A stretch of DNA of 64,000 nucleotides, from NCBI GenBank assembly GCA_026874595.1, contig CM049317.1:20966882-21030881 (forward strand). Direction: 5' to 3'. A model generated the notes under the pieces. The model had not been told where the DNA came from. It saw only the letters and a list, made by a program, of their open reading frames with translations, and ran no database searches. Of this stretch, positions 1 to 64,000 are shown one piece after another. The DNA is from Sipunculus nudus. Lineage: Eukaryota > Annelida > Sipuncula > Golfingiida > Sipunculidae. Position 1 is the stretch's first letter. Each line of letters begins with the position of its first letter. The position numbers were made by a program, and so were the translations under genes.

Positions 1-1
1 G

Positions 2-172
2 ATTGAAGAAACCAAGATAAAGAAGGGGAGAAAGCAGAGCACGGTTGATGAGATATTAGAATTGATGAAAGCACAAACTGAGGCTCAAGCAAAACTTGTT
101 GAAATGATGGAAAAAATGCACAATGATAGAATGAAAATGATGGGTTTACTCATAGAAATTTTAAAGAAATGA
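2..172 (+). CDS. 3' end of a coding region cut by the window edge (coiled-coil C-terminus)
   Basis: From base 2 a frame stays open for 56 codons to a TGA at 170-172. It encodes a Lys/Glu/Met-rich, helix-forming segment (DEILELMKAQTEAQAKLVEM, then a Met-rich stretch ending IEILKK). The 5' part lies outside the window, so neither start nor domain can be seen. Short charged C-terminal helices like this are common in proteins derived from transposable elements with Myb/SANT-like DNA-binding domains, and in many coiled-coil proteins. That is only a suggestion. It is unrelated to the lectin genes and on the opposite strand. Confidence 0.45.
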   Translation: MEETKIKKGRKQSTVDEILELMKAQTEAQAKLVEMMEKMHNDRMKMMGLLIEILKK

Positions 173-1850
173 ACTTGACTCCTGCTGGATAATTTTATAT
201 TTTCCCCAAGAAAATATTTTTTTATCAGGAATACATGCACTCACATGTGACGTCATCGTAATATGTGAAAATACACCATTTCTGGATTTCAGGTTCCTAA
301 ATGAAGAGTATCCATAGGGTCTATAGATAGGCTGCTAAAGGGGGTGAGGCGGGTAACCGTAGTGAAGGGGCCAAAGCTGTTGCCATTGCTCTTACTGTTG
401 ATACTAATACATTCCGATTCACACTTTTATTTTGATAAAACTGTGTTACATTGACATGAAACTGCTTTTTACCACTTTATTAAACTAAAATTAAAACTGC
501 TTATACTATTTTTATATTAATAATCAATTAAAAAATACATAACATATCATTTCCATTCAGGTTCACATTATGCGTCATCACATTATAGTCCTCAGCATAT
601 ATCTGCTGTATAAGTATCTTCACCACGGGAAGTTACGGGACTTATAATATGATGTTGCGATCTCATGCACATAATATCCCTTTCTTTTAGATAGAAATAG
701 ATATGCAAATAGTTCAAGGTTAAGAAGAAAGTTAATTAAATATATTAAATATATTTTTTTTTATTCCAGAGAATAAAATTATCAGTGTTTCTTTCCGTCA
801 GCTTTGGTAGCCACACTATATTTATATTGGAATGTTTAATTATGATCAGAAACAAAAACTAGGGATACTTGCTATCCAGGAATCAAAACTGTTGAGGAAG
901 CTGGTTTTAGTTTCACGGGGAACCAGTAATGAAACATTATTGCCTTTGTTGAATACACATGGTTTCGTGCACAGGAACATATCCTTGTTTACCGAGCGAA
1001 TCCAAATAGATATGTAAGTTTTGTTATCATGCTTGTATAAATTAGCGCCTCTGTGTGCTTTCCCACTCAGATAGCAGATATCTTATCAATAATTATAATG
1101 ATATCACGACTAAAAAATGTGCCTTATCATGCCAGTCGGCCAATTTACAGGCCTAGCGAAATCCATTTCCCAGTTTATTAATAGCGTATGATAAATATGG
1201 GATGTTAAGGTTAAGCGTGCCAATATATTGTTCATGAAATCTTCATTCAATATTTAAACGCTAAATAAAAAGAAATGTGACCGGTGAAAGGCAACAAGGA
1301 AGGCCCGACCCATCAACTGAGGCATTGCGTTAACCACTAAAGTTGCCTCGCACAGTACAAAATAGCTGGCGGTATTTTATGAGAATTTGGTTCCAGGAAT
1401 GTTAAGTGTACAATTATTTCCTGCATAGTGCTGACCCTAAGCAGCTTTATTCAATTTTATAATCACTTGGTAAAAACAAATATTCAAATACAGAGAATTC
1501 CTTTAGAAAATAGAATGGATTTATTTTCAATTCTAGCTCAACTGAATGTCAGACATGCTGGGCATAACGATGCCTGTTTGTATGTCGTCCTTCCGGACTG
1601 TCGGCCCCCGTCTTCCGTGGGCATGGCACAAATCGTAAACCATTGTAACTTTTAACGTTCAAACTTTTAACTTATTTTCATGGGGTCCTTGAAACATCTG
1701 AGTGAAAACCTGATATTAGATCACTGTGACCTATATTGTTTGAATTCCGAGGTTAATTACACAACACAGGAATAATTAGAAATTTGATACTAAAGTCGTC
1801 TATCTCAACAATTAATGCATGGTTTGCCTTGAATCTTGCTTTGATTATTG
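173..1850. other. Intergenic DNA, no gene recognised
   Basis: AT-rich sequence with short unrelated open frames (for example at 832-1017 and 1428-1655). None has a recognisable domain, codon bias or paralogue in the window. I see no convincing exon here. Confidence 0.5.
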
Positions 1851-1854
1851 ATCA

Positions 1855-2330
1855 TGGACGATTTCATCAGTCGCTAAAGACTAGTGGTGCACCTTTATTT
1901 CTCCTAATTAACGTATTTTTCCCTATGTTTTTGTGAGTATTCATCCAAAACTTTGTTCCAATTTCTCCATTGATGTTTATTTACACTCCTGAAACATCGA
2001 ATGTTAGATTGATCATTATAAAACAAATAACTGGACTGTACTTATTAATCTAGTCAGCCGCTGGAGACTTGTGGTGCCAACTTACTTTTTATACTTTCAT
2101 ACATGTTTTGTCATGTTTCAGACAAATGACAGTAATTGTATCAGTTTCTCAGCTGTGGATTCATCTAATGCCCCGAATCATAGTATTCTTAGTGATCCTG
2201 ACTAGTTAAATCAGCTGCTGAGGACTGGTGGCGCCACCTGTATTTTTGTCTATTTGTCATGCCCTTTTTTACACCAAACAACATAAGTTTAAGTTTCAAT
2301 ACCCATACAGGGTACTGATATTCAGTGTAC
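1855..2330 (-). repeat. Family R interspersed repeat, minus orientation
   Basis: Three degenerate units, read on the minus strand, carry the same landmark as the plus-strand R copies elsewhere. A box built on the palindrome GGTGGCGCCACC is followed by a stretch like CAGTCTGCAGGAACTGATGAAAC and a tract like CATGATCAAT. Examples are near 2226-2240 and, more decayed, near 1880 and 2055. The best copies of the family are at 4340-5500 and 19766-22797. Confidence 0.6.
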
Positions 2331-2681
2331 TTATTGATCAGCAATCTTATCCCCAACCCCTCCCTGGCCCCATATCAGGTCATAACATCATGCTAGACAG
2401 CTGAGCGTCATAACCTATAGGTCGTTTGTTTCTGATAATGAGGTCCTTGTGGTTATCATGTCCGATGATCTTGTTGTTATCAATTGTACTCTCTTACCAT
2501 TGTGAAGAATTAATGACCAGCTATATATCAGCGTAATACTGAGTATCCACTCAAAGACTTGATAACGGTCCATATATTAAACAAATCTAATGGAAATACA
2601 GGCGCACAGACAAGACGACATGCTAGGGAACACAAAAGTAATTTGTTATCAACTATAAAAAATATATGCAGCACTGTTACA

Positions 2682-2701
2682 CCCCCCCCCCCCCCCCCCC
2701 C
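2682..2701. repeat. Poly-C homopolymer run
   Basis: An uninterrupted run of about 20 C. Length is likely to be variable and prone to sequencing error. Confidence 0.9.
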
Positions 2702-2739
2702 GAGTACCCGTGTCGCGCGAACCTATCTGTGATGGCCTA

Positions 2740-2960
2740 TTTTCTAGTTTGAAAACCTGTCCAAAACAATCACCTCTCCTTTACAGACATATTCTGTTGC
2801 GACATCTCTCAATTTAAGACACCATTTTATTAACTGACAGCTCACTATTATAGACACCTCTGTAATCAGTGCACCTCTCTATCACGCGTACCTTTATTGC
2901 TTGGACCCTTATTTAACACCGTTCTATTACGGACACCTCTATATTACGGTTACTAGTATA
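2740..2960. repeat. Degenerate minisatellite, about 20-22 bp unit
   Basis: Loose repeats of a unit like ACACCTCTCTATTACGG, with variants such as GACACCTCTGTAATCAGTGC and GTTCTATTACGGACACC. The same degenerate array occurs downstream of each lectin gene (6540-6880, 24230-24310, 45880-46190). Confidence 0.55.
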
Positions 2961-3334
2961 AATCTATTACACGTACACACGGCCACGTACATCCAAACAA
3001 TCAATCGTGTACACATTGTAGGATAGACACGTGTTATTACCTAAGTGTAATTACAAAAAAATACATGTAGAATACGAGATATAATTTGAAAAAAAAAATA
3101 AATATACTAAGATGGACATCAACATGTATCAAGGGAATTGTGATTTATATACGTAGAGAGATGTTTGAATGGCTCTCTATATTATATTTGATGCACCCAT
3201 AAAAGTCAATCAGTTTATCACTGCTGCATGCAAAGTCGCTGTGTCGATACATGTAGTATGTATTATACCAGTCACAGTAGAGACGTCACTTCGCTGGTTC
3301 CTACGAAAGTGTGCTGATACACATAGGAAGTTGG

Positions 3335-3415
3335 GGATCCCTGTTAGCTCAGTGCTAGAGCAGACCACCGGCAATCGGAGTGTCATGGGTTCGATTCCCA
3401 TACGGGGTGATCCGA
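3335..3415 (+). repeat. tRNA-derived SINE head or tRNA pseudogene
   Basis: A tRNA-like block with an A-box-like stretch (TTAGCTCAGTGCTAGAGCA) and a consensus B box (GGTTCGATTCC). The T arm is a perfect 5-bp stem (ATGGG/CCCAT). A 6-bp acceptor-like helix, CCCTGT with ACGGGG, can form with one G-U pair, and the D arm (GCTC/GAGC) pairs. The anticodon arm pairs poorly, so a functional tRNA is unlikely. This is best read as a SINE promoter head or a decayed tRNA gene. Confidence 0.6.
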
Positions 3416-4339
3416 CTTGTTCTGTGTATTCTTGTTCTATATAGAGGTATATACATGTAAACGGTTTCAGAACGAAAGATTAGCCGCTATCATGACATTA
3501 TAAGCAGAAAAAAACACTATACTTCCAAGTATAATTGGCATACATGGTGTGTGAATATATATGTCCCTTTGATGTCGAGTTTGTTATATGGTATGATTTA
3601 TTTTTTTAATGCACGTAGCGGGGATTGTCAGATGTAAACAGCTTTTCTTCATTAACAGGTCGTTTTGTACAGGTTCCCACGGTTGTCAAGGCCGCTATCA
3701 TATTAAGTTAGCAACCTGCGTCTGTGATGATACATCATATAACATGTCAGTTTCACCAGTAGATTGTTTATATTTGAACCTTTTTCACTTGTATTATAAT
3801 ATGTATAGCCTAAGACGAGCACCTGCCACATTAATTTTAAACCTTCCTTGGGCGGCCCCGCATCAAAGGCTATAATATAATTTCAATATAAGATAAAATA
3901 AGGCCCCATCCTTGTTTTATTTTCTATTGCAACATACTTTTGTCGTATCTTGGCTGGTTCAGGTCAAAAATGGCTGAAACTGGTGTTAAGTCCATTAGGA
4001 AAAGGTCTGTAGCTACTGGAATCTCTCTTATGCTCCCGCCGGTGCTGGAAGTTACAAGGTTCCTCTCACGACTCAATTTGAAGCGCAAGCTGTAGCTTGG
4101 ACGTTGTACAGGTAGGGTAAGGAATAATTCATGAATCCTCAATTATGGTAAAGACAGTAGGGCAACGATTCACCATGGTTTGAACACATTGGCGCAAATC
4201 GAACAATTGACTTTAAGTTCCATGTCCAATATCATACCCACTCTATCTTCCATATTTTTGAATAGTAAAACCAAAGATGTTTAATGTAAGCCTTGAGCTA
4301 CGTATTTAGTAGGCAGCGGTCATTTTTAAGGTAAAAAGT

Positions 4340-5500
4340 GACCTATGGGTCATGACGCTCAGCTGACTAGGAAGACATTCACAAAAGGAATTTTATCATC
4401 TAAATGCAAAATTGTGTAGGTTGTATCCCCATTCAACTGTAGCAAATCAAGTTCTCCAAAAACCAACAAGAAGATAAAGTTTCATGATAATATGTCAAGT
4501 CATTCCCACGAAATCACAAAGTCAGCTGAGCTAAACAATAAACGCGCACATTTAAGAAAGACATTCCTGGATGTCAGCTTGTCAAGACAGAAGATTCTAG
4601 GTCCAACGGCAAAGTTTTGTACCCTGTCTGACTGTCTGGGTGCCTAAAATGTTTTTTTTTTTTTTTTTGCAAGTAGTAGAGATCACTATGACCTAATTCC
4701 AGGTTTCCATGGAGATTGCCCTAGATGTTTTGGTTAGTAGCATGCAAACTATAGTCACCATGACTTAATTTCAGGTTTCCAAGGAGATTTGCCAAGAACC
4801 TCAGTGGATGTACAGTTAGAAGATTCTAGGTCTAACGGTAACAATTTGTGCCCATTTTACGGAGGGACTGCTTCATCTGAAGGTCTCAGAAAAAAGAGAT
4901 TTTAAAATGTAAAAATTAGAAGAAAATACAGGTGGCGCCACCAGTCTTCAGAAAATGATGAAACACTCCATGATCAATCAGCATGACAAAAAGAACATCG
5001 CAATCAATGCATTACATATTCAGATGCTTGGGCTTTTGTAACAATTTTTTAAATAATTATATTGGGTACTTATAAGCCCTAAAGCTCGGAGGATATGGGA
5101 AACAGATCTAATTTCAGGTTTCCAAGGCGATTTTTCATTGACCTCCCTAGGATGTCAAGTTTGAAGGTTCTAGGTCATAAGATTACGATTTGTGCCCTGT
5201 TAACGTACAACTGCTTCGAAACAAAACAGGTTTGCGCCACCGGTCTGCAGGAACTGGTGAAACATTCCATGATTAAAATGCATGCAAAGAACCATGGCCA
5301 TCAATGCATTAGTAATATTCAGATACTTGAGCTTTTGTATCAAATTATACGGGGGGGGGGGGGGTAATTACGAGCCCAATAACTCGGAGGATATGGGTAA
5401 CAGATACCAAATTTTAGGTTTCCTAGGAGATTTTTCATAGAATTCTCAGGATGTAAAGTTAGCTGAGCTGAAATTCGTAATAAGCTGCTGCATGTGTTGG
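4340..5500 (+). repeat. Family R interspersed repeat, clustered copies
   Basis: The block begins with a stretch around GTGACCTATGGGTCATGACG followed by CTCAGCTGACT. It runs through units holding the GGTGGCGCCACC palindrome (about 4931), the tract ATATGGGAAACAGATCTAAT and TCTAGGTC. A short terminus-to-terminus copy spans about 4340-4540, since AAGTCAGCTGAGCTAAAC at 4525-4541 is the inverted partner of the start. A run of about 15 G (5350-5365) and a poly-T run (4649-4668) lie inside. Confidence 0.65.
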
Positions 5501-6430
5501 TGATCATGCCAATGGTCGGCCCTTTTTTTTACTCCCGTTATTTCACATATTCCATTTATAATGAGTTAAGAAAAATTCTTTATCAAATGGCCTTGAACAA
5601 CTTAAAGATAGTGATAAGTGTTTGTGTTTTTTTTTTACTTTTTTCTCCTCGGATGTCTTTGGATTCTCTGTTTTGGGATACAGGTTAACCTCAAGAATGA
5701 CTTCTTTTGACAATTCTTCCTTGTTTCCGATATCCGCAATTGTATCTTACTTTTTCATGAAGCTTTCTGGCCTGGCATATTGACTTTCTGAATGATTTCT
5801 GTCAAAGCATGCCCTGTGCCACCAGTAATTCAACGGCTATGGCTGGTTTGAGTAAATCAGTAGGGTTCGTTTTAAGTACTTTCCTCTCAGTAAATGGTAT
5901 TTGTTCTTCTTGATGTCTCGTGCTTTTTACACCGACATTTTTCTTTCACTCGATCATGCATCATGGTCGGGGAGGCTGCATTTTTGCTGAGGGCTTGAAA
6001 ACGACATCTGCATTTGCTGCCTTTAATCCAGACTCCACAGCATCTTAATTCTAGACAATTACATGTAGCTTTTTGATCATTTATTTTTTTAAAACTGTCC
6101 GCATTTAAATTATCATTTCTAAAGGCCATGTGAAACTGGTCAACCTACTTAATATGCCCGCTCTGTGTCTATTATACTTCGCGTTAACACTAAGGTGTAC
6201 GTAAATGTATGCACAATTACATCAAAGTTTCGTGATAGAGAGTGTTCCGCCTGTGACGGCTGGAACGACCGATTTCTCAAATTAAAAAGCTGAATATTCG
6301 CTGTATATGAAAATAAAGTGAATCATTTATGCGCTCATCAGACTACTGTTGTCAAGTTTGTCTGCGTGCAACATTTAAAGTTCGTGCCACTTTCATGCCA
6401 GTGCGGGAACAAATACATTTCCTCGTTAGC
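5500..6430. other. Intergenic DNA, no gene recognised
   Basis: A Cys/Lys-rich minus-strand frame at 5887-6129 has no recognisable fold and no counterpart beside the other two gene units. I do not call it a gene. Confidence 0.45.
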
Positions 6431-8337
6431 CAATTAGGGCCTCCTGAGCCCTGTTTCACACCTTCAGTTATTTATAGATATGATTTTACCATGGGGGTTT
6501 AACCAGGTGTAACTGATTATATCAAGGGCCGGGAACACAGCTAACTATTACAAACAATTCATCACTACGGAAAGCTAATTATAACAGGCGCCTCAATTAC
6601 AGGCACTCAACTGTATCAAGCACCCCTTTATCACAGACAATGCTCTATTGATGACACCTCTCATTACAGGCGCCTCTGGTATGGACACCTGTCCATAATA
6701 GACATGTCTCTTTTGCAGTTAGATCTCTACTACTGATAAATCTATTAAAGACTGCTCTTTATTAAGACTCCTCTCTGTCACAGGCATCACTATTTTAAAT
6801 GTGACTTTCTATTACAGGCGCCCATATATAACTGGCCCGCTTCATTACAAACACCCCTCTCTTACGGCCGCAGTTCTATTCCGGATACCTAAAGACGGGA
6901 AAAGTAAACCCGAAGACCAGTTACTTGCCCTACATCATTACACAGCGAGCCCAATTCCGGTCGTGCAAGTGTCAGTGATTTGTAGGTTACACTTGGTACT
7001 GTGCACACGCCATGCTTCCACGTGTTAACCCTTTCATGTATAAAAAAGAGCTACTCGCTATGTTATAGATTTTTGTATGAGGGAACATAACCTTTATTCC
7101 TTAATAGCCATGGAATATTGATTAGACGGCGATGTATATCCTCACGACGCACAAAATGTATATTCCTCATTATCGATACACGTACGCCCCCTGGAGGGGA
7201 AAACACCCACTACGAGAGGGGCACTCAGTTTTACTTTTACCGTTGTCACGGAATATAAATTAAAATACATGTGACCTCAACGTCGGATAAAGCAAAATGT
7301 AACACGTATATAATGGAGCGGATTTTGTTTATTTATATAAGAAATTAAATACATTGCACTTATGAAAAGAATATGGTTTCATATTAGAGCACACTCTGTT
7401 TGGTCAGACCATATAATGATAAGTTATCACAAAAGCTGTGAAATGAAAAAAAAGAATAACGGATATTTTAGAAATGCATTTACGACAACAACGTTTACAA
7501 ACATATTACCAAAAGGAGAGAGTACTTACTATTATATAAATGTTATTTGATATTAGAATGAACCGTCCTAGGTAACCCGTTAAGCTGCGTAATAGTTTCA
7601 GTAACCATTATGTATTTACACATACCTTATCTGGTCAACATATCATTCTTTGCCTTATTGTTATTTTAGTCGTATTGTTAAGTTCATTCGAAAAGGGAAA
7701 TTATCATTAAAGTACAATTTGATGACAAATGAAGCGTAAATTATAATTTAAAATCTGGAAGAAATCTCTTAGAAGCGTAGAAGCGTGATCTCTCAACATG
7801 AACGAGCGAATCGCTAAATGACAAGCAAGTGACATGTTGTGCCAATGGGGATAATATTATATAGTGACTTTTTTCGTTGGTATAATTTTCTTTTTTTTAA
7901 CACAAGCACATGGTGGGCTTTGCTTGCAGAAATCACCTTAGAAATACTGATGGCCAGTTATAATAAGCGATCAATTGTAGAATTAACTATAATTCAATTC
8001 TTATACATATATGTATATAAATATTCACTTTTATATAAATATGTATATATAAATAGTTACTTGATATATATAGATAGTCACTTGAGGAGTAACCCTCAAC
8101 AGATATGGAACCATTAGATCATCACTTATTTTTGTAGCCTCATACCGGAGTCGAAAATCCGTATTCAGGTGAGTTGATGCTAATGCCGTATGAATCTGCA
8201 GACTCGTGCACCTACAACATTTTTTAAATTATGAAAGCATGTGATACAGCCGGTCGGTATAAATACTCGTATTTACGTATGTATGTATATATGAGTGTTT
8301 CTACGTTTTCGCTATCGTTCTTGTTAAACATCTTCAA
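6430..8337. repeat. 3' flank of gene A, duplicated downstream of genes B and C
   Basis: This stretch aligns in order with 24000-25283 and 45700-47338. Shared landmarks include TTAACCAGGTGT followed by a CAAGGGCC tract (6497-6533), the minisatellite at 6540-6880, the CCGTTGTCACGGAATAT tract (7242-7258) and a tract near GTCGAAAATC (8151-8160). It is the 3' part of the duplicated gene unit and probably includes 3' UTR. I did not find a clean AATAAA signal just after the gene A stop. Confidence 0.65.
6540..6880. repeat. Degenerate minisatellite in the gene A 3' flank
   Basis: Repeated 20-22 bp units of the type CACCTCTCATTACAGGCGCC, with substitutions in nearly every copy. Conserved in position in the flanks of genes B and C. 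Confidence 0.55.
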
Positions 8338-9090
8338 TTAATGTATATACACAAAGTTAATGAAATGCGTTAGATGATCAAGGATAATAATGCAGCCATC
8401 ACTTGCCAGTGAACTCACTTTTTCCGACGTGTCCTTTTGTTTATTCTTTACATCTGTATCATCTCGGGCAGCTCCCGGCGTTCCCTCTTCAGCTTTTCTT
8501 TTCGTCTCCGTGTGGTCACCTGGGGATTCCGAGAGATCCTCACTCATTCTCGTTCCATTTTCACTTGCGTGTGATTCCTTTTTCTCTTGGTCTAGTTCTT
8601 TTGGCTCGGATATTTGATCTGTACTGTCTACTGTTGTCTCATGGTGTGCCGTTTCATCAGTTTCTTTTGAGTCTGAAGAAGGACTCTGATTGTCTGCTTT
8701 GGGTTCCTGATTTGCTTCAAGAACTGTGTCTTTGGATATCTTTGAGTTGTGTTCATTTACTCTGGGTTCTTCTGTCTCGTTTGTTGCAGCTAATTTTGTT
8801 GAGGAAAATTCCTTGACAGAACGATTGGTAAATTCTTCTGTCTTGTTCTTGTCACGGCCGGCACCATCAGAAGCAAGATGTTTGTTTTCCAAATTACTTA
8901 AACCAGCGGGCGTTAAGTTAGGTTTGTGAAGAACTTTACCCTTTTCACTGAGCTCCATTTGTCTCCTGCTTTCTGGGGGAACAGATTCTTCCATTTCATC
9001 ATTTATCATCCCTTGGGAGACTGCACTTTGCTGAAATCTTGCAACGACAGTTGTGTGTGCTACCGTATTTTCTGAGTCCACAGTATCTTT
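8338..9090 (-). CDS. Gene A exon 13: charged, disordered C-terminal tail
   Basis: Opens after the acceptor CGGCAG and reads 250 codons to TAA at 8338. It is rich in Glu, Lys, Asp, Thr, Ser and Asn and has no predicted globular domain. It holds one copy of the tail repeat that gene C has three times (landmarks NLENKH, then EANQE, TDQI, ESHASENGT). The end runs EEGTPGAARDDTDVKNKQKD, then a hydrophobic finish (GCIIILDHLTHFINFVYIH). A GTGAGT after SEK could be an alternative donor. Confidence 0.75.
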   Translation of the reverse strand, partial: KDTVDSENTVAHTTVVARFQQSAVSQGMINDEMEESVPPESRRQMELSEKGKVLHKPNLTPAGLSNLENKHLASDGAGRDKNKTEEFTNRSVKEFSSTKLAATNETEEPRVNEHNSKISKDTVLEANQEPKADNQSPSSDSKETDETAHHETTVDSTDQISEPKELDQEKKESHASENGTRMSEDLSESPGDHTETKRKAEEGTPGAARDDTDVKNKQKDTSEKVSSLASDGCIIILDHLTHFINFVYIH

Positions 9091-12000
9091 CTGCCGAAGA
9101 AAAAAACATTTTTATCATATATTTTATGATAATTCATCACATTTAAATGTCATAGCTGTAATTGCGGACCGTTCCAACAGATCTAATTGGTAAACCCTTT
9201 TAATCTAATGCTTATGCTAGACTGGATGTGTGTACAATTTTTTTCAGGTTGTCACATAATTATGATTTGTGATATTTACCTCAGATGTGCTGTCGTGTTT
9301 TTCTGTATTTGATCCACTACAGGAAAAGCTGCCTTGTCTCTGTAAAATTAGGTACAAGTCATACACCAAGACATGATGTTTTTTTCAAATAGAGAGAACC
9401 ACAAGTAAGAAAAAGAAGCTACAAGAAAAACTAGTATGTCTCTGCAAAAATAAAACGTCATATTGCGAAAGCATTTAAAAACCTTTTAATCTGATGCTTA
9501 TGCTAGGCTCGATGTGAGCAAATTTTTTCAGGTTGTCATATAATTATGATCTATGATATTTACCTGAGCTGTACTGACACGATATTCTTTATTTGATCCA
9601 CTCCAAGAAATGCTACCATGTCTCTGTTAAAATAAGTCCGAAGATATAATCCTATTTCTATGTACAACAGATTAAATTTCAGACAGTACCATCAAACTCT
9701 TCAACATATTTCAAATTAAATTTACTTTGAACATATCAATCAAGTCACTTAGATGTCGGCGCTTTATAATGTTAGTATAAATACGTTAATTGATTTTTAC
9801 TCACTGAGCCAGCTCTTGATTGGTTGAATCCTAAACTATGTTTCACTCGAAATTTCTGTACCTCGTTCACCTTTTAAATGGTCATAACATTATATGAAGC
9901 AAACGTAAAATTAATACAATTTTGATAAAGTAATTACCAACTCCATTGATCTTCCAAATATATAACATAAAAATTGGTAACTATACATTGATGTGAATAA
10001 TAAAATTAATAAATATTTAATACGCACCTCAAGCAGCGGTTATACACTGCAGGTTTTTCTTTTAAACATTGCTTTATGTGACAATTTTCTCTGGGTTACA
10101 CCATCAGGGTGGACAAAGAGCAACAAACTTGAAATAGACCAATGAGAGTTTGGTGTTGCAATGTGCAGCCAGTTTCAAAATTAAACATGTGGCACCCGCT
10201 CTAATTTGTCTGATTCTTGGCTATGTGCCAGAACCGGTCAAACAGATAAACGAGATTTGGGACGACTGCACTGTATAGCCGCTGCATGAGGAGCGTAATT
10301 ATTTTATGGAACAGTTCATTTTTTAATTATCCACAAAAAGGTTGCGACGGGAAAAGATGGAATGAAGATAAACATGGAGACCGCTCTTATTTTATTAGGG
10401 CACATAATAACTGAAGAAAGATATACCTTGTTACATTGTACAACATCTGTATACTCCACGGACATGCGGATAACTTCACTTTTCTTCCACGAAAACTTGA
10501 TATAGATTCGAAATGGTCTTACAGTTTTCTTTTTCGTTCTCTCAATGATGAACTGTGCGATTGGTAGACCAAAATACGCTCCTCCGTGAGAGAACAGCTG
10601 ATCAAGTCCAACTTCCTTGAGAAAGGCAACATTAAGATTCAGTAGATGACATGATTATGTAAAAGTCTATGTCGTCTTTGAAACAAGAGTTATAAGATTA
10701 CATGTAAGTGGAATCATACCTTGATGTTAGATCCTTTAATTTGCATTTCACTGTCGTCCAACGTTAGTTCCGTCACAAGGGTGCACTCGTTCTGGTCATC
10801 AGGTTCTTCTGGCATATTGACATGGAGATCTTTCCTTAACATTACCCCAGGCTTGTCCTTCATGGCCTCCTGATAAACAATTAAATAGTCATTAAGACTT
10901 TTATGGACTATACTATTTCCCCAATAAGTGAGGAGAGTGTTACTTGAATCAAGGAGAAGCATTTAATAAGACACGTCTATTATATGATCGAATCATACAC
11001 GGAAATGCTGTCATTCAGCCAGCCCTCTGCATTTTGAGGCTAGAAATATTTGAAAAAATTGTTATCTACAGGTTACAAACAAGAAACGTTTTGTTGCAAC
11101 ATATTTACTTTTTTAAATTGCCTGTTGATAGTTTGAACCGGAGATCTTCAATTCGGAAACACACGACTTACATTCTAGACAAAGAGTCTCCAATCTGTTC
11201 ATAATTCAAAAGTTACGGAAGGAAGTACGAGTTGAAGAATTACCTCAATTTGTGTTGACGCAACGGAGTTGCCTTGTCGCTGAAATGCAAAGATTTCAAG
11301 TGTAATTTCTTCATGTACTGAACGTCCAGATGCTAGTTTGTGTTGCCGGGCAACCAATACACACGTGAACCAGTGTGATTCTTCGCCATTTTTATTGTTC
11401 AGCATCAGCGGTGTCGCATCAACCGCATCGTCTCTAGCGACATCTGGTGACGCCTGGTTCCAATTTGTGGCCAAAGAAAGATAAGGATTGGTCATCTTCC
11501 GTTTTCTCTGGGTCAAATCAGTGAAAAATGAATGATCTAACTTTTTCTAACCAATTGCCGTTAGATTTAAGGAATTAATCATATGCAACATAGTAGAAGC
11601 TACGTGAAAAAAAAAATAAGTAAATTGCCGGGATTTGGGAGTGAATGTCCAAGAATACTTTTGAAACGATCCAAGCAGATTTATTCAGTTAAACTAAAGC
11701 GAAATGCCGCAAACTAATTTTGTCTAATCCTGTAATAAGTTACATCCTTACATGGATGAATGTTTATACATTGGCTCTTACGATAGGCATACACCAATTT
11801 CTTGTCTCAATAAGGGATTTTGGGCCACCTTTTGCAAGTTCTTATAAGGTGTCAAGATAAAATAAGCCACAGAGTCCGTTATTATTTTATTTAAATCATC
11901 CCTTCGAATATTCCGATATCACCTTAATGATATAAGGTAAGTTTGAGGAGAGATGGGAATTTTACGAATTTTAGGACAATCATCAAACGCTGCAGGCATA

Positions 12001-15000
12001 GTATAGATAAATGAAATAGCACAGCACTGCATCTTTTTATTTCACGGTTCTTTAAACCTGTCTCAGCGGAGACATATATCGAACTATAGTTATGATAAAT
12101 AAGTCTTACCTGTCTGAATCCTTTAAATAAACAGATCCCTGCTACCACCAGTATTAGGACAGCCACACAGACGATTACAACAATAATAATAGTAAGTGCG
12201 TTCGTAGTAGCAGTAGGAGATGGTACCGTTTCGGCTGTAATATATTCATTATATTTTATATGAGTCACGTGAAAGCTTATTCCCTGTCGTCAGTTGGATA
12301 CATCGCACCTGTAAATATTTGAATACGTTACACACTATGCATCAATAGACGTTAAATATGTCTGTAACTTACATATTAGCGGTTCACAGTATTGCATGAA
12401 GACGCGGAAACCAAATTAGAAATACCCTTTCGGCAAGACTGCCCCACGCAGGCGTTTCTGTTGCCATATTCGCTATAAAGGCATTCCGACTAGGTCAAGC
12501 ATTCTATCAAGGATGAAACCGTGAGGTCGTTTGGTCTACTTCTAAAGTTTTACCGAGAACAGGCCTTTCTTCTGGCCCCATTACTGTACAATGTTACATC
12601 ATGGTATAACAAGGAAGAGTGCAACATATTATACGCACGTGTGGGAATTGTTATTGTTACGTTGATATATCTGCTCTGTGGTGTAACAGCCACTAGCTTA
12701 TCTACAAATATACCAGAAAGAAATACAAAAATAAAATGCGACAATAACAAGAAAAACTCCCGTATAATTTGATATTTCAGTAAGCTCAGACACTTTTTGA
12801 GGTAAACATTTCGTTTATCTATTTTTTTTCTAATTTTATAATGCTTTTGAAATCTTCCTTTTTCACCAAAAGAGAGCCAGTGGATTAGATTTCCCTTTTA
12901 GATATTTTTTTTCAGTTATTTACAGAATACACTCAAGGAACACATAGACACATACAGACAAGAAACATGCATCGGTTTAGTGGATCAGGTTTCTGAACTA
13001 AATCCGGGATGAAGCATAAAAGGCACAGAAGATGAAGATATTCTGCTGAGTCCTCTTACGTTTAGCTATTTCTTAACCCTCCATCAGACACATATATCAT
13101 AAATATGATAAGTAATATATATCTTGCATATATTGCTGCAATGCTTTATATTGTAAATAATATCACAGCTGCTCTGAATACTTCATATATAATGCTACGG
13201 AAATACGTACGGAAATTAGTCCACACCGATTAATTAACAATTACATATGAACATATTTTAATGCAAAATTTTTTAAATCAAAACTGAAACGTCACCGTTT
13301 TTTCGAAAACATAATGCTGCCTTCTTGAGATTGCAGTCAGCCGTTCTCCAGGATGCACCTGAAGCGCCCTGTGTTGTGATAATGGAACAGTTGCCGGTGT
13401 GGCGTGGTTGTCCTGGGGCCCAGCGCGGTAACACCGATGCTGTGAAATTTAGAATTAAAAAAATTAATAATGATATATTAAACCAAATAAAAAAAAGTTA
13501 TACACTTTTTACAAACATGCCTGCACGAGCTGCCAGGTATATGTCCTTACCCGTGTGTGCAAGTAGCTTAAGATATTATTTTCATTTTTTTTATAGATAT
13601 TAGCTTGGTACGCAATATCTGTTGATAATACATCTTGCTCTACATTCCTTTATTTTCACATGGAAGATTAAAAAATGGTCCCAGCCGAAACAATAACGGA
13701 GTATTCCTGGAATTTACCACAGTTAATTTCGCCGGGGTTTCGTGCGAGCCTTGTTTAAGCCGCTCCTCAGATATCTGGCCTTTTGCATGAATATTCCCTC
13801 AGAGTTCCTGAAATCGGAGTTCTTGTCCAGTACTATAAAGAATATAGGTCACTTGGGTTTCAAAGATATTTTCCTTTCAGAGCCTATAAGATTGTTAAAT
13901 TAGAAGTTTCTAGGTCCAAGTGTTACGGTTTGTGCCTGCTAACGGACAAGGGGTGATAGCATTAGCTAATATGACTCCAAGTCAGCTGAGCTAATGACTT
14001 GTACTGACTTGGAAGCAATCTCCCTTCCTGCAACCAGTCGTCTTTCCTGAGTCCGACCCACAACTGAGTACAGTGTTTCTTGTCCTGGTCATGCCATTTA
14101 CTGCTGACGAGCTTCCGGTCCTCGTCTGATGACATCATCGCAAGGTCCATACCCAACTTCCGGCACTTGTGACGTGCGTCGTACCAGCTTGCAGCGTAAC
14201 ACCCGTACATGAACACACGGTCTTGTACTGTCAGACAGTCAACAGGGTTCACTGGGTATGATGCACAGGTCATGTTACCTGGTAAAGATATAGGTACATG
14301 AGGCACACGAAATATAATTCAGTTAAACATAAATCACCGATGTTGACAATCAAAATTTATCAAAGCATTTTTATATATTTTTTTGTGGAGGTAACCGTAT
14401 CCATTTTTTAATGTTAACTTAACTACGTGTATGTACATCATCAGAATTCCATTCTGGTTTCGTACAACGTGACAGGGTAGTATCACATGCTGCCTCTTAT
14501 TTCATATCTAGGGGTTAACCAGGTCCGGTGACTACTGCACCTGCGGGCCCTGCTTGCCTTAACTTCCCCATTGCTGAGATTCGAACTCACGATCTCCCGG
14601 CTTTGGGTCATGTTCTTTACCCCTGAGCCGCACAAGCCAGTTTATCAAAGAAATTCACATGACGAGTTCTTATTATATTTACGTAGAAAAGATTTGACTT
14701 ATCATCGTACGTACTAAACTTGGCCACTGGGTTAATCCTTATCAGAATGAGTATATTTCATGTTTCTGATTTAATTGTTCTTTTAAAACACCTTTTCCAT
14801 GAGCATGGGCACAGCGCATGATGATTATATGTTGTATTCGGGTAAAATAAATCATCGTCGCTTGTTTCTATAAGTAACATGGAATACAAGGGATTTCTGA
14901 AGGAACCTCGCCGTTTTATCACTTCAACTTGATACATGACTCAACATATCCATTCTCTGTCGATGGACAAGACTTTAACACTCACTGCCAATCGCCACAA

Positions 15001-17350
15001 ACCGGCGTTGCTAATTTGATCGATTACGTTCTGATTATACTTTCGACAGAACTGAAACCTCTTACGAATGTTTATGTTGACTTCAGCTGATTCAGTATTA
15101 ATGCTTTAATTAATTAAGTTATGACTAAAAATGTGGTTCGTAAGTATGTATGTTATCGGAATGTTACTTTTGGCATAAATGTTTCACTGAATTATACGTA
15201 TGACTTACCTTGACAAATGTAACCGTAACGATCCACGGTACAGTTGTCAACCTCCATGACCCTGTCTCTCATGTGGTAGTTACCGCAGATCATGAAGGGC
15301 TTCCAGTTCTGACGGGAGAACTCATCCCCTGGTAAAGGAAAAATAACGTCATGAACAAAGGACTACCGATAGCAAATCGAATATTCAAATCGAACGTCAA
15401 ACGTATGTACCAATATTCTCCATCAGGCATTGCAAAGTTCTGATTTCAGGTAAGACTTATCCTCAAAAAAAGTTGTTCGTGTTTTCCATTGTTCTCTTAT
15501 AGTGTTGATGGTATATTACATTATTAGTAGGATCCTCAATACCGTATTATTGTCGCCAGCTTCTTGCTAGATGCGTATCGTTGTGTCTGTTCGTCTGTCC
15601 GTCTTTTTGTCCATCGATTTTCTCAGACATGCCTGAAGGCAAGTTATTCAAAATTTTGACTACGCATCAGAAAAAAAAGCCTATTGTTTTCTATGCGCTA
15701 TAGCCCATTAAAAAATGTGCATCTAGATAAGTATGAATTGTCATTAAGTGCGATATCTCAAATACTATAAAAATTACTATTGTTAAGACTTCAAAGAAAT
15801 TGGATTCATTGCTTTTCTGTCTTAAGACAAGCGGCCTTATTCTGTCGTAACCATTGGTACGCATTTCGTGGTAAAACTTGTGAAATTCTAAATTTAGAGC
15901 CTGTTTTCTATCTCGGTCGCCTTTTCTGGTAAACACAGCTAGCTATGTGCATGGGGTACCATTTGACACGTTTTCATTGACAGAGTCGTAAATTTTGTGA
16001 AATCCCGTCACGTTTGGCGACACACGAGATTCAGTGAGATTTAGCAAAAACGGTTGCAACTCAGTAACTGTGTTTTATGCTAGAGAAGTCTGTTTTTTGC
16101 TCTGCGTTGGATAACACTTGACAAGCTTTCAGTGAAAACAATGCAAATCTCGTCAAAACGTGAAACATGAAAATGCTTATAACTCGGTCACTTGTCATGC
16201 TAGAGAGGCTTGTCTATGCACTGTGTCTCTTTTGATCGCTCCATCGAATCTCTTCAAATTTTGTTTAGTTTGCAAAGAAATAGGATACTATGGTATCGTT
16301 TACGGCTTTCTCTTGGAGAGGGCTGGTGACTATGCCATGTTACATCCTGTTGGAAATGTGCTACAGTATGCCCACTCGTAAACATAAATGGGATACAATG
16401 ATATATGTGGTAATTTTTATATTTAAATGAACAAAAAATGATTAAGCAAAATATTTGCAATACTGTTTTTGATCTGTAACATTTTTATCAATAGTGATAT
16501 CAAGATTTCTTTCATTGTTGAAAATCGGTTTTAAATGTGTTTATACAGAGTACAAGGAACCCTTACCAATTTGTCCTCCATCAAGCCACGTCCACGTAAG
16601 GAATCTCTCCCTTCTCAGAGACAGCCAGGCCTCAGCGGCTCCGAATGACGTCAAAGCTTGCTCCAAAGCCGGCAGATCAGATTGGTCCTCGATCACCGGA
16701 ACCCTGTAGCCTGGACCCAACTCAGGGCATTTTGATTCCGCCTCTGTCCACGTGACTGAACCATTAAGTACCTTGACTCTGTTATCTACAAAAGTCAACA
16801 CCAAGCCAAAAATCTTCTTACAGTGGCAACCATACATATTTAGTAGATTGACAAAAGGTTTGATGTATGCAAACAGATCCTATGATCGTTATCAATAGTA
16901 AATCAGGGAATATAAATATATAAAGAGACCAATCAGGGTGGATACAGGGGTATCAGGGGGTTAAACATCAACCTCACAGAGAGGAATTACTAAGACTGAC
17001 TGACTAACCTGACTGACTGAATGAATGAAGGAATTAATGAGTGACATTCATTTCTTCCAAAGGTTAAAGGTTGCAATATACAGCGTAAATAACACATTTA
17101 AAAATTATATACACAGTAATACCTTGCCTCGTGTCCACCTCAGTTTAGCGACCACTTCAAATAACGACCACTTTTTCACGGTCTCGATTTTTTTTATAAT
17201 ACAGGTAAGATTTACCCTTAAACAGGTTTCACATACGACGTAGAGAAAGATTTGTTTTGCTCTTGATATCAGACCACGCTTAGACGTTCATATAAAATGT
17301 GACCACTTTATCCAGGCCCGTAACGGTTGGCGGTCGTAATTTCCAGGTTT

Positions 17351-17405
<55 letters not shown>

Positions 17406-18032
17406 GTGTGTGTACTTGAAACAGTTAAAATGAGTTACATTTACATATAAATACATTGCACTCAAACATATGACTATAAACAATACACTTACTGTTCACG
17501 TATAGGTGGGACTTGTATACATTCATTATATTGTTATCCCCTCTAGGTCAACTTAACATAGGTATAATAAATACATGACAAACTGCATGTTTCGTTTCAA
17601 TGAATGAATGAGTAACTTAAATGTATTCCAAAGGACCAAGATTGCAATATACAGTATAACTATATATAGAGAGAGGGTGTTGTGGCTGACATGTAACAGT
17701 TCAGCTTATGTAAGTTACATATGCATATAAATAAATTGCACTTTAACATGAAGTACAAGCTTGATATCACTATAAACAATAATCGTACCTTTCACGTACA
17801 TGTGGGACTTCGGCACCTGTGTACCTTCAATATATTGTTATCTCCTCGTGGTGAACTGTCTATGTTAATAGACACAATAACTACATGACACGCTGCATGC
17901 TTCATTTCCATGTAAATAAAGATAACTCTACTGACAATGAAATCATACCAACTTACCTCCATTCGCCACTTTAAGACAGAAGAAAAGTTGTAAGAACATA
18001 CACAAGAAGCTCATGGTGGCGGATGTAAACAT
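8338..18032 (-). CDS. Gene A: type I membrane receptor with two C-type lectin-like domains and a long cytosolic tail
   Basis: Thirteen coding exons on the minus strand: 17957-18032, 16567-16785, 15209-15328, 14009-14278, 13296-13439, 12110-12234, 11244-11507, 10720-10869, 10427-10615, 9805-9870, 9564-9623, 9280-9339, 8338-9090. All junctions are GT-AG and the phases join into one frame of 831 codons. Order of parts: signal peptide (about 1-25), CTLD1 (26-138), CTLD2 (139-276), Thr/Pro stalk, transmembrane helix (about 290-313), juxtamembrane KGFRQ, then about 520 cytosolic residues. These comprise an unassigned module (exons 7-9), small phase-0 exons and a charged tail. Exon lengths 1, 3, 4, 5, 8, 9, 10 and 11 match gene C exactly, which supports the model. 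CTLD membrane proteins usually act in recognition or adhesion; the ligand and signalling here are unknown. First Met at 18032; a second Met six codons later is possible. Confidence 0.82.
9280..9623 (-). CDS. Gene A exons 11-12: tandemly duplicated 60-nt exons
   Basis: Exon 11 (9564-9623, RHGSISWSGSNKEYRVSTAQ) and exon 12 (9280-9339, RQGSFSCSGSNTEKHDSTSE) are both 20 codons, phase 0, with near-identical flanking intron sequence (CTTATGCTAG followed by a TTTTTCAGGTTGTCA tract). Gene C has a single counterpart at 48974-49033. Because each is symmetric, either can be skipped without a frameshift. Confidence 0.75.
9805..11507 (-). CDS. Gene A exons 7-10: conserved cytosolic module of unknown family
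   Basis: Exon 7 (11244-11507, 88 codons), exon 8 (10720-10869, 50), exon 9 (10427-10615, 63) and exon 10 (9805-9870, 22) are all phase 0. The predicted chain is mixed alpha/beta with beta-strand-like stretches (EEITLEIFAF, ECTLVTELTL, RPFRIYIKFSWKK). Residues shared by A, B and C include LRKDLH, KGSN, an A-x-[FY]-I-I stretch and FSWKK. I do not recognise the family. The module begins right after the membrane with NPYLSL, which contains a YxxL-type sorting motif. Exon 10 (VNEVQK..AGS) may be a linker. Confidence 0.75.
12110..12234 (-). CDS. Gene A exon 6: stalk and transmembrane helix
   Basis: Encodes AETVPSPTATTN, a short Pro/Thr stalk likely to be O-glycosylated, then about 24 hydrophobic residues (TIIIVVIVCVAVLILVVAGI) and the basic stop-transfer end FKGFRQ. 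It enters in phase 1 and leaves in phase 0, so every later exon is phase 0. Confidence 0.88.
13296..14278 (-). CDS. Gene A exons 4-5: CTLD2
   Basis: Exon 4 (14009-14278) encodes a long-form CTLD start (NMTCASYPVNPVDC, giving the N-terminal hairpin cysteines), WYDARHKCRKLGMDLA and the WIGL-like LWVGLRK. Exon 5 (13296-13439) encodes RWAPGQPRHTGNCSII and SWRTADCNLKKAALC. The W.PGQP frame is that of a QPD-type loop, but the calcium-ligand Asp is Arg (QPR), and WND is replaced by WRT. The fold should be intact, with canonical calcium coordination lost. Exon 4 uses the donor AAGTCAGT. Confidence 0.85.
13730..13992 (+). repeat. Family R fragment in gene A intron 4, ending beside the exon 4 donor
   Basis: A truncated R copy with landmarks TTCTAGGTCCAAG, CTAACGGACAAGGGGTGATAG and the terminus AAGTCAGCTGAGCTAA. 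Its end is only about 15 bases from the exon 4 splice donor at 14007-14008. Gene C carries the same insertion at the same site (54080-54308), so it predates the split of A and C. Confidence 0.65.
14405..14642 (-). repeat. tRNA-derived SINE in gene A intron 3
   Basis: On the minus strand a tRNA-like head (about 14566-14640) has a D-arm-like GCGGCTCAGGGGTAAAGA and a B box GAGTTCGAATC. It is followed by a body (GGTGCAGTAGTCAC, then GTCACG and GGAATTCT) shared with 33815-34192. A head plus family-specific body is the classic SINE layout. Confidence 0.6.
15209..16785 (-). CDS. Gene A exons 2-3: CTLD1
   Basis: Exon 2 (16567-16785) encodes the first half: TWTEAESKC helix 1 with the first conserved Cys, VPVIEDQSDLPAL, the WIGL-like AWLSLRR and WTWLDG. 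Exon 3 (15209-15328) encodes QNWKPFMICG, then DNCTVDRYGYIC with the remaining three cysteines of a short-form CTLD. The EPN/QPD and WND calcium motifs of sugar-binding CTLDs are absent, so calcium-dependent sugar binding by this domain is unlikely. Sequons NGS and NCT suggest N-glycosylation. Confidence 0.85.
17020..17950. repeat. Internal duplication in gene A intron 1
   Basis: The block with landmarks GAATGAATGA, TTGCAATATACAG, ATAAATA(C/A)ATTGCACT and GTGGGACTT occurs at about 17020-17590 and again at 17595-17912. Genes B and C each have one copy (about 40920-41150 and 60340-60560). A TA microsatellite (17353-17402) separates parts of the first copy. Confidence 0.6.
17353..17402. repeat. 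TA microsatellite, gene A intron 1
   Basis: About 25 perfect TA units. Confidence 0.9.
17957..18032 (-). CDS. Gene A exon 1: signal peptide
   Basis: Encodes MFTSATMSFLCMFLQLFFCL and a short KVANG end, then the donor GTAAGT. The hydrophobic core flanked by small residues is a standard secretory signal. The exon is 76 nt with the same phase as in B and C. Cleavage is probably near VANG, just before the first CTLD. Confidence 0.85.
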
Positions 18033-18039
18033 TATGCCT

Positions 18040-18160
18040 CAAATTAACGTCCTTAGACTTTGATATGTCAAAAACAAGGCATGTATTCTGTGTGTGCTCT
18101 GTAGGTCATGGTTTTCATGTGGTTTTACGCTGACGTGATTATATCTTTATACGACACTGA
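18040..18160 (-). promoter_or_regulatory. Candidate core promoter of gene A
   Basis: On the minus strand TATAAAG (18145-18151) lies about 115 bases upstream of the ATG, followed by a block around CACGTCAGCGTAAAACCACATG that is conserved upstream of B and C. The context resembles a TATA promoter with a short 5' UTR. The transcription start is not determined. Confidence 0.5.
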
Positions 18161-18507
18161 ACGGGAGGTTAATCCCCTTGACTGGTACACCAAGGTATAA
18201 TGAGGACTACTTTAGGTATTATAAACTTGAACTCCTTATCTAATACAATTAACTGGTGATATGCTTGATAGGTCATGGGGTGTATATTCTTTTACAACTA
18301 TTACGTCATGTAGCTTTTGAGCAGAAGTTTTTAATTATTAAGCATCATACATGTGTCGCGATTGCATTCTTTCATGATAAAATAGTAGACACTCTATATA
18401 TCCCATAATTATTTCTATCATTATGTTTGACAATTTATTTTGGCCAACATCCTTTATAATGGATTTTGTTATATTACACAAGAATATATCACCTGTCTGC
18501 AGCTACT

Positions 18508-18545
18508 GGGGTCTCTCTCTCTCTCTCTCTCGCTCGATCGAATGA
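18508..18545. repeat. (CT)n tract with CGATCGA, conserved upstream of all three genes
   Basis: CT repeats followed by GCTCGATCGA, about 480 bases upstream of the gene A start. Equivalent tracts lie at 41815-41886 and 61228-61265, and all three are followed by a TTCTGTTTCACTC tract. Confidence 0.65.
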
Positions 18546-19765
18546 TGGATAGTTCTGTTTCACTCAATTTTCACGCGGAGTAATTCAATCAACCCCCCGC
18601 CCTATTCAAAGGATAATTTTTTACATATGGGAAATGAAATTGGAATGACCACCCAAGCAACATTTTGACCTAAATATTGATATAGAAATACAATCCTCTA
18701 ATCCCATACGTGGAGGCTAAACGAAGAGGTGCTCAAATGATGTAAACAATCATTAAAAGGTGTGGATTGTATAAATAGAAATATTATTCATGTTATAATT
18801 CCTCCGCCGGGAGGCGGTAGGCGGATTTCATCTTGTTTTTTTTTCCAACTTTCCGACTTTTAGTTATTCCGGTTAAGATGACATCACACGGTCACTGAAT
18901 TTCTAAATGATTGAAGGAATGCAAGGATGAAAGAAGGAACGAATAAGTTACAATTTTTTTCAACAGAAAAAGATTGTCCCATGTAACCAGAGTACAAATT
19001 AACGGTAGATAAATACGAAATTCAGAAAAAAAAACAGCAAGTTACACATATATTCATATGAAATTCTAATGAATCGTATAATTTTCCTGTAACAAATAGA
19101 TATATTTTATTTTGATCACTACTAAATAAATGGAAATCTTCTTAAGCTTAGAAAAATCTTGAAAATAAAATTTTATTTTTATCACATGACTAGCAGCCGT
19201 TGGAGAGAAAATGTATGTAATTATAAATCGTGTGCATGTTTTGATGTATATTTAATGTATATTGTTTTATACAGACAAACATATATTTACAGCCATAGTC
19301 CCTTAAAATAAGCAATATGTTGAATATATATTTTTTTTTCAAATCTAAAGCTTAGATTCCATTTGACCAAAATGTGGTATGAGCCTTTCAAATTTGCTGG
19401 CCATGCCGGAACGGATTAATTATATATTTTCTATATGCCTGCATCGGGTCTTCTAGGATACGCAATCAGCATGCTAGATCCGTCAATATGGAATCTCGCT
19501 CTATTTATTAGTCAATGATTTTATCCTCATTTCGGATTTCGGAACCTTTTCTTAAAACAGCTAAAATAAAACTATTATGTAAAAATATATATGTAAAAAA
19601 ATTTGAAAAACTGCAACAGTGAAACAAATCATAAAATGTAAGTTGCTAGTACATGTCATACAGTGAATGGGTTTATCTTAAGGCACTTTTTTGGTCAATA
19701 TTTTGCTGTTACTGAGAATACATCCGGTTTTGATGTTTAAATGCTGTGTTTAAACATATAATTAA

Positions 19766-22700
19766 AACAAGTGACCCATGGGTCATGACGCTCAGCTATC
19801 TGGGAAGAGATTCGCAAAAGGGAATTTTATCATCAGAATGATAGTATATACCCATTCAACTGAAGCATCAATCAGATTTACCAACAGGCCAAGATTTGGT
19901 CGGTATTTATATATCTCAAAAATAGAGAAAAAATGTGTAAACTTTAAAAACTAGAATACGGGTAGCCGACAAATGACTACGTGTATCCGCCAAAATCAGA
20001 GTGGAACGGTTGAAGTGAGGTATGGATTGAGTAGCAAGGGGAAATAGAGTGAGGTATGTTGCATATTAGTAGGATGTCTGCAGCCTAAATATGTATGTAG
20101 GTTGTGCCACCTACCACAAATCCAGAAAGCTGTCCAAGTTGTATACATATGCAAAATTTTAGGCAGAAAAGTCAAACCACTACATGTATATGAGCGATTT
20201 TAGCCTACGGCAGACAAACAGACAGACGCTGTGCAAAAATGGTTGCAGGTGGCCCCTCCAGTTTTGTGTATGATAAAGACCTATGTGAGATCTATACACA
20301 TGCAAAATTTTGGCCCAATCGGTCAAAAGGTTCCCGAGATATGAGCTTGGATGTGATCAGCGTGAACGTGAATGTAGGTGGCGCCACCTGTCATAAAATC
20401 AAGAAAGCTTTCCAGGATGTATACGCATGACAAATTTCAGGTGAATTAGTCAATTCACTGCAGAGATATGTGTGATTTTAACCCAAGGCGGATGAACAGA
20501 TGGACACTGTGCAAACATGGTTACAGGTGGCGCCACCATTTTCTTTGTATGTTATAGAGCTATCCAAGGGCTACATTTGTATAAATTTTATTTCCTGATC
20601 GGTCAAACGGTTCCCGAGATATGAGCTTGGATGTGATCAGCGTGAACGTGAATGTAGGTGGCGCCACCTGTCATAAAATCAAGAAAGCTATCCAGGATGT
20701 ATACGCATGACGAATTTCAGGTGAATTAGTCAATTCACTGCAGTGATATGAGAGATTTTAACCTAAGGCGGATGAACAGATGGAACCTGTGCAAACATGG
20801 TTAGAGTTGGCGCCACCATTTTTTTGTGTTTTTTTTTCCCCTGATCGTTCAAACGGCTCCCGAGATATGAGGGTTTATGTGTGGAAACAGACGCAAAAAT
20901 TGACGCTGGATAGAGAGGAAAGGTCAGAGGTCAACACAAATTGGTTAGGCACTAGTTTCGGAAAAATTGGTCCATTATTCTCAGAGGAACACTCTGGAAA
21001 CGAACGTGGCGGCGGCGGAGGAACCCGGTCAAAAACATAGTATCCGCAAAACTTCGTTTTGGCGGATACAAAAAAACAGGTGGCTCTAACAGTCTGCAGA
21101 AACTAATAAAAACACTTAATGGTCAATGTCCATGCAAAGAATCATGATGATCTCCGCATAAGTTGTTCAGATACTTCAGCTTTTGTATCAAATTGTCCAT
21201 TATTCTAGAGGATACTTCAGAGTCCTATAGCTTGAAGGATATGGGTAACAGAGACCTAATTTCAAGTTTCCCCAGGCACTTTCCATGGGCCTCCTTGCAT
21301 GACAAGAATGAAGATTCTAGGTCCAGTTGTTGCAATTTGTACCCTGTTGACAGATAACCACATCTTTAAAGGTCTCAAAAAAGAGAAAAAAAAATCGTAA
21401 AAATTTGAAAAAAATAGAGGTGGCACCACCAGTCTGCAGGAACTGATGAAACAGCTCATGATCAATATGTATGCCAAAAAATCATGACCATCAGTGTTGT
21501 AGTTATTGAGATACTGCAGTTTTTGTATCAAATTTTCCATTATTCTCGGAGGTATTTTGGAGCCATACAGCTTAAAGAATATGGGTAACAGAGACCTAAT
21601 TTCAGGTTTCCATGGATACTTTTCATGGGTCTCCTTGTGTATCAAGAATGAAGATTCTAGGTCCAGTTTTTATGATTTGTGCCCTGTTAACAGATGTTCA
21701 TATCTTTAAAGGTCTCAAAAATAGAGAAAAAAATCGTATAAAAAACCCTGAACAAATACAGGTTGTGCCACCAGTCTGCAGAAACTGATAAAACACTCCA
21801 TGATCAAATCAATGCAAACAATTATGGTGATCTCTGCATTAGCTGTTCAGATACTTCAGCTTTTGTATCAAATTTTCCATTATTCTGAGCTGTACTTTTG
21901 AGTGCCATAGCTCCAAGGATATGAGTAACAGAGACCTAATTTCAGGTTTCCATGGAGACTTATTATGGGTCTACCTGTGTGTCAAGAATAAAGATTCTAG
22001 GTCCAGTCGTTACGATTTGTACCCTGTTGACAGATAACTACATCCTTAAAGGTCTCAAAAAAAGAGAAAAAAAATTGTGAAAATTTGAAAAAAATACAGA
22101 TGGCGCCACCAGTTTGCAGGAACTGATGGAACGCCTCTTGATCAATATGTATGCCAAAAATCATGACCATCAGAGTTGGAGATATTAAGATGTTGCAGTT
22201 TGTTTTTATCAAATTTTCCATTATTCTGGGGGGTTATTGGGAGCCCTTAACAGCTCAAAGGATATGGGTAACAGAGACCTTCTTTCAGGTTTCCATGGAG
22301 ACTTTTCATGTACCTCTCAGTGTGTCAAGAATGAAGATTCTAGGTCCAGTCTCTATGATTTGTGCCCTATAAACAGCTGTTCACATTTTCAAAGGTCTCA
22401 AAATAGTCAAAACAATTCGTAAAATTGAAAAATACAGGTGAGGCCACCAGTCTGCAGAAACTGATGAAACATCTCATGATCAATAAGTATGCCAAAAATC
22501 ATGACCATCAGTGATGTAGTTAATGAGATATTGAAGTTTTTGTATGAAATTTTTGACTATTCTGGGGGGTACTTTGGGGCCCCATAGCTCGAAGGAAATG
22601 GGTAACAGAGACCTAATTTCTGGTTTCCTGGAGATTTTTCAGGGACCTCTCAGAATCCCAAGTTACAAGGTTCTAGGTCCAGCGGTTACGATTTGTTCCT

Positions 22701-22797
22701 GGTTAACGGACGGACAGACGGACAGACAGACGGACGACGGACAAAGAGTGATCGCTATAGCTCAGACGACTTTCAGTCAGCTGAGCTAAAAACATAT
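19766..22797 (+). repeat. 3-kb family R element, full insertion with inverted termini
   Basis: Starts with GTGACCCATGGGTCATGACG and then CTCAGCT, and ends AGTCAGCTGAGCTAAAA, so the ends carry a short inverted repeat (CTCAGCTGACT and its complement in better copies). The paralogous flank at 44500-44535 reads straight through without it, which fixes the boundaries. Inside are about two units of 280 bp (20200-20830, each with AACAGATGGA and CTGTGCAAACATGGTTA) and five units of about 340 bp (from about 21080). No transposase frame is seen. Confidence 0.7.
21080..22720 (+). repeat. Five tandem units of about 340 bp inside the R element
   Basis: The landmark ATGGGTAACAGAGACCTAAT or a close variant starts at 21241, 21581, 21921, 22264 and 22598, giving spacings of 340, 340, 343 and 334. 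Each unit also carries a GGC(G/A)CCACCAGT box, a GATCAAT tract and AAGATTCTAGGTCCAG or a close variant. Confidence 0.8.
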
Positions 22798-25283
22798 GAG
22801 GTATTGTGCGTCCGCAGATATTCACAATAAAAGTAATGTTAAATGATCTGTGTTATAGCAACCTGGTCATTATTGGTCTGTTACTCTATATGTTGTACAG
22901 ATACACAACTATTCATTATAACTTTATATATTGTAAAAAATATGCTGCAATAACGCCTTGGTTTAAATGCTGAAGAGGGTAATCAGGTAGAGCTAAGGAT
23001 TCATCTTCTGTTCACAGCCATGGTGAATTTGTTGATGTTCAGGCTGATTTTACTGGATCGTACATTTCTCGGGGAACAAACGTGTTTACAACAATCATCG
23101 ATATTTATGTGCATGTGCGTATACATATTGCTTCCAAAGAAACAGGTAAAGCAACCAATTATTTCCAGAATAATAATTAAATAACATGCTCCTTATTGTA
23201 TCATTTCTTGTTTGAATAAAATAACGCTTTAACACTTTTATTTAAATTTAACCTTTTACTATTGTTTTCCCTTTTGAAAATAGCGATTGTTTAGTTTACC
23301 AAATGAAATATTAAGCTCGTAGTACACAAATCGAACACTGAAAAATAGGAAAGGGACCGTCTCGATAGTTCACTCTATCTGTTATAGATATCCTTACATT
23401 AATAGAGATCTATCTCAAGTAAATGCTAAGACATCAAACCATCAACAAGCAAGCTGATAAGGACAAGGCGGGGTGTGAGGGAAGTGTTCAATACAATGCA
23501 CACCAACAAAGGCCACACAAGTAACACCCCTACCCAGACACCAGACCTCTCCAGTTTATAACTCAAAATAATTACTGATAAACGTACCCCTAATCTCTTC
23601 ATAAGACCTGGAGAGTGTTTTCGATTGATATTTAACTATGTGTTTTTGTCAAAATGTGCATGCACATCTGTTATTATTATTATTATTATTATTGTTGTTG
23701 TTGTTGCTGTTGTTGTTGTCATGAAAATAATAAATACGTTTACGATTCATATATTGTTGTTTAAACTGTCGAGCACGACCGGGAGTACTCTTGTTTGGCA
23801 ACATTGATTGACATAAAAACAGGCACAATTAATCAAAATGGAAAATTCAGATTCGAGAAAATTGCCCAAACTTAAGGTATATGTATAAACTATACTTTCT
23901 TAGATAAATAATGTCAATTCAGGAGTACTAATCTATGAACAGGATTTCTCATCTTTATTTATTAAGGAATCCTAATTTATAGTAAATAAGGTAAGGCGGA
24001 AATATTTCCTAGTAAGTCACTGAGGGCCTCTTTGAGACCTGTTCACACCTCTAGTTATTTATAGACAAGATGTGACCTAACGGATTAACCAGGTGTTAAA
24101 GATGTTATTTGTTTATTTATCTTTAGTTATTTATAGATATGATCTGACCATGGAGGTTTAACGAGGTGTTACTGTTGATTTCAAGGGCCGTGACTAAACT
24201 ATGTATTACAAATAAATCATTGATTCAGAGAGGCATCTCAATCACAGGCACTCAACTGTTACAAGCACCCTTTATCACAGACAATTCTCAATTGATGACA
24301 TCTCTCCATTAGCACTTCCATGTAAAAACAACCGCTAGCTAAGATATATTTTAGTATGAGGGACCATTGCCTAAATTTCTACAGAGTCATGGAATATTGA
24401 TTATATCCTACCAAGGAGAGAAACACACTCACTACGACCTGCGGAACTGTTTTACTTTAACCGTTGTCACGGAATATATATAACAATAAAGGTTACCTCA
24501 GAATTGGATACAGCAAACTGCAACAAATATATAATGAGCGGATTTTGTTTATTCGTAATAAATCAATACATTTCATTTATGAAGAAAATATACTTTCACG
24601 TCAGAGGCTCAGACTATACGATCAGACTATACATAGGTCAGTTATTAGACAAAATATAATAATTGAAAGAAAGCATTAACGGATATTTCTTAAAAGCGTT
24701 AACGACGTTTAGATATATTATGGTGCTACAAAGGAAGAGTACAAAGTATTATTTAATGTTATTTAATATTAGAACCCGCCCTAGTTAGGCTGTTATGTTG
24801 CGTAATAGATTTAGTAACCATATATATTAACACATCTGGTCAACATATAATTTTTGCCTTCACATTAGTATTTTGCATGTAGTAGTAATAGTCATATTTT
24901 GCAACTCTTTCTGAGAGAGAACTTAACATTAAGGGGAACTTTGAAACAAATGGTATATGTGTGTGTTTGTGTGTGTGTAAATAGTCATTTCAAGATTACT
25001 TCTCAACAGATATGGATGCATTGGATTATTACGTGTATGAGTAACCTCAAACCGGAGTCGAAAATCTGTCTTCAGGTGGGTCCATCCTCATGACGTATAA
25101 TTCTACAGATTCAAGCACCTACAATATTTATTTGAAAAAAAAAATAAAAAGAATGTGATATGTCACGGAGGGCATAAAATAAAAAACTTGACAAAGCCAC
25201 CTACAGTTGCATGTATATAACTATAAATTTTCCTATATTTTCGCCATACCACTGTCCTTGTTTAAAATCATCAATTAATGTTT
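22798..25283. repeat. Spacer between genes A and B (A 5' flank plus B 3' flank), duplicated at 44510-47338
   Basis: Aligns in order with the B-C spacer. Landmarks are TTTACTGGATCGTACATTTC (23048; 44771), GCAAGCTGATAAG(G/A)ACAAGGCGG (23450; 45185), CCGTTGTCACGGAATA (24462; 46465) and CAAACCGG(A/G)GTCGAAAATCTG (25048; 47048). A trinucleotide repeat (23670-23717) and a degenerate minisatellite (24230-24310) lie inside. I see no gene. Confidence 0.7.
23670..23718. repeat. (ATT)n(GTT)n microsatellite
   Basis: ATT units followed by GTT units. The paralogous site near 45420-45470 has a different trinucleotide composition. Confidence 0.85.
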
Positions 25284-25451
25284 TTAAGCAAAGTTAATGA
25301 AAGGTGTTAGTTGATCAAGGATAACAGTGCAACCATTACTTTCCTGTTTACTAACTTTTTCCGACGTGTCCTTTTGTCTATTCTTTACATCTATGGCATC
25401 TCGGGCAGTTCCCTCTTCAGCATTTCTTTTCTTCTTGGTGTCGTTAAGTAA
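25284..25451 (-). pseudogene. Remnant or terminal exon 12 of gene B: stub of the A/C tail exon
   Basis: A 55-codon frame matches the last part of the A and C tail exons (KKRNAEEGTARDAIDVKNRQ; then KDTSEKVSKQ and GCTVILDQLTPFINFA). Everything upstream of KKRNAEEG is replaced by sequence that matches the intergenic spacer near 23805 and 45530. CAAAG just before it could act as an acceptor in phase 0, so it may still be a usable last exon. Otherwise it is a deletion remnant. Confidence 0.5.
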
Positions 25452-25625
25452 CTTTGATTGACATAAATACAGGAACAAGAATAAATTGTAAAACTAAGAA
25501 AATTACATAAACTTACGGCATCTGTTAAAACTATTTTTTCCTAGATATTAAATTTCAGTTTAGGAGTACATGTAATAATCTTCACCACTAACAATGAACA
25601 TGTTTTCTCGGCTTCGGAAAATTCC

Positions 25626-25713
<88 letters not shown>

Positions 25714-28483
25714 ATTTCCCATTTTGCAAAAATGTAATAATAAATGATTTTTATAAAAACATGTATTATAAAAAAACTGTATGTATAATAAAATACCTTA
25801 TATATATATACCTATATCCCATTTTGCAAAAATGTAATAATAAATGATTTTTATAAAAACATGTATTATAAAAAACTGTATGTATAATAAAATACCTTCT
25901 TGGATTGACTTAGAATGTCTGATTTCTTGCCTTTATCCCTTATTTTATCTATCATTCTCGAAAAGAAAACTTTCGGTCCACTTTCATCTTCTACAATGGT
26001 CTGACGCTGCTTGATATTCTTTTCGCCGGCGGAACCGGAATTAGGAGAAGAGGATTCAGATGGTCCAGGCTTATTGTCTCTTATGATATCAGGATCATCC
26101 ACTTTATGTTGCGCCGTAATCCTTCTTCTGTTGGACATTTTGGCGTCGCTGTCTTTGTGTGGTGTGCGGATCTCCTCATATATCTCTCCCAAATGTAATG
26201 GTAGTGGTGTTTGATAAAACCCCGCCTAGAAGGAAAGAAAATATATTTTCCTTTATTTAAACAATGTGCTGTTTTTACATTGTGTTTGATGAGAATCTCC
26301 TTTTTTTTTTAATTAAATATTATCATATCATTTCCGGTCATCTTGGTAACCCGTGCTCTTATGAACCTGTTTCTTTTGTGAATATAAGGTTTAAGAGTAT
26401 TTTTTTTAATTTCTGGTCAGTGTGAACTGTAACAAGAAAAAAAATAATGAAATGACTGTCATTTTCTTGTAAAACACAGTTAAGCATTCTAAACCCTTAT
26501 TCAAAATTGATTAATAAATAATGTATTTTAATTTTTACAGCATGTTTTATCTCATTTCATTGTTATAGTATGTAATGCCATTGTGCAACTCTATTTTATA
26601 TTTAAAGATGTAAGTGCATTAGATGCTGGGTCAAGAATAAGCATTTGTTATACAAGTGCTTAATAATAATAAAATGCTCTACCAGTCAGATTTGCAGATT
26701 ACATGTATCAAACGCCAGGTGTGTTATCCTGGAACAACCAACACAATGGATTCTACTTTTCGGCACTGGTCCTTCCCAGAGAGACCTTCCCTGCCAATCG
26801 CACACACTGCCATCTCCAGTCTTCAGGTGACATGACCACTCACGGAACGTGTCTTTCTAATATATTTTCTAAAGCTGATGCTTGGACGTCCGATTTGAGG
26901 ACATTTTATTGGATCATACTTAGAAATGTTGATCATTGTTTATGTCATTTTCCAGTTACTGATATAAATTATTTATTATATGACTGTTTCATATTAAAAG
27001 TAGACCAAGATTCTTGATTTCAGTGAGATTACACATTCTTTTGCATTCATCTTCATCCAAGACCATAAAGCTTGCACTCTATCGACGCATACACATTTTT
27101 TTCTCTTTTTCTTTATTCACAATATTTTGGGTTTTTTTATAATAATAAAATATAAAATTAAACATACCGGTGCTCTTGCTGAAGAACCATATACCACCCC
27201 TGGTGTGCCTGGATCGGCAATTCTGGCTTTTTGATGTTTTTTTACCTATAATAAAATAATATAATTGAAAGTTGACTTTAGGGTTATATAGAAAGTTGAG
27301 GAGGAAATCATTACTTAGTGGTGACTTGTAAATCGATTGCGGAATATACACTTTCACCTATACACCTTCAGTATATGCTAGGATTGGTCGAGTTAGGGGG
27401 CTAATAAGGTCGAAGACTTGCGGTTACATGTACTAAGCTTTGTTAAAGCGAACGGTTCAGTTACAAATCTTGTATTAATAATATTTTTTTTTGTCTGTAT
27501 ATTTACACATCTTTAATTCGAAAAAAAAATAATTCTGATGAAATGTGACAAAACAAATTAAAAAAAAAACGAATGTTTGTGTATTTTTATCTGATTAACG
27601 ACTGTGATATCTTTACCAATTTCATCCTATAGTTAGACAGACGTGAATCAACATAAAATTTCATGTACAGTTTTTTTTTTCAGATGCCTCAATATTGCGT
27701 GATCGTGCTTCACTCTCCTACTTGTTATCATAAATGTACAATTTATCTAATCATGCTAATCTTTTACGAGAAAAATATCGGGTATCATTGACAATTTAAA
27801 GTATAAGAAAAATGTTTATGGTCTAATTGTTGCATATAGATATAAGGTATGTAAGGCGTACAAAACATTAACCAAAGATCCCACTGGAAAGAAATCTGGA
27901 CAGCTTACAGATAGCCTTTGTATAGGTGGTTAAAATAAAATCTTTACAAGTGAAAAGCATTAAGTAGACTAAACCTTAAGCGGTTTCACACTATTTCCCT
28001 AATATTTTGTATAAAGTGGTATGTACCACCAAATATTCCTAACAATATATATTATGTATGGCTAAATTTGCAATCAAGTGTCATAGAAGACCAACGAATG
28101 TCAAACGTTTTATGTCCAATTTTATATGGTTAATTTACCTGTGTGATTGAAATAACCTGGTTATACTTCATGGGCATCAATATTTCTTTATCTTTTTTCC
28201 AGGAGAATTGAATTTGCACCCGGAAGTCCTGGATTTTCTTTCCTCTTCTGTGGTAGATTATGTACTCCGCCACTTGAAACCCGGATGGTCTTTTCATACC
28301 TGCTTGTAGCTGAACTAGACTTATTTCCTATAAAATGTAAATGTCAACGCTGGAGGGATCCTTCTGTCATTTAAATATGACAAAGACAAGATATCTGAAT
28401 TTTGATAAGTTTAAATGGAAAAAAGAATTCATTTAAATCGTGTATGATAAAAACACTTAATCCTAATGTTTCAGGATTTTACA

Positions 28484-28551
<68 letters not shown>

Positions 28552-31500
28552 ATCCTTTTTTTAATAATCATCTTAACCTTATTGTTTACATCAGTTAACA
28601 TAATTGTTTATCATACACTTTTTTGTGACACACACATGCAATCTGCAAAAAACTTATACAGATGAATAAGTAAACTCTATAAATGATTAAGTGAATGTTA
28701 TCGGAATATGTTTTAATGACGAAGTACGTTTTCATTATACAAAATTTATTTACTACATAATCGATGCCCATCAAAAAATAGGAATCGAGCTTTTAGCGGT
28801 ATTTTAAGCAAAAGTGGTTTAATAGAAAATCAACTGAAAATGTAAATATAGCTAACGATATTACGCCTTAAAAGCCTTAGAATCATGCGTTGTTTGCAAA
28901 TGTTTATATTTTATCTGTGACCAGTACTGACTACTGCTATAATTTACGATTGGCTGCAGTTTTTGTTCCTTTTCCTCGAATAAATTTCAAGGATTTCATC
29001 AGTTTTTCCATGAAACAGATTTTTGGAATTATTCATTATCCCAGTTTTTTTTTAAAATGTTATATTTGTCATTTCACACACGGTTCCTTTTTTTCACAAT
29101 GTAAAGGAATGTGCTAGGGGATTTTCCGGTGTTAGCCCTGCTTAGACATGTGAACGTGGATGAGGCGAAACATGGGAGATACGTTCATGTACCTTATAGT
29201 TTGATCCTTTGACGTACAGGTTGTGATATTCCACGATAATTCTTTTTGTCAATGTCAGGTCTTGTTCGTCACCTACACCTGGCTGCACGAGGTGCAGGTC
29301 CTTTCTAAGAAGTATCCCTTGTCCGGCGCTGGTTAATTCCTATTACAAAACAAATATGTACAGATGGTCAACTGTTAGTAACACATTAAAGGCACTAGAG
29401 GGTTTAAGCTGATAAGAGCTAACTTATTATATATTCAGATAAACGATAGACCTCAGACTTTTCTCGGGAGAGGGGTCTTGGATGACATCATTACAGTCGA
29501 GACACTGTTGATATTAGATTTATCAAGTGATGTATAATATATCTTTTTACGTGAAAAAGGCAGACAGACAGAAGATCTATATAATATACATTAGGGCAAA
29601 ATATTCGTTTATTTCACGTTAAGCTTGTATGTTTCTACAGATCTAGAAGTGTATATTTATATTTTACAAAAGAGTGTTTTATTAGTTATGCCGTGGAAAA
29701 TTGTTTCATTTAAACAATAAGATAAATAATCACCTCCGCATTAAAATAGACATCAGACAATTGGCACGATTTCAGGGCGAGGATTCGTAATGTAACATCT
29801 TCTTCAGAACTGCGCTTGGTCTCAAGCCTATTGTGCTCGGCTATTAAAGTGACGTGACTCCACCCGCCTCTAACGTGACCTGTGTCGTGAGCTGGTTTAG
29901 ATGATGGTAATACCAACGACTTCGACGATTCGTCTTCCCGAAACCTTCCGTCCCCGGGTGTCCAATTTAAAAGGAACTTTTCTTAGTTTCTTTTCTGTAA
30001 CAAATAAACAAAACGCATTTTAATCTATTAACATTTCAGTGTTACATGAGTGTTAAAGAATATTTGCAATTCTTTAAAAAAAATGGCTATTTTTAAATTG
30101 TGCTTCCTCCATAGTGGGATTTTCGTTGAACGGTGAATATTAAAGATAAAACTGTTCAGTACTTGACAGAGTATGAATAGCACTGAGATCAAGATTCAAA
30201 AAGTATGCCAATAGTGGTTTGATTTACAAATATGCAACTAAATTTAAATGAAGAAACACAAATGCTATCACTAACACTTAACACCATTTAACACCGCGTA
30301 TTCTGGGATCCCGCTGTAAGTCAATTAATACCAAGCCGTGTGTATGATTATATATACTTACAGAAATATAAGGTTAAGATCTACTTTTAATGTGTAGTTA
30401 GAAGCTTTGTTTTAAAAAAATTTGGTCAATGTTACACACTTCGGGATGCTGTGCGAGTTCGGCATACAGCATCCCCGTGAAATGGTAACCAGCATAGGAT
30501 AAAAGAGGATTGTTATATCCACACAGTTCAGCATTGGCGTCAATTTTTCCTCAAGGCTTGATGGATGACTCGCAAGGATGGCGGGGGGGGGGTGATCTAA
30601 CGTTCTATAACCCTATGATTATTAAAATATAACATAATTTTTCAGTTACATATTTAATATATATTTTCATCTCGTCTACCGAAAATTTGTTTTTCCGAAA
30701 TTCAAATTGAGAAAATGAGCCACCATAATTCACTTCATTATTCCGAAAAATAGAAATAATGTATTTTGAAAATATATTTTCTTAAATTACCGAGAGGGAT
30801 TCTATTTTGACTCGCTGAATGGCGTTCACTCGCCCGTGAAAAATAACAAATGGCCAGATCAGCGCGTCTTATTAACCTTATTGAGAGGGTTTGTTGCCAA
30901 ATTGTTACGGTGTATGCATTCATACGATCACCTGTGCATGTACTGTCGTAACGCTTTCCCCCTTTTTTATTCTTTCTATGATTTTTTTTTGTGCTTTCTC
31001 GTTTGCAAACTTAGTCGTGAGTCGTCACTTAGAACGTAAAAGTTTCCTGTATTGGGATTGGCTGTGAAAGACGAACCGTAATTTGATAAAGATTACTTGA
31101 AATCCACTTTGATGGTTCAGTGATTTATATCAACGACATACACTTGAGGTATTTATATAGCCTTCGATCTTTACCTGCGATATTTAATGTAGCTCCTTAT
31201 TGCAATCACATGACACTAGTGCATCACAAAAACCAAAATTTAAAATCATTAATATTTTTACTGACAGCACCATTTAGTTCACAATTCATTTGATAAATAT
31301 CCTTCCCTTGCAAGTTTTATACACAAAGAGAAAGTTGCTAATTACCTTTTTAAATTTAGATTACAATAATTGTAAATGGTTCTCTGTTTTTATATAACAA
31401 ATAGGAGTAAGCCAAAATGTTCTGGAGAGAAAACGTTACTGACAAGATCACGGTTAGCATACTGAAACCTTGATACATTTACGGCTGTAGTTTATTATAC

Positions 31501-31590
31501 TTATTGAAAAAATTGTGAACCTCGCATATCCGTAACCTTCAATTTCTGACCAAAATTTATGTCCCTCTAGCTATAAGGATATTCGAGGTT

Positions 31591-31627
<37 letters not shown>

Positions 31628-34600
31628 CGTCTGTGTGGCCCATGATAAATATGTAAGAAGAGGGATGATTACACTGATCATCTCCCTTGCTAAAATGTCG
31701 GGAAATATATCCCATACCCCCTGTATTGACGCCCTGCTACGAAGTTTCCAAAACAACCAGACGCACATACATATTATCATGATAGAGGAAACAGTCAAAG
31801 TAGATATCATGCATATACATGTGAGAAGTAACAAAAAATACCGACCTTTTTGCACCATTAGTCAGTGATCTGGCCAGGGAAACAAACTGGCTAAGCCCCG
31901 ATATCACAATTTAGAAATTATAAGTTGTGATTGCAGAACGTGCCTGAAGACATAAATCACTGAGCGACCCATGGCAATATGTCCTGCCTGACAACCATCA
32001 GCCCAATGCAGATCCTATTTTATTCAATTGCACTATCATTGCATTTCACTTGTTGGTGACATTTCTGCTGCTTGTCAGTAACAAGTTATTCTATTTAGCC
32101 TGAGGCCAGTATAATGATGGAATATATTTATGTATTTCTAAAATCACCATTGATATCAAAACTGAATTATCAGATGTGACCAAATTATCACCTGAAAAAC
32201 TAATCAAGGTCAATATTGAAACCAGGTTTCATGACAATAGCTATAACTAGGGCTAAAAAAAGTATACAATTGCTTTCATTTGTCTCAAACTTTAAGGTTA
32301 AATGCGTAAACAAAAAATACAGGTAGCACCACTACTCTTCAGTAAATAATGAAATCATTTATGATCAGTGTAGTAACAGCAGATTTCTGGGCCCCAGGTG
32401 AAACGGCTGAGCAAATGATACCACCGCTGTAACTTAGAAGTCTAAAAAATAAAAAGTGACCCATGGGTCATGATGCACAGATGACTAGTATGACATTTTT
32501 GGCATGCATTACAATAGGAATTGTATCATCTGAAAGCCAAATTGAGATTATTTAAGATGTGATATTGACCCTTGAACTTCTGGCAAAAGATGCGACAGGG
32601 TTCTTCCTTAATTATGGGTCGCACATATTTGAAGATGGATGGTTTCCAGAACTGTTCTCATGAGTTTTGCCACATATATCCTGTGTATTATGCAGACACC
32701 AAATAAAAATAGAATTCAAATACAGATGGCATCACCAGAAACTGGAAAACCTAGTCATGATCAATAAGGTCAAGGTTTCAGGACATAATGTGAAGCCACA
32801 GCTGAGAAACTGACACGATCGCTGTCGTTTGATGGTATCAAAAATGTCGTAACAATTGGAAAAAATACAGATAGCGCCACCACGCATGCATTAATTATCG
32901 AGATACTAGATTTTTTATCATATGTTTTAATATTCTGGGGTGCACAAGCAAGTCCCGTTACACGTAAGACAAAGGTCGCAGTGACCTAGTGTCAGGTAAC
33001 CTGAGAGCTGAGAAACTAACACGATTGTCATCATTTGACCGTATAAAGCACGAAAAAGAATAAGGTACACTTGTGACGGCACTAGACTTCAGCAAATTGA
33101 TCAAAATAGTCATGATCAGTAAAACTTCGAGTTTTCAGGATACTTTTTAAAAAAAACTGCGAAATATGACACAATTGCTGTCGTTCCAAGATCCTAAATT
33201 AGAGGTTAAAATGAGCAAAAATTAAAAAAAAAATGCATAGGTAGATCCACTACTTTTTTTGGAAACAGATGAATATGGCTATGAGCTATGGCAATCCCAA
33301 TATTGAATATTGAGAAACAGGAACAGTTGTAATTTGTATCAAATTTTAAAAACAAATGATTTTTTTTTCTTATTACTTGTCTCATAATTAAGAGTATATC
33401 ACGAAGTTCAGATTTCAAAGAAATTTATCAAGACCTCCCTGGATTTAAGCTAAAATTGTCTAGGATTTCAGGACCTGAAAGGATGACCGCTACAGATGAC
33501 TACAGTTAGCTCGGCTTGAATGTATTATAACGAACATTTAAATGTTATTGCATATACTGATGAACTAGTACTGCATACCAGTAAAAGTATGATTATATTT
33601 TTCTCTTTAAATGACAGCATGATCATGTCCTTTAAACATGCCTTTGAGTGACACAGTTGGGTTACAGACAGCATCGACCACGTAAACCAGACAATTTAAT
33701 GTTCAGCATATGTTATATAAAAAAAAAATAATGTAAATCGGATGCTTCCATATAATATATGGGTTTTTTTTTTATTTTGGCGGTAGGGGTGGAATTAACC
33801 TCCTCCATTCAATTGCTAGATTAACTCTACGTGTATGTATGTCTAGAGAATTCCATTCCGGTTCCGGACTGCGTGACAGGGAAATATCACAAGCTTCCTC
33901 TGATTTTATATCCTGGTGTTAACCATACCGAGTGACTACTGCACCTGTGGGCCCTGGGTGTGTAATCATCTCCATTGCTGGGTCATATCACCGAGGAACC
34001 CCTGAAAGGTGTACTCGTTTGTGAGTGAAACCTGGCCATTTGGCCCGACCTTTCCATTAAGCCTGCAGAGCGCTCAGCCTGTGTAAGGCCCGACCGGAAA
34101 AAAATCCCACCGCCTTGCCTAAGATTCGTACTCAAGGTCACACTGCTTTGAGTCGTAAGCTCTTCCCCTGAACCAAAGAAGCCCATTAAATATGGATCGT
34201 TATATACAACGTTTAAGATGCATATTATTAGTGGTTTCATTTCATAATATGTTTTGCCAAAAATTAACACATTTATCGATGAAGCTTATGTACCGTTCTG
34301 AAGAGACCATGTTTATCACCCAAACATATCTACAACACCCAAACCAACAAGCACAAGTCCTTTGCTGAAATTGGTCTAAATGACAAAAAAAAATGGTTGC
34401 AGTGATAAAAAATTACCACTAATTTAGGTAGGATTGTTATCATTTGCATTGTGAAAGCTGAAGGAAGTAGATAAGTACATAAAGAAAGAAATCCTATCCA
34501 ATCTGAGCCAAGTAAACAGTGATCTATTACATTTATATGGTTACCTTTTTTCTGTTCCGTTTCTTAAAACACCTAAGAAGAATTATGACTATTCCAAACA

Positions 34601-35825
34601 TCAACAGGATTCCAGCGACCAACGAGATCACCACAACTATCCAGGTATGCGGCGGGTTAAATGGGGTAACTCTTGGTTTGAAGATACCTGTGTTAAAAGC
34701 AGGAAAAACAATGAATACCTAGTCTGCATTAGCAATGCAATAATCAATAAATACTATCAAGCATATTTCTTTTAAAAGTTTTTTTAGCACTTTTAATGCA
34801 TAAGCACAGAACATGCAGGATAAACAAATGACGCCTGGTTGTAATTTAGTTTTTAATATATCTATATAAAGGTATACATATATATAAATTACAGAGTTTG
34901 AATATCATAAATTGTTGAAAGACATGCATTGACACACGAAGAAAAGCGATGGCATCCATTTGACCTTTTTGTCCGCCCTTTTTTTGTGCGTAACCTCTAA
35001 ATTAGCAATCCGGCAATACCTATTGTCTTAAATGTAAATAATGGAATTACAATTCAATATTCTCATCAAATCAACATTAAATGAATCTGAATCTGCAAAC
35101 TGGTCATAGTGATTAACTTTTGAATTAGGAGCTCGTATGTTCAAGTAATAACGTTGGCATGTCGGTCATGGTCAGTAGGTTATATTGAATCCCCGAATCA
35201 GGTATTTACTGGTAGGTCCTATTAGGAATGTAACGTATTTTCCTTTACAAGGAGACACTAACGTGTGCTTATACATAAAGGAGTTATTTTAAAGGCATGT
35301 GTCAACCATCCTACGATTGAAACACAATGCATGTAGTGAAAATTTCACTAACTGTCAGAGGGTTAAAATAAATGACCTCTTGGTGACGTTTTGAAAAAGA
35401 ATTTATGAAATCGCAAGTACTTAAATAAATTTCTCATTTTATTTCCATCACTTTACATGGATTCTTGGTCCGAATTATATTGTAGCATGGTGTTTCCGCA
35501 GAAATATTTCCCACTTTGAATGTTCTAACAAAGGGAAGCAGTTTTCAAAGAGTAATAAAAATGCCTTCTATAATACAGCCCCTTTGAATCAGCCGCAGGT
35601 GTCCAAAATAAATTTGGAAAAACTGAATTAATATAACGACAAATTTTATAAACTTACTAGGTCTCAACGTTGTATCGTTTGTTGAAACACAAATCACCGG
35701 ACGATTGTCGGTGCAGTTTGAAGAATACCAAAGCACGCCCTGTCGACCCCTGTCTACCATGAACACGCACTGTAAACGCTCGTTCGGGTGTCCTGGCGCC
35801 CAACGTGGGGCTACGGAATCTTGAT

Positions 35826-35892
<67 letters not shown>

Positions 35893-36118
35893 TAATAATA
35901 ATAACAATAGTAATAATAATAATAAATGAACGAATTGGGCTACTAAATATAATTCTCTTTGAACAGATTTATTCGAACAAAATATTTGTATGCAACCGCA
36001 GGCATGTCCAAAGATGGGTTTTTAATGAACAGACCTGTATGAACCATGGTTATATACCTGGTAACCTCTCTTATTTTCTATTATTCAAAATTTCTAGTAT
36101 TTTTATTTCATTATTCTG

Positions 36119-36169
<51 letters not shown>

Positions 36170-39100
36170 TTTCAGTGAATCTCATATGCACATGGAAGGA
36201 CGTCCGAAGTATCGAATTATGCATAATTAACTTTAAATATGTTAGAAAACAGTGCAATGATGACGGCACAATTACAAAATATAAAATAGTATGTTTCATA
36301 CATTTTGTCTATTAAACGACGTGAACCAGAATCTGATGCATCTACACTCACACAGATTAAAATTCTAAGTATCTTTATTGAAGCATTTTAGACAAAACAA
36401 GAAAGCCAACAAATCGTTTCTACTTTGATTCAGTAAACCCTTAAGCGATAATCGTAGATACGAAAAATATGACGTACGTTGAAAAGACTGCCCGTTTTGC
36501 TTCCATTCATATTTTCGTAGGCCCACCCAGACTTGTGTACATTGCTTCCTATCCTCATTGTACCACTTTCCTCTAACAGCCTTGTAATCGTCTATGGACC
36601 GCAGCACCGCCAGCTCCATGTTCTTTTTCCTGCACTGAAAGCGGAACAATGATAGACTGGACAATGGCACCATTATTCTTCTCCTGTACTGAGAGTGGGA
36701 TAAATATAGACCGGTAACTAGCACTATTACTCATTCAGTAACTATGGTCAACCTGTCCAGTAAATTTGAAGGTAAAATTTCAAGAAATAAAATAATTTTG
36801 TATTTAATTTTGAGGTCTTCGTATATGGATCCTTCGTTTCACTGTGAACAGTCTGGAGAATACACGCTTTATTAAAACTGGCATAAAAAAGAACACGTAT
36901 GAAATAACATGTAGAAACAATTTCCTTCCATTAGGAAATGAATTGTGTTAAGGTCTTTTTTCTAGTCCTCTGATATCATCTGATACATGAACCAAGGGCA
37001 TGAGGAATGTGGGGGTTGGGTTTATATTTGAAAGGGTATTTTTCCCGATTTACACTTTTTCATTGTTCCACGAGGGTAATATTATAGTACTCTTACAATA
37101 GCATTATTTACCATGCACGCTAAATCTTAACAATAACAAACGAGATCGAGTTAAGATTCTTGTTCCCTACAGTAAGATAATATGAAATATCTGTTATTTA
37201 TTTATAATGTAAAACAGAAAACTTTTAACAAATATGTTATTATTTTAAAATAATTTACCTTAAGACCTTTTAACCTACATGCATAGTCGCACTTATAACA
37301 TCCATAAAGTGGCAATTAGGTTATAGTGTACATGACCGTTCAACTGTGTAGACGCGGCATATTTTCACGATGGTTATGAGATAATTTGCCTTTCGTGAAT
37401 ATCGCGAATTTGAAACCCTCTCGAACAAATGGGCAACCTGTGTATGTGTACTGTACCTGATAACGGGCGTCAAAGTAAGACGCCGCTACACACCCATAAA
37501 CCAGCGCTCGGCCTCCAAGTGTAACGCAGCTCCCTGGGTCCACAGGGTACGCCAACATGTCTGGTGTCCTAGTAATACAATTATAACATAAAAAGCTTCA
37601 TTTTCTATATATTTCACACCAATCGGTCTTTAGTTGAGAGCAGGGGAGGTCGCGAACCCCAAACCCCTTGTCATGCATAAGATTTGTCTACAAAAAAAAG
37701 GTAGTTTGTTGTGAGCTGGGGACCGCCCCCCCCCCCCCTCTCCTCTTGATCCGCGCCTAAGATATTATTCTTTCGGACCTGGGCCAAAAACAGTTTGACA
37801 GTTCACATGAAAACGAACCATCTGCAATCTAAGGAATGCAGGGCTCCGCCATGTGCATTTCTATTGTGGAGTGCTCAACTACTTGTGCTTGCATTCACTT
37901 ATCTAAACCAATATTCATTTGTTCATAATTGACTGAACATGACTGTTCTTATGACATTCCTAAATCCAGATCATTCTGAATCCGGATTCACTCCAAAATC
38001 TGATCACTTCTTTATTGGGCCTTTCTCAAAATTTCCTGAAAATTTAATGAGATCCCCTTCATGACTGCGCGAGTTGTATTGTGAAAACACACCCACACAC
38101 AAACACACACACTGACCCACGAACGGGGATGAACGCACAACTTCTGGCAAAGTGAAAGTTAGGACTGTATTTTTATTAAGCTCATTGTCTTCGACTATAG
38201 CATATAATAAAACATTTTCTCATTCCCATCAACAGGTCGAGAAGCAAGCGACCAGCTCTGAAGCAAGATTCTGAGCTGTTGGGCTGATTTGAATTCAAAA
38301 TGCTGTTGACAGCCGTGCGAACATTTCTATGCAAGATTTACCTGTATAACAGTGAATCACAGGACACTGTTCCTCCAAAAATGCTATCACATATTTGTTA
38401 TGACCACAATGTAATAGATTTCTATTTTAAGAATGATAACATATTCTTAAATCATTGATGCTGGAGTTTTTTTTTATGATTTTCATTCAAAACATGAACA
38501 CCTTTGTTGATTATGTTTACCATACCTTCACACAGGTAACCATAGCGACTTATTGAACAGTTGCCCGCTTCAAGCACCTGATTTCTCAGGTGAAAGTTTC
38601 CACAGTTCATGTATGGCTTCCAGTTCTGTTGTAAGAATTCATTATCTGAAATATTCATAACTTAACCTTTAACTAATATCCATTATATATGTTGTAGACA
38701 GATATGCTGTATGATTTGTATGCTTTCTCAAAGATTGGTTCTCGAAAAATAAGATTCTGATGGCACTAGACGATTACCCCAGACGATTAGCCCACCCAGG
38801 GCAATCATCCACCAATCCCGACAATAGTCCCTGACAATGACTATCCTCAACCCCCTACCCCGACCGGACAATTACCCCAGACTCTTACCATCGAGACGTT
38901 TATCCCCCAGGTATTTACCCACTTAACCATTACCCCAGAGAAAATAACCCCCTGAACAAATGGACAAGGTTAGCCCGATTTAACCGGACTCAATATTATA
39001 AGGCACTTCTATAGCCTAAATTGATTCCGGTAGCCATACAGTGACATTTTCTACAATATAAGCCTTAGACTACACCACAGGTTGGGACAAGGTTAGCCTA

Positions 39101-41278
39101 ATACACAAGAAAGTAGATATTAAAGAAAGAATATAAATTCTTCATGTGACCTATTTCTTCATGTATTCTTTTTTTTTTCAGATGCCCTTGTATTATCCAC
39201 TTACCAACACGTTTTCCGTCCAGCCAAGTCCAAGTGGCGAATTCCATTCTCTTCAGAGCTAACCAGATCTGCGTCAGGTTTGATGACGTCATAAACGTCT
39301 GTAACTTCGGGAGATCAGATTGATCCTGGATCACCGGAACATTGTAGCCTGGTAATTTATCACATCTAGACACCGCTTCGGACCACGTGACTGGCTCACG
39401 TAGAAATTCAAACTGCTCTATAAAAAAAGAAATTTAAGTAATTAAGATGGATTTAGAGAGACGTAGGAGGCGAATGCGGGAAATGGAATAAATACCAAAA
39501 AAAAATCGTTTTCTTCCTTATATAGCTTTTCAGAAACGGATCCAGGGGAGGGATTCAGGGGTCCGGACCCCCGCCCCCCCCCCTTTTTTTATTTTAGCCG
39601 CCGCAACCTTTTTTAAGGTTATCATGACATTGTTGTATATATCGGGCATTGTAGGTTAAAGTTCGTCTAGCATGCACGATAATCTCGGATATTCATGTGC
39701 AACAACGGCCGCAGGGACTACTGACAACCCGGTGCGCTAATTAGCCTTCGATATTGTTCGCCCGACAGGTTTGGAGGGTTACCTCCTAGACCACTGACCA
39801 CTCTTTCTTCTGATTAGCCTTTAATATGACTCGCGCAAACGGCTGACATGGTTTTCCTCCTTGATTACAAGCTTAATCAAATGTGTGTTTGATGCGTTAA
39901 TTCTAAACGTGTTCCCCGGACAAACTGTCTCAGGGTAGTTTGCATTACAAACACGGTATACGCTATAAATATGGTCTTTTACTCGAGAGCACTACCCGTA
40001 TGGTCAATCAGTGAATTTGTTTTATATTTTCATATAAAAATCCATAAACAAAACAGTATTGATTCGTTTTTTTTAAGTTTTTTTCGAAGTATGAATCTGT
40101 ATTTTGCTGGCCTTATGTGGCCTCTCACCTTATTGACCTTTGACATATTCATGTGATCGGTATGCAGCCAGCCATGCACACTGCGAAGGATCGTACTCAC
40201 GATGGTATTGAGTAGAAACGATCTCTGGCGGAACGATTAAGTTTTCCAGAAACTTCGTTCTTTTAAGACCATACACGAACAGGTAAACGTGCAGGTATAT
40301 TTTAAAGTTAAAAAAGGAGACAATATGTGTTATGGGTATCAATTTTTTTTAAGAATCTTGCTAAACTTCGTGACAATTGAAACATTCACGTGTTCGTTAA
40401 GCTGTCAGCGTTTTTGCAGCATCGCTTTTTATATATAACATACACGTTCAGGTGAATGCACAGATATTCTCTATTTCTTAAGCTAAAACAATATATAAAT
40501 ATTTTTAATGATCAATCAAAATCCTTGAGGAATCGTATTAAACCTTTGACAACATTTGATATATTCCCGTGAGGTGTTAGCCTTTAGCAGTGAGATCGTT
40601 TTTTGTCAATAATAAATGCAAACAGGTGAATATACAATATATTTTCGTAGAAGGTGTAGAAATTATGAATAAACAAAATATATAAACTAATGAATTGAAA
40701 TATCATTACCTGAAAAATTCCAAATGAGATAATTCAGTACCGTCTGAATAATAGGAGAAACACACGCAAGCCATCCGATGGCAATTCATAGTATTATAGT
40801 GCCTGGTTTCAAACTTGAAGATTAACACCCGTTTATTTTTAAAACCCGCTTAATTGAATATAATTGGTTTACAAATACGATATTCAGTTAAACGGGACTG
40901 ACTGTATATATAAATCATATATAAGTATGTATTGTATGTGTGCAGACTTGTTATAGCTCAGTTCATGTCAGTAGCATTTACATATAAATACATTGCAATT
41001 AAAATGACGTACAAGCTTGGTATCACTATAACAAATAATCGTACCTTTCATGTACAGGTGGGACTTCGGCACCTGTGTACATTCATTATTTTGTTATCTC
41101 ATCGTGGTGAACTTAACATAGGTTCTATAAATATTTGACACACTGCATGTTTTGTAAATAAAGACCAACAACTCTAATGACAATGAAATCATACCAACTT
41201 ACCTCCATTTGCCAAGTTAAGACAGAAGAAAAGTTGTAAGAACAGAAAATAGAAGCACATGGTAGCGGCAGTAAACAT
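25284..41278 (-). CDS. Gene B: divergent paralogue with two CTLDs; premature stop after the membrane segment
   Basis: Minus-strand exons: 41203-41278, 39205-39417, 38526-38645, 37457-37560, 36478-36634, 35658-35819, 34545-34687, 29734-29994, 29193-29339, 28139-28327, 27168-27245, 25896-26225 and possibly 25284-25451. Splice sites and phases are consistent throughout and the cytosolic exons are clear homologues of A and C. However, exon 7 (29734-29994) has an in-frame TAA at 29983-29985, its fourth codon. As written the product would stop after about 328 residues, giving a receptor with two CTLDs, a membrane helix and only a stub inside the cell. Unlike A and C, the CTLD2 first half is split by an intron. 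Possibilities: a tail-less receptor, a gene in decay, or a sequence error at one base. Confidence 0.7.
25628..25710. repeat. TA microsatellite, 3' end of gene B
   Basis: About 41 perfect TA units. It is followed by a 90-base direct duplication (25710-25797 and 25810-25897, TTTTGCAAAAATGTAATAAT) that repeats the possible exon 11 donor region. Confidence 0.85.
25896..26225 (-). CDS. Gene B exon 11: tail exon unlike A and C, with an IYEEI motif
   Basis: Acceptor TTCTAG, then AGFYQTPLPLHLGEIYEEIR and a charged, Ser/Lys-rich stretch (SESSSPNSGSAGEKN), ending ILSQSKK at a possible donor GTATTT. If not spliced, it reads nine more codons to TAA at 25866. YEEI is the preferred ligand of Src-family SH2 domains when phosphorylated, from known SH2 specificity. 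Whether this exon is translated depends on the upstream stop. Confidence 0.5.
27168..27245 (-). CDS. Gene B exon 10: small phase-0 exon
   Basis: 26 codons, VKKHQKARIADPGTPGVVYG then SSARAP, with GT-AG sites. Corresponds to the 22-codon exon 10 of A (VNEVQKFRVKHS) and C (LNEAQKHLLKQS). Confidence 0.55.
28139..29994 (-). CDS. Gene B exons 7-9: cytosolic module, preceded by an in-frame stop
   Basis: Exon 7 (29734-29994, 87 codons) starts KRN-stop-EKFLLNW and then stays open, with W-S-H-V-T-L-I-A matching the W-F-T-C-V-L-V-A strand of A. Exon 8 (29193-29339, 49 codons) has ILLRKDLH and VKGSN. Exon 9 (28139-28327, 63 codons) has VAEYII and FRVQIQFSWKK. Lengths and phases match A and C, so only the TAA at 29983-29985 blocks translation. 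The NPYLSL motif of A and C is absent. Confidence 0.72.
28487..28547. repeat. TA microsatellite, gene B intron 8
   Basis: About 30 perfect TA units between exons 8 and 9. Confidence 0.9.
31592..31625. repeat. TA microsatellite, gene B intron 6
   Basis: About 17 TA units. Confidence 0.9.
32100..33520 (+). repeat. Family R repeat cluster in gene B intron 6
   Basis: Old, diverged units with GTGACCCATGGGTCATGATGCACAG-like and GGC(A/G)(T/C)CACCA boxes, CATGATCA(A/G)T tracts and a decayed terminus AGTTAGCTCGGCTT near 33505. Divergence from the 19766-22797 copy suggests an older insertion. Confidence 0.6.
33815..34192 (-). repeat. tRNA-derived SINE, longer version, gene B intron 6
   Basis: Shares the body GCCCACAGGTGCAGTAGTCAC and GGAATTCTCTAGACATACAT region with 14405-14642. 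Between the tRNA-like head (about 34115-34192, decayed B box GAGTACGAATC) and the body it has about 120 extra bases that the other copy lacks. Confidence 0.55.
34545..34687 (-). CDS. Gene B exon 6: stalk and transmembrane helix
   Basis: Encodes IFKPRVTPFNPPHTW, then WIVVVISLVAGILLMFGIVI, ILLRCF and the strongly basic KKRNRKK. The helix and stop-transfer are clear although sequence identity with A and C is low. The exon ends in phase 0 as in A and C. Confidence 0.82.
35658..37560 (-). CDS. Gene B exons 4a, 4b and 5: CTLD2, split by an extra intron
   Basis: Exon 4a (37457-37560) encodes MLAYPVDPGSC and YGCVAASYFDARYQ. Exon 4b (36478-36634) resumes with CRKKNMELAVLRS and the WIGL-like VWVGLRK. 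Together they equal the single 270-nt exon 4 of A and C; the extra intron is phase 0, just before the helix-1 Cys. Exon 5 (35658-35819) encodes RWAPGHPNERLQC and WYSSNCTDNRPVIC. The loop reads HPN, closer to EPN than QPR in A and C, but WND is absent. The N-terminal hairpin Cys found in A and C (TCASYP, SCASYP) is missing. Confidence 0.75.
35829..35890. repeat. TA microsatellite abutting the gene B exon 5 acceptor
   Basis: About 30 TA units ending roughly 10 bases from the exon 5 acceptor (35819). In the transcript direction the tract takes the place of the pyrimidine tract. Confidence 0.85.
36125..36165. repeat. TA microsatellite, gene B intron between exons 4b and 5
   Basis: About 20 TA units in the same intron as the 35829-35890 tract. 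Confidence 0.9.
38526..39417 (-). CDS. Gene B exons 2-3: CTLD1
   Basis: Exon 2 (39205-39417) carries TWSEAVSRC, VPVIQDQSDLPKL, the WIGL-like IWLALKR and WTWLDG. Exon 3 (38526-38645) carries QNWKPYMNCG and GNCSISRYGYLC. All four CTLD cysteines are present and the calcium motifs are not. Exon 3 is 120 nt, as in A and C. Confidence 0.82.
38765..39005. repeat. Degenerate minisatellite in gene B intron 2
   Basis: Irregular repeats of GA-C-AATTACCCCAG-like units (ATTACCCCAG at 38773, 38871 and 38932; related AT(C/T)(C/A)(C/T)CC units between). C-rich on the plus strand; no counterpart in A or C. Confidence 0.55.
39418..41202. other. Gene B intron 1: no exon seen
   Basis: A poly-C run (about 39565-39588) and AT-rich DNA. 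40920-41150 is the single copy of the block duplicated in gene A intron 1. No domain-bearing frame. Confidence 0.55.
41203..41278 (-). CDS. Gene B exon 1: signal peptide
   Basis: MFTAATMCFYFLFLQLFFCL followed by NLANG and the donor GTAAGT. 76 nt, same phase as A and C. Confidence 0.85.
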
Positions 41279-41284
41279 TGTGTC

Positions 41285-41400
41285 ACTAGTAAACGTCCTT
41301 AGACTTTGATATGTCAAAAACAAGGTTTGTATTCTGTGCGTGCTCTGTAGGCCATGCTTTTCATGTGGTTCTACGCTGACGAGATTTATATCTTTACACG
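41285..41400 (-). promoter_or_regulatory. Candidate core promoter of gene B
   Basis: Minus-strand TATAAATC (41383-41390) about 110 bases upstream of the ATG, followed by the block CGTCAGCGTAGAACCACATG shared with A and C. Confidence 0.5.
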
Positions 41401-41814
41401 AAACTGAACGGGAGGTCAATCCCCTTGACTCGTACTTCAAGGTATACTGAGGAATACTTCAGGTTATTATCTAAGAGGATCACTGATTATCGGTATTATG
41501 AATTTGAACTCCTTATCTAATAAACGTAACTGACGTTAAGTTTATTAGATTATAAACTATTAGTTTATTAGTGTATAATTATTAAGCATCATGTGTTGCG
41601 ATTGCATTCTTTTAATGATAACAAATGGACTCCTATATATTACATGAATGTTTCTATCATTATCTTTGATAAGTTTTATTTGGTCAACAACCTACATTAA
41701 TGGACAGAAACATATAGATCTTGCCTATTTTGAACTAGCACTTATTACCCTGAGTTTGTTATATGATTCAAGCATATGTCACCTGTCTGTAGCTACTGGG
41801 GTCTTGCTTTCTCG

Positions 41815-41828
41815 CTCTCTCTCCCTCG

Positions 41829-41861
<33 letters not shown>

Positions 41862-41886
41862 TCTCGATCGATCGATCGATCGATCG
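41815..41886. repeat. (CT)n(CGAT)n tract upstream of gene B
   Basis: A long CT tract passing into six CGAT units, then AAAGATGGATAGTTCTG. Same position as the tracts upstream of A and C; a poly-C run follows at about 41937-41953. Confidence 0.8.
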
Positions 41887-42389
41887 AAAGATGGATAGTT
41901 CTGTTTCACTCTCAATTTTCACGCGGAGCACGCGTCCCCCCCCCCCCCCCCCCACCACCCACCCACACCGCTATTCAAATAATAATATTTATTTATGGGA
42001 AATGGAATAAGAGTTCACTATGAAATGTTATATATTATACCAAACCTGGTTTAGAATTCACAAACACTGGAAACGTGTAATACATGTAATACCGTATACC
42101 TTATACTATTGTAAGACCATACTTAATTGTAATATATTTGAAATGTGTCAAACAGACAGTAAAAGGTATATGTGTGTGTGTTAGTGTATGGGTGCGTTAA
42201 TGAAAAAGGTACCTCAATTACCTTCCCATGACTGCGTGTAATCCCCCCCCCCAAGATAAAAAAACGCCACTGAAAGATGGTTGTTGATGTGTGAGTACCA
42301 GCAGCATTTGAGTCATCAGCAGGATAGTATCCCCATTTCTCCATCACAAACGGAAGTTCTAATTCGGCTTTTATGTTTCTTTTTTTAGG

Positions 42390-42390
<1 letters not shown>

Positions 42391-42473
<83 letters not shown>

Positions 42474-42512
42474 AAGATAGATAGATAGCTAGATAGATAG
42501 ATAGATAGATAA
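42391..42512. repeat. Compound (TA)n(GATA)n microsatellite in the gene B 5' flank
   Basis: About 23 TA units followed by about 18 GATA units with two imperfections. The gene A flank lacks it. Confidence 0.9.
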
Positions 42513-45500
42513 TACAGGATATGAGGATTTTAGGAGATGCAGTAGACATGTAGACCAAGGATCTGATTTTTTTATTGGGCGAAAATGCGTTTAATATAGT
42601 GAAACGATCAATCCTTTTGGTTCTGTCATTGTGTTTTTCACGTCCCTTTTAAACCGTCTTGCCATACGAACAGAAACGAAGACAAGCAGAATAAGCAGTT
42701 CTAAAGTTATGACCAAAGAAGTATATGCGTTCATACAATACGATATGTAACTGCAATTGTGTTCTAGGAGTAAAACGATTATATTTATTGATATGTCTTA
42801 TATGAGCTGGATACAACAGCTTAGCTAGTTTGTATTGTCTTCATGAATAGCATTAAATAAACTTTATTAGTGTACACGAAAATGGAACAAATTAATGTGG
42901 AATACCCAGGTCTCTTCAATTAAAAGTTCATCGATTGTTTTGTTTCCTTTCGAATTACTTATAATGTCAGGCTGAATAAAAAACGACCTTCGAAAGGGTT
43001 AATTATTGCCAGACGAAAAAAGGTTTATCAGAGACAAAGGGTTTCTTTTTAAAAAACCATTATGAAATAAACCCGTAAAGTTTTCCATATAGGGACACTA
43101 GCAAAACCCTGTTCTAACTCTTTATAAACCTGTTCCTTTCAACAGTGAAGTGATAATAGAACATCGGTCATGGTGTGTACGACCTTGTAAAGGAGGTCAT
43201 GCTCAGGGATACATAATAGATGCAATTATGTCACCATGACTAATATTGTGCTTAAAGGTCAGTTTTGAAATACAAACATATTTGAGATCTGTCGCCAACA
43301 CGGGCATAAAAAATAAAATTTTTAAAATGTACGCTGATTCTGAACGCTGATGAACCTTAGAAGTCCACCCATGAAACATTTTGACCCAAATATTGATATA
43401 GAAATAAAACCCTCAACTCCCATACGTGGAAGCTTAACAAAGATTTGCTTAAATGTTGTTTAAAATCATTAAAAGGCGCGGGCTTGATTTTAGATATAAA
43501 AATTTTATTTATGTTGTAATTCCTCCGCCGGGAGGCGGTAGGAGGGTTTCATTTTTTTTTTTCAACTTTCCGGATACTTTTTATGCTGTTTCCGTTAGGA
43601 TGACGTCACACGGTCACTGATTTTCTTAATGACTGAATGAGTTACAAACATATTTTTTAACAGGAAAAGATTGCACTTTGTAACCAGTGTACGAATATAC
43701 GGTAGCTAAATTACGAAATTCAGAAAAAATAGAAGGGTAGATGGCACATATATTCATATGAAATTCTAATGAATCGTTTAAGTTACCCTTTAACAAAATA
43801 TATATTTAGTATATTTTTTTTAACATTCCTAATAAATTAAAATGTATTATAATCTTCTTAAGCTTAGAAAATATCTTGAAAATAAAATTAATTTTTACCA
43901 CATCAATAGCAGCCGATGGAGAGAAAATGTATGTAATTATAAACTTTGTACATGTATTGATAAACATTTAACGTATGATTTTTATACATAAAACACATGA
44001 TATTTACAAATATTTTCACTAAAAGTGAGCCATTAACATGTCACTCTTATTGAATATATTTTTTTTGTTCATATCTAAAGCTAATATCTAAAGAGATTCT
44101 ATTTGAACGGAATGTGGTATGTTCCTTTCAAGTTTACCGGTCATGCCGGAACGGAAGCATTATATATTTTCTATATGCCCGCATCTGGTCTTGCAGGATA
44201 CGCATTCAGCATACTGGATCCGTGAATATGGAATCATGCTTTTACTTAGTAAATATTTTATCCTCATTTCTGATTCCGGAATCTTTTCTTAAAAACTGTT
44301 AAATTAAAACTATTATGTAAAATTTTATATGAAAAATATATATGTCAAACTGCAAAAGAAAAACAAATCATAAAGGTTAGCAGGTAGTGCATGTGATAGT
44401 GGGAATGGGTTTATCTTAAGGCACTTCAGTTAATATTTAGACAATACTTTGCTGTAAATTAGAATATATCCCGTTTTGATGATTAAATGCTGTGATTTAA
44501 TATAATTAAAAAAAATGATGTATTTTGCGTCCAATATTTACAATAATAAATATTAAATGATCAGTGTTGTAGCAACCTGGTCGTTATTGGATGAAGGTCT
44601 GTTACTGTATATGTTGTGCAGATACAAAATCATTTATTGCAGCTTTATATATTGTTATAAATATACTGTAATAACGCCTTGGTATAAATACTATGAAGTG
44701 TAATCAGGTAAAGCTAAGGATTCGTCTTCTGTTCACAGCAATTGTGACACTGTTAATGTTTCCGGCTGATTTTACTGGATCGTACATTTCTGGGGAAAAA
44801 AACGTGTTTACAACAATCATCAATATTTATGTGCGTGTGCGTATACATATTGCTTCCAAAGAAACAGATAATAAAACCAATTATTTAAAATGCAGGTTCC
44901 TCAATATTTTTCTAATAACATGCTCCTTAATGTATCATTTCTTGTTTGAATGAAATAACCCTTAAAACACTTCATATGTAGTTGTTACCTTTTATTATTG
45001 TATTCTTTTTGAAAATTTGGGCTTGCTTAGTTTATCAAATGGAATATTTAGCTCGTACTACACAAATCGAACAATGAATAATAGGAAAAGGGCCGTTCCA
45101 AAAGTTTACTCTATCAATAATAGATATTCATGCATTAATAGATACCTATTTCAACTAAATGCTAAGACCTCAAACCACCACCAAGCAAGCTGATAAGAAC
45201 AAGGCGGGGTGTGAGGGAAGTATCCCATACAATCCATTCCAACAAAGGCCGCCACAAGTAACAGCCCTAACCAGACTCCAGAGCTCTCAAGTTTAGAACT
45301 CACATTCATAACTGATAAACTTACCCCTAATCTCTTCATTAGACCTGGAGAGTAATTTTGATTGATATTTTAACGATCTGGTTCGGCACGATGTGCTGTT
45401 ATATATTTTTTATTATATTGTTATTAGTATTATTATTAGAAGTAGTAGTAGTAGTATCATTATAAACATAATAAATACGTTTACGATTTATATATTTTTG

Positions 45501-45879
45501 CTGTTTAAACTGTCCAGAACGGTCACATTGATTGACATAAAAACAGGCACAATTAATCAATATGGAAAACTGAGATTCGAGAAAATTACATAAACTTAAG
45601 GTATCTGTAGAAACTATTTTTGTCTTTGATATATAATGTCAATTCAAGAGTACTATCTATGAACAGGATTTCTCATCATTATTAATTAAGGATTTCTTAA
45701 TTACAGTAAATAAGGTAAGTCCGAAACATATATATTTCCTGGAAAGCCACAGAGGGATTTTTGAACCCTGATTCACATCTTTATATTTATAGACAAGATG
45801 TGACAAAGACGGATTAACCAGGTGTTACTGATGATTTCAAGGGCCGCGACACAACTATGTATTACAAATAAATCATTAC

Positions 45880-46190
45880 TACAGAGAGCTCTTAATTACA
45901 GGCATCTCAATCACAGACTGTTACAACTCTCTTTATCACAGACAGCTCAGCAACTGATGACATCTCTCTATTACACACACCTTATAGATTTGTCTTTCTT
46001 GCCGATAGGTCTCCTTTTACTGACAACTCTGTTAAAGATTGCTCTTTATTAAGACGAGTATCTGTTATCGACATCACTATTTTATATGTGCCTCTCTATT
46101 ACAAACACCTTTCTTTTGCAGACACCCAAATATAACTGACCCGCTTTATTAGGAACAGCTTTTAGTTTTACAGCTTTACAGTTCTATTCC
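45880..46190. repeat. Degenerate minisatellite in the gene C 3' flank
   Basis: Loose units such as CTCTCTATTACAAACACC and TCTTTATCACAGACAGCTC; positional equivalent of 6540-6880. Confidence 0.5.
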
Positions 46191-47338
46191 GGATACTTAC
46201 GGACAAACCTTGAAAAATAACTAGCTCCGGTAGTGCAAGTGTCCGTGATTTGTTGGTTCCACTTGGCACTGTGCACATGCTAATACAAGAAGTGTTCATA
46301 TGTTAACACTTTCATGTGAAAAAAAAGAAATACTAGCTAAGATAAATTTAGTATGAGGGACCATTAAACTTAATTTCTACACAGTCATGGAATTTGATTA
46401 TATCCTAACCAGGAGAGGAACACACTCACTTCGATCTGCAAGAGCGGCACTGTTTTACTATTTCCGTTGTCACGGAATAAAAATTAAAATATAGGTTACC
46501 TCAGAATTGGATACAGCAAATTGCAACACATTTATAACGGAGCAGTTTTTGTTTATTCATAATAAACAAATACATTACATTTTTGAAGAAAATATACTTT
46601 CACGGCAGAGGCTCAGACTATATGATCAGACTATACAAAGGTCATTTATTACACAAAAGATCATTCTTGAAAAAAGCATTGACAGATATTTTATATATCC
46701 GACTTTTTTTTATAAAATGGTGCCACAAAGTAAGAGTACAAAGTAGTATTTAATGATATTGAATATAAGAATGAACCGCCCTAGGTGGCCTGTTAGGTGT
46801 TGTAATGGTTTAATTAACCATTTATATTACCACTTCTGGTCAACATATTATCTTTGCCATCACATTGGTATCTTGCAAGTAGTAGTAATAGTCATATTTT
46901 GCAACTATTTCGGAGAAGGAAATTAACATTAAAGTAAACTTTGAAACATATGGTATGTCTGCGTGTTTATGTTTGTATAAATAGACACCTGAAAATTAAA
47001 TCTCAAAAGATATGGATGCATTAGATTATCACGTGTATCTGTAGCCTCAAACCGGGGTCGAAAATCTGTCTTCAGGCGGGTCCATCCTCATGACGTATAA
47101 TTTTACAGGTTCAAGCACCTACAATATTTATTTGAAAATGATAAAAAGAATGTGATATGCCATGGTGGGCATAATATATTTGACAAACGCACTTACAGTT
47201 AAATGGATATGTGTATTTATTTTCCTTCATTTTCGCCATATCATCGTTCGTTTTTTAAATCTTAAATTTATGTTTTTAAGCAAAGTTAATGGAAGGTGTT
47301 AATTGATCTAGGATACTAGTGCAACCATCACTTTCCTG

Positions 47339-48820
47339 TTAACTTACATTTTCTGACCTGTCCTTTTGTTTATTATTTACATCTATAGCATCTCGGGCAG
47401 ATCCCGGCGTTCCCTCTTCAGCATTTCTTTTCTTCTCTGTGTCGTCACCTGTGGACTCCGAAAGGTCCTCACTCAAATTTTCTTTTGCTTCTTCCTTCCT
47501 CGTTAAATTCACTCTTGCGTGTGATTCCGTTGTCTCTTGGTCTGGTTCTTTTGACCTTGTACCCTCTACTGAAGGCTCAGGGTCTACCGTTTGACCAGTT
47601 TCCTTTAACTTTGCAGAACGACTCATAATGTCTTCTTTGGCTTCCTGATTTGCCTCTGGAGGTGTATCATTTGGTATCTTTACGTTGCTTTCATTCACTT
47701 CAGTTGTTTCCGTCTCTTTTGTTGCATCTAATTCTTTTAATGAAGTTGCCTGGAGAGGAATATTGGCTCTCGTGGTAAATTCCTCTGTGGTGTTCTTAAT
47801 ATGAGTGGTGTCACCAGCAGCCTGGTGTTTGTTTTCTAGGTCATTTTCGGTAGCAGGCGTCACCTCCTTCATCGTTCTATTCTCTCTTGCGTGTGATTCC
47901 GTTGTCTCTTGGTCTGCATCTTTTGACCTTGGTATTTGATCCGTATCGTCTACTGAAGGCTCATGGTCTGCCGTTTGGCCGGTTTCCTTTAACTCTGCAG
48001 AACGACTCAGAATGTCTTCTTTGCCTTCCTGATTTGCCTCTGGAAGTGCATCATTTGGTATCTTTACGTTGCCTCCATTCGCTTCAGTTGCTTCCGTCTC
48101 TTTAGTTGCACCTAATTCTTTTGATGCTGGTGGCTGGTCAGGAATATTGGCTCTCTGGATAAAGTCCACTGTGGTGTTCTTAATATGGATGGTGTCATCA
48201 GCAGCCGAATGTTTGTTTTCCAGGTCATTTTCCGTAGCAGGCGTCACGTCCTTCATTGTTCCATTCTCACTTGCATGTGATTCCATTGTCTCTTTGTCTG
48301 GTTCTTTTGAAGTGGGTATTTGATCCGTAACGTCTACTGAAGGCTCACGGTCTGCCGTTTGGCCGGTTTCCTTTAACTCTGCAGAACGACTCAGAATGTC
48401 TTCTTTGGCTTCCTGATTTGTCTCTGGAGTTGTATCATTTGGAATCTTTACGTTGCTTCCATTCACTTCAGTTGTTTCCGTCTCTTTTGTTGCACCTAAT
48501 TCTTTTGATAATTTTGCCTGGATCGGGCTATCGGCTTTCTGGAAAAGACCGTGTGTGGTGTTCTCAGCATGGCTGGTGCCAACAATAGGCAAAAGTTTGT
48601 TTTCCAGGTTAATTTCCGTAGCAGACGTCACGTTACATTTTGTGAAATCTGTGTCGTTTCCATTGAGCGATATATGTTCTTCTCCATTTCTTTTGGTTTT
48701 TGAAGCAACCTTTTCTTTCGTTTGGTCATTTGTCATCGCCTGGGAGTTTGCAGTTGGTCCTGAACCCTCCTTGATAGGTGTTCGTTCTGGCGTAGTCCCC
48801 GAGTCTACAGTGTCTTTATT
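47339..48820 (-). CDS. Gene C exon 12: tail with three 128-residue repeats
   Basis: Reads from the acceptor TTCTCAG to TAA at 47339-47341, 493 codons. Repeats start with TSATEINLENK (48628), TPATENDLENKH (48244) and TPATENDLENKH (47860), exactly 384 nt apart. Shared landmarks in each are KETE, KIPND, EDI(L/M)SRSA, LKETGQT and ETxESHA. The third copy lacks about four residues (VEGTRSK against VDDTDQIPRSK). The composition (Glu, Thr, Lys, Asp, Asn) suggests disorder. The stop falls inside GTAAGT, so a spliced form extending further is possible. Confidence 0.8.
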   Translation of the reverse strand, partial: NKDTVDSGTTPERTPIKEGSGPTANSQAMTNDQTKEKVASKTKRNGEEHISLNGNDTDFTKCNVTSATEINLENKLLPIVGTSHAENTTHGLFQKADSPIQAKLSKELGATKETETTEVNGSNVKIPNDTTPETNQEAKEDILSRSAELKETGQTADREPSVDVTDQIPTSKEPDKETMESHASENGTMKDVTPATENDLENKHSAADDTIHIKNTTVDFIQRANIPDQPPASKELGATKETEATEANGGNVKIPNDALPEANQEGKEDILSRSAELKETGQTADHEPSVDDTDQIPRSKDADQETTESHARENRTMKEVTPATENDLENKHQAAGDTTHIKNTTEEFTTRANIPLQATSLKELDATKETETTEVNESNVKIPNDTPPEANQEAKEDIMSRSAKLKETGQTVDPEPSVEGTRSKEPDQETTESHARVNLTRKEEAKENLSEDLSESTGDDTEKKRNAEEGTPGSARDAIDVNNKQKDRSENVS

Positions 48821-51800
48821 CTGAGAAAAAAGTTAAATTTCAAATGTCATAGCCGACCTCGATTTGAAATTAGGAGACCTGTATGGTAAACTCTTTAATC
48901 TGATGTGTATGTGAGACTCGAAGTGTAAAAAATTATTTCGGGGTGTCATATAAAAATGATTTGTGATATTTACCAAAGCTGTACTGTCATGATGTTCTTT
49001 ATTCGATACACTCCAGGTAAAGCTGCCACGTCTCTGTAAAAAAAGCAAATACCAGATCCACAGAATAGTAAGTACGCAGAAAAACACCAAGAAATAACGT
49101 TAAGTCAAATAGAAAAACATGGTGTATGCAGAAGAAAAACTACAAGAAAATACTGCTATGCCTCGACAAACATGAATGTAAAACAGAAAATCCTCCATGA
49201 AATAATTCTCTATGTAAAAGATTAAATTTTAGAAGCTGACATACGAATAAAAAAAAGTACCCAGAAAATACCATGAAACTCAAAATATATCAAATCAAAT
49301 TTACCTCGAACATTTCAATCAACTAATTAGGATGTCAGCGTCTTATTATGTAAATATTGATTTGTTCATTGACTTTACTCACCGAGCCAGCTCTGGATTG
49401 GCTGAATCCTACACTTTGTTTAAGAAGATGTTTCTGTGCTTCATTAAGCTTTTAAAAGAGTCATAATATAATATGAAGCAAACATGTGATATGAATTAAA
49501 TTTTGATCAGTAATTTACGACTACACTTTCTTCCAAATATATGACATAAAAATTGGTAAGAAATACGTGTATATTAGTTTACAATAATTATTTTATACGC
49601 TCTTCACGCAGCGGTTATAAGCTGGAGTCGCATCGTTCTGGATAACACCACCAGGGTGAACACAGCAAAAAAAAAAAGTAATCAGAACTATGAGAGCGTA
49701 TTATCGCAATGTGCATCGTTTCAAATTTTAAAATCAGTCACTCTTATTGATCAGATTCTTGTCCTTGTAAGAGAAACGGTGTAACAAATCAACGAATTGT
49801 TGGGCGAATGTGTAACCGCTGCATGAGGAGAGTAATTATTTTAAGGAACATTTCATTTTTAATTCTCCACCAGAGAAGTGGCGACGGGCAAAGATAGAAT
49901 GAAGAGCAACATGGAGACCACTGATATATAATAAAGTCATAGAATTACTAAATGAAGATGTACCTTGTTACATTGCACAATCTCTGTATATTCTGCGTGC
50001 ATGCGAGCATCTCCACCTTTCTTCCACGAGAACTTGATATAGACTCGAAATGGTCGCACGTTTTTCTTTTTTGTTCCTTCAATTATGAATTGTGCAACAG
50101 GATGTCCAACATACGCCCCTCCGTGAGACAACAGCTGATCCAGTCCAACTTCCTTGAATAAGGAAACAATATAATTCAGTGAATGACATGATCCTGTAAT
50201 AGTCTATGTCGTCTTTGAAACAAGTATTATATGATTTCATATATTTTAAGTGGAATCATACCTTGATCTTAGATCCTTTAATTTGCATTTCATTATGTCG
50301 TCTCTGAAACAAGTATTATATGATATCATATATTTTAAGTGGAATCATACCTTGATCTTAGCTCCTTTAATTTGCATTTCACTGTCGTCCAACGTTAGTT
50401 CGGTCACAAGGGTGCACTTGTTCTGGTCATCAGGGTCTTCTGGCATATTGACATGGAGATCTTTCCTTAACATCACCCCAGGCCTATCCTTCATGGCCCC
50501 CTTCATGAACAAACACATGGTCGTTATACAACGTTAATTGTGCATATATTATAATATCTTTATTTTGAAGCCCTTCAACACTCTTATGGACTGGTTCGTA
50601 AATTCGTATTTCCCCAATAAGTCAGGGGAGTGTTAGAAAAATTATCCTTACCTGCAGGTAACAAATTAGATTTTACCAAATATTTACTATTTTCATTACC
50701 GTGCTTGGTGGTAATTCGAACGGGGTATCATCAATTCGGAAACACAAAGATTACATTCTACACAAAAAAGAATCCAATCTGTTCATAATTCAAAAGTGTC
50801 TGTAGGAAGTGTGAGTTCAAGAATTACCTCCATATGTGTTAATGAAACATAACAGCCTTGTCGCTGAAATGCAACTATTTCAAGTGTAATTTCCTCATGT
50901 ACTGAACGTCCAGATGCAAGTTTATCTTGTCGGGCAATCAATCCACATGTAAACCCATGGCAATGTGATTTCTCGCCACTTTGATTGTTCAGCATCAGCG
51001 GTGTCAGAAGTCCATCAACCCCATTGTCCCCAGCGCCATCTGGTGACGCCTGGTTCCAATGTGTGGCCAAAGAAAGATAAGGGTTGGTCATCTTCCGATT
51101 TCTCTGTGTCAAATCAAATTATATTTTTTTTTAAATCGGTGAAATAAGCTAATTCAACGTTCATGACATACAGAAGCTACTGAAAAAAAATCAAATTGTC
51201 TGGGTTTAGGATAGAGCAATATAAAGAATACTTTGGTAACATCCTACAGATAAATAATTTAAACTAAAGCAATAAGCTGCCGAATTGTGTTGTGTATTCC
51301 TGTTTAAAGTTACATCCTAACACGACTTATGGTGATACATTGTATTTTTCGAATGGGATACACTCTTTTCCTGTCTCAATTATATAGGTGGAGCCACTTT
51401 TTACAGTGATTTAAAAAGTATCGGAATTAATTAAGCCAAAGAGTCAGTCATTATTATATTTTAATCACATAGTCTTAGTTCCATATCACGATGAAATAAG
51501 GAAAATTTAAACAGAGTTGAGGACTTTGAGGACAACCATCAAATAAGACATAAAGATGAATATAATAGCGCCGTTCTGGTATCCTTAATCGTTTGGTTTC
51601 AGGGTTCTTAACATAAGTCTCAACGTGGACATACAACTGCACTTATGATAAATTAATCTTACCTGACTGAATCTCATAAATAAACAGATGCCAACCAGTG
51701 TTAAGACTGCCACGCAGGTAATAACAACAATGATAATAGCAGATGAGTTCGTAGTAGCAGTAGGGGATGGTACCGTGTCGGCTGCAATGTGTTCAGTTTA

Positions 51801-54800
51801 CTTATATTAGTCACGTGAAAGCTTATTCCCCGTCGTCAGTGGGATATATCGCATCTGCAGATGTTTAAATATGTTACACACTATGTCTCAATAAATGTTA
51901 TATAAGTCTGGAACTTCCATATTCGCGGTTCACAGTATTGCCTGAAAGTCCGAAAACTTTATTAGTAATCCAATCTTCTGCCAGACGGCAGTACCTGTGC
52001 CACGCAGGATTTGTTGTTGCCAAAAAGCGACAAAAAGGCATGCCGACGGGTCATGCAGTTTATCCTTAATGACACCGTGCGGGCGTTTGGTCTACTTCTA
52101 ACGTTTACCGAAGCACAGACCTTTTATCTGCCCCCATCCCTGTTCAGTGTTATATCACAGTATAATAAGGAAGAGTGGAATATACATGATACGCACGTGC
52201 AGGTTTTGTTACTGTTTCGTTGGCATATCTCTTCTGTGATGTAACAGCCTGTACCCTAACTGCAAAAATACCAGAATGATCTTTTACAAAAATAAAATGC
52301 AATAAGAACAAGAAAAACTCCCGTATAATTGGATGGTTCAACAAACTCAGGAAAGGCTTTTTAGAGGTGAAACTATCATTTTTCTATTGTTTTCTCATAT
52401 TTATTGAGCTTTTAAAATATTTTCCATCAAAAGAGAGCAAATGGTTAAGATTTACTTTTCAGAAATTGTTTTCAGTTATTTACAGAATACTCTTAAGGAA
52501 ACATGGACACATAGAATCATGCATCTGATAACCGGATCAGGTTATCGACCTAAATCAGTAGCGTAAAAGCACAAGAGATGAAGATATTCTGCGAAGTCTA
52601 TTTCCGTAAAATTATTTTCTTTAACTGCTATAAGACATATATAATAAATTCGACAAGTTATATTTCTTGCAGATATTGCTGCTACGCTGTTTATTGTAAT
52701 AAATGTAATAAATATTGTTTTTAGTTACCACAACTGCGATGAAAAGGCCTACTTTGAATATAATGATACCGAAATACGTATGGAAATACGAAAGGAAATT
52801 AGCCAACACCAATAATAAAAAATTACACTTTAACATATGTAAATGCAAAATTTATACTTCAAAACTAAAACTTCACCGTTTTTACGAAAACATAATGCTG
52901 GCTTCTTGAGACTGCAGTCAGCCGTTCTCCAGGATGCACCTGAAGCGCCCTCTGTTGTGATAATGGAACAGTTGCCGGTGTGGCGTGGTTGTCCTGGGGC
53001 CCAACGCGGTAACACCGATGCTGTGAAGGTTATCATTTAAGATAAATTAAACCAAATTTAAAATAACATTTTTTATCCTTTAAAAAAACACACTTGCATT
53101 AGATGCCAAGTGTACGCCTTCCGCGTGCGTGCACGTAGCTTTATATAATATTTTCCCTACTTACTGATTTAATTGTTAAGATTTTTTAACGCAGTTTCTG
53201 AGTCTTACACTAATGTTTGTAAAAGAATATATTTGCTCTTTTTTTATAATACATCTTGCTCCAGATCCCTGTAATTTCATAATGGACACATGGTAGATGA
53301 AACTGTGGTCCAGGTCGGAGTAGCCTGTAATATTGAGTTTTCCTGGAAGGTATCACAATATAGATTATTTTAATTGGTCGCTAACCCATGGTGCCGGTTG
53401 AGCCACCTGTATTCTGTGAAAACTCTGCATGCTCTGTTTTTTGGGCTTTTTCTTTATCATTTAGGATGTATATATTTATACTGTATAGTGATCCCGTGTC
53501 ATGGGAGAGAGCCACCGACTCATAAAATTTTATATAAAGGCATTATGGCAAAAATGCTGAGTATTGAAAGGAGAAGTCTAGTCCTCAAAGCAAAGTACCC
53601 CTTGCTCATGCAATCTGCCTAACCTCCGGATGGACGTAGTGGTTGAGACTGTCTACGTACTGAAGTAACAGCAGAAAACTGTGGTGAAAGTAATAATAAA
53701 TTGCCACATTCTGGACCACCTTTTTATTATGCTGCGCAGTAGAAACAGGACAAACCAGTAAAGCCAGTACCTCACCGGTCTGTGACTTTGGTGACTTATT
53801 GGGAACCGCCTTGCTTTAGTGTTGCTGCATTTTTTAACCTTTTCAAAATTCGTGTGACAAATTTTCTCTCAAAATAGTTAGTCACCATGGGTGTCTCTAA
53901 TCCGTCTCGCACCCTACTCGATCTAGTATCCGTGAGTAAGAAAGTATAAGAAATGTAACATAACCTTGTGAGGGGTTGGCGATCCCAATCATGCGCCTGA
54001 TTGGCATTAGTATACTACTTTGGATTGGAACATTGTGGAACAATGGCTGTGACCTTTCAATATCAAAAGGCAAATAGTTTCTAGCAATTGTCTGGAACCT
54101 CTGAGGTGCTGAAATCCGAGGTTTCGTCCCCGTGCCTTGAAGATTATAGGTTACAGTGCCCTAAATTTAGGCATTCAAAGATATATTAAGGATAAGATTT
54201 ATGAAGCTTCTAGGTCCAACTTTTACGATTTGTTCGTGTTAACCGACGGGCGGACAGCGGACAAAGGGTGATAGCTTGAGCTCATTTGACTCTAAGTCAG
54301 CTGAGATAAACACTTGTACTAACCTGGGAGTAGTTCTCCTTCCTGCAACCAGTCGTCTTTCCTGAGTCCTACCCAGAGCTGAGTACAGTGTTTCATGTTC
54401 TGGTGATGCCATCGTCTGCTGACTAGCTCCCTGTCTTCGTCTGACGTTATCACCGCAAGGTCCATTCCCAACTTCCGGCACTTGTGACGGGCTTCGTACC
54501 AGCTAGATGCGTAACACCCGTATACGTACACACGTCCTTGCACCATCAGACAGTCATTAGGATTCACCGGGTATGATGCACAGGAGATGTTACCTGCGAA
54601 AATTATGAGGTTCATGAAAATTAACAGACATAATTACTCAATAACACATAATTCTTTCATGCTGACAATCAAAATTTACCGAAGGAATTAACATAAATGT
54701 ATATTTATGTATATATCCGAGAGCACTTATGTTTACGTACATAATGGCTTTTCATGGAACCTACTTAAACAGTCATTATCTTTGTTAAGGCTTTTACTTG

Positions 54801-57800
54801 ATTAATCAGAATATTATGATGAATATATGATTTGATTCTGTTTGATCATGGTATCTGGTATGAACCTCGCCGTTATAGGTGAGATCGCATTTTACCACTT
54901 TAACTTGACACATGACTCGACCCTCATTCTCTGTCGATGGAAAAGACTCGAGAACTCGGTGCTATTGCCAGCAACTAACGTCGCTTATTTGACGGAAAAC
55001 GTTCTTCTGACACTCTCGCTGATACCTGATGATAGCTCTAACGGATGCTTGTTAAAATTTCTTTGTTTATATACTTTAATTATATAATTCAGGACTGAAA
55101 CTGTGAGTCGTACGTGTATACATTTTATCAGAGTGTTCCTCTTGGCATAACTGTTTGAAGGATTGATGCCTATGACTGACCTTGACATATGTAACCGTAA
55201 CGATCTATGGTACAGTTGTCAACCTCCATGACCCTGTCTCTCATGTGGTAGTTACCGCAGATCATGAAGGGTTTCCAATTCTGACGGGAGAACTCATTCC
55301 CTGGTAAAAGAACAACGAACGTCATGAACAATGAAGCTATAGTACGATTAACCCTTTACTAGGGACCCAATGGTCTCGACGCTCGACTTAATGTGTTCAT
55401 AAGGATTATGTTATGAGTTTTTTTTTTTTAAATGTGGGACCTGTGACCTTGACCCTCAAACTTGTGCCTTAAAAATCAATAGGGTTCTTCTCCCAATGGT
55501 TGATGAGCACAATGTGAAAGGTGAAAGCTTTTGAATGAAAAGTTTGGCATTTCCTGCAAATAAAAAAAAGATCTTTACTTTAGATGTCGACCCTCTGATC
55601 TTGACCTCTGACATTGTGAACTCAAAGACTACATGTTTCTTTCCTATAAACAGATGTGCTCCTGGAAGATGGAAGGTGTGACTCTAAAAGTTTGGCTGGT
55701 ACTGTCAAACATATAGGGTTCACAAATATCCTAAATTTCTAATGATATGACCTTGACGTTCCATAAGTGAAACAATAGGTGTTCCATATTTGATGAAAAA
55801 TTTGCAAGAATTTAAAAGTTATGAGGTTCATAGTTATCCTTGATTATGGCCATTTAGACAACTTAAGATATAGGTCAAGGTCATCAGTTTTCGAACTCAT
55901 GGGAGAGCTTGGTGGAAACATCCGGTGTGTCAAATTTGAGGGGAAATCATCAGTACTTAAAAAGTAAAATAGATCACAATAACCCTAGAATTCCGGCAGA
56001 TGATTGGACCGAAAACAATATCGGGGAGGGGGGAGAGGAAATAAAAAACACACCAGGTTTAGGACACTAGATGAAATCACAGCCGAGTAACGGATACCAT
56101 TAAGATAAAGGGGAAAATGCATAAAAAATGGAAATATACGGGTTTCGCAACCAGTCTCCAGAAACTAATGGAACCAGTCACGATCAATAAACACAAAATA
56201 TTTCATAACTCTAGATGAAAGCGCAACTGAGAAACAATATACCACTGGTGTAATTTGGCAGTGTAAAAACAATTTTTAAATAGAAACAATACAGGTGGTG
56301 CCACAATCCTTCAGGAACTGATAAAACTTATTATGATCAATAGATATATAAGGTTATATATAAGGTATAAATTATATAAGGTTCCAGGACACTACATTAA
56401 ACCAACGTTGAGGTACTGACACAGCAGCTATCATTTGATGGTGTCAAAAACAAACAAAAAAACGAAAAAAAATGCATTATTTGAAAAAAAAGAATAAGAT
56501 GGCGCCACCAGGTTTTGAAAAGTGGCAAAACTAGTCATGATCACCATTCTAGGCAAGATTCATGGCAATCCATGCGTTATTTATCATGATATTTGTTTAT
56601 TATTCTTGGGAGTACACACAAGCCCCATCATTCGGAGGATATAGGTCACAGTGACCTAATTTTAGGTTTCCAGGGGATTTTTGATTGACCTCCCATGATG
56701 TTCAGTTAGAAATTTATAGGCCACGCAGTTATGATGTGTGCCTTGCTAACAGACAGACGGATGGACGACTGACTAAGCGCCATTCCTATATCTCAGTTGA
56801 CTTTCAGACAGCTGAGCTCCTGGTAATATGACGTCGTTTCTTACGCTTTTACAGTGTTTTTTTCCAGACTTGTTATATTGATGATCTCTCATATTATTGG
56901 TAGGCTTCAGAGTACCCTCATTATAGACGCCAGCTTCCAGCTACAGGTTTATGGTCGTGAGGTTTTCTATCCGTCTGTCTGTCAAGCGCCCTAATTCTGT
57001 TGTAACCATGGTTTCGTATTTTTGGATAAAAATTGTAAAATGTAAAATGTCGAGCCTGATTTTTCAATTTCGGTCGCTACACAGGTCTATTTATCTGCAT
57101 AGCATAGCATTTGATGCGTATACATGGCAACGTGAGGGCCATGTATACGCATCTTATAAAACAGCCAAGAAAATGTATCGTTCAGCCTGTTACCATGCTG
57201 TGAATAGGCATATGAACAAATTATCGCTGAAGTTAAATAATCTATATACGAGTAGAAATATGAAAAAGTTTGGAATCTGATCAGACGGACAAAACCGGAA
57301 CGTGCCTCGTACGATAATATTGATAATTCTAAATTGGCGGATAATTATTCCGAAACGTTCTCTGATTCTGATGTCCATAATCCTGTATTCTCGATTGTTG
57401 ACATTGACGTTAAAGCAAAATACCGCTATCTTACATCTTTTATTATAATGATAAAGATATATTTGAATCTTTGATTATTGGTTACATAAAAAGATTCAAT
57501 CTGGATGTTCGCCAGGATAGGATGATATTGTATCTAGATATTTTAAGCATTCTATATTTAATCTAGAATCATTAATTATCTTAGTATATTGTTTACTCTG
57601 TGTTTTAGATATGGCGTTGTGTCAGGCTGTTATAGGGTTATATGTATCTTTACTTATAAAACCTACACTAGATCCTTCAGTACCAAGAAACCTATCGACC
57701 TATCACGATAACATGTACGATGTCTAAACACATGAAATTTTGTATACTGGATGTGTCTGATTTCCACGAATTTAGTGATATGCAATCCGGATTTGCTGCA

Positions 57801-59110
57801 GGAAGAGGTACTAATATTGCCTGGTCTAGCTTATGATATCATAACTTTTTGTTCCAAGCGTGGTTGTCCTGTCTATACATGTTTATTAAACACTGAGGAT
57901 GCGTTTTTTTCTGTACCACATGCTGTTCTGTTTAAATAAGCTGTAAATGTTGTACCTGCTTGGTACTGATTGTGAACTAGTATAAGTCAGTTATAGTTCA
58001 AATTAAATGGGGTTCACAGTTGAGTAAGGCAACATTAACCTCCCCATATCTTTTTAAATTATTTAATCAAGATTTGATCCACGAATTGTCGAATAGTACA
58101 GGTGCCATAAAAATTTATAATGTATCTTATAACGTGATTTGTTATGCTGAGAATCTCACGTTAGCAAGTTTGACTGCCTCTGGGTTACAAAAGTTGACTG
58201 GTGTAGCTGATACGTATATTACACAGCATGGCCTTAGGTTGAATCCACTTAAAACCGCATGTGTCGTGTTTTGGCAGTGCACACCAGAACCTCACCGTAA
58301 ATGGCTACTTGATGGTATTAAGCTTAATGAATGTAACAGTGTGAAATAACTTGGTGTTACTTTGTCAAATTCTAATCTTACGGAGCATATTAAGGGCTGC
58401 ATAAATGCATACAGGAGGGCATTTTATTCTCTACAAGGACCTGGTTTGTCAAACATTGTAACTGATGTTGATTCTTTATCTTATGTGTGGAAAACAGCTA
58501 TTAGGCCTGTGTTGATATATGGCGCCAGTGCCATATTTGTCAGTTAACAATGTCTAGAATCAAATGGAAAAGTTACAGTCACAATTCCTAATGGCTGGTA
58601 TTGGTTTACACAAATATTGCAAAAAACTCTCCCGTTCTGAAAGCTTTGAATGTAAATAGGATACAAACAACAGTTGAGTTGAAAGGTCTAGATTTAAACT
58701 TGTGCTATCTGTATTAATAATTCCCGAGGAAGGTCTATTTATACATATTCACTGAATATGCCTGTTTGCGGCATGCTGACTGGCCATACCGATCTCAATG
58801 CAAGACCAACAATAGCGTGTTCGAAATATGCTGTTTTCTCAAATATATTTTAGATAAAGAGTACTCGCAAAGGACAAAAAAAGGAATCAAAACATGATGT
58901 CAATGATGGAATATGTGACACTGTTCGGCAGTTATTGGTCAGTCACGAAACTTATGATAAATATGTATTGGATATGCTACTGACACCATTTTAATATATT
59001 GATTTTATGTAAAATATTGTTTTATCTGTGGTGTTTTGTTGTTCTTATTATTTATGTTTTATCCTGTTCATATAAATGTACTCTTTTCGTGAAGGCTTAA
59101 TTAACTATTG

Positions 59111-59155
<45 letters not shown>

Positions 59156-60054
59156 TGACCAGTTTTCTTGGACAAAGTTGTAATTTTTTTGTTAAATCTT
59201 GTTATGTTTGACGTCAGAGGAGACTCAATGACATTTGGCAAAACGGTTACAACGCAGTCTATGTTTACAGGCCTACTAAACAAGTCTAGTTTTCTGGTCT
59301 TGGTTGGACAACATTTGTTTTCAGTGAAGAAAACTGCAAATCTCGTGAAAACTTTGCACCATTTGATAATAAGCGAGTTTACAGGAAAATGTTTATAACT
59401 CTGTCACTTTTCATGCTAGAGGGGTCTTTTTGCAATATCTAATTTGATCGCTCAAGCTAGTTTCGTCAATTTTCGTCCACTTTATCAAGAAATGACGATA
59501 CTATGGTATCATTTACAGCTATCTGCTGGACAGGACTGGCGACGATTACGGCCTGTTGGAAATGTTTAGCTGTACGTCCGCTAGCAAACGCAGATATGAT
59601 ACAATGACATTGCTAGTAATGTTAATACAAAAATGAACAGAAATTGATTAAGCAAAATATTTGAAATACTGTCGCTCATCTAAACAATTTTTTAACAATA
59701 CTGACATCAAATTTTATTCCTTTGTTGAAAATTAGTTTTATGATGTGCGTATACAGCGTTAAGGTACCTTACCAATTTTTTCTTCATCGAGCCACATCCA
59801 GGTTTGGTATCTCTCCCTCCTCAGACCTAACCAGGCCTCATATACTCGGGATGACGTCATACTCTGCTGCAAAGTCGCCAGATCAGATTCGTCCCGGATT
59901 ACCGGAACACTGGAGCCTGGACCCAACTCAAGGCATTTCGATTCCGCCTCTGTCCACGTGGCTGAATCCGTAAGTATGTGTACCTCAACTCTGTTATCTA
60001 AAATTCAGGAGGTGAGAAATGTGTATAGGCCTATGTTCGTTTTCAACCAATACC

Positions 60055-60095
<41 letters not shown>

Positions 60096-60676
60096 GTTTT
60101 GAATATGTGAAGAAAATGTCATTATAAGCTGGACATAATGGCAAATCGAATAATTTTCAATGTTTTATCACTGAAAAAATGAAGAAATATTAGGGGAACC
60201 ATATATGTTACCCATGTTCTATAGCGATCCTGCTATTGCAGAGTTTAAAGGGAGATTGGTCTACCTAATGACTAGAATAGACATTATATATATATATATA
60301 TAAAAATATATAGTGTGTGTGTATGTGTGTGTTTGTAGACCTTTAACAGTTCAGCTTATGCGAGTTACACTTACATATAAATATATTGCACTTAAACATG
60401 CACCAGCTAGATATCACTATAAATAATACACTTAATGTTCAACAACAAGTTGGACTTCGGCACCTGTGTAGGCTGTGTACATTCAATATATTTTTATCTC
60501 CTCAAGGTGAACTTAACATAGGGACAGTATCTACATGGTACACAGCTTGAATATAAAGACAAAAAACTACTTATTGATAATACAATCATTAAAAACTTAC
60601 CTCCATTCACCAAGTTGAGACAAAATAAAAGTTGTAAGAACAGAAACCGGAAGCACACGGTCACGGATGTGAACAT
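47339..60676 (-). CDS. Gene C: type I membrane receptor with two CTLDs and a repeat-expanded cytosolic tail
   Basis: Twelve minus-strand coding exons: 60601-60676, 59773-59997, 55181-55300, 54324-54593, 52877-53020, 51663-51781, 50828-51103, 50351-50500, 49964-50152, 49383-49448, 48974-49033, 47339-48820. One frame of 1058 codons results, with GT-AG splice sites and the same phases as gene A. Exons 1-6 sum to 954 nt in both A and C. The layout is signal peptide, CTLD1, CTLD2, stalk and transmembrane helix, unassigned cytosolic module, two small phase-0 exons, then a 493-codon tail. The tail is twice as long as in A because a 384-nt unit is present three times. No stop or frameshift seen. Introns 2 to 5 carry a LINE and family R repeats. 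Confidence 0.82.
48974..49033 (-). CDS. Gene C exon 11: single 60-nt exon
   Basis: RRGSFTWSVSNKEHHDSTAL, phase 0, homologous to both exons 11 and 12 of gene A. Confidence 0.72.
49383..51103 (-). CDS. Gene C exons 7-10: conserved cytosolic module
   Basis: Exon 7 (50828-51103, 92 codons), exon 8 (50351-50500, 50), exon 9 (49964-50152, 63), exon 10 (49383-49448, 22). Shared signatures are NPYLSL, SGRSVHEEITLEI, VMLRKDLHVNMPE, AQFII and IKFSWKK. Family unknown. The exon 8 acceptor (CATGAAG) is weak compared with gene A. A partial second copy of the exon 8 end lies just downstream (50210-50295). Confidence 0.75.
50210..50378. repeat. About 85-bp tandem duplication of the exon 8 end and donor
   Basis: TATGTCGTCTTTGAAACAAG then the GGAATCATACCTTGATCTTAG tract and CCTTTAATTTGCATTTCA appear twice in direct order with an 85-bp offset. 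The distal copy holds the end of exon 8 and a duplicate splice donor but no upstream exon part. Confidence 0.8.
51663..51781 (-). CDS. Gene C exon 6: stalk and transmembrane helix
   Basis: DTVPSPTATTN stalk, then AIIIVVITCVAVLTLVGICL and FMRFSQ. Two codons shorter than in A, same phases. Confidence 0.88.
52877..54593 (-). CDS. Gene C exons 4-5: CTLD2
   Basis: Exon 4 (54324-54593) encodes NISCASYPVNPNDC, WYEARHKCRKLGMDLA and LWVGLRK. Exon 5 (52877-53020) encodes RWAPGQPRHTGNCSII and SWRTADCSLKKPALC. As in A, QPR replaces QPD and WRT replaces WND. By eye exon 4 differs from A at about 45 of 270 bases but exon 5 at about 5 of 144. Confidence 0.85.
53060..54080. other. Gene C intron 4: no exon seen
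   Basis: No domain-bearing frame. The middle part (53380-54050) has no counterpart in gene A intron 4 and may be a further insertion that I cannot classify. Confidence 0.45.
54080..54308 (+). repeat. Family R fragment in gene C intron 4, orthologous in position to 13730-13992
   Basis: Landmarks TTCTAGGTCCAAC, ACGATTTGT, CGGACAGCGGACAAAGGGTG and the terminus AAGTCAGCTGAGAT. It ends about 14 bases from the exon 4 donor. Confidence 0.65.
55181..59997 (-). CDS. Gene C exons 2-3: CTLD1
   Basis: Exon 2 (59773-59997) encodes TWTEAESKCLELGPGSSVPV, the WIGL-like AWLGLRR and WMWLDE. Exon 3 (55181-55300) encodes QNWKPFMICG and DNCTIDRYGYIC. Exon 2 differs widely from A, while exon 3 differs at about 6 of 120 bases by eye. 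The calcium motifs are absent. The intervening 4.5-kb intron holds R repeats and a LINE. Confidence 0.82.
55370..56822 (+). repeat. Family R repeat cluster in gene C intron 2
   Basis: Several units with GGTG(G/C)(T/C)GCCAC boxes (for example 56501-56510), CATGATCA(A/C) tracts, AGGTCACAGTGACCTAATTT and the terminus TTTCAGACAGCTGAGCTCC at 56804-56822. Gene A intron 2 lacks it. Confidence 0.65.
57078..59158 (+). mobile_element. 5'-truncated, decayed non-LTR retrotransposon (LINE) in gene C intron 2
   Basis: Reverse-transcriptase remnants in several frames: a region before the RT domain (YASYKTAKKMYRSACYHAVN near 57145-57210), an RT core with GCPVYTC and AFFSVPHAVLF (57780-57936), then LTSPYLFKLFNQDLI (58030-58080) and a catalytic box reading CYAENLTLAS where active RTs have Y-A-D-D (58143-58170). 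The lost catalytic Asp residues, stops and frameshifts mark it as dead. It ends in a TTA microsatellite (59117-59156), typical of LINE 3' tails. Flanking DNA on both sides matches contiguous gene A intron 2 sequence near 15905. Confidence 0.75.
59117..59156. repeat. (TTA)n microsatellite, 3' tail of the LINE
   Basis: About 13 units at the end of the LINE remnant. Confidence 0.85.
60060..60092. repeat. TA microsatellite, gene C intron 1
   Basis: About 16 units; a shorter TA tract lies at 60283-60302. Confidence 0.85.
60601..60676 (-). CDS. Gene C exon 1: signal peptide
   Basis: MFTSVTVCFRFLFLQLLFCL then NLVNG and the donor GTAAGT. 76 nt. The second Met of A and B is Val here, which favours the first ATG as the true start in all three genes. 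Confidence 0.85.
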
Positions 60677-60684
60677 TTTGTCTC

Positions 60685-60805
60685 CAATGAACGTCCTTAG
60701 AGTGTGGTATGTCACAATGAAGGCTTACATTACGCGTGCTCTGTAGACCATGGTTTTCATATGGTTTTACGCTGAAGTGATATATGTCTTTATATGACAC
60801 TGAAC
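60685..60805 (-). promoter_or_regulatory. Candidate core promoter of gene C
   Basis: Minus-strand TATAAAG (60788-60794) about 115 bases upstream of the ATG, then CACTTCAGCGTAAAACCATATG-like sequence shared with A and B. Confidence 0.5.
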
Positions 60806-61227
60806 AAGAGGTCAAGCACCTTTACAGGTCCTTCAAGGTATAATGAGGACTATGTCAGGTTACTAAATGTTAACACCTTATCTTATGGACTTGACTAACG
60901 ACATTTCACAGGTTACTGGGTATTGCATCTATTCTTATACTGCTATTACGTCATATAGGCCTTGTGCAGAAGTTTTTAATTATAAAGTACCACACGATTG
61001 TAGCGATTTACATGCTTTTAATATTCAACAAAATTGGACTTATCTATATATTCCATAAATATTTCTACCCCATTCTGGATATAAGTTTTATTTGGCCAAC
61101 ATCCTCTATAAATGGACAAAGGCATACAAATCTTGTATATTTTGCAGTACCCTTTAATATCACCTTGAGTTTGTTATATGACAGAACATATATCACTGTA
61201 TGTAGCTACTGGAGTCATTCTCTTTTT

Positions 61228-61268
61228 CAATTCTCTCTCTCTCTCTCACTCTCTCTCTCTCTCTATCT
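61228..61268. repeat. (CT)n tract upstream of gene C
   Basis: CT repeats followed by a TTCTGTTTCACTCTCA tract, as upstream of A and B, but the CGAT units are missing. Confidence 0.75.
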
Positions 61269-61460
61269 CGTGTTCTGTTTCACTCTCATTCTTTAAGCGG
61301 AGCATCCTCACAGTTTCCCCACTGTGAGCATCTGAAACAAGGTATCTTGGACGTTGTCAGTCCTAACCCTATAATATACTAGCTTCACAGTGAGAGCCTA
61401 CATTTTTTCGAACACCGTCACATTTATATTCATTTAATTTAATACATAAATCATGTAAAT

Positions 61461-61465
<5 letters not shown>

Positions 61466-61500
<35 letters not shown>
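61466..61500. repeat. TA microsatellite, gene C 5' flank
   Basis: About 16 TA units. Confidence 0.85.
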
Positions 61501-61504
<4 letters not shown>

Positions 61505-62349
61505 ACTTTACTTTTAGCTAAGATATACCTGACAAAACGTAGATACGCCAATTTTATCTCTTAAGGAACATGGACGTTATATAAGGTTATGACAGCCGTT
61601 TAAAATTAAACGCCCGTTTCATATTGGCCTAGAAATCATGTTTTCTGCCTGGAGGGTGAACAATGACCACACAAACAAAAGGACGATCAGTTCTATGTGA
61701 ACAGAAAAGATAACAGGAAGATTTTAAATTGATATAGATATAAACTGGGAGAACAACTTTAAACTCGTAGAAAATCCTCCAATTACTCTGCAAGCCTCAG
61801 CCAACCGACACCATAACCTTTTACTGTTAAAGTAAGGGATTTTCTAAGGCTTATAAGGGAGAGACGAACTTATTGCACACCAATAAACCCTAGTCAATTT
61901 TCAAAGATGGCAGGGGCATAAATATAAGGAAGGATGGGGGTTTATTTACAACCACTTATTAACAAAGGGGGTATGGTCAATGTTATCATCCCCTGCTATT
62001 CAGAGAATAATATTTATATATGGGAAATGAAATGGGAGTTAACTGTGAAATATCATACGTTATATCTATACATTGTTTAGAATCAAAATACACTGAAACC
62101 ATGTAATACATGAACTTCCTTATACCTTATATACTTAATTGTAGATCCTTACACTTAAATGTAATATATTTGAAATGTGTCACACAGACAATAAAAGACT
62201 GCTGTGTAAGGACAGTGTCCCAATGTCTCCATCGTAAAAGAAAATTCGGATTCGGCTTTTCCATTTTTGCATAGTTGACAGCAGAAACAGGTGAGCTTTT
62301 CCACATAAGGAAACTGAATGCATGCATATTGCGTGTATTCAAATAATAT

Positions 62350-64000
62350 ATAAAATTAGGCTTGGAAGATGCAATTGACCTTTCCGACGCTTGGCCCTAA
62401 GCCCCGACAACGGTTGCTTAGTCCCACATTTGTCCAAGCGGGCGCATGTACTTAGTACACGAGAACATGGCATGGCGGCAAGCCGCGACTCGCTTGCACA
62501 TACATATCCCTGAGAACATATATTATTAGTTTTGCCAGGACAAGTCATCTTGTCACAGAACACTTAAAAGAGAGAATCAGAGATGTGTGCATGATCAGAT
62601 GATGTCAAAATGTTGGAAAAACATCAGGAGCGATGCCGTCTGCGTGAGAGCCCCGGTGCTGCATGGCGCTCTGAATGGAAATATTGAACGCCGGAATCTT
62701 TAGTTCGAGCGAGAGGACGACATATTAGCTGAGTCATATATCACCTGTAGAACAGGGTAAGATTTACCTACATTATTCACATTTTCTTTCAAATATAATA
62801 TTCATTTGTCGATGATGACGGCGAGTTATACTGACAGTTCGGCATGAAAACCCATACCGGTAATATGACAGACCTCGATGTTGTTTGTAAACAAAGTGAT
62901 GCCATGTGACTAGCGGCCCAATGTGAAAACATGCCCGTTAAACGAAAAAGGAATGGGTTTAATGTGCTGTTTTTGCCATAAAATTTTATTATAAAATAAA
63001 ATGGGCGTACATTTTTTAATTAACCGATTTTTTGCCCCTGCACTATAGCTCTGTAGCTACTGACGTGTAACCCCATCACTTGCTGATTTATTACTGTGCC
63101 AAATAATAGAGAGAAAAAAAGAAACTGGTTTTAAAGTTTATTTCCTTATTAATGACTGGACTGATGACCTCTAATGGCGATATCAGATGTTTTTATATAA
63201 TATACCGTGACGCACACAGCCTGAACACAAATACTATATTGCTTGATTACCAAGTAATGGGTTAACATTTTTTTCCTCACAGAAACTAGGCTGACATACT
63301 TGATGCCAGTGCATATTCATTTCATTTTCCTTGCTTTTAATTAACTGTGTGGTATTTACCAGAAATTCATTCTATCATTATGATGATGAAAATATGTAAT
63401 GTAAAAATCAGATATAACCATATGTATTACCATGCATGATGCTAGTCCTTCAATTTTATTGTTATAAAACTGAAATATATGCTTGTATACCCAAATACGT
63501 GCAGCTGCAACAATAAAAAAACAAACCCAGAGAGAAATGGATGTAGGAATCTGAACTTGCCTCATGCCTCTGATGGCACAGTACCCAGTATTCTTACGAG
63601 GCTTACAGTGACATACAACCAGAAGACCTGCAACACAAATGCCAATTTCTAATGATACTTAAATTATACTCAAGACCAAACATATGTGACATGTTTATTT
63701 TGTAAACATCAGTGATACACCGTCATATAAATGTTGATGTATAAGTGTATTGGCGTACACAGACTTATGAAAGGAGAATAAAAATTATGAATCTTGGTTT
63801 TTCTCTGTGTATTAATTGCTGATTCAGAATAAGTTAATGTGTTTGTTGTAAGTCTTTTCTCTTCAATAAACTTTTAAATCTGGGGTGTATGTTCAAGTTT
63901 GTGACAATCTGAAATGTTAAATTAGAGACCAGCATGTATCCTCATTATAGAGATTCTCTAAATATTCAGACTCCCAGCATCTAACTTTCCTTTTGTGGAA
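62350..64000. other. Sequence beyond the duplicated unit; no gene recognised
   Basis: Short frames only (62339-62563, 63356-63565), none with a domain, and no CTLD exon on either strand. Any fourth gene copy would have to lie beyond the window. Confidence 0.5.

Follow-up and report, generated by a model that had tools for sequence, protein, structure and literature searches.

The window, a stretch of 64,000 nucleotides of the Sipunculus nudus genome (C12:20966882-21030881, within 1.43 Gb), contains three genes, A, B and C, that encode lectin-like receptors (Table 1). As read from the DNA, each gene places a single conserved block of three exons (exons 7-9; hereafter the module) behind two CTLDs and a transmembrane (TM) segment. 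The boundaries that the initial annotation had described for this block are borne out. All nine of the exons are in phase 0 with AG/GT borders and lengths divisible by 3, and exon 8 spans 50, 49 and 50 codons in A, B and C, respectively, while exon 9 spans 63 codons in all three. The range 9805-11507, under which the block had been recorded, takes in exon 10 of gene A in addition to exons 7-9. The double-CTLD architecture is likewise confirmed because Pfam Lectin_C matches two stretches in each of the joined ectodomains of C, B and gene Z, a sister gene on the same contig, with the CTLDs preceding the TM segment. The unrecognised block of these receptors is thus real, and its cytosolic location is predicted from the order of signal peptide, CTLDs and TM segment and from the basic residues that follow the TM segment.

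Table 1. Features of genes A, B and C in window coordinates
Feature	Position	Strand	Remarks
Gene A, signal-peptide exon	17958..18032	-	60% identity with gene C counterpart
Gene A, CTLD1, two exons	15210..16786 (16565-16786, 15210-15329)	-	homologous to C exons
Gene A, CTLD2, two exons	13297..14279 (14010-14279, 13297-13440)	-	homologous to C exons scoring as Pfam Lectin_C
Gene A, exon 6, TM segment	12110..12235	-	hydrophobic run, homologous to C
Gene A, exon 7, linker and first third of module	11244..11507	-	88 codons, phase 0, AG/GT
Gene A, exon 8, middle third of module	10720..10869	-	50 codons, phase 0
Gene A, exon 9, last third of module	10427..10615	-	63 codons, phase 0
Gene A, exon 10, tail start	9805..9870	-	22 codons; homologues in C (49383-49448) and D
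Gene A, last exon, low-complexity tail	8338..9090	-	250 codons
Gene B, TM exon	34545..34688	-	
Gene B, exon 7, inner-acceptor version	29734..29976	-	81 codons
Gene B, exon 8	29193..29339	-	49 codons
Gene B, exon 9	28139..28327	-	63 codons
Gene C, CTLD1 (59771-59998, 55182-55301) and CTLD2 (54325-54594, 52878-53021)	52878..59998	-	Pfam Lectin_C E 3.8e-20, two stretches
Gene C, TM exon	51663..51782	-	
Gene C, exon 7	50828..51103	-	92 codons
Gene C, exon 8	50351..50500	-	50 codons
Gene C, exon 9	49964..50152	-	63 codons

The usual calcium motifs of a CTLD are EPN/QPD and WND. Judged by eye, GQPR and WRTADC seem to replace these motifs in CTLD2 of C (52878-53021) and A (13297-13440), which makes calcium-dependent sugar binding doubtful. 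The tails of A, B and C (window 8338-8540, 25284-25460 and 47339-47450) have the pattern AEEGT..ARD..DV.N.QKD.SE.VS in common, which A and B share despite modules that are only 30% identical; A and B continue to GC..ILD.LT.FINF, and C ends at VS. A tail exon of gene B (window 25866-26225) contains E-I-Y-E-E-I, and YEEI is a preferred ligand of Src-family SH2 domains. The last exon contains one tyrosine in gene A and none in gene C.

The three genes belong to a larger cluster. Within 264 kb around the window, eight module-bearing genes lie on the minus strand in the low-to-high order H, G, A, B, C, D, E and F, with the module borders of G, H, D and E taken by eye. E and F occupy copies of about 30 kb that are 99.4-99.8% identical (C12:21055000-21085307 and C12:21095298-21125725) and were either duplicated very recently or are duplicated only in the assembly; we therefore count seven sequence-distinct module genes rather than eight. 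A genome query with the module of B returned 17 matches, all on C12 at 20.896-21.111 Mb, and a query with that of H returned 23, of which 21 fall in the cluster and the others lie at 19.29 Mb of C12 (E 0.6) and on C4 (E 7.4). The exons of both CTLDs were located in seven of the eight genes; in H, which has a 5 kb run of N between the CTLD1 and TM exons, only those of CTLD1 were located. TM exons were found in A-F, weakly in H (E 0.07) and by eye in G. The window also contains decayed pieces, namely a CTLD2-like piece with two stops (2949-3041; E 7e-5) and a short exon-9-like piece (62966-63016; E 0.5). Elsewhere, dozens of intronless CTLD reading frames are dispersed over many contigs (for example, C1:89678751-89682240 and C5:86457428-86460913), sometimes as runs of three (about 441, 381 and 362-382 aa), and resemble mobile-element cargo.

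The module is maintained by selection to different degrees among the paralogues. Module identity is 79% between A and C and 30% between A and B. Among the motifs said to be kept even in the distant gene B, LRKDLH, A-x-[FY]-I-I and FSWKK occur in A, B and C, whereas KGSN is found only in A and B and reads KGAK in C. The dN/dS ratios of the module (A-C, 0.30; A-D, 0.42; C-D, 0.66; B-E, 0.42) indicate that its frames are under constraint, loosely so in the C-D pair. The C-D ratio would also be consistent with a cluster that is partly a relic, in which the module is on its way out and no longer functional. Two lesions point in the same direction. Gene B has an in-frame TAA as codon 4 after the ancestral exon-7 acceptor (window 29977-29994), where its paralogue E is open, so that a receptor could end shortly after the TM exon, and in gene D (C12:21040247-21047285) CTLD1 is interrupted by a stop in its exon b and by a broken frame in its exon a, with the module exons open. 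However, no interruption occurs in any of the three module exons of A, C, E, G and H, and the ratios of 0.30-0.42 in A-C, A-D and B-E argue against decay, which makes the relic explanation very improbable. For gene B, inclusion of the module in the product requires an AG located 18 bases further in than the ancestral acceptor, and this inner AG was taken as the exon-7 border in our analysis. The product of gene B may thus be a receptor without the module, or the inner acceptor may be used. Because of this requirement, the conserved motifs of B hold for the DNA and are uncertain for the protein.

What is the module? As the initial annotation had anticipated, the seven distinct modules contain no TIR, Death, SH2, kinase or other Pfam family above the cut-off, and none of these four named domains appears at E<=10. 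NCBIfam gave no match to the modules of A, B and C, and PDB searches by sequence and profile yielded no credible match and no UPA. The Pfam UPA family (PF17217) matched neither the seven distinct modules nor gene Z, and a PF17217 search of C12 was also negative. PilN (best E 0.027; G and H) and COR-B (E 0.1; G) stayed below the Pfam cut-off in one or two members and were attributed to chance. The weak matches to beta-mannosidase (E 1.1), to L20 (E 2.1) and to argonaute (E 0.22), confined to a single chain or to at most two members, were dismissed likewise. Pattern searches produced 25 matches in GTDB genome contigs and 33 in IMG/VR, with no relatives among them. In the tail, the last exon of gene A matches no Pfam family at E<=0.1, no Death domain was detected in the last exons of A and C or in one tail exon of B, and the Pfam scan of tail exons returned one sub-threshold MIase match in C; the 6 kb downstream of gene Z were read by eye only. 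AlphaFold2 applied to an intron-containing read-through of gene C gave a pLDDT of 29.9.

The genomic context of the module provides a more informative clue. In gene Z, one exon encodes a ZU5 domain and, directly behind it, the module; the post-TM exon comprises 280 codons vs 81-105 in the window cluster. At E<=0.01, ZU5 matches 29 places genome-wide, and C12 accounts for 22 of these. With the module of Z as a query, a module-like exon of the same strand is found no more than 10 kb downstream at five of the 22 C12 places (four of 21 without Z), where random placement predicts 0.01. Receptor-type CTLD exons, searched with the CTLDs of Z, lie within 10 kb upstream at at least seven of the 22 places (at least six of 21 without Z) vs a random expectation of 0.07, a count that is a lower bound drawn from the best 150 of 770 candidates. 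The module matches near ZU5 other than Z comprise a stronger pair (E 1.3e-5 at 66.75 Mb and 0.002 at 66.77 Mb) and weaker ones (E 0.13 and 0.22 at 20.636 Mb; 0.67 at 43.57 Mb). At 20.636 Mb, the E 0.13 match and ZU5 share one open frame of 259 codons, and the last exons at all four non-Z places appear similar on reading (K/R-x-[LFM]-Y...[AG]EFV). Of the 22 C12 ZU5 places, 17 have no detected module-like exon and 15 have no CTLD among the matches listed; such places may reflect divergence or other architectures. ZU5 was searched for in the genes of the window cluster and was not found. A resemblance of the C-terminal tail of gene A to the end of the ZU5 domain of Z was weak (E 1.0) and was taken as chance. 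Since the module recurs near ZU5 on C12, it belongs with ZU5 in a receptor family that is concentrated on one contig. The proposal of an unusual receptor design is thus upheld and extends beyond the window.

This context bears on the earlier suggestion that the module is a domain without known kin. UPA is a domain conserved in UNC5, PIDD and ankyrins. The position of the module after ZU5 in the exon of gene Z and downstream of ZU5 at four further C12 places points to UPA, and the notion of a new stand-alone domain is probably wrong. The exon layout agrees with this assignment. The UNC5-like UPA of the same genome is interrupted by two phase-0 introns and has a middle exon of 49 codons (49/50 in the module) and a last exon of 57 codons (63 in the module), although exon phases and lengths are a supporting rather than a defining criterion for UPA. 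Against the assignment, the UNC5 gene encodes ZU5 in two exons that are separate from those of UPA, whereas gene Z has a single exon for ZU5 and the module. The match to a known domain by which novelty was to be judged has therefore emerged indirectly, through context and exon layout, and not as a match in sequence or fold.

The whole module showed no significant similarity to the UNC5 UPA or to an ankyrin UPA (HHalign and HMMER). In exon-wise comparison with UNC5, all three scores fell below the shuffle means, with 464 of 500 summed shuffles scoring as high, and an off-register pair, module exon 9 with UNC5 exon 8, reached a z of 3.0. Exon 7 gave marginal to weak values (105 of 1500 for this genome's own UNC5 and, out of 333, 17 for H, 19 for K, 23 for G, 58 each for A and D, 84 for B, 137 for E and 265 for C). 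Of the nine values for exon 8, a single one was low (D, 8 of 333), and exon 9 gave no low value. Such results, together with the lack of Pfam and PDB matches, would be expected if the module had no relation to UPA and were instead a domain specific to this lineage, fixed behind ZU5 in this receptor family, with the context and layout fitting by chance or with UPA having been replaced. We consider this explanation possible but rather unlikely, given that the module adjoins ZU5 within one exon of Z, occupies three phase-0 exons with a middle exon of 49/50 codons as in the UNC5-like UPA and may contain an UNC5-like strand in exon 7. Alternatively, the module could be a second, degenerate ZU5, because PIDD and ankyrins have two ZU5 domains. 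However, neither the seven distinct modules nor the module of Z alone matches ZU5 at E<=10, and the exon layout fits UPA, so that a degenerate ZU5 seems very improbable. Most likely, the module, which stands directly behind ZU5 in a sister gene, is a much-changed UPA domain. Overall, we assign a probability of roughly 60% to the reading that the module is the post-ZU5 domain of double-CTLD single-pass receptors, a strongly diverged UPA whose ZU5 partner is missing in the window cluster.

Comparison with known ZU5-UPA proteins highlights both shared and distinct features. UNC5 netrin receptors carry a cytosolic ZU5-UPA-Death tail (UNC5B structure, 3g5b). Like UNC5, the lectin-like receptors are single-pass proteins, gene Z has ZU5 after the TM segment followed by the module, and the UPA of the UNC5-like gene of this genome is also encoded by three phase-0 exons. 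Unlike UNC5, they have a double-CTLD ectodomain, their scanned tail exons show no Death domain, the window clade is devoid of ZU5 and the module is not recognisable as UPA by sequence. Ankyrins have the order ZU5-ZU5-UPA-Death, in which ZU5 likewise precedes UPA; the ankyrin-1 UPA gave no significant score with the module. In PIDD and NLRP1/CARD8, ZU5-UPA constitutes the FIIND, which cleaves itself after ZU5. The order of ZU5 and a UPA-like block is the same in gene Z, whose ZU5/module junction reads THFTQF, with HFT where PIDD has HF/S. With Thr in place of Ser, this junction is at most a putative cleavage site. The lectin receptors further differ from PIDD and NLRP1/CARD8 in being membrane rather than cytosolic proteins in which no CARD or Death domain was seen. 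PIDD is described as cleaving itself at HF/S just after ZU5 and as having more than one such domain ("each of its ZU5 domains"; PMC3210808).

We propose that the ancestral receptor had the order CTLD-CTLD-TM-ZU5-UPA-like-tail and would thus have combined its lectin domains with an UNC5-like cytosolic half that had no recognised Death domain. In the window cluster, the post-TM exon would have been stripped of its ZU5 portion, leaving the UPA-like block by itself behind a short linker. Loss of ZU5 rather than gain is inferred because ZU5-UPA is the common order. The UPA of NLRP1 and CARD8 self-associates once freed. In UNC5B, ZU5 is reported to bind both UPA and the Death domain, so that the tail stays silent until the ligand exposes UPA, and a UNC5B construct with UPA as its sole cytoplasmic domain restored LRP6 co-precipitation (PMC8897508). 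By analogy, a UPA-like tail without ZU5 may lie constantly exposed under the membrane. When the CTLDs bind or cluster at the cell surface, the UPA-like blocks would be brought together, and the gathered blocks could assemble or recruit partners, possibly ZU5-bearing sister receptors. In NLRP1/CARD8, UPA is reported to promote filament assembly, and the concentration given for CARD8 is almost 100-fold lower when UPA is present (PMC7794386). A bolder version, which we regard as unlikely, holds that the ZU5-UPA-like tails of the lectin receptors are a membrane-bound counterpart of the PIDD/NLRP1 switch. ZU5 would cleave itself at HF[ST], the UPA-like tail would stay bound until the lectin domains engage a ligand and would then be released or exposed, and the ZU5-less clade of the window would provide UPA-like blocks that are always free at the membrane and that seed or gate the assembly of the others.

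A lectin-ZU5-UPA receptor was not described in the literature covered, which consisted of titles and abstract openings and gives a weak negative. Passages of PMC8195603, PMC10140915 and PMC12842671 present no such receptor; PMC8195603 reports other fusions of a UPA-ZU5 module. The bivalve transmembrane C-type lectin CgCLec-HTM, which is stated to signal via a hemITAM (PMC12842671), resembles the receptors of the present study in combining a lectin domain with a TM segment. Unlike this hemITAM-signalling lectin, however, they have a block of about 160 conserved residues after the TM segment.

In general, C-type lectin receptors signal via short motifs or adaptor proteins. If the UPA assignment is true, the combination of a lectin ectodomain with a ZU5-UPA-like tail links surface recognition to the machinery of UNC5, PIDD and NLRP1. 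This receptor design is not confined to one case and characterises a family that is concentrated on one contig and is larger than the window, in which the ZU5-less clade would offer a natural test of what the UPA-like block does alone.
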